Origin: Desulfobacterales bacterium | Lineage (GTDB): Bacteria; Desulfobacterota; Desulfobacteria; Desulfobacterales; UBA2156 | Assembly: GCA_027025555.1 (NCBI GenBank) | Contig: JALVQN010000109.1 | Coordinates: 1 to 36,306 of the forward strand | Direction of reading: 5' to 3' | DNA: 36,306 nucleotides | Part shown: positions 1 to 36,306 of the stretch, one piece after another | Numbering within the stretch: the first letter of the stretch is position 1 | How the letters are laid out: each line of letters begins with the position of its first letter | Position numbers and translations under genes: made by a program | Notes under the pieces: model-generated | The model's database searches: none | Seen by the model: the letters and a program-made list of their open reading frames with translations, nothing else | What the model was told of the DNA's origin: nothing

Positions 1-357
1 GTTCAGATGAAAGAAGGGATCCTTGCCGCCTTCAAAGGGGACAATGCCTCGGCGGTGACCCATTTCAAAAAAGCCGTCCAAATCGAACCGGACAATGGAG
101 ACGCCCATTTCCAGCTCGGGGTGGCGTTGGGCGAGATGGGCCGATACGCCGAGGCCCTCAAGGCCATGGATCGGGCCCTTTCCCTCGATCCGGAACGGGG
201 CACCTTCTACTACGCCCGGGGCCGGATCCATCTTTTGGCCGGCGCCAGGGAAAAGGCCCTGCGCGATTTCAGGCGTGCCGCCGCCCTGGGGGACGCCGAT
301 GCCAAAGCCTACCTTGAACACGGCGCAAGGGAGGGGGCAGAGGCTTCCAGGCCCTAG
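1..357 (+). CDS. TPR-repeat protein, 5' end outside window
   Basis: The frame is open from base 1, so this is probably the C-terminal part of a longer protein; the first ATG in the window is at 7. The visible residues form tetratricopeptide repeats: helical pairs with spaced small residues, such as 'AVTHFKKAVQIEPDNGDAHF' followed by 'LGVALGEMGRYAEAL' and a third, weaker unit. TPR proteins are protein-protein interaction scaffolds, and nothing here shows the partner. The stop codon at 355-357 overlaps the stop of the hydrolase gene on the other strand, so the two genes converge with no room for a separate terminator. The TPR fold is clear; the specific function is unknown. Confidence 0.8.
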   Translation, partial: VQMKEGILAAFKGDNASAVTHFKKAVQIEPDNGDAHFQLGVALGEMGRYAEALKAMDRALSLDPERGTFYYARGRIHLLAGAREKALRDFRRAAALGDADAKAYLEHGAREGAEASRP

Positions 358-1181
358 GGGAGGACACCGGAGGCCTCCAGGAAGGCCTCCACGTCCCTAA
401 AGAAGGCGTCCCAGTCGGGAGGACAGTCGTTGTGCCCGGCCTCGTAGGAAATCATCTTCGCGTTTTTGGCGTTTTTAAAAAGCGTCACGCCGTGACGGTA
501 AGGGATGGTTTCATCCCGCGTCCCGTGAATGATGAGCACCGGCTGGGAATAGGCCCGGACCACGGACAGGTTGTCGAAGGGGTCTCGAACCAGTACGGCG
601 GGCATCAGGAACCGGGACGCAAGAGACCGGACGCTGGTAAACGTGGACATTAAGATCAGGGCCCTTGCGGGCCGGTGCGCGGCCAGGGCGCATACGGCGC
701 CGCCTCCCAGGGAACGCCCCATCAGGACGATGCGCTCGGCATCCACCTCCTTTCGGGACAGCAAAACGTCGTAGGCCGCAAGAAAAACTTCGGTCACCGT
801 CTTTTGGGAGGGAGACCCGGCACTCTTTCCATACCCCGGATATTCCACCAGGAACACGCCCGCGCCCATGTCCAGAAAGGGAGACAGGGTCTCGGGCCAC
901 ATATCGATCCGTTCGCCGTTGCCGTGGGCAAACAACACCACGGGCACCGGTCTTGCGGGTGCGGCCTTGTCCGGAAGCATCCAATAGGCCTCCACCGGAC
1001 CGAAAGAGGTCTGAAGCCACACCTCTTCCACATATCCGGGAAGCGTCAATCCTTCCGGCGCCGCCCCCACCATGAAACCGGGAAAGAGGATCCGGCGCTG
1101 GAAAAAGAAAAGAAGGCCTCCGTAGAGTGCGTAAAGGCCCATAACACCCAGAAAGACCTTTGAAAACCCCGGCAGCTTCAT
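354..1181 (-). CDS. alpha/beta hydrolase with N-terminal membrane anchor (BEM46/ABHD13-like)
   Basis: 275 residues. Residues about 8-27 are hydrophobic and follow a short basic N-terminus, so the protein is probably anchored in the inner membrane or exported. The hydrolase core has an 'FAHGNGE' oxyanion-type motif near 85, the nucleophile elbow 'GRSLGGG' with Ser157, a probable acid in 'HGTRDETIP' (Asp223) and a late His in 'EAGHND' (His250). This is the layout of the BEM46/ABHD13 serine hydrolases. The substrate cannot be read from the sequence; an esterase or thioesterase is possible. It lies 16 bp downstream of nfo on the same strand and is probably cotranscribed with it. The family is certain, the role is not. 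Confidence 0.85.
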   Translation of the reverse strand: MKLPGFSKVFLGVMGLYALYGGLLFFFQRRILFPGFMVGAAPEGLTLPGYVEEVWLQTSFGPVEAYWMLPDKAAPARPVPVVLFAHGNGERIDMWPETLSPFLDMGAGVFLVEYPGYGKSAGSPSQKTVTEVFLAAYDVLLSRKEVDAERIVLMGRSLGGGAVCALAAHRPARALILMSTFTSVRSLASRFLMPAVLVRDPFDNLSVVRAYSQPVLIIHGTRDETIPYRHGVTLFKNAKNAKMISYEAGHNDCPPDWDAFFRDVEAFLEASGVLP

Positions 1182-1197
1182 GAATCAGCCCCCTTCC

Positions 1198-2109
1198 TCA
1201 AGGATTCACCAACGCCCGGAGCCGGTCCAGATTGACGCGGTCATACTCTAGGGCCCCTTTGAATTTGGGGGTCTCGATGATCTTGGGGATGGCTTCGAAC
1301 CGGGGCTCCTGCATGATGAACCGGAAGGCATCCATGCCGATGTACCCTTCTCCCACATGCTCGTGCCGGTCCACCCGGGAGCCGAGCTTTCGCTTGGAAT
1401 CATTGAGGTGGATCAGTTCCAGCCGATCAAGCCCGATAATGTCGTCGAAGGCGGCCAGGGTCTTCTCATAGGCCTCTCGAGTGCGGATGTCATATCCGGC
1501 GGCAAAGATATGGCTCGTATCCAGGCAGACCGCCACCCGGTCCGGATCAAAAATCCCGTCAAGAATGGATCGGAGGTGTTCGAACCGCCCCCCCAGGCTG
1601 GACCCCTGGCCGGCCGTGGTCTCCAGCAGAAGCCGCGTCCCCGGGGCCCGGCAGGCATCAAAGACCCCGTTGATGGCGGCAATAATCTTTTGGATTCCCT
1701 CCCCCTCACCGGCGCCCATGTGGTTGCCGGGATGCAAAACGACATGGGCGATGCCCAGGGCCGAGGAACGCTCAAGTTCCTGGCGCAGGGCGTCCAGGGA
1801 CATGCGGTGTTTCCCGGGTTCCGGAGACGCCAGGTTGAGCAGATACGCCGCATGGGCGGCCACATGGGTGATGCCGGTGGCCCTTTGTGCCGCCTTGAAG
1901 GCGTCGATCTCTTCGGGCAAAAGGGTGCGTTCCTTCCAGGTGCTGGCGTTTTTGGTGAAAATCTGCAGCGCGGTGCATCCGTGAGCGGCGGCCGTCCGCA
2001 CGGCCCGGTCCAGGCCGCGGGCGATGGAAAAATGGGCTCCCAAGAGGGGCTGCCTGCCCCTTGACTTTTCAGGCGTTGTGCAGGTTGACGGATGAAAAGG
2101 CGTTGCCAT
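1198..2109 (-). CDS. nfo: deoxyribonuclease IV (AP endonuclease)
   Basis: 303 residues, a little longer than the usual 280-290 because of an N-terminal extension of about 20 residues before 'LLGAHFS'. Endonuclease IV cuts DNA 5' to abasic sites and removes blocked 3' ends, using three zinc ions in a TIM barrel. The metal-ligand motifs are visible in order: 'GAHFS', 'HAAYLLNLASP', 'LHPGNHMGAG', 'LLETTAGQG', 'CLDTSHIFAAGYD', 'LIHLNDSKRKLGSRVDRHEH' and 'IIETPK'. The ATG at 2109 has a weak ribosome site and a later non-ATG start is possible, since family members normally begin close to 'LLGAH'. It is divergent from the sigma-54 activator gene and probably leads the nfo-hydrolase pair. Confidence 0.95.
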   Translation of the reverse strand: MATPFHPSTCTTPEKSRGRQPLLGAHFSIARGLDRAVRTAAAHGCTALQIFTKNASTWKERTLLPEEIDAFKAAQRATGITHVAAHAAYLLNLASPEPGKHRMSLDALRQELERSSALGIAHVVLHPGNHMGAGEGEGIQKIIAAINGVFDACRAPGTRLLLETTAGQGSSLGGRFEHLRSILDGIFDPDRVAVCLDTSHIFAAGYDIRTREAYEKTLAAFDDIIGLDRLELIHLNDSKRKLGSRVDRHEHVGEGYIGMDAFRFIMQEPRFEAIPKIIETPKFKGALEYDRVNLDRLRALVNP

Positions 2110-2129
2110 TTTCTACATTTTTGTATTAT
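2103..2129 (+). promoter_or_regulatory. possible sigma-70 promoter of the sigma-54 activator gene
   Basis: TTGCCA at 2103-2108 and TATTAT at 2124-2129 lie on the plus strand with 15 bp between them, in an AT-rich stretch just before the activator gene. The boxes fit moderately but the spacing is short, and the -35 box overlaps the nfo start codon. This is a weak prediction; no sigma-54 site is seen here. Confidence 0.25.
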
Positions 2130-2154
2130 TTTTCAGCCATCGTTTCAAAGACCC

Positions 2155-2181
2155 GCCCGGGGCCGGGAAACGGCCCCGGGC
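2155..2181 (+). promoter_or_regulatory. 10-bp perfect hairpin in the leader of the sigma-54 activator mRNA
   Basis: GCCCGGGGCC (2155-2164) and GGCCCCGGGC (2172-2181) are exact reverse complements around a 7-base loop. There is no T-run after it on either strand, so it is not a standard intrinsic terminator. It ends 33 bases before the chosen ATG at 2215 and could stabilise the mRNA, affect translation, or shield nfo and the activator gene from each other. Confidence 0.5.
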
Positions 2182-2214
2182 ACCGATCCCAACCCGGATG
2201 CAAGGAGCTGCTCC

Positions 2215-3738
2215 ATGGAGCGCATCGAAGAGATTACCCTGCTTTATGAAATCAGCAAGGCCCTCCATGAACACCTGGACCTGCGCAGGTCTTTATACAG
2301 GGTTTTGGAAATCCTGTCCAATTCCATGAACATGACCCGGGGCACCATATCCATCCTGGACCCGGTCAAAGACGAAATCCACATCGAGGTGGCCCACGGT
2401 CTTTCCAGATCCGCCATCGCCCGGGGCAGATACAAGGTGGGCGAAGGCATCACGGGGCGCGTCATCGAGGGCGGAAAGCCCATCATCATTCCCAGGATCA
2501 GCCAGGAACCCCAGTTTTTGGACCGTACCGCCTCCCGGCGATCCAAGACCGACGAGGAGCTTTCCTTCATCTGCGTCCCCATCAAAAAAGGAAGGCGGGT
2601 CATCGGCGCCCTGAGTGCCGATCGCCCCTTTGACCCAGACTATCTGCTGGAGGAGGGGCTTCAATTGCTCTCGGTGGTGGCCGCCATGGTGGCCCAGCAT
2701 GTCATCAACCTGGAGACCATCCGCCTGGAAAAGGAACAGCTCAAAGAAGAGAACCGCCGCCTTAAAAACGCCCTTACAAACCGGTATCGCTTCACCAATA
2801 TCGTGGGAAACAGCAACAAGATGCGCGAGGTGTTCCAGATGATCGCCCAGGTTTCCAAGAGCAACGCCACGGTGTTGATCCGGGGGGAAAGCGGCACCGG
2901 CAAGGAACTCGTGGCAAGCTCCATCCATTACAACAGCCCCCGGGCCGGCGCTCCCCTGGTCAAGGTCAACTGCGCGGCCCTGCCCGCCCCGCTCATCGAA
3001 AGCGAACTCTTCGGGCATGAAAGGGGCGCCTTCACCGGAGCGATCCGGAAAAAGATCGGGAAATTCGAGCTGGCGGACAAAGGCACCATCTTCCTCGATG
3101 AAATCGGGTCCCTCCAGGTGGACCTCCAGGTCAAGCTGCTCCGGGTGCTCCAGGAAAAGGCCTTCGAAAGGGTAGGGGGGCACCGGACCCTGAACGTCGA
3201 CGTGCGCATCATCGCGGCCACCAACAAAGACCTCGAAAAGGCGGTGGAAGAAGAAACCTTTCGGGGCGATCTTTACTACCGCCTCAATGTCTTTCCCATC
3301 TACATGCCCCCCTTGAGGGAAAGGAAGACCGACATTTTGCTTCTGGCCGATTTCTTCCTGGAAAAGTACGCCCGCAAAAACCGAAAGAGGATCCGCCGCT
3401 TTTCCACCCCGGCCATCGACATGCTCATGCAGTACCACTGGCCCGGGAATGTGCGGGAGCTGGAAAACTGCATCGAACGGGCGGTGCTATTGTGCGAGGA
3501 AGGGGTCATCCACAGCTACCACCTGCCCCCCACCCTCATGACCGGCACCGAATCCGACACGCTCCCGGCCCGTTCCCTGGAGGAAGCCGTGGAAAACCTG
3601 GAGCGGGAGATGATCATCGATGCCTTGAAAAACACCCGCGGAAACAGCACCCGGGCCGCCGCCCTCCTCAAGACCACCCTGCGCAAGTTCGCTTACAAGG
3701 CCAAGCGATACGGCATCGACTACCGGCGGTACCGCTGA
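2215..3738 (+). CDS. NifA-like sigma-54-dependent transcriptional activator (GAF-AAA+-Fis HTH)
   Basis: 507 residues from the ATG at 2215, chosen over the track start at 2092 because AAGGAG lies 7 bases upstream (2202-2207) and family members begin like 'MERIEEITLLYEISKAL'. Domains in order: GAF sensor (about 20-170), a short linker helix, AAA+ sigma-54 interaction domain with Walker A 'GESGTGKE' (about 223), the sigma-54 contact loop 'GAFTGA' (about 271) and Walker B 'GTIFLDEIG', then a C-terminal Fis-type helix-turn-helix ending 'FAYKAKRYGIDYRR', which resembles NifA. There is no phospho-receiver domain, so it is not NtrC. No nif genes are visible. It may activate the sigma-54 promoter upstream of glnD, which is inference from proximity. 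It converges with glnA. Confidence 0.88.
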   Translation: MERIEEITLLYEISKALHEHLDLRRSLYRVLEILSNSMNMTRGTISILDPVKDEIHIEVAHGLSRSAIARGRYKVGEGITGRVIEGGKPIIIPRISQEPQFLDRTASRRSKTDEELSFICVPIKKGRRVIGALSADRPFDPDYLLEEGLQLLSVVAAMVAQHVINLETIRLEKEQLKEENRRLKNALTNRYRFTNIVGNSNKMREVFQMIAQVSKSNATVLIRGESGTGKELVASSIHYNSPRAGAPLVKVNCAALPAPLIESELFGHERGAFTGAIRKKIGKFELADKGTIFLDEIGSLQVDLQVKLLRVLQEKAFERVGGHRTLNVDVRIIAATNKDLEKAVEEETFRGDLYYRLNVFPIYMPPLRERKTDILLLADFFLEKYARKNRKRIRRFSTPAIDMLMQYHWPGNVRELENCIERAVLLCEEGVIHSYHLPPTLMTGTESDTLPARSLEEAVENLEREMIIDALKNTRGNSTRAAALLKTTLRKFAYKAKRYGIDYRRYR

Positions 3739-3788
3739 AGCCGTCCCGGCGGATGCCGCTTTCAGGAAGCGCGCCTTGCTTTTCGCGG

Positions 3789-3811
3789 GATCGGCCCGGG
3801 ACGGCCCGATC
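3789..3811. terminator. candidate bidirectional terminator between activator gene and glnA
   Basis: GATCGGCC (3789-3796) and GGCCCGATC (3803-3811) pair with one bulged base around a 6-base loop, in the 100-bp gap between two convergent genes. The stem is strong but no clear U-run follows on either strand, so termination could be weak or factor-assisted. Confidence 0.4.
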
Positions 3812-3838
3812 AAGGGACCGCCCCGGGGAAGGAAGGGA

Positions 3839-5254
<1,416 letters not shown>

Positions 5255-5299
5255 GAGCATGCCTCCTTTGATGTAAAGATTGGATTGGAATTGAAACAA

Positions 5300-5312
5300 G
5301 CTTCAGTGAAGC
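5300..5312. repeat. short inverted repeat in the glnB-glnA gap
   Basis: GCTTC-AGT-GAAGC lies between glnB and glnA, with a T-run (5316-5320) after it only on the plus strand, where no gene is being transcribed. On the gene strand it could be a weak attenuator or processing stem, or chance. Confidence 0.2.
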
Positions 5313-5354
5313 CTCTTTTTGGGCCATCAAAATCCATAAGGGGCCTTTTTTTCA

Positions 5355-7066
<1,712 letters not shown>

Positions 7067-7085
7067 GACAATCTCCTTTCTCCAT

Positions 7086-9788
7086 TTATCTGAAGGGTTC
7101 TTGTCCTTTTTTCTGCTCCGGGACCTTTCCGGGAGGGACCGGCGGGATCCCCCCCTTTCCGGTCAAGGGATCTTTCAAGGCCGCTTCCAGGGCGGAGCGG
7201 ATCCGGGCTTCCTGGGCGGGGGTGTCCGCTTTCTGGCCTTCCAGATCCCGGACGTAAAAGACATCCACCACCTGATCCACCTTGGTGGCGATCTTGGCCA
7301 CCCGGATGTCGAGGCCGCACCGGAAGATGGCGTCGCTGACCCCGTAAAGGAGCCCGGGAAAATCGTCGGCCACCACTTCAATGAGGGTGAAAAAACTGGA
7401 ACCGGCATTGTCCACGGACACCCGGAAAGGCCGCCTGGTCCCGCGGATACGGGGCACGCCGCCTGTCGAAAATTTGTCCTTGAGGGCCCGGGAGAGGTCC
7501 AGGCTCCCGGCAAGGACCGCATCCAGGTGCATTTTGGCCCGAATCCAGCGCTCTTTTTCGAACAACCGATCCGGCGGGGGTTTCACCGTGAAAAGATCCA
7601 GGGCGGTCTGGTTTTTCCATGTAAAGGCCTGGGCATCCAGGATGTCGATGCCGTTGAGGGTGAAGACGCCGGCGATCATCGAAAAAAGGCCGGGCCGGTC
7701 CTTGGCGCACACTGTGATCTCCCGGAGGGAGGGATCCTTCCCTTGGACCACCTGCCAGACGGCCCCCTGACCCTTCAATTGCCGGTACAAGGCGATGTGG
7801 TTTAAGATGGCCCTTTGGGGGACGGCGATGAGATAGCGGGGGGACATGGCCTCCAGCAGCGCCGCCACCGCCGCCCTTTCTTCGGGCGTTTCCACCGCCT
7901 CCACCAGGGCCCGCCGCTTCCGGTGCACGGCCTCCATGGCTTCCCGGCTCGCCAGCTCTCCCCTTTCCAAGATCCTCAAGGTCTTGAGGAACAGGTCCTT
8001 CAAGAGGGCCGCGGTCCAGCTGTTCCAGGCCTTGGGGCCGGTGGCCGCGGCGTCGGCCGCGGTGAGGAGGTAGAGCATCTTCAGCCGTTCCGGGTCCTTG
8101 ACCCGCCGGGCGCAGTAAATGGCCGTCTCTTCGTCTTGAAGGTCCCGCCGCGTGGCGGTCTTCATGAGGAAGAGGTGCTCTTTCACCAAGAAAGCGACGG
8201 CTTTTGCATCGGCCGGGCTGTAGCCCTTGGCCGTCATCACGGCCTGGGCCGTGACGGCACCCTTTTGCGCATGATCCCCCCTGGAGGTGCCCTTCCCGAT
8301 GTCATGGAGCAAGGCCGCCCAAAGGAGCCGTTTCCGGTTTTTGATCTCAAAAAAGAGTCTCGTCAACAAGGGGTCCGGAGAAGTGGCTTCCTCACGGAAA
8401 CCGTGGAGGGCCTCCACCGTGTGCAGAAGATGCAGGTCCACGGGAAAAAGATGATAGGCGTCGTACTGGATGCGGTGGAGCACCCCTTTGAACTCGGGGA
8501 TGAAGGCCGACAAAAACCCGGAATCCAGCATCTCCCTGAGTACCCGGTGGGCTTGACGGCCCAAAAGGATCCGCTCGAAAGAACGGCGGACGACGGGGGA
8601 GGACCCCTCGACGAGGGGGGAAAGCTCCTGGATCAATCGCTTGGCCTCTCCGCTTAAGGGGATCTTCAAGCGAAGGCTTTGTTCAAAAATCTGAACCAAA
8701 AGGGCGGGGGCTTTCACGACCTGCTCGGGCGCCTCGAAGTAAAGCATGTCGTCTTCCACGAAAAGACCCGGGATGCCGGCCTTTGGTCGGGCCCTTTTCT
8801 TCCTTCCCGAGGGCCTGTCCAGGCCCTGTTCATACAGGAAGCGCAGGTGCTGGGATTTGATGAAATCCATGTGACCGTGCAGGATGCTGAGGAAGACTTC
8901 CACGGGCTCCTGACCGTCGGTCTTCTTGAAACCCATGGCATCGGCGAGGGCGATCTGGTTTTCAAAAAGGAGCCGATCCCACTTCCTGCCCGAAAGAAGA
9001 TGAAGGCGGTTCCGGACCTCCCAGATGAAGGCCAGGGCCCGTTGCAGGCGCTCGAATTCCCTGTGGGAGAGGCACCCCCCATACTCCAGTTCCCGGGGCG
9101 TCCTCAGGTCAAAGAGGATCCGGGCAATCCACAGCATGGTGTGATAATCCCTCAGGCCGCCTTGACCCTCCTTGAGATGCGGTTCCAAGAGACTGCTGGA
9201 ATCGCCGAACTGGAAATGGCGATTGCGGTTGGCCCGGACCAGCCGCTTGACGACCGTCTTGCCATGCTTTTTCAGGAGGGTCTCCCGGAGGGCTTCGGCC
9301 AGCCGGACGGCCACATTCGAAATGCCGCAAATGAACCGGGCATCCAACAGGGGCGTGAGGGATTCGAAATCCTTTTTGCCCAGCGCCAGGCTCTCCTTCA
9401 CGGTCCGCACCGCATACCCGACCTCCATGCCCATGTCCCACAGGGGATAGACCAGCTCCCGAATCAAGGCTTCGGCCTTTCGAGGCACCTTCTTTTCAAA
9501 CAAGAACAAGAGATCCACGTCTGAATGGACACATTGCTCCTTCCGTCCATACCCCCCCAGGGCGACGATGGCGTAGGGATTGGCGTTGATCTTCAACAGG
9601 GGGCCGATTCTTGACGATGCAAAGGCCGTGTGGAAATAAGCGTCGAAGATCTTGGCATGCTCCTGGAGAAAATCCGGGGCGCAAAGGGAGGCTTGGGCCT
9701 TGAAAAGCCGCTGACGTTGCCTTCTCAAGGCCGCGGCGGCATCATGACTTTTGGCGTCTGCCGCCGGGGTTTCTTCCATCAATGCCAC
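7086..9788 (-). CDS. glnD: PII uridylyltransferase / uridylyl-removing enzyme
   Basis: About 900 residues from a GTG at 9788, preferred to the track ATG at 9839 because AAGGAGG lies 9 bases upstream of the GTG; an ATG at 9779 is the alternative. GlnD is the glutamine sensor that adds UMP to PII when glutamine is scarce and removes it when plentiful. Domain order is classic: nucleotidyltransferase 'GGYGRKEQ...SDVDLL' (about 78-95), the central helical region, the HD phosphohydrolase domain with 'LLHDIGKG', and two C-terminal ACT domains, 'CAKDRPGLFSMIAGVF' and 'VADDFPGLLYGVSDAIF', which bind glutamine in the family. It is the first gene after the sigma-54 promoter at 9857-9872. The C-terminus ends in a short charged tail. 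Confidence 0.96.
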   Translation of the reverse strand: MALMEETPAADAKSHDAAAALRRQRQRLFKAQASLCAPDFLQEHAKIFDAYFHTAFASSRIGPLLKINANPYAIVALGGYGRKEQCVHSDVDLLFLFEKKVPRKAEALIRELVYPLWDMGMEVGYAVRTVKESLALGKKDFESLTPLLDARFICGISNVAVRLAEALRETLLKKHGKTVVKRLVRANRNRHFQFGDSSSLLEPHLKEGQGGLRDYHTMLWIARILFDLRTPRELEYGGCLSHREFERLQRALAFIWEVRNRLHLLSGRKWDRLLFENQIALADAMGFKKTDGQEPVEVFLSILHGHMDFIKSQHLRFLYEQGLDRPSGRKKRARPKAGIPGLFVEDDMLYFEAPEQVVKAPALLVQIFEQSLRLKIPLSGEAKRLIQELSPLVEGSSPVVRRSFERILLGRQAHRVLREMLDSGFLSAFIPEFKGVLHRIQYDAYHLFPVDLHLLHTVEALHGFREEATSPDPLLTRLFFEIKNRKRLLWAALLHDIGKGTSRGDHAQKGAVTAQAVMTAKGYSPADAKAVAFLVKEHLFLMKTATRRDLQDEETAIYCARRVKDPERLKMLYLLTAADAAATGPKAWNSWTAALLKDLFLKTLRILERGELASREAMEAVHRKRRALVEAVETPEERAAVAALLEAMSPRYLIAVPQRAILNHIALYRQLKGQGAVWQVVQGKDPSLREITVCAKDRPGLFSMIAGVFTLNGIDILDAQAFTWKNQTALDLFTVKPPPDRLFEKERWIRAKMHLDAVLAGSLDLSRALKDKFSTGGVPRIRGTRRPFRVSVDNAGSSFFTLIEVVADDFPGLLYGVSDAIFRCGLDIRVAKIATKVDQVVDVFYVRDLEGQKADTPAQEARIRSALEAALKDPLTGKGGIPPVPPGKVPEQKKGQEPFR

Positions 9789-9856
9789 GGCGTTTCTCCT
9801 CCTTAACCCTTTCCCCAGGTCTTTCGATGACCCGGCCACAGAACCTTTCCATCAGA

Positions 9857-9872
9857 GCAAGGCTTGTGCCAA
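9857..9872 (-). promoter_or_regulatory. sigma-54 (-24/-12) promoter of the glnD-amtB-glnB-glnA genes
   Basis: On the minus strand the sequence reads TTGGCACA-AGCC-TTGC, with the invariant GG and GC ten bases apart. It matches the sigma-54 consensus TGGCACG-N4-TTGC at all but one specified base. The predicted transcription start is near 9845, giving a leader of about 57 bases to the GTG of glnD. It needs an AAA+ activator such as the one encoded at 2215-3738. Confidence 0.85.
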
Positions 9873-9949
9873 GGCGGTTGATATATCTTTTGTTTCAATG
9901 ATTTCAATTAATTATATGATTTTGGGAAAACGACTCATTAAAAATAAAA

Positions 9950-9993
9950 TTAACAATTATGTAATAAATAGCTCATAAATTACAATTATGTAA
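9950..9993. repeat. two tandem dyads upstream of the sigma-54 promoter (candidate enhancer)
   Basis: TTACAATTATGTAA at 9980-9993 is a perfect inverted repeat (TTACA-N4-TGTAA). A second copy, TAACAATTATGTAA, at 9951-9964 differs by one base. They are 29 bp apart, about 105-150 bp upstream of the predicted start at 9845, which is the usual distance for sigma-54 activator sites. They lie in a sharply AT-rich stretch (about 9880-10000) between glnE and glnD. They match neither the NifA (TGT-N10-ACA) nor the enteric NtrC consensus. Confidence 0.55.
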
Positions 9994-10006
9994 ATAAATT
10001 CAGCCG

Positions 10007-12907
10007 TTATCCCCAAAGGAGGGTGTCCCAGGTTCTTTGGACCCCTTTCCGGAAGGTGAGGAAGCGATCGGCGGGCACCCGGGCGGGTTTTTCCTGAAGA
10101 TTGAGGCGATGGATGCTGGCGCGGTAGACCAAAAAGGCTTTTCTCAAAAGATACGCCCTGTCTTCAGGGAGGCCCCCGGCGTTCATGACAGACTGAAGGA
10201 GGCGCACGTTGTCCGTCCAGTCCAGGATTTCGGGATGCCGGTGGGCGTGACGCAACACCAGAAACTGAACGATAAATTCCACGTCCACCATGCCGCCCCG
10301 GTCTTCTTTGAGGTCGAACACGCCGGGTTCCGGCTTGAGGTGCGCCCTGCGCATGCGCTCGCGCATCTTTCGAACGGCCGATTTCAAGGGCCCTGCCTCC
10401 CGGGGACGGCCCAGCACCTCTTTCCGGACCGCTTCAAACCGGCGCACCAGGGCCGGGTCTCCGCCCACGGCCCGGGCCCGCACCAAGGCCTGGTGCTCCC
10501 AGGTCCAGGCGTGATTCAATTGGTACGCCCTGAAGGCCTCCAGGGAGCTGACCAGCACCCCTGAATGCCCGCTGGGCCGCAGCCGCATATCGATGTCGTA
10601 GAGCACGCCGGCGCGGGTGACCGCCGTCAGGATGTGGACGACCCGCTGGCCGAGACGGGTGAAGAACTGAGTGTTGTCCACGGGCCGTTTCCCGTCGGTT
10701 TGCCCCGGGATCGCGGCATGGAGGAAGACCAGATCCAGGTCCGATCGATACCCCAGCTCGATCCCCCCCAGCTTCCCATAGGCGATCACGGCGAACCCCC
10801 GGTCGCATGCCTCCTTGCCGACGGCGCTTTGAGGCCGGCCGTGCTTCGCCGTCAGGTGGCGCCATGCCAATTCCAGCACCTGTTCCAGGATCACCTCGGC
10901 AATCTCGGTGAGGTGGTCGCTCACCCGCATCAAGGGCAACACACCGGTGATATCGGAGGCCGCCACCCGCAGCACATTGACCTGCTTGAAAATGCAAAGG
11001 GTTTCAATCTGATACTCCAGTTCCTCGGGATCCACCCGGGCCAGGCGCTCCTCCAGTTCCTCTTTCAAAGCCGCCTTCCGGGGGGGCGCATAGAGAACAC
11101 GGGGATCCAAAAGCTCGTCCAACAGGACCGGATGCTGCTTCAAGAAGACCCCGATCCAGGGGCTGGCATTGATGAGGTTCATGAGATGCGTCAGTGCCGG
11201 CGGGTTTTCCAGCAGCAAGGCAAGGTAACTGGTACGGCGCTGAACAGTCCGGATGAGGTCGCATGCCCGGCCCAGCGCCACCAGGGGCGTTTCCCCGCCC
11301 GCCGCCGCCTGGAGGATCCGGGGCATGAGACGGTCCAGACGCCGCCGCCCTTCGGTGCTGAGGGCCCGGGTGGCAGCGTCGTTTCTCAAGTGCTCCAAAA
11401 GACGAAGCGCCCGGCCGGGATCCGAAAAGCCCAGTTCCGCCAAGCGGGCGCCGGCCTGTTCGGGCGTGGCCATGCCCCGCCAGATGTCCCCCAGAAACGA
11501 GAGTTCTTCATCCCCCGAAGGGGCGGGCGACCAGGTCTCCTCGGCCTGGAGCAGTTCTTGAAAATGGGCATGGACGCGCCTCCTGTGCATGTCCAACCGT
11601 TCGATAAAGGCGTCCCACCGGTCAAACCCCATGGACACGGCGAGCCTCAACCGGTCCGCGGCGTCCCGGGGGAGTCCGTGGACCTGCTGGTCGGAAAACT
11701 CCTGGAGCCGGTTTTCCGTGATCCGCAAAAAGACATACGCCTTGATAAGGTCCCGGGAGGTCCTTTCGGAAAGGATCGCCCTCTCGGAGAGCACCTGCAA
11801 GACCTCCAGGATCCCCCGCGCCTGAAGCGCCGGAATCACGCCGCCCCGGATGAGCTGAAACACCTGGCCGAAAAATTCGATTTCCCGGATGCCCCCGGGT
11901 CCGATCTTGATATCGTCTTCCAGTTTTTTTCGCCTGACCTCCATGGCGATGTTGCGCTTCATGTCCCTGAGGGCCTCGAACATGCCGTAATCCAGGTACC
12001 GCCGGTAAACAAAAGGGCGCAGGCGGCGGATGAGGGAGCGGCCGGCATCCACATCGCCGGCCACGGGGCGGGCCTTGATCCATGCGTAGCGTTCCCATTC
12101 CCGGCCGTGCGTTTGGTAGTACTGCTCCATATTGTCGAAGCTCATGACAAGGGGGCCGTTCTCGCCGTCCGGGCGGAGGCGGGTGTCCACGCGGAAGACG
12201 AAGCCGTCCGCCGAGGGACTGCCCAAAACCCGGATCAACTTCTGGCACAGACGGCTGAAAAACAGGTCGTTTCCCAGGCTGCCCCGGGCCCCTTTCGTGG
12301 CGCCGGCCTCGGGGAAGGCAAAGATCAGGTCCACATCCGAAGAAAAATTCAACTCTTTGCCCCCCAGCTTCCCCATGCCGATGACGACAAGCAGCTGGGG
12401 TCTCCCCCGGTCATCGACCGGTGTTTGGTACCGGGCGCACTGCCATCGGTGAAGATGGCGAAGGGCTCCATCGATCACGGCCTCCGCCAGCCGCGTCAGG
12501 TCCGCCATGGTCTCATGGAGGTCGGCCGCCCCCAAAAGATCGCGCCACGCAATGCGCACCATCTCCCGGCACCGGATCCGTCTCAGGGCCGACGCCAGGT
12601 GGGCTTCATCCGCGATCCCCGACAGGGCGGACCTCAAGGCGGCCGCGTATTCTTTTTCGGCATAGGACCGCTTCAAGTCCCCCGATCGGACCAGGTCCAT
12701 GAAGATGCCGGGATCCCGAATCAGGCTTGTGGCCACAAATGCGCTGACGGCAAAGACCCGGGAGACCGCTTCGGCCATCGGGGGAGGGATGGAAAAAGAG
12801 GGATCCCGGCGGCGGACGGCGGAAAGAAGCGCCTCCCGTTTCTCCATGCCCTTGGAAAGCAACGGCTCGGGAAGCCTTTCCAGGATTTTCAGGCTTTGTG
12901 CGTTCAT
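10007..12907 (-). CDS. glnE: bifunctional glutamine synthetase adenylyltransferase / adenylyl-removing enzyme
   Basis: 966 residues from the ATG at 12907 ('MNAQSLKIL'); the track start at 13051 would add 48 residues unlike the family. The ribosome site GGGGAGGGG sits unusually close to this ATG. GlnE adds AMP to a tyrosine of GlnA to switch it off and removes it again, under PII control. Two nucleotidyltransferase domains are visible. The N-terminal one (about 172), 'GMGKLGGKELNFSSDVDL', is the AMP-removing half in the family; the C-terminal one (about 705), 'AYGKLGGIELGYRSDLDL', is the AMP-adding half. It ends 218 bp before glnD and has its own upstream region shared with mvhD. Its target tyrosine is present in the GlnA here. 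Confidence 0.96.
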   Translation of the reverse strand: MNAQSLKILERLPEPLLSKGMEKREALLSAVRRRDPSFSIPPPMAEAVSRVFAVSAFVATSLIRDPGIFMDLVRSGDLKRSYAEKEYAAALRSALSGIADEAHLASALRRIRCREMVRIAWRDLLGAADLHETMADLTRLAEAVIDGALRHLHRWQCARYQTPVDDRGRPQLLVVIGMGKLGGKELNFSSDVDLIFAFPEAGATKGARGSLGNDLFFSRLCQKLIRVLGSPSADGFVFRVDTRLRPDGENGPLVMSFDNMEQYYQTHGREWERYAWIKARPVAGDVDAGRSLIRRLRPFVYRRYLDYGMFEALRDMKRNIAMEVRRKKLEDDIKIGPGGIREIEFFGQVFQLIRGGVIPALQARGILEVLQVLSERAILSERTSRDLIKAYVFLRITENRLQEFSDQQVHGLPRDAADRLRLAVSMGFDRWDAFIERLDMHRRRVHAHFQELLQAEETWSPAPSGDEELSFLGDIWRGMATPEQAGARLAELGFSDPGRALRLLEHLRNDAATRALSTEGRRRLDRLMPRILQAAAGGETPLVALGRACDLIRTVQRRTSYLALLLENPPALTHLMNLINASPWIGVFLKQHPVLLDELLDPRVLYAPPRKAALKEELEERLARVDPEELEYQIETLCIFKQVNVLRVAASDITGVLPLMRVSDHLTEIAEVILEQVLELAWRHLTAKHGRPQSAVGKEACDRGFAVIAYGKLGGIELGYRSDLDLVFLHAAIPGQTDGKRPVDNTQFFTRLGQRVVHILTAVTRAGVLYDIDMRLRPSGHSGVLVSSLEAFRAYQLNHAWTWEHQALVRARAVGGDPALVRRFEAVRKEVLGRPREAGPLKSAVRKMRERMRRAHLKPEPGVFDLKEDRGGMVDVEFIVQFLVLRHAHRHPEILDWTDNVRLLQSVMNAGGLPEDRAYLLRKAFLVYRASIHRLNLQEKPARVPADRFLTFRKGVQRTWDTLLWG

Positions 12908-12946
12908 CCCCTCCCCGGGGTGTTTCTCTTGATTTCCGATTGAAAA

Positions 12947-12987
12947 CCGATTCCCGATATTTTTGTATTGACAGGTTAGGGAATCGG
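12947..12987. repeat. 9-bp inverted repeat in the glnE-mvhD divergent region
   Basis: CCGATTCCC (12947-12955) and GGGAATCGG (12979-12987) are exact reverse complements separated by 23 bases, and the TTGACA box of the candidate plus-strand promoter lies between them. It could be an operator that loops across the -35 region, or a leader stem in the glnE transcript. Confidence 0.4.
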
Positions 12988-12996
12988 GCGTAAGAA
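12968..12996 (+). promoter_or_regulatory. candidate sigma-70 promoter for the mvhD-metVF-glt series
   Basis: A perfect TTGACA (12968-12973) is followed after 17 bases by TAAGAA (12991-12996), a poor -10 box. It is the best promoter-like pair before mvhD and would give a leader of about 145 bases. A weak -10 is what one expects of an activated promoter, but this is not shown. Confidence 0.35.
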
Positions 12997-13016
12997 AGCA
13001 AGTTCCAACGATGCAC

Positions 13017-13032
13017 AACGGTGTGCACCGTT
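13017..13032. promoter_or_regulatory. 16-bp palindrome, candidate operator
   Basis: AACGGTG-TG-CACCGTT is a near-perfect palindrome with 7-bp arms, just downstream of the candidate promoter at 12968-12996. An overlapping dyad, TGCAC-N6-GTGCA, occupies 13012-13027 and loosely recalls the NtrC site TGCACC-N5-GGTGCA. Its position suits a repressor of the plus-strand genes or a shared control site with glnE. Confidence 0.45.
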
Positions 13033-13147
13033 TCTCGGCCGATACGGCCACAAAGACAGGGACGTCTACTGCTCAAAGGAGAGGTAGGCGTTTTTTTTGC
13101 TCAAACCGGGCCCTTCAAACATGATGCTTTAAAACTGAAAACAGATC

Positions 13148-13627
13148 ATGGAAAAACCTTATCGGCTCTCGGTCTTTTTTTGTACCCGTATTGTGGAAAA
13201 CGAGGCCCCATTGCTTTCCCAGGCCCCGGAATCCGTTGAAATCCGCCCCGTCCCCATGGCCTGTTCCAGCATGGTCAAGGACCTCTTTTTGCTCAAGGCC
13301 CTCGAGGCGGGCGCTGACGCAGTGAGCGTATGGGTCTGTCCCGAAGGGGCCTGCCGGCACGTTCAAGGCAATCTGCGTGCGAAAAAGCGGGTGCAGCGGG
13401 TCCAAAGCCTTCTGGAGGACATCGGCCTGGATGGCCGGCGGCTGACCTTTTTCAACCTCGCCCCCCAAGACCGGGTCTCGATTTCAAGCCGCCTTGAAGA
13501 AATCGCCGCCCTGCTTGCCGGGATCGGGAAGAACCCGGCCGGCCCGCCCCGGTCCCGGGACGCCGAACCCGGGCCGGCAACGCCAGCCGGGCTGGAACCC
13601 AAGGCCCCTGACACCCATCCCGGATAA
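13148..13627 (+). CDS. MvhD-family iron-sulfur electron-transfer protein
   Basis: 159 residues. MvhD proteins carry a [2Fe-2S] cluster and pass electrons between a donor (hydrogenase, formate dehydrogenase or MTHFR) and HdrA in the cytoplasm. The family core is visible: 'MACSSMVKDLFLLKALEAGA' followed by 'CPEGACRHVQGN'. The usual N-terminal 'CNWC'-type motif is reduced to one cysteine (Cys12), leaving Cys12, 39, 64 and 69 as possible ligands. The last 30 residues are proline-rich and probably disordered. No strong ribosome site precedes the ATG, but an in-frame stop just upstream fixes the start. metV follows after 14 bp, as in acetogen MTHFR clusters, yet no hdrA is present in the window. 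Confidence 0.85.
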   Translation: MEKPYRLSVFFCTRIVENEAPLLSQAPESVEIRPVPMACSSMVKDLFLLKALEAGADAVSVWVCPEGACRHVQGNLRAKKRVQRVQSLLEDIGLDGRRLTFFNLAPQDRVSISSRLEEIAALLAGIGKNPAGPPRSRDAEPGPATPAGLEPKAPDTHPG

Positions 13628-13641
13628 AGGAGAACCGATTC

Positions 13642-14310
13642 ATGATTGTCGGCGAACAGAAACCCGTCCAAGAGATCCTCCAAATGGTGGCCCCCCATCG
13701 GAAATTCCTCATCCTGGGATGCGGCACGTGCGTCAAGACATGCTTTGCCGGGGGAGAAGACGAAGTGGCGCTGCTGGCATCCGCCTTGAGGCTGGCGTCC
13801 AGGAAAGACGGCCGTCCGGTTGAAATCGAAGAATTGACCGTGGAGCGACAGTGTGAGGACGCGTTCATCGCTGAAGCCGCCGAGGCCGTCTCCCGCAACG
13901 AGGCGGTGCTTTCCCTGGCCTGCGGCGCCGGGGTGCAGGCGGTGGCCCGGCGTTTCCCCCGGTCCCCGGTTTTGCCCGGTGTCAACACCACCTTCCTGGG
14001 GGTGCTGGAACACCAGGGGCTCTTCACCGAGGAATGCGCCGGATGCGGGGATTGTCAGCTGGCCGTTTTCGGCGGGGTGTGCCCCTTTTCCCGCTGCGCC
14101 AAGAAGTTGCTCAACGGCCCCTGCGGCGGCTCCCAGGAGGGCAAGTGCGAGGTGGATCCCGACACGGAGTGCGCATGGCATCTCATCATCGAGCGGCTCA
14201 GCGCCCTGGGGCGACTGGATCAGCTCAGGGCCTACGTGCCGCCCAAGAACTGGCAGACCAGCCTGTCCGGGGGTCCGCGAAAATTAATCCGGAAGGACCA
14301 CGTGATATGA
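13642..14310 (+). CDS. metV: MetV, iron-sulfur subunit of methylene-tetrahydrofolate reductase
   Basis: 222 residues. MetV is the small partner of MetF in Wood-Ljungdahl anaerobes and wires the flavin of MetF to other redox proteins through iron-sulfur clusters. Visible signatures are 'ILGCGTCVKTCFAGGE' at the N-terminus, 'LACGAGVQAVA' in the middle, and the C-terminal cysteine-rich block 'CAGCGDCQLA' followed by 'CPFSRCAKKLLNGPCGG' and 'GKCEVDPDTECAW', which is diagnostic of the family (MTHFR C-terminal domain). AAAGGAG lies just before the ATG. The stop overlaps the metF start (ATGA), which indicates translational coupling and an equimolar complex. Confidence 0.93.
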   Translation: MIVGEQKPVQEILQMVAPHRKFLILGCGTCVKTCFAGGEDEVALLASALRLASRKDGRPVEIEELTVERQCEDAFIAEAAEAVSRNEAVLSLACGAGVQAVARRFPRSPVLPGVNTTFLGVLEHQGLFTEECAGCGDCQLAVFGGVCPFSRCAKKLLNGPCGGSQEGKCEVDPDTECAWHLIIERLSALGRLDQLRAYVPPKNWQTSLSGGPRKLIRKDHVI

Positions 14311-15230
14311 ATACCGAACCGATCAGCAACCTGCACCGGGTGCTCTCCCGGGGACACTTCGCCGTCACCGCGGAATGCGGTCCGCCCCGGGGCGCCAACG
14401 GCGAGGCGGTCCGGGAAAAGGGCGCGCTCCTCAAAGGCGTGGTGGACGCGGTGAACGTCACGGACAACCAAACCGCCATCGTGCGCATGTCCAGCATCAG
14501 CGCCTGCAAACACCTTATGGACCTGGGCCTGGAGCCGGTGATGCAGATGGTCACCCGGGACCGGAACCGCATCGCCCTCCAGTCGGACATCCTGGGCGCC
14601 TATTCCCTGGGCATCAAAAACATCCTTTGCCTTTCCGGAGATCACCAGCGCTTCGGCAGTCATCCGGAGGCCCTGAACGTCTTCGACATCGACTCCATGA
14701 ACCTCCTCAGCACCGTGCGCACCATGAGAGAACAAGGCAAAGACCTGAGCGGGCACGCCCTCGACGGTGCGCCGAAGATGTTCATCGGGGCCGCGGCCAA
14801 TCCCTTCGCGGATCCCTTCGAGTACCGCGTCATCCGGTTGGCCAAGAAGATCGATGCCGGGGCGGACTTCATCCAGACCCAGTGCATCTACAACCTGGAC
14901 CGGTTCAAGGCCTGGATGGACATGGCCGCCGGGGAAGGCCTCACGGAAAAGGTCCACATCCTGGCAGGCGTGACGCCTTTGAAATCCGCGCCCATGGCGC
15001 GTTACATGGCCCAGAACGTGGCCGGCATGGATATCCCGGAACCCCTCCTCCGCCGCATGGCCGGCGTCCCCAAGAAAAAGGCGGCCCAGGAGGGCATCGC
15101 CATCTGCCTGGAGACCCTCCAGGCGCTCCGGGAAATACCGGGGGTCCACGGCGTGCACATCATGGCCATCGAATGGGAAAACCAGGTCAAAACCATCGTG
15201 GAAAGGGCGGGGCTTCTCCCGAGGCCCTGA
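14307..15230 (+). CDS. metF: methylenetetrahydrofolate reductase
   Basis: 307 residues from the ATG that overlaps the metV stop; the longer track ORF start at 14034 is inside metV and rejected. A TIM-barrel flavoprotein that interconverts methylene- and methyl-tetrahydrofolate, either to make methyl groups for methionine or as a step of the methyl branch of the Wood-Ljungdahl pathway. Typical segments are 'AECGPPRGA' at the first strand, 'DAVNVTDNQTA', 'LCLSGDHQ' and 'GADFIQTQCIYNLDRF', and late 'ILAGVTPLKSAPMARYM'. With MetV beside it, it is the short MetVF type that takes electrons from iron-sulfur partners rather than simply NAD(P)H. The direction in the cell cannot be read from the sequence. 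Confidence 0.95.
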   Translation: MNTEPISNLHRVLSRGHFAVTAECGPPRGANGEAVREKGALLKGVVDAVNVTDNQTAIVRMSSISACKHLMDLGLEPVMQMVTRDRNRIALQSDILGAYSLGIKNILCLSGDHQRFGSHPEALNVFDIDSMNLLSTVRTMREQGKDLSGHALDGAPKMFIGAAANPFADPFEYRVIRLAKKIDAGADFIQTQCIYNLDRFKAWMDMAAGEGLTEKVHILAGVTPLKSAPMARYMAQNVAGMDIPEPLLRRMAGVPKKKAAQEGIAICLETLQALREIPGVHGVHIMAIEWENQVKTIVERAGLLPRP

Positions 15231-15241
15231 AGGGATCGACC

Positions 15242-16654
15242 ATGCCGAAGAAATACCATGTCGCCGTGAAGACGGCACCGCCCCGTTTCCCCGCCATCGG
15301 CAAGTATACCACCGTGGAGTTCAAGGAAGACTGCGCGGGAAGCTGCCGGGCCTGCGTCAAGAAAAAATGCGTCTACGGCGTCTTCAAGGAGACCCACGAA
15401 TACGCCCTCAGGCGAATCGATCCGGAATATCTTTACATCTGTCAGAGTTGCTTTCGGTGCGTCCAGGAATGCACCAAGGGAATCTTTTCCCGGGTGATCA
15501 ATCCGGCATACAAGAACCTGGGAACCGCCTACTGGCGCAGAGACATCCTCCATCGCCTCTGGTACCAGGCCCACTACGGAAAGATCCCCGTGTCCGGCGC
15601 CGGGTACCGCGGCCCCTTCACCGGGAAGGGGTTCGACGCCATGTGGACCGACATGTCGGAAATCGTCAGGCCCACCCGGGACGGCATCCACGGCCGGGAG
15701 TACATCAACACGAGCATCGAGCTCTCCCGCCGCCTCCCCTTCCTGACGTTCGCCCCGGACGGCGGTCCGGACTGCCGCGTGCCCGCGATTCTGGAAATCT
15801 CGATCCCCGTGCTTCTGCAGTGGCCCGAACACCTTGTCAAAACGGAATCCGCCCTCCTTTGCGCCGCCGGGGCGGCCGCCCGGCTCGGCACCCTCATGCT
15901 TCTGGATCCCGAGGATGTCACCGAGGCGCTTCTGCCCTATGCCGGCAGCATCGTCTGCCGGATCAAAGGGGACGCCTTCCAAGAATCGGCGCCCCTTATG
16001 GAAAAAATCCCCATGGTGGAAGTGGCCGACGGGCCGGACCGCACCCACATCCTCGCGCAACTGAAAAAAGTGCGACCGAACCTTCCCGTGGCCGCGGGGC
16101 TGCCCCTGACCCCGGACGCCCCGGAACAAGCCGTGGCCCTGACCGAGGCGGGGGTGGACGCCATCCACTTTTACGCCACACAAGACGGCCATGAGAAGAA
16201 TACGCCGTCGCCGCGATTCCTCAAAGACAGTATCCGCTCCGTTCACCTGGAGCTTGTGGCCCGCGGCCTCCGGCAACGGGTGAACCTCCTCTTCTCGGGC
16301 GGCATCGCCATGGCCGAACACATGGCCAAAGCCATCATTTGCGGTGCGGACGGTGTGGTGGCGGATACCGTATTGCCGGTGGCCCTGGAGTGCCGCCTCT
16401 GCTTCCGATGCCGGGAGGGCCTCTCCTGCCCCGTGGCCCTCGACCGTCCCGTCAACCGGCAATGGGGACGGCAACGGATCGTCAACCTCCTGGGCGCCTG
16501 GCACAACCAGCTCATCGAGGTGATGGGGGCCATGGGGATCCGGGAAGCCCGGCGGCTGAGAGGTGAAATCGGCCGGTCCATGCAATTTGAAGACCTGGAA
16601 CAAGAGATTTTCGCCCCGATTTTCGGGGGAAAAAAAGCCGTGGAGTCTGCCTGA
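15242..16654 (+). CDS. degenerate glutamate-synthase-like protein with two iron-sulfur motifs
   Basis: 470 residues from the ATG at 15242 (AAGGG 8 bases upstream); the longer track start at 14375 lies inside metF. The N-terminus has two cysteine sets: 'CAGSCRACVKKKC' (C-x3-C-x2-C-x4-C) and the ferredoxin pattern 'CQSCFRCVQEC'. The rest follows the FMN domain of glutamate synthase: 'LLFSGGIAMAEHMAKAIICG', then 'ALECRLCFRCREGLSCPV', and the C-terminal 'GIREARRLRGEIGRSMQFED'. The 'MSFGS', 'GEGG' and 'GGTGA' catalytic/FMN motifs seen in the next gene are missing, and the region holding them is shortened. It is therefore probably not a functional glutamate synthase; an electron-transfer or structural partner is possible. 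It starts 11 bp after metF and ends 3 bp before the true subunit. Confidence 0.82.
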   Translation: MPKKYHVAVKTAPPRFPAIGKYTTVEFKEDCAGSCRACVKKKCVYGVFKETHEYALRRIDPEYLYICQSCFRCVQECTKGIFSRVINPAYKNLGTAYWRRDILHRLWYQAHYGKIPVSGAGYRGPFTGKGFDAMWTDMSEIVRPTRDGIHGREYINTSIELSRRLPFLTFAPDGGPDCRVPAILEISIPVLLQWPEHLVKTESALLCAAGAAARLGTLMLLDPEDVTEALLPYAGSIVCRIKGDAFQESAPLMEKIPMVEVADGPDRTHILAQLKKVRPNLPVAAGLPLTPDAPEQAVALTEAGVDAIHFYATQDGHEKNTPSPRFLKDSIRSVHLELVARGLRQRVNLLFSGGIAMAEHMAKAIICGADGVVADTVLPVALECRLCFRCREGLSCPVALDRPVNRQWGRQRIVNLLGAWHNQLIEVMGAMGIREARRLRGEIGRSMQFEDLEQEIFAPIFGGKKAVESA

Positions 16655-16657
16655 AAA

Positions 16658-18211
16658 ATGAAAATTCAAGAAAGCCCGAAGGCGGCGCTGCCCCAAACCG
16701 CGGAGACGCCGTCCCGGTTTCGCAACCCCATCGGAAAATACGTCCTGGTCAGAAACGCACGGTGTGTCGGCTGCGGACTCTGTGCGACGCTGTGTCCTTA
16801 CGGGGTCCATCCCCGATACGACGTCTATTCCCGGGCCCTCAAACCCAAAAGCCATCGATGCATCGGGTTCGCCTGCCGGCAAAACGACTTTTATTGTATC
16901 GACCGCTGCCCTGAAAAGGCGCTTACTCTCAGGCAAAATCCCATCCTGGAGACGTTGGGCGACTTCCGTTGGCCGGCCGAGATGCTCATCGGGCATTGGG
17001 AGATGGCGGAAACCGGCCGCCTGCCCGTGGTGGACCTGGAAACCGACCTGGGATGCTCCGGCGGGGGCTTCGATAAAATCCGGTTTCGCCACCCGGACCC
17101 CGACCAGTATCTGGACGTTCCGGACGAGGCCGTGGACACCGGGATCGACCTCAACAAGCGGGGAGACGGCCGGCCCAAAAAACGGCTTTCCCTCCCCTGT
17201 TACGGCGGCGGCATGTCCTTCGGCTCCACGGCCCTGTCGGTGATGGTGGGAAGGGCCCGGGCCGCCCGGCGCTTGAACACCTTAACGTGTACAGGCGAAG
17301 GCGGATATCCCCCGGAATTGATGCCGTATGCCGACCACGTCATCACCCAGATCGCCACGGGCCTTTTCGGGGTCCGGGAAGAAACCATCCTCCTGGCGCC
17401 CGTGGTGGAATTCAAGTACGCCCAGGGGGCCAAGCCCGGGCTGGGCGGACATCTTCTGGGGGACAAGGTCACGCCGGAAGTGGCGGCCATGCGGGAGACG
17501 GTGCCGGGAAACGCCCTCTTTTCACCGTTTCCCTTCCACAGCGTCTATTCGGTGGAAGACCACAAGAAACACGTGGACTGGGTGAAGGAGATCAATCCCG
17601 ACGTCCTGGTTTCGGTCAAGGTCTCCACCCCCACGGACGTGGATATGGTGGCGGTGGGAAGTTACTATGCCGGTGCTCACATCATCCACCTGGACGGGAG
17701 TTACGGCGGCACGGGCGCCGCCCCGGACATCGCCAAGAAGAACATCGCCATGCCCATCGAGTACGCCATCCCCAAGGTGCACCGCTTCATGATCGAAGAG
17801 GGCGTCCGGGACGAAATCTGCCTGATTGCCAGCGGCGGCATCCGGAACGCCATGGATGTGGCCAAGGCCATCGCCCTGGGCGCCGACGGGGTGGTCATCG
17901 GCACCGCCGAACTGGTGGCCCTGGAGTGCGTGCGCTGCGGAAACTGCGAAAGCGGACGGGGCTGCGCCCGGGGCATCGCCACCACGGATACGGAGCTGGG
18001 GTGCATGATCAGCACGCAATGGGCCGAACAGCGCCTGGTCAACATGTATGCGGCATGGCGGAAAACCTGGTGCGCCCTGTTGAGACAATACGGCCTCCGG
18101 AGCCTGAACGAACTGACAGGCCGCACCGACCTTCTGGTCCATCTCGATTACCTGGAGCCGTCGGAGCGGGCCACCTATCGCCCGGCACCCGAAGAAGCCA
18201 TCATCCTGTAA
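16658..18211 (+). CDS. glutamate synthase FMN subunit with N-terminal ferredoxin domain (archaeal GltB2 type)
   Basis: 517 residues. The N-terminus has two 4Fe-4S-type motifs, 'CVGCGLCATLCP' and 'CIGFACRQNDFYCIDRCP'; the remainder is the FMN/2-oxoglutarate domain of glutamate synthase, which reduces 2-iminoglutarate to glutamate. Intact motifs include 'CYGGGMSFGS', 'TCTGEGGYPPE', 'IHLDGSYGGTGAAP', 'LIASGGIRNAMDVAKAIALG' and the cluster loop 'CVRCGNCESGRGC'. It lacks the amidotransferase and GXGXG domains, which are fused in the next gene, so the two proteins probably form one enzyme. No NAD(P)H-oxidising GltD subunit lies nearby, so ferredoxin is the likely electron source, which is inference. 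Confidence 0.93.
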   Translation: MKIQESPKAALPQTAETPSRFRNPIGKYVLVRNARCVGCGLCATLCPYGVHPRYDVYSRALKPKSHRCIGFACRQNDFYCIDRCPEKALTLRQNPILETLGDFRWPAEMLIGHWEMAETGRLPVVDLETDLGCSGGGFDKIRFRHPDPDQYLDVPDEAVDTGIDLNKRGDGRPKKRLSLPCYGGGMSFGSTALSVMVGRARAARRLNTLTCTGEGGYPPELMPYADHVITQIATGLFGVREETILLAPVVEFKYAQGAKPGLGGHLLGDKVTPEVAAMRETVPGNALFSPFPFHSVYSVEDHKKHVDWVKEINPDVLVSVKVSTPTDVDMVAVGSYYAGAHIIHLDGSYGGTGAAPDIAKKNIAMPIEYAIPKVHRFMIEEGVRDEICLIASGGIRNAMDVAKAIALGADGVVIGTAELVALECVRCGNCESGRGCARGIATTDTELGCMISTQWAEQRLVNMYAAWRKTWCALLRQYGLRSLNELTGRTDLLVHLDYLEPSERATYRPAPEEAIIL

Positions 18212-18277
18212 AGCCGAGAGCCGGGACCGGGCCGAAGCGCCGGCCTGTCGAGATAAACCCCAACGCTTAGGAGAACC

Positions 18278-20986
18278 ATGCAAAAAAAGGCATCCATGAT
18301 CCAAAAGCTTTTGTCGAGCCGGAAGCCCCTGCCCCGGCCCCCGGAAAGACCCGAGGAGATCGCCCAGGAAGGCGGTTGCGGGGTTACGGGGTTCATCGCC
18401 TCCGTGCCGGTTTCCGGCCGCCACATCTATGAACCCTCGGTGCAGATGCACAACCGGGGCAACGGCAAAGGCGGCGGCATCGCCGCCGTGGGGCTTTCCG
18501 CCGAAAGCCTGAAGGTTCCCCAGGATGTCCTGGACTCCCATTACCTGCTCCAGGTGGCCCTGCTGGATCCTGAGGCCCGGAAAGCGGTGGAAGCCCAGTA
18601 TATCGAGGGGCCCCTGGAGGTTTACAAGGCGGAAAAGGTGCCCTCCGTGGACGATTACCGCCAGGTGGCGGGCCTTGAAGTCCGGCCGCCGGACGTGTGG
18701 CGCTACTTCGTGCGCGTGAAAGCGTCCCGTCTGGACCGGTTCATCGAGGAAAACGGCCTCAGGGACATGGATCCCCGCCGGGCCGAAGACGAGTTCATCT
18801 ATCAGAATTCTTTTCGCCTCAACCAGGCGTTTTACGCCTCCCTGGGAAAACAGCGCGCCTTCGTCCTTTCCCACGGCAGGAACATCATGATTCTCAAGAT
18901 CGTGGGATACGCCGAACAGGTGGCCCAGTACTACCTTCTGGAAGATTTCAAGGCCCACGGCTGGATCGCCCACCAGCGCTATCCCACCAAAGGCCGGGTC
19001 TGGCATCCCGGCGGCGCCCACCCTTTCACCGGCATGGACGAGGCCCTGGTCCACAACGGCGATTTCGCCAACTACCACGCCGTGTGCGAATACCTGAAAC
19101 AGCATCACATCTATCCCCAGTTCCTGACGGACACGGAAGTCTCCATCCTCCTTTTCGACCTTTTGAACCGGACCTTCGGATACCCCCTGGAGTACATCAT
19201 CGAGGCCATGGCGCCCACCACGGAGTACGACTTCGACCTCCTGCCGGCTGAAAAACAGCGGATCTACCGCCACATCCAATCCTGCCACCTGGCATCATCG
19301 CCGGACGGCCCCTGGTTCTTCATCATCGCCAGGAACGCCGTGTACCAAAAGACCCTTCAGCTCATCGGCATCACCGACACGGCCATGCTCCGGCCCCAGG
19401 TCTTCGCTCTCCAGGAAGGGGACGTGCAGATCGGGTTGATCTGCTCGGAAAAGCAGGCCATCGATGCCACGCTCCAGAGCCTGGCCTCCGAGGATCCCCG
19501 TTTCGAACCCATCGCCGACAAGTACTGGAACGCCCGGGGCGGCAGCGCCACGGACGGCGGCGCCTTCATCTTTTCCGTCACAAGCGACGACGGCGAATCC
19601 GGGAAACGCCTGACCTGCACCAACAAATTCGGAGAACCGGTCCGGGTGGAGGCGCCCCGAGCGTCCGCCGACGGGCCCATACGCCTGGAAAGCCCCTCTT
19701 ACCATGCGATCCTGGATCGCGCCGCCGGGCCACCGGCGCCGGGGGCCATGGCGTCCCTGCTGGAAGCCTGCCGAGACTTCATGGGGGCGTGCGATGAAAC
19801 CCGGGTCCGCGCCTTCTGTGCCGACCTGGAGGCGCTGGCCCGAAGAGGCGACGCCCAAAAGGAATGCTGCATCGCCATCTTGACCCATCTCATGGACCGT
19901 CGCTACCCCCTGGGCCCGAAGAGGCGGCGGACGGTGCTGTGGATTTTCCGGGAAAGCCTCTCCGCCATTTTCAGGGCCTCGCCAACGCTCACGGAATCCG
20001 CTTCCGGCATGTACCGATACATCGACTGGGAACTGCGCCGCAGCCTCCGAAAGCCCCGGGAGGGGGAAACCACCCTGGTCCTGAATGCCCGGGATTTCCC
20101 GCCGGAAGGCGACGACTGCGACGCCGTCCTGATCCGGCTCGCCTACCGGATGGGATGGAAGCGCTTCATCTGTTTCGGATACCGGGGGCAGCGTTTCTGC
20201 GGATGCGGCCTTTCCAAAGGTTCCCACGGGGTCCGGATCGACGTCTACGACAGCCCCGGGGACTACCTGGCCTCAGGGATCGATGGCCTGGAGATGGTGG
20301 TGCACGCCAACGGGCAGGATCAGATCGGCCAGATCATGAAACAGGGGAAACTCGTCGTTTACGGGGATGTGGGCCAGACCTTCATGTACGGCGCCAAGGG
20401 CGGGGAGGTCTACGTCATGGGAAATGCCGCCGGCCGTCCCCTCATCAATGCCGTGGGGTCCCCCAAGGTGGTCATCAACGGCACCTGCCTCGACTACCTG
20501 GCCGAGTCCTTCATGGCCGGCGATCCCTTCAAGGGCGGCGGGTTTGTCATTTTAAACGGGGTCCGGTTCGACGGCGACGGAAACGTGGTGGACCAAGAGA
20601 CGCCCTATCCCGGCTCCAACCTCTTCTCCCTGGCTTCCGGAGGAGCGATCTTTGTGCGGGATCCCTTTAAAAAGGTGGTCTCCGACCAGCTCAACGGCGG
20701 GGAACTGGTGGATGTCTCCCTAAAGGATTGGGATTTGATCCTGCCCTATCTCAAGGAAAACGAAAGGCTTTTCGGCATCTCGGTGGAAAAGGACCTGCTT
20801 CGCGTCAACGGAAAGGCACGGCCTTTCCATGAGGTCTACCGAAAGGTCCAGGCGGTCCCCTTGAAAGTGCTCGCCGGTGCACCCGTCACCCTCGAGGAGT
20901 GGGGCGAGGACTGGGAAGAAGAACTCGAGGCGGATTCTTTTCCGGTTGATTTGAATCCAAGTTGTGCTAAAAAGGGGCTGCCCTGA
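18278..20986 (+). CDS. glutamate synthase amidotransferase + GXGXG domain fusion (GltB1-GltB3)
   Basis: 902 residues, with TAGGAG 5 bases before the ATG. The N-terminal half is a class II glutamine amidotransferase, which releases ammonia from glutamine. The catalytic cysteine is Cys34 in 'EGGCGVTGF', so a 33-residue leader must be cleaved to free it; 'MHNRGNGKGGG' and 'RYPTKGRVWHPGGAHPFTG' are family motifs. A helical linker of roughly 150 residues follows. The C-terminal third is the GXGXG beta-helix of glutamate synthase ('QGKLVVYGDVGQTFMYGAKG', 'GGAIFVRDP'). The FMN domain normally between them is in the upstream gene. In archaea GltB1 and GltB3 are usually separate; their fusion here is notable. 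It starts 66 bp after the FMN subunit gene. Confidence 0.9.
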   Translation: MQKKASMIQKLLSSRKPLPRPPERPEEIAQEGGCGVTGFIASVPVSGRHIYEPSVQMHNRGNGKGGGIAAVGLSAESLKVPQDVLDSHYLLQVALLDPEARKAVEAQYIEGPLEVYKAEKVPSVDDYRQVAGLEVRPPDVWRYFVRVKASRLDRFIEENGLRDMDPRRAEDEFIYQNSFRLNQAFYASLGKQRAFVLSHGRNIMILKIVGYAEQVAQYYLLEDFKAHGWIAHQRYPTKGRVWHPGGAHPFTGMDEALVHNGDFANYHAVCEYLKQHHIYPQFLTDTEVSILLFDLLNRTFGYPLEYIIEAMAPTTEYDFDLLPAEKQRIYRHIQSCHLASSPDGPWFFIIARNAVYQKTLQLIGITDTAMLRPQVFALQEGDVQIGLICSEKQAIDATLQSLASEDPRFEPIADKYWNARGGSATDGGAFIFSVTSDDGESGKRLTCTNKFGEPVRVEAPRASADGPIRLESPSYHAILDRAAGPPAPGAMASLLEACRDFMGACDETRVRAFCADLEALARRGDAQKECCIAILTHLMDRRYPLGPKRRRTVLWIFRESLSAIFRASPTLTESASGMYRYIDWELRRSLRKPREGETTLVLNARDFPPEGDDCDAVLIRLAYRMGWKRFICFGYRGQRFCGCGLSKGSHGVRIDVYDSPGDYLASGIDGLEMVVHANGQDQIGQIMKQGKLVVYGDVGQTFMYGAKGGEVYVMGNAAGRPLINAVGSPKVVINGTCLDYLAESFMAGDPFKGGGFVILNGVRFDGDGNVVDQETPYPGSNLFSLASGGAIFVRDPFKKVVSDQLNGGELVDVSLKDWDLILPYLKENERLFGISVEKDLLRVNGKARPFHEVYRKVQAVPLKVLAGAPVTLEEWGEDWEEELEADSFPVDLNPSCAKKGLP

Positions 20987-21059
20987 GGGACCGCTGTTCC
21001 TTTCAAGACCCACGGTTTAACATTTAAAAAAAGACTCTGAAGGCGCATCGAATTTTCTG

Positions 21060-22202
21060 ATGAACGGACTCCTCGCCCTGGAAGACGGCCGGACCTTTCC
21101 CTGCCGCTCCTTTACCGGACCGGGTGAATGTGCGGGCGAAATCGTCTTCAACACCAGCATGACCGGATACCAGGAAATCCTCACCGATCCGTCCTACCGG
21201 GGACAGATGGTGGCCATGACCTACCCCCTCATCGGCAATTACGGGGTCAATGCCGAGGATGTGGAGTCGGATCGCATCCAGGTCCGGGGCTTTTTGGTCC
21301 GGGAATACCAGGCCCACCCCAGCAATTTCAGGGCCACGGGCACCCTGGGGGACTATCTGGCCGGCCAGGGGGTCCTCGGCGTGGAAGGCCTCGACACCCG
21401 GGCCCTCACCCTGCACATCCGGAGCCGGGGCGCCATGCGGGCCGTCATCTCCACCCTCGATCCCGACCCGGATTCCCTGGTGAAAAAGGCCCGGGCCGTT
21501 GACTCCATGGCCGGGGCCGATTTCGTGGCGGAAGTCACGGTCCGAAAACCCTATTTCTGGCACAAGGGCCGTTGCGTCCCCCTCGAGCAGGGGGAAGAAG
21601 ACCGCCTGGATCCCTCCGTCTGGGACTCCCGGAGCGCCCCCTTGAGGGTCGTGGCTTTTGATTTCGGAATCAAATACAATATTTTGCGGTGCCTGGGGCG
21701 GGTGGGATGCCAGGTCCTGGTGGTGCCGGCGTCCACGCCCGCGTCCACCGTGAAAGCCCTGGAACCCGACGGCGTCTTCCTTTCCAACGGTCCCGGGGAC
21801 CCGGAACCGGTCACCTATGCCATCGAGACCGTCCGGGACCTTCTGGGGTACCGCCCCCTCTTCGGAATCTGCCTGGGGCATCAGATCCTGGGCCTGGCCC
21901 TGGGCGGCCGCACCTTTAAGCTGAAGTTCGGCCACCGGGGGGCCAACCAGCCCGTGAAGAACCTTTTGACGGGCCGCGTGGAGATCACCTCGCAGAATCA
22001 CGGCTTTGCCGTGGAAACAAAAAGCCTTGAAGGCGAGGCCGTGGAAATCACCCACATCAACCTCAACGACGGCACCCTGGAAGGCTTCCGCCACCGGAAA
22101 CTCCCGGTGCTCGCCGTGCAATACCACCCGGAGGCCTCCCCGGGACCCCATGACGCCGATTACCTCTTTGACGTGTTTAAGGAAATGATGACGCGAAATT
22201 AA
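21060..22202 (+). CDS. carA: carbamoyl-phosphate synthase small subunit
   Basis: 380 residues, the normal length. This glutaminase subunit delivers ammonia to CarB for carbamoyl phosphate, the precursor of pyrimidines and arginine. The N-terminal CPSase domain ('[20 protein letters not shown]') is followed by a class I amidotransferase with the nucleophile in 'FGICLGHQI' (Cys271) and the His/Glu pair in '[10 protein letters not shown]'. The ATG has only a weak ribosome site. It lies 73 bp after the glutamate synthase fusion and 50 bp before carB. The AT-rich gap before it may hold a promoter, but none is convincing. Confidence 0.97.
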
Positions 22203-22252
22203 CCGACGCCGGCACGCCCGTCTTTTTCAAGGAAGCCGCCCGGAAATCTTCC

Positions 22253-25551
<3,299 letters not shown>

Positions 25552-25555
<4 letters not shown>

Positions 25556-27000
25556 AAAGCGACGACTCCAGGATCCACCAGGCTTTCTCCCGGGACCTTT
25601 CCAGGCCCCGGGAAGCCTGCGGGCTCTTCGGTATTTACGGCCATCCGGAAGCCTCCAAGATGACCTACTTCGGCCTGTACGCCCTGCAACACCGGGGGCA
25701 GGAAAGTGCGGGGATCTCCGTGGTCCAGGACCAGGGCATCGTGACCCACAAGGGGATGGGGCTTGTGCCCGATGTCTTCGACATGCCCCTTCTGGAACAC
25801 TTGAAAGGGGAAAGCGCCATCGGCCACGTGCGGTATTCCACCACCGGAAGCTCCATCCTCATCAACGCCCAGCCCTTCATGGTCCGGCACCGCAACCGCT
25901 CTTACGCGGTGGGCCACAACGGCAACCTGGTCAACGCCCACCGGTTGAAGCGGGAACTGGAGGAAAGCGGATCCATCTTCCAGACCACCATGGACAGCGA
26001 AATCTTCCTCCACCTCTTTGTCAAGAACCTCGAACACGGCTTCGAGGGGGCCCTCATCGAGTCCCTGAAGCGCCTGGAAGGGGCCTTTTCCTTCGTGGTG
26101 TTAACCAGCAACGGCGAGGTGATCGGCATCAAGGATCCCAACGGGTTCAGGCCCCTATGCCTGGGCAAGACCGACGGCGCCTACGTGCTGGCCTCCGAGT
26201 CGTGTGCCCTGGACCTGGTGCACGCCGACTACATCCGGGAACTGGACCCCGGCGAGATCGTGATCATCGGAAAGGAGGGGGTCAAGAGCATCCAGACCCA
26301 GACAACCGAGACGCGCTCTTTTTGTATCTTCGAATTCATCTACTTCGCCCGTCCCGACAGCAACATCTGCGGGAAAAACGTCTACCAGGTCCGCAAGGCC
26401 CACGGCGCCCGCCTGGCCCATGAAGCGCCGGTGGACGCCGACCTGGTGATGCCTTTTCCCGACTCCGGCACCTATGCCGCCATCGGGTTCGCGGAGACCT
26501 CGGGGCTCCCTTTCGAACTGGGCATGATCCGCAACCACTACGTGGGGCGCACCTTCATCCAGCCCACCCAGACCATGCGGGATTTCGGAGTCCGGGTGAA
26601 ATTGAACCCCATCAAGAACCTCTTGGCCGGCAAGGAAATCGTCATCATCGAGGACTCCATCATCCGGGGAACCACCACCAAGACCCGGGTGAAGGCCCTC
26701 CGGGAACTGGGCGTCAAGAAAATCCACATGCGGGTGGCCGGCCCGCCGCACCGCTTCCCGTGCCACTACGGCATCGACTTTTCCACGAAAGGGGAACTCA
26801 TCGCCGCGTCCAAGTCCGTGGAGGATCTGAAACGGTTTTTGGGTCTTGATTCCCTCTATTATCTCAGCCTGGAAGGGCTCCTGGAGGCCACGGGCGTGGA
26901 AGCGCCCGAAAAGCGCTTCTGCAAGGCCTGCTTCGACGGGTGCTATCCGGTGTCCTTCGACGACGACATCTCCAAGTACTGCCTCGAAAAGGGCTCCTGA
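25552..27000 (+). CDS. purF: amidophosphoribosyltransferase
   Basis: 482 residues from a GTG (25552) that overlaps the carB stop. It commits PRPP to purine synthesis, using ammonia from glutamine. The propeptide ends before the nucleophile Cys23 ('[10 protein letters not shown]'); '[12 protein letters not shown]' and 'NGNLVNA' are class II amidotransferase motifs. The PRPP loop is '[19 protein letters not shown]'. Four late cysteines ('CIFEF', 'CGKNVY' and the C-terminal '[13 protein letters not shown]') are consistent with the iron-sulfur-containing PurF class of Bacillus. It is the third glutamine-using enzyme in a row in this series. Confidence 0.96.
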
Positions 27001-27017
27001 ACGTTTTACCGCAGGCC

Positions 27018-28016
27018 ATGAAAAAAACGGTCTCCTTTTCCAAACACGCCTCCAACGTCTTCTTCCACATCCTGACCCGCTGCAACCTGAAATGCCGGCA
27101 CTGTTACATCAATTTCAAGCAGCACGGGAAAAAGACCCTTCCCCTTGAAACCGTGCGCACCTGGCTTTTTGAACTGGCCCGGCACACCCGAAACGCCAAC
27201 CTGATCTTCCTGGGCGGCGAACCCACCCTTCACCCTCACCTTCCCGACGCCGTAAAAGCGGCCAAAGAGGCGGGATATGCCTCCGTCACCATCGATACCA
27301 ACGGATACCTCTTTCACGACATCCTTCAAAAGGTCACTCCCGACGCGGTGGACACCTTCAGTTTCAGCCTCGACGGCGCCCGGGCCGCCACCAACGACGC
27401 CCTGCGGGGAAAGGGATCTTTCAGGGCCTGCATGGAGGGGATCCGGGAAGCGACCGCACGGGGATTTCAAACCAGCCTGATCTACACGGTGAGCCGGGCC
27501 AACCTGCACGAGCTCCCCCGCATGCCCGCACTCTTGGCGGATCTCGGGATCCGGCGGTTTTTCATCCAGGTCATCGGCCTTCGGGGAAAGGCCGCTGAAA
27601 AAGAGGCCCTCTGCGCGCCGGTTTCAAAAGAAGCCTGGCTTACCGTCATTCCCGAAGTGGCCCGCACTGTGGCGGCATCGGGGATTTGCGCCGTTTATCC
27701 CAAGGTCTATCTCGAGCCCGAAGAGCCCTTTGCCTGCGCCGGCCTTGTGGCGGACAATTACTTCGTCTTTCCCAACGGCCGCGTCTACCGCTGCCCCCTA
27801 TGCGAAGACTTCCCCCTCCACAGCCTGAGGTTCAAAAAGGACAAACTGGTTCCGGCCCCGAGGATCAACGAGGCCGACCTGTTTCCCCTGGCCATCCCCG
27901 AAGGCTGCGTCATGAACAAGCTCGTCCAGGGCGAAACCCTGGACTACGGAGAGGACGGCTCCCCTTCCTTTCGCATCGCCTGCTGTCTGCTCAAAGAGGA
28001 AGTCCTGCCGGAATGA
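27018..28016 (+). CDS. radical SAM protein with cysteine-rich C-terminus, function unknown
   Basis: 332 residues from the ATG at 27018, 17 bp after purF. The radical SAM cluster motif is 'CNLKCRHCYI', followed by the SAM-binding 'FLGGEPTLHP' and 'TIDTNGYLF', then 'SFSLDGARAATND'. The C-terminal third has six more cysteines ('FACAG', 'RCPLCED', 'GCVMNK', 'ACCLL'), suggesting auxiliary iron-sulfur binding of the SPASM/Twitch kind. Such proteins modify peptides or small molecules, but no precursor peptide or substrate gene is visible beside it. Its place at the end of a purine/pyrimidine series may be functional or accidental. It converges with the methyltransferase gene, 14 bp away. Confidence 0.85.
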   Translation: MKKTVSFSKHASNVFFHILTRCNLKCRHCYINFKQHGKKTLPLETVRTWLFELARHTRNANLIFLGGEPTLHPHLPDAVKAAKEAGYASVTIDTNGYLFHDILQKVTPDAVDTFSFSLDGARAATNDALRGKGSFRACMEGIREATARGFQTSLIYTVSRANLHELPRMPALLADLGIRRFFIQVIGLRGKAAEKEALCAPVSKEAWLTVIPEVARTVAASGICAVYPKVYLEPEEPFACAGLVADNYFVFPNGRVYRCPLCEDFPLHSLRFKKDKLVPAPRINEADLFPLAIPEGCVMNKLVQGETLDYGEDGSPSFRIACCLLKEEVLPE

Positions 28017-28030
28017 GGATTTAAGGGGAG

Positions 28031-28885
28031 TCACGCCGGCTTGCGGCCGGAAATCAGGAGGGCTTCCCCGATTTCATCGGCGCGGGCGGCGGCGCGTTTC
28101 ATTTCTTTGTGGATGGAGCCGTCTTCAATGGCCACACAGATGCGGGCATGGGCCCGGTCCCGTTCTTCTTCGGACAAGAAGCAGTAAACCGAATCTCCCT
28201 TTTGGAACTCGGGCTCCAGGGCGATGCGCGGGTCACGGTAGTAGCGCTCATGGAAAATCTTCCCCGATGAAAGGGCAACGTGAATGTCCGTAAAACGGCA
28301 TCGGGCCATCCGCGCCATCAGGGCCTCCACGGGAATGTAGCGGCTTTTGAGGGCATGGGCCGCGGTTTCAATGTATTTGAAATTCCAGAACACACCGGAA
28401 TGGGGATCGAGTTGCTCATGGGAACACGTGTGGATGGTCAATACGCCCCCCGGCTTCAGGACCCGCATGCTTTCCTTGAGGAAAAGGTCCAGGTTCGGGT
28501 AATCCGGCTCGGTGTCCAGGTGATGCAGGACCTGGTTCACCATATAGGCATGAAAGGTCTCTGCCGCAAAAGGCAGGTGTAAGATGTTTCCGATCTGTAA
28601 GCGGACGTTGGGGGCTTGTCCCATCTTCTGCAAGGCTTTCTTGAGCCCTTCCTCGGAGCCTTCCACTCCGTGGATTTCCCGGACATGGTGCCGCATATGA
28701 TCCATATAGGCGCCGGTGCCGAACCCCCCTTCCAAGACCACCATCTCTTTTAAGGGGATGCCGGTCTGCTCGAATCCTTCCAAAATCTCCTGCAGTCCCA
28801 CGGGCTGGCGCAGGCGATCATAGGCGGTAAAGACCTCATTGTAATCGCAGTAACAGGAACAATTGCTTCTTTCGGTTGTTTCCAC
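28031..28885 (-). CDS. class I SAM-dependent methyltransferase
   Basis: 284 residues from a GTG at 28885, chosen because AAAGGAGG lies immediately upstream. The track start at 29161 would run back through the neighbouring gene in another frame. The SAM-binding motif I is 'VVLEGGFGTGAYM', followed by 'GVEGSEEGLKKAL', 'GNILHLPFAAETFHAYMVNQ' and 'SMRVLKPGGVLTIHT', as in UbiE/Methyltransf_11 enzymes. The N-terminus has an unusual CxCxC cluster ('NCSCYCDY'). The substrate is not evident. It follows the cysteine hydrolase gene on the same strand, with a strong hairpin between them. Confidence 0.85.
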   Translation of the reverse strand: METTERSNCSCYCDYNEVFTAYDRLRQPVGLQEILEGFEQTGIPLKEMVVLEGGFGTGAYMDHMRHHVREIHGVEGSEEGLKKALQKMGQAPNVRLQIGNILHLPFAAETFHAYMVNQVLHHLDTEPDYPNLDLFLKESMRVLKPGGVLTIHTCSHEQLDPHSGVFWNFKYIETAAHALKSRYIPVEALMARMARCRFTDIHVALSSGKIFHERYYRDPRIALEPEFQKGDSVYCFLSEEERDRAHARICVAIEDGSIHKEMKRAAARADEIGEALLISGRKPA

Positions 28886-28919
28886 ACATCCTCCTTTTGA
28901 AATTTCTTTTTGAAAACCC

Positions 28920-28948
28920 GCCGGCGCCCCTCTTTCCAGGCGCCCGGC
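28920..28948 (-). terminator. candidate terminator or processing hairpin after the cysteine hydrolase gene
   Basis: GCCGGCGCC (28920-28928) and GGCGCCCGGC (28939-28948) pair with one bulge around a 10-base loop. On the minus strand the stem is followed by GGGTTTTC, a weak U-run, so partial termination after the hydrolase is plausible. Confidence 0.45.
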
Positions 28949-28958
28949 ATGGAGCGGG

Positions 28959-29606
28959 TCACCCCTTGTTTCCGGCCGTGACCGTTTCTTCCACGGTTTT
29001 TGCATCCATGAGGTGAACGCCGATGTTTCGCATCTCCTGTTTTCCCTTTTCGTAGAGCCCGGAGACACCGTCTTTAACCAAAACGATCCTGAAATCCCGC
29101 TCGCTGGCTTCATAAATGGACGTTCTCGGGCAATTGGGGAAATTGCAGCCTGCAAAGACAAGGGTGTCCACGCCGAGGTGTATCAGGTGAGACTCCAGGG
29201 GCGTCTTGTAAAAGGCCCCCCACCGGGGCTTGTACATGACGACCTCATGATCGCTTATTTGTTGAATCTTTCCGGACAAAAGCCCTTGAAAATCCAGCTC
29301 CACCGGATCTTGGAACATGGCCGGCGCCGGTTGACAGCCCGGGGTGCCTTCCAGCAGCATCGCCGCACCCTCTTCCACGGCCTGTCTCCTGCACATATCC
29401 ACGTTGCTGCCGTCTTTTTTATAAATTCTGACGATATGAACAATGGGCTTTTTTCCTTGACGGTAGGCATCGAGGACCCTTCGGATGTTGGGCAACACCG
29501 CCGAGGTCCCTGCAATTTCCATGGGCTGTCCATCCAGGGTGTCGCACTGGGTGTCGATGGTAATCACCGCAGATGTGTTGAAATGGGGCGCGGTATAGTC
29601 TTCCAC
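28959..29606 (-). CDS. cysteine hydrolase (isochorismatase-like family)
   Basis: 215 residues from a GTG at 29606 with AAAAGG shortly before it. The fold is the isochorismatase/nicotinamidase type: the acid in 'VITIDTQCDTL', a likely catalytic lysine in 'VMYKPRWGAF', and the nucleophile in 'VFAGCNFPNCPRTSIYEASE'. Members cleave amides or vinyl ethers of small molecules; the substrate cannot be deduced. A second cysteine (CNFPNC) is typical of some subgroups. It is upstream of the methyltransferase on the same strand, and no pathway is evident from context. Confidence 0.85.
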   Translation of the reverse strand: MEDYTAPHFNTSAVITIDTQCDTLDGQPMEIAGTSAVLPNIRRVLDAYRQGKKPIVHIVRIYKKDGSNVDMCRRQAVEEGAAMLLEGTPGCQPAPAMFQDPVELDFQGLLSGKIQQISDHEVVMYKPRWGAFYKTPLESHLIHLGVDTLVFAGCNFPNCPRTSIYEASERDFRIVLVKDGVSGLYEKGKQEMRNIGVHLMDAKTVEETVTAGNKG

Positions 29607-29935
29607 GGGCCTTTTCCGTCTCGTTTTCTTTTGCTCTTCTGGGACTTTTAATCGATTTTCTTACCATGCAACAGATGAATATACAACATCCGTGTTCGGA
29701 CCAGGGGTGGAATACGCCATATCGGAAACGGCGTTGATTCGGATTTCCGGCCGCTCCGGGCTGAGCCGGATGTCGTAAGCTGTGTCGTGAGCGTGTCGCA
29801 AGTTATCGCAAGTTGGGCCCCTATTCTTTGAGGTCGTGGCAGGCAGGCGGTACGACCCTGATTCGTCTCCAGAGGCGGAAGCTCATCCTGACTGACACCT
29901 ATGCTAGCCTATCGGGACCCCATGTTCATTCACTC
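29607..29935. other. 329-bp non-coding stretch at a composition boundary
   Basis: This gap separates the GC-rich block from the lower-GC sbcCD region. It has no convincing ORF, tRNA or terminator. It contains a run of degenerate short repeats (29771-29814) and probably the promoter of the cysteine hydrolase gene, which I could not locate with confidence. Confidence 0.5.
29771..29814 (+). repeat. degenerate tandem repeat TGTCG(T/C)(A/G)AG
   Basis: Four similar units start at 29771, 29783, 29794 and about 29805 (TGTCGTAAGC, TGTCGTGAGC, TGTCGCAAGTT and ATCGCAAGTT), spaced 11-12 bp, about one helical turn. They could be phased protein-binding sites or a decayed repeat; chance is not excluded. 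Confidence 0.35.
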
Positions 29936-32900
29936 CTATAAAACAAACCTCGCCTCGCTTCCGCGTTTGCCGGGCACCACCTCCAAGCGAACATCCACAC
30001 GTTCCTTCAGCTCTGGCACGTGTGAGATAATGCCCACAAGACGCCCTTCTTTTTGTAGATCAACTAGAGCACGTAAAGCGAGATCGAGCGACTCAGGGTC
30101 AAGACTCCCGAATCCTTCGTCGATGAATATGGTATCCAGCTTTATGCCTCCGGCATACGACTGAACTACATCTGCAAGCCCCAAAGCCAATGAAAGAGAA
30201 GCAAGATAACCTTCTCCGCCCGAGAGAGTATTTACTGGTCGCGTCGTTCCCGTGTACGCATCATAGACCACGAGCTCTAATCCTCCTGCCCTTCGCCTAT
30301 CTTCGACCCCGGCCAGACGCTGCAGATCAAATCGCCCGTTGCTCATCATCCGTAGGCGCGTAGACGCTGCGGCGAGAACGTCGTCAAGGAGGGTCGCCAG
30401 AACTAATCGCTCGAAGGTGATATTGTACGGATTCTTCCCTGACGCCACCTCGGCCAACCGTCCTATAATCCCATAGTAAACCTCTTTTTCACCTATTTTC
30501 TTGTCGACCTTGCCCACATCACGCACCGCTGAACCAAGTTGCTCGATGTGTTTTTTCACCTCTCCAGAACGGCGCAACACCTTCTCAAGCTTCTTCTTGA
30601 TTTCATCGCATTTCTCCTCGATTGGCTCGAGGTCCGGCTTCTCGAGTCCCTCAGCCTCCTTCTCAGCCCGACGCACTCGCTCATCTGCCTCCCGGAGTTT
30701 CCCGTTGAACTCCTGAATCTCCGTGTCGAGCCGTTCGATGGCTTCCTCCTCCATCCGAGAAGCCTCGTAATCCTCTGCGCTTGCGAAGCCGGCTTCCTCG
30801 ATGCGTCTTAAAAAGTGCATCCTTGCTTTATCCGCCAAATCGCAAGCTTTGATTTCGGTCTCTTTCGCATTCTTGAGGGTGGCTTCAGCGTGTGCCAGTG
30901 CAACGCGGGCATTGTTCTGTTGCTCCTGCGCTTTTCGAAAGGCGGTTTCAAGCTCCTGGTATTTGTTACGAGCTTGCCTAATTGCTTCTTCCAATCTCTC
31001 CTTGATGCGAAGCTCTTCAGGTAATTTGCCCTCTGACTGCTCCACAGAACTCTTCGCTACGGCGAAATCCGTGGTGGCCTTTTGTAGTTCGTTCTTCGCT
31101 AGTTCGGCTTCTTTCTCGGCTTGACGCTTTGCTTCTTCCAGTTCCTTTATCTGTGCCTCCAGGCCCGAAAGTCGCCCCTTTGCCTTCTCGGCCTCATCGA
31201 GAAGGGACTTGACCTCCTCGACCCGGCATTTCATGGTTGAGATATCCTCCTTCTTCTGCACTTCCAGTTCCGCTTCCAAGGTCCTAATCTGAGCTTCTAA
31301 CTCAACGACGCAGTCACGGCTGGAGGAGGCCTTTTCCTGGAGTTCTTTGATCCGGTTATCTATTTCCCTGAGCCGCTCCCGGGCGAGTTCAAAATCCGAT
31401 TCCGCAGGCAATTCACCTCCATCCTTCGCTGGCTGGGGATGTTCGGTCGAGCCACATACCGGGCAGGGAGTGCCGGCTTTGAGCTGGCGGGCAAGAACAG
31501 CCGCCTGGCCTTTCCTCCATCTTTCTTCCAGGAGTTCCAGCTCTTTTGTGGCCGCGGAGCGATCTTCGTTCGCTTGCTTCAATTTGCATTGTATTTTGGC
31601 AAATTCTGCGTCCGCTTTCTTGTGATCCCTGTAAAGTTTCTCCAGCTGCTTCCGCCGTTCGTATGCCCGCTGGAGGTTATCGTACTCGAGCTTTCGGGCA
31701 TCAACCTGCGCGGCGAGCGTCATTGCCGCTTCTTTTTCCCTTTGAGCCTCCTGGAGTGCCTGCTCGCATTCTTCCAGGTGAGCTTTCTTTTCGTCACAAA
31801 TGCGGGCAAGGGCCTGCATTTTCCCTTCGAGTTCGATCAGTTTGTGGCGAGCACCGGCAAGCTCCTCAACCTGCGTGCGAAGGGACTCCAGCTTATCTAC
31901 CTCTCTTCTGGCACTATCGCGCTCTTCCTGGCGAGACCGTTCCTTGTCGAATTCTTCGTCTGCTCTCGACTTTTCTTTCTTAGCGCTCTCAAGGGCACCA
32001 TGCGCCGTCTTGAGGTTTTTCTGCGCTTCGGTAAGCTCTTGTTCCCGGTTGCGCAGTTCACTCTCTATATCCTTTAGCCTGATCGCTTGTCTCGCCCTTG
32101 CAAGTCTCTCGTATTTCTCTTTGAACTCCCCCTTTCTGGCCTCCAGGTTGTGCAAAGCCGTTTTGGCTTTCTCGTACTCCTTGAGCTTCCTGAGTATCTC
32201 CCTGGCGTTTTCGAGCTCCTTTTCGGTTGATGTCTCTTCTTGCCTCAGCGTCTTGATTGCGTTCTCAATGGCATCTTTCTCTTTCGTAGCGTCCGCCAGC
32301 TTGTCCTCGAGTTCGGCTAATGTCTCCGCTCCCAACCGCTCCAAAATCTCCTTTTTCTTTTCTCGGAGCCTCTCCACCTCGGTTTTCGTTTGGTCGGCGG
32401 CATCTTTCAGCGTTTCTTCCACTTGGCGATAGATGCCGGTTTGGAAAAGGACCTCAAGAATTTGTTGACGCTCTGACGAGCCAGCGGAGAGAAGCCTTCG
32501 AAACTGTCCTTGAGGCAGCACGACAACCTGACGGAACTGGTCGCTTCGGAATCCCAGGAGTCGTTCGATCTCCTCGTTAACCCTGCTCCACCTCTCGGCA
32601 ATGACAACCCCTTCGTCTTCGTCTCCTTTCACACCGGTCCGTCTCCAGAGCGTGGCCTTAGCAGGCTCCTTGGTCATGCCGCTACCGCGTTTCTTGGGAC
32701 GATCCTGCTCGGGTCTGCGGAAAACGCGGTAGGTCTCTGCTCCCAACGCGAAATCGAAAATAACCTCCGCGAGCACGCCGGGGTCAGCATGGTCGCTACG
32801 CATGTGCCGTATCTGCCGCTCGCCCCCTGACGTCTCGCCGTAGAGCGCGAAGCATATGGCATCGAGTATGGAGGTCTTACCAGCACCGGTGGGGCCATGG

Positions 32901-32998
32901 ATGAGAAAGAAGGAACGTTCTTCCAAAACGCCAAAGTCGAGCACCTGCTCCTGGGCGTATGGCCCGAAAGCTCGCATGACAAGCTTCAAAGGCCGCAT
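29936..32998 (-). CDS. sbcC: exonuclease subunit SbcC (Rad50-like)
   Basis: 1020 residues, close to the usual length. With SbcD it forms the ATP-driven nuclease that opens hairpins and processes blocked DNA ends. The N-terminal ATPase half has Walker A 'GPTGAGKTS' (about 35-43). Two long coiled coils surround the zinc hook 'CPVCGSTEHP' (about 514), and the C-terminal half has the signature 'LSGGEGYLASLSLALGLAD' and Walker B 'IFIDEGFGSLD'. The start overlaps the sbcD stop by one base. Its GC content and codon use are visibly lower than those of the metabolic genes to the left, so it may be of different origin. Confidence 0.95.
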   Translation of the reverse strand: MRPLKLVMRAFGPYAQEQVLDFGVLEERSFFLIHGPTGAGKTSILDAICFALYGETSGGERQIRHMRSDHADPGVLAEVIFDFALGAETYRVFRRPEQDRPKKRGSGMTKEPAKATLWRRTGVKGDEDEGVVIAERWSRVNEEIERLLGFRSDQFRQVVVLPQGQFRRLLSAGSSERQQILEVLFQTGIYRQVEETLKDAADQTKTEVERLREKKKEILERLGAETLAELEDKLADATKEKDAIENAIKTLRQEETSTEKELENAREILRKLKEYEKAKTALHNLEARKGEFKEKYERLARARQAIRLKDIESELRNREQELTEAQKNLKTAHGALESAKKEKSRADEEFDKERSRQEERDSARREVDKLESLRTQVEELAGARHKLIELEGKMQALARICDEKKAHLEECEQALQEAQREKEAAMTLAAQVDARKLEYDNLQRAYERRKQLEKLYRDHKKADAEFAKIQCKLKQANEDRSAATKELELLEERWRKGQAAVLARQLKAGTPCPVCGSTEHPQPAKDGGELPAESDFELARERLREIDNRIKELQEKASSSRDCVVELEAQIRTLEAELEVQKKEDISTMKCRVEEVKSLLDEAEKAKGRLSGLEAQIKELEEAKRQAEKEAELAKNELQKATTDFAVAKSSVEQSEGKLPEELRIKERLEEAIRQARNKYQELETAFRKAQEQQNNARVALAHAEATLKNAKETEIKACDLADKARMHFLRRIEEAGFASAEDYEASRMEEEAIERLDTEIQEFNGKLREADERVRRAEKEAEGLEKPDLEPIEEKCDEIKKKLEKVLRRSGEVKKHIEQLGSAVRDVGKVDKKIGEKEVYYGIIGRLAEVASGKNPYNITFERLVLATLLDDVLAAASTRLRMMSNGRFDLQRLAGVEDRRRAGGLELVVYDAYTGTTRPVNTLSGGEGYLASLSLALGLADVVQSYAGGIKLDTIFIDEGFGSLDPESLDLALRALVDLQKEGRLVGIISHVPELKERVDVRLEVVPGKRGSEARFVL

Positions 32999-34149
32999 CA
33001 GGTGGCCTCCCGTTCGCGACGGCGAAGGGCTTCTATGATGTCAGCAAACGCTCGTGCCTCCGGTTCCGTCATCTCTTCGCCCGTGACCTGAGAAAAGAAA
33101 GAGGAAAACATTTCCGCTTCGGATAGCCGCAGGTGATCTGCAGGTGCTTGCGCATGCATGGTAGACGCCGCAACCAAAGGACGTTCGATATGAAGCGTAT
33201 TGGGATACACCTCCCGTAGTCTGCCCATCGCATTCAGTACTGGCTGCCGGTCGAGGAGGGTCACCATGATGTAGTCGTCCTGGTTCTCATCAGATCGTGC
33301 TTTTTCTAGAATATCTTCTAGCGTCCCCTCGATCCGGCGGACGTCGCGACGCGGCGAAAGGGCGATTCGTTCAATGGCGCATTTGCCGGTTGCGTCCATC
33401 TCGACGATAGTTACTGACTTCTCGTGGGAAGCTTCAGAAAAAGAGTACTTCAGGATGGAACCGGAGTACTGGATGTGATCTTCGCCCGAAAATTGCGGCT
33501 GGTGTAAGTGGCCCAGGGCGACATAGTCGAAACCTTCGAATATGGCTGGCTCCACCGTTTCTGAGCCTCCAATCGAAAGGGGGCGCTCCGAATCGCTTGT
33601 TTTGCCTCCTACAACAGCGGCATGAGCCACAAGGATCGAACGCCTGTCTGCGGGTTGTCTTGCCGTGATGTGCTGCAGAATCTGACGTAAGGCTGAGTCA
33701 TGATCTCGGATATCGTCTCCACCGATCTTCTCCCGCACCACGGGAGGCTCCGCAAAAGGTATCGCGTAGATATTTACTGGACCAAAGTCATCTTCTATAA
33801 CAACTGGGCAACACTCCGGCAGCAAGGACCCAAACACATGCAGATTACTGTTTGCCAATAACCGGGCGCCGAAGCTTAGCCTCTCAGGGCTATCGTGGTT
33901 CCCGGCAATCAGCACTACCGGCACGCCCACCTTGGCAACGAGCCGTGATAAAACGTCGTCCAAAAGCGATACCGCGTCTTGTGGTGGTACCGCTCGGTCA
34001 TATATGTCGCCGGCGACAATCACAACATCAGGGCGAGCGTCCCGAACGATTTCTGTTAATTCGTCCAACACATACGCCTGGTCCTCGGTGAGATGCACAC
34101 CATGAAAGATCCGACCTAAGTGCCAGTCTGCTGTGTGGACAAATCGCAT
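32998..34149 (-). CDS. sbcD: exonuclease subunit SbcD (Mre11-like)
   Basis: 383 residues. The metallophosphoesterase motifs are in order: 'HTADWHLGR', 'IVAGDIYDR', 'LIAGNHDSPERLSFG', 'LVAHAAVV' and 'GHLHQPQ'. It is the nuclease partner of SbcC; the pair is translationally coupled by a one-base stop/start overlap. AGGGTGAT precedes the ATG. It lies 111 bp downstream of the truncated ATPase gene on the same strand, so all three may have been one unit. The short ORF 34157-34492 in that gap overlaps the ATPase in another frame and is not a gene. Confidence 0.95.
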   Translation of the reverse strand: MRFVHTADWHLGRIFHGVHLTEDQAYVLDELTEIVRDARPDVVIVAGDIYDRAVPPQDAVSLLDDVLSRLVAKVGVPVVLIAGNHDSPERLSFGARLLANSNLHVFGSLLPECCPVVIEDDFGPVNIYAIPFAEPPVVREKIGGDDIRDHDSALRQILQHITARQPADRRSILVAHAAVVGGKTSDSERPLSIGGSETVEPAIFEGFDYVALGHLHQPQFSGEDHIQYSGSILKYSFSEASHEKSVTIVEMDATGKCAIERIALSPRRDVRRIEGTLEDILEKARSDENQDDYIMVTLLDRQPVLNAMGRLREVYPNTLHIERPLVAASTMHAQAPADHLRLSEAEMFSSFFSQVTGEEMTEPEARAFADIIEALRRREREAT

Positions 34150-34260
34150 TGCAATATCACCCTTCGCTGTGGGTCAAGCACCCCTTTCCCGACAGACACA
34201 CGTATGTTCCCAATGCCTTCCTGGATGACCCAGTCTGGTGAATGCTCTTGCACACGGCTC

Positions 34261-36205
34261 CTATCCTATTAGCTGATGCTTTTTGGCGATCTGCAGAAGC
34301 CGCTGAATGTGAGGTTCGATCTGTTGTAGTGTCGGGACCTGCCAGTCTGCTTGTGTATGATGCGCAGGATCCGAGAACGACACCGTGTCGCGTATACCCT
34401 GGTGTTCCGCTGGCGTCGTACCCTCGATGCTCATAAAAACCGGCAGAAGGTCTTTGGCCGTCGCCTTGTTGTATTGCGCAGGAAGTGGGCACCCATTGAC
34501 CTTGAGATATAGTTCCCTGATCACCACTTCTACAAGTACTCGAATACGGTCTACCGCTAATTTGCGGTTTGCCTCGTTGCCTTTTGCCAAGGTCCGAACT
34601 TGATGGATCTCGCGCTGTATCCGCACATAAGGCACAACACTTGGACCATTTCTGTTGTACTCTTCCAGATGATACTGAAGCGGATTGCGATCAACATTTA
34701 GGTCTCGGATACGGTCTGCAATGTGTTTTATGTGAGTCAGGATGATTACCTGCTTATGAAATTCGTCTATGAGTTTCGGCACAACGTTAATGATGAAGCT
34801 CTCACAATGGTCATCGTCCATTGATTGGACCGGATCATCGAAAACTACGAACCCAAAAGGAGATTCAGGAGTCGTTGCTCGCATCAAGTACACGCTGAGG
34901 CCAAGACAATTAAGCTGGCTTTCGCTCAGACATGCCGGGGCGCTCATCTTTTTTCCAAAACTCTCCGCATGTAATTTCAGAGAATCAGTTGCTGGTTCCA
35001 TTTCGATAAACCGAACGTCAGCGCCTGGATTCATGAGGTCATACCATTCGCGAACCTCTTGACCACGTGTCGCAAGCAAATCCTTCTGTTTCCCTTGCAA
35101 AAACGATTCGACCGCCCGCACCTCACTGTTAAGGGACTCGAGCACATTGTTATACGTATGTATCGTTTCGATATGTTCGTGCACCTCCAAACCAGCAAGG
35201 ATCGCGTCGATTTCTCGGACGGCCGCATCTGTTGCTATCCGTTCTCCAATTGCCTCTTCGAGGGTTTCAAACTTTTCGATATACGCCTCCGCTATTGATA
35301 TGGATTTCCGCACCGCATCTTCAATGTCTTGTGGTAGAGTCTTCACAAAATGCCGCGAATCGGCGATGCGGGCAGGATCATCCAACGCCCTGGGCAGCTG
35401 ACCTAGCTCTGTGTCATGGTTTGTAAAGCGAATATCGACATCCTTCAGTGTCGTTCTGAATTTGTCATGCGTCTCTAGGAACTTGGTGGCTTGTCCTGGG
35501 GTATCACTCAACAAGCTTTCTAAAGTGGACCGTTTGGAGTCGTCAAGATAATGCGGCTGGAAACTTCCAAGATGCTGCCTTAATGTTGTCAGCTGATTTT
35601 TCAGTTTTGCGACGGCAGTTGAGAGAGCTTTGTGAGCTTCTGTGCGTGCCTTGTTCCCACGGATTCTATCTTCAAGAATCGTGCGCTTGTCCTTGGGCAA
35701 AGTCGGTTCTTCGCACATGGGGCAAAGATTAGAGTCTTCCGACTCTGACAAACGCAAACCAAGTTCCCAAAAGGACAAGAGTTCCGCACCATATACAGAA
35801 GCAGTTGCCGCAACGAAATCATCCACCACATTTGTTAGGGCTCGGATAGCATCATGGACAAGTGTTTCTTGTTTTTTCGCCGAATGAATGCGCTGAGCTA
35901 AGTCTGTAGCAGGGCGAAGCCCACTCAGATCAAATACCCGAGCACCGAGTTCCTCGCGCCTCTTCTTGAGATGTGATAGCAGTTGATTTGGATTGGATAT
36001 CGATACTTGAAGAGTTGTCTGCGCAGCTCTTATCAGCGTGTTCCAGTCGGAGGTAAGATCTACATTGCGCGGATCGGATTCCCATTTCTGAGCAAGAACC
36101 ATGGTATGCGTATTCCACTTTAGCTTTTGACACGCGGCAAGGAGCTTGGTTCTCGCCCGCTCGACATCCTCCGGAGGAGTACTCTGGAAGGATCTGCGGG
36201 CCCTA
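34261..36205 (-). pseudogene. SMC/Rad50-like AAA ATPase, 5' end lost to an insertion
   Basis: The track starts at an ATG at 36102, but the same frame stays open and protein-like to about 36205 ('ARRSFQSTPPEDVERA' and on), where an in-frame stop comes from the inserted element. No Walker A is present, so the N-terminal ATPase half is missing. What remains is a coiled-coil region with a zinc-hook-like 'CPMCEEPTLPK', the ABC signature-like 'CLSESQLNCLGLSVYLM', Walker B 'FVVFDDPVQSMDDDH' and the histidine switch 'ILTHIKHI'. An all-helical C-terminal domain of about 150 residues follows, vaguely HEPN-like ('SDPAHHTQADW'). Such ATPases often belong to anti-phage or DNA-repair systems; which one is not clear. 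It is almost certainly inactive as it stands. Confidence 0.8.
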
Positions 36206-36306
36206 TGTCACTGGGAATGCAAAAATGTACCAAAAAAGGGAATGAAAAGTGTACCACCTCCTAACCGGTAACATGGTAAATCTCTCCTGGGAAGGAGGGA
36301 GAGGCC
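36206..36306 (+). mobile_element. end of an IS21-like insertion sequence, continues beyond window
   Basis: Starting with TGTCA at 36206, the sequence changes character and carries two near-identical repeats: GGGAATGCAAAAATGTACCA (36213-36232) and GGGAATGAAAAGTGTACCA (36238-36256), 25 bp apart. Multiple internal repeats near a TG-starting end are a hallmark of IS21-family elements, where the transposase binds. The transposase gene would lie to the right; GGAGGGAG at the window end may be its ribosome site. It interrupts the ATPase gene on its left. The family call is from the end structure only. Confidence 0.6.

Follow-up and report, generated by a model that had tools for sequence, protein, structure and literature searches.

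GltX, a conserved non-catalytic paralogue of the glutamate synthase FMN subunit, and its proposed role as an electron-input adaptor

Glutamate synthase is one of the chief routes by which nitrogen enters metabolism, and the electron inputs known for it are NAD(P)H (through GltD), ferredoxin and possibly F420. In the 36,306-nt stretch of a Desulfobacterales contig analyzed here (the window), the intact FMN subunit gene gltB2 is preceded by a second gene of the same family whose product lacks the catalytic motifs, and the operon contains no gltD. What does such a protein do beside an intact synthase? An earlier note on this DNA had described it as a decayed-core paralogue with two Fe-S motifs and proposed an electron adaptor linking MetVF, MvhD and glutamate synthase. 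We labeled the gene gltX and its product GltX, and examined its sequence, its predicted structure and its partners in other genomes. GltX is probably an adaptor subunit through which electrons enter an archaeal-type glutamate synthase, in place of the Fe-S relay of GltD.

Operon layout and genomic context

The operon order is mvhD-metV-metF-gltX-gltB2 followed by the GltB1/GltB3 fusion gene and then by carA, carB and purF (Table 1). GltB2 is separate and GltB1 is fused to GltB3, which makes this an archaeal-type glutamate synthase. The ORF coordinates bore out the tight placement of gltX between metF and the intact subunit, with gaps of 11 bp on the metF side (metF ends at 15230) and 3 bp before the gltB2 start at 16658. 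The metV stop and metF start overlap in an ATGA (14307-14310), a sequence arrangement that suggests translational coupling. Nitrogen-control genes occupy positions 2092-13051 of the window: a sigma-54 activator with a GAF domain (2092-3738, plus strand), an ammonium transporter (5765-7066, minus), a GlnD-type protein (7086-9839, minus) and GlnE (10007-13051, minus). Since glnE, glnD and the transporter gene lie on the opposite strand upstream of the operon, we regard the locus as a nitrogen-assimilation island. An SbcC/SbcD-like gene pair downstream (29936-34149, minus strand) is unrelated to gltX.

Table 1. Features of the operon and of the GltX protein in the window.
Feature	Position	Strand	Description	Basis
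mvhD/flpD-like electron carrier	13148..13627	+	4 conserved Cys, no hdrA alongside	Pfam FlpD 2e-22; family alignment
metV	13642..14310	+		Pfam DUF5981/MTHFR C-terminal 1e-36
metF (methylene-THF reductase)	14307..15230	+		Pfam MTHFR 6e-41; start counted from ORF translation
gltX	15242..16654	+	470 aa, ATG to TGA; non-catalytic GltB2 paralogue, proposed electron-input adaptor subunit	ORF, homologues, conservation, model
First Fe-S cysteine set of GltX	15332..15370	+	C31-x3-C35-x2-C38-x4-C43	Invariant 50/50
Second Fe-S cysteine set of GltX	15440..15472	+	C67-x2-C70-x2-C73-x3-C77	Invariant 50/50
GltX signature	15644..15700	+	WTDMSEIVRPTRDGIHGRE, residues 135-153; absent from GltB2; served as search pattern	(Nearly) invariant
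Eight-stranded alpha/beta barrel of GltX	15809..16363	+	Residues 190-374, without GltB2 catalytic motifs	AlphaFold2, pLDDT mostly >85
Third cysteine set of GltX	16391..16429	+	C384-x2-C387-x2-C390-x5-C396 (CxxCxxCx5C), at the site of the GltS cluster loop	Invariant 50/50
gltB2	16658..18211	+	Intact FMN/synthase subunit, N-terminal Fe-S cysteines	Pfam Glu_synthase 1e-88; catalytic motifs; alignment to 2vdc/1ea0
Fused glutaminase (GATase_6) + GXGXG subunit (GltB1+GltB3)	18278..20986	+	902 aa	Pfam

The two Glu_synthase genes of the window were the only ones found in its 96.8%-complete genome. The same genome has about nine HdrA-like loci and nine MvhD-like matches; the operon has mvhD, metV and metF, as in the HdrABC-MvhD-MetVF (Moorella-type) arrangement, with no hdrA adjoining and the HdrA-like loci elsewhere. 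Two further metV copies were found (G000:C217:6133-10283 and C149:12809-13090), and the C217 copy follows HdrA and an MvhD whose reading frame contains a TGA (possibly selenocysteine), an order similar to the HdrA-MvhD-MetV arrangement of Moorella. Given these extra copies, one of them beside HdrA and MvhD, the metVF of the operon need not be the catabolic one. Searches with GltX gave no relative in viral contigs and only partial matches of 28-30% in plasmids, thus no sign of a mobile element, and NCBIfam and PADLOC searches assigned it to no family.

Sequence, selection and predicted structure of GltX

GltX gave a single Pfam match, to Glu_synthase (PF01645) over residues 258-433 (E=1e-12; 1e-88 for the neighboring GltB2, P0002). 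BLASTP aligned it to the GltB2 of the window at 26% identity (6e-32), and hhalign extended the homology to nearly full length (probability 100, E=5e-57, 28% identity over 410 columns). A column-by-column alignment with 30 GltB2 proteins found none of MSFGS, GEGG, QGAKPGxGG, the KVST lysine and GGTGA in the GltX columns; these FMN/2-oxoglutarate-site motifs are kept in all 30 GltB2, with MSFGS invariant save for F/Y at one position. The KYAQGAKPGLGG...SPFPFH loop is gone through a deletion of ~44 residues that takes in QGAKPGxGG. The motif loss described earlier (MSFGS, GEGG and GGTGA) was thus confirmed, and the same alignment was searched for FMN or 2-oxoglutarate residues conserved in another form and gave none. 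GltX keeps the GG of the first phosphate loop (353-354) and GAD (368-370), but 46 of 50 GltX have Asp375 where GltB2 has the IG-T of the second phosphate loop (G415/T416). In an FMN barrel, loss of this Gly-Thr speaks against normal FMN phosphate binding.

All eight N-terminal cysteines are present in 170 of 172 aligned GltX; of the two sequences without the full set, one comes from a truncated contig and the other is a divergent protein of Planctomycetota. The cysteine pattern of both sets predicts [4Fe-4S] clusters. The two N-terminal sets reported by the earlier note were therefore upheld, but the total is three when C384-C396 is counted. This third set is the cluster loop which, as had been noted, is retained together with the C-terminal framework of glutamate synthase. 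It was lost in seven GltX of the GlcD class (see below) and in one fusion (8 losses); judged from these sequences, the predicted C-terminal cluster is dispensable. Besides the cysteines and WTDMSEIVRPTRDGIHGRE, the C-terminal helices are conserved. As a member of the GltB2 family GltX has the PF01645 homology, the barrel fold and the post-barrel cysteine loop, and it lacks the catalytic motifs. The Pfam search detected no FAD/NAD(P)H Rossmann domain (Pyr_redox_2) with Fer4_20, as a GltD-type input subunit would have.

Against a same-genus homologue the dN/dS of GltX was ~0.18 (approximate, with dS near 1). Columns conserved at >=95% were most frequent at residues 91-165 (49%) and least frequent in the barrel stretch 166-330 (3%), the only part of the protein that evolves freely. 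AlphaFold predicted the barrel with confidence and the N-terminal Fe-S region (residues 23-85) poorly, at pLDDT <50; Foldseek matched the barrel to IMPDH, lactate/glycolate oxidase and GltS barrels including that of Synechocystis GltS (1ofd). A model of the GltX-GltB2 read-through, with the TGA of the window read as W, reached a pTM of 0.64, too weak for an interface or clusters, and carries no weight in what follows. A pseudogene or decaying gene was ruled out by the low dN/dS and the conservation across phyla. The conserved sequence, the low dN/dS and the confident barrel make GltX a conserved non-catalytic paralogue, and the description of its core as decayed did not hold for a protein with eight predicted barrel strands that belongs to one old clade in several phyla.

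Partners, fusions and distribution

We collected 166 unique loci by GltX similarity alone, so that the neighboring genes were not selected for, and de-duplicated them by DNA identity only. All 153 informative loci have gltB2 directly downstream of gltX or fused to it; a script identified 151 of these, and L146 and L147, whose GltX and GltB2 matches overlap by a few bases, make up the rest. Homologues are therefore always linked to gltB2, not scattered. GltX and GltB2 form a single polypeptide in at least 13 loci of several families and phyla, including Phycisphaerae, Latescibacterota and one member of the window's own family. The strongest evidence for the position of GltX comes from genome G139, where a 2,528-aa protein (L139:1969-9552) adjoining glnA and carA has the order FAD_binding_4/FAD-oxidase_C, Fer4_8, GltX, GltB2, GltB1, GltB3, which places GltX between a dehydrogenase and the synthase. 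L140 and L222-L224 share this gene order, and G102 and its relatives have the same order, split or fused.

Upstream of gltX, one of two redox modules is almost always found. Among the 120 loci with at least 3.3 kb of upstream DNA, 107 have MvhD, 12 have a GlcD-type FAD/Fe-S flavoprotein, none has both and one has neither. The exception, L197, keeps all 12 cysteines; MvhD was detected by tblastn, and a very divergent MvhD may be missed, perhaps so in L197. The flavoprotein, absent from the window, is ~615 aa long with FAD_binding_4, FAD-oxidase_C and a C-terminal Fer4_8 dicluster, and matches glcD (1.6e-32) and LctD of lactate dehydrogenase (1.7e-22). The MvhD loci comprise 72 with MvhD-MetV-MetF, 15 with MvhD only, 12 with MvhD-MetV and 4 with MvhD-MetF, the rest having MetV/F moved downstream (2) or a doubled MvhD (2). 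The region upstream of gltX in L143 and L213 holds a pair of MvhD-like genes that flank or interleave metV/metF. Eight loci (L142, L172, L183, L189, L193, L195, L202 and L226) have metV immediately upstream of gltX and no detected metF; their sequences suggest that MetV may serve the complex without MetF. The co-occurrence with mvhD held, MvhD being the near-constant partner within the main clade, and the proposed link was not specific to MetVF: many loci lack MetV, MetF or both, which were gained or lost several times, and the whole GlcD-type lineage has neither MvhD nor MetVF.

Two groups of operons serve as controls, and both fit a GltX placed between dehydrogenase and synthase. The GltB2 operons L246 and L247 have no GltX and carry a GltD-type NAD(P)H/FAD/Fe-S domain after the GXGXG protein (Pyr_redox_2 + Fer4_20 confirmed for L246). 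Five divergent GltX of Planctomycetota and Chloroflexota (L235, L236, L237, L244 and L245) have no MvhD or GlcD input module detected upstream and retain no more than four of the eight N-terminal cysteines; one set is left in four of them and none is evident in L244. Upstream ORFs in L235, L236, L244 and L245 were considered as new partners and rejected as spurious. In two Desulfobacula-type loci (L079 and L088), the GltX-type operon is immediately preceded, at ~2.0-6.0 kb, by another GltB2 of 26% identity and by a GXGXG protein that includes a GltD-like part, which puts two GOGAT types side by side.

GltX homologues were found in ~24 of 96 order-level genomes and, within the window's phylum, in roughly 100 of the 395 genomes sampled (about a quarter); they are rare in Planctomycetota (5/199 genomes) and Chloroflexota (5/251). 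A species-level scan confirmed at least 557 relatives of the family query, and Omnitrophota, Armatimonadota and Latescibacterota are among the best 80 of these that were examined. The GltX clade (16 rows) is monophyletic and separate from GltB2, with support of 100/99 and recovery in 100% of bootstrap trees. Mixed GltX + GltB2 alignment rows around a fusion, in which GltX had been misaligned onto the GltB2 half, were dropped. The GltB2 partners of GltX are also monophyletic (100/97), and thus a single old duplication suffices. In the GltX tree, whose rooting is uncertain because of a long outgroup, the MvhD users form one clade (97/87) with the GlcD users outside; MetV/MetF were gained or lost at least four to five times along it, and MvhD is kept in all but one. 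Since the MvhD/GlcD switch happened about once on this tree, the counts of 107 and 12 are not independent trials and have a smaller statistical weight.

Proposed role of GltX and comparison with known systems

In the mechanism we favor as the likely one, GltX descends from an old duplication of GltB2, has given up the FMN/2-oxoglutarate site, makes no glutamate, and has retained a GltB2-like shape and Fe-S binding sites. It would dock on GltB2, and electrons from the redox protein encoded upstream would run along the two N-terminal [4Fe-4S] clusters of GltX, and usually a third, to reach the GltB2 clusters and FMN. GltX would thus be a relay without a pyridine-nucleotide site, in place of the Fe-S relay of the NADPH subunit GltD. 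In known GltS, two [4Fe-4S] clusters at the GltD N-terminus relay FAD electrons to the [3Fe-4S] cluster and FMN of the alpha subunit (PMC8097209), an architecture that matches the proposed one. The donor would be exchangeable: an MvhD-type protein (here with MetVF) or, in other lineages, the GlcD-type flavoprotein through its Fe-S end. The cluster content, docking, flow and direction of electrons and identity of the final donor are what we infer from features established at the sequence level: paralogy, lost catalytic motifs with eight invariant N-terminal cysteines, constant adjacency to gltB2, fusions, and the swap between mutually exclusive MvhD and GlcD modules. The same role is supported by the GltD-type domain of GltX-free operons, by the loss of Fe-S cysteines in the divergent GltX that lack a module, and by an operon without GltD in a genome without another Glu_synthase gene. 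Of the earlier adaptor proposal we thus retain the Fe-S adaptor for glutamate synthase and drop the part specific to MetVF.

In GltS the central domain precedes the FMN domain, as GltX precedes GltB2 in the fusions, and GltX might accordingly be a structural pseudo-enzyme that pairs with GltB2 in the manner of the truncated-barrel central domain, with structural or vestigial clusters. A truncated alpha/beta barrel, which may have arisen by duplication of the FMN barrel, helps to line the ammonia tunnel in bacterial GltS (PMC8097209), and the five divergent GltX persist with few or no clusters. However, GltX scores 48.3 bits against the FMN domain and 16.7 bits against the central domain, the GltX-free operons L246 and L247 have glutaminase, FMN and GXGXG parts, and the eight invariant cysteines and the MvhD/GlcD partners would be left unexplained, so we consider a purely structural role unlikely. 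That GltX is an active flavoenzyme with another substrate is very improbable: the eight predicted strands and the conserved GG and GAD of the phosphate-binding region are compatible with it, but the second phosphate loop has given way to Asp375 in most GltX, the low conservation of residues 166-330 is unlike that of an active site, and no alternative catalytic residues are apparent in that stretch.

The operon might also reflect co-regulation only, MvhD-MetVF making methyl-THF and GltX/GltB2 making glutamate with no physical or electron link. The neighborhood is indeed an island of nitrogen and one-carbon biosynthesis (glnE, glnD, amt, carAB, purF), the presence of MetV and MetF is variable, and MetVF can work with HdrABC-MvhD alone, as in Moorella (PMC6085437). 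On the other hand, MvhD is a non-catalytic electron carrier and stays by GltX in the 15 loci where MetV and MetF are both absent, no hdrA-like neighbor recurs among the gene clusters of the operons examined, and in the sister lineage GlcD, GltX and GltB2 are physically joined by fusion; we judge mere co-regulation quite unlikely.

For the adaptor GltX, the electron source in this organism could be methyl-THF via MetVF, HdrA in trans or ferredoxin; HdrA in trans is conceivable given the HdrA-like and MvhD-like genes elsewhere in the genome, and MetVF is no more than a candidate donor. A bolder and rather doubtful extension is that these glutamate synthases run directly on organic donors and not on NAD(P)H or ferredoxin, using methyl-THF oxidation (MetVF-MvhD) in sulfate reducers and a 2-hydroxy acid (GlcD-type) elsewhere. 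Published potentials of about -200 mV for the methyl-THF couple (PMC6895022), about -240 mV for the GltS FMN and -280 to -190 mV for its [3Fe-4S] cluster (PMC8097209) leave room for a methyl-THF-driven enzyme. If this extension is true, ammonia assimilation would be tied to C1 or hydroxy-acid oxidation through GltX. More generally, a widespread clade seems to employ a dedicated pseudo-enzyme adaptor with exchangeable dehydrogenase modules, which, if true, would account for the electron supply of glutamate synthase in anaerobes that have no GltD-linked GOGAT; GltX may serve as a natural system for how a duplicated enzyme turns into an electron relay, and it allows a direct coupling of glutamate synthesis to the C1 pathway to be put to the test.

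HdrABC-MvhD-MetVF complexes, F420-dependent glutamate synthases and GltD insertions into HdrA are described in the literature; our search, of incomplete coverage and no proof of novelty, found no GltX-like subunit and no MvhD/MetVF- or GlcD-linked glutamate synthase. With GltB2 and the GltS FMN domain (PF01645; Azospirillum brasilense alpha subunit 1ea0/2vdc) GltX shares full-length ancestry, the barrel, the C-terminal cluster loop and the tail, and it differs in the missing motifs, the ~44-residue deletion, the spacing of the first N-terminal cysteines and the unique WTDMSEIVRPTRDGIHGRE block. It resembles GltD, the NAD(P)H-oxidizing beta subunit, in the proposed relay of two [4Fe-4S] clusters and occurs where the operon has no GltD, whereas it has no NAD(P)H/FAD Rossmann domain, its barrel is unrelated and it would depend on a separate protein, MvhD or GlcD-type, for electrons. 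The MvhD/FlpD systems (HdrABC-MvhAGD and the Moorella HdrABC-MvhD-MetVF) are similar in having mvhD, metV and metF in one operon, but the GltX operon has no HdrABC and its partner is glutamate synthase. The F420-dependent glutamate synthase of methanogens and ANME archaea (FrhB + GltS subunits) is likewise an archaeal-type GltS with a non-GltD input; its input is FrhB/F420, and its descriptions mention no GltX (PMC3087415, PMC9012536). The ~615-aa partner is similar in sequence to GlcD/LctD-type FAD dehydrogenases and differs from them by its own C-terminal Fe-S dicluster and its linkage or fusion to GltX. The archaeal-type GOGAT itself is known; what appears new is the proposed adaptor subunit with swappable inputs upon it.
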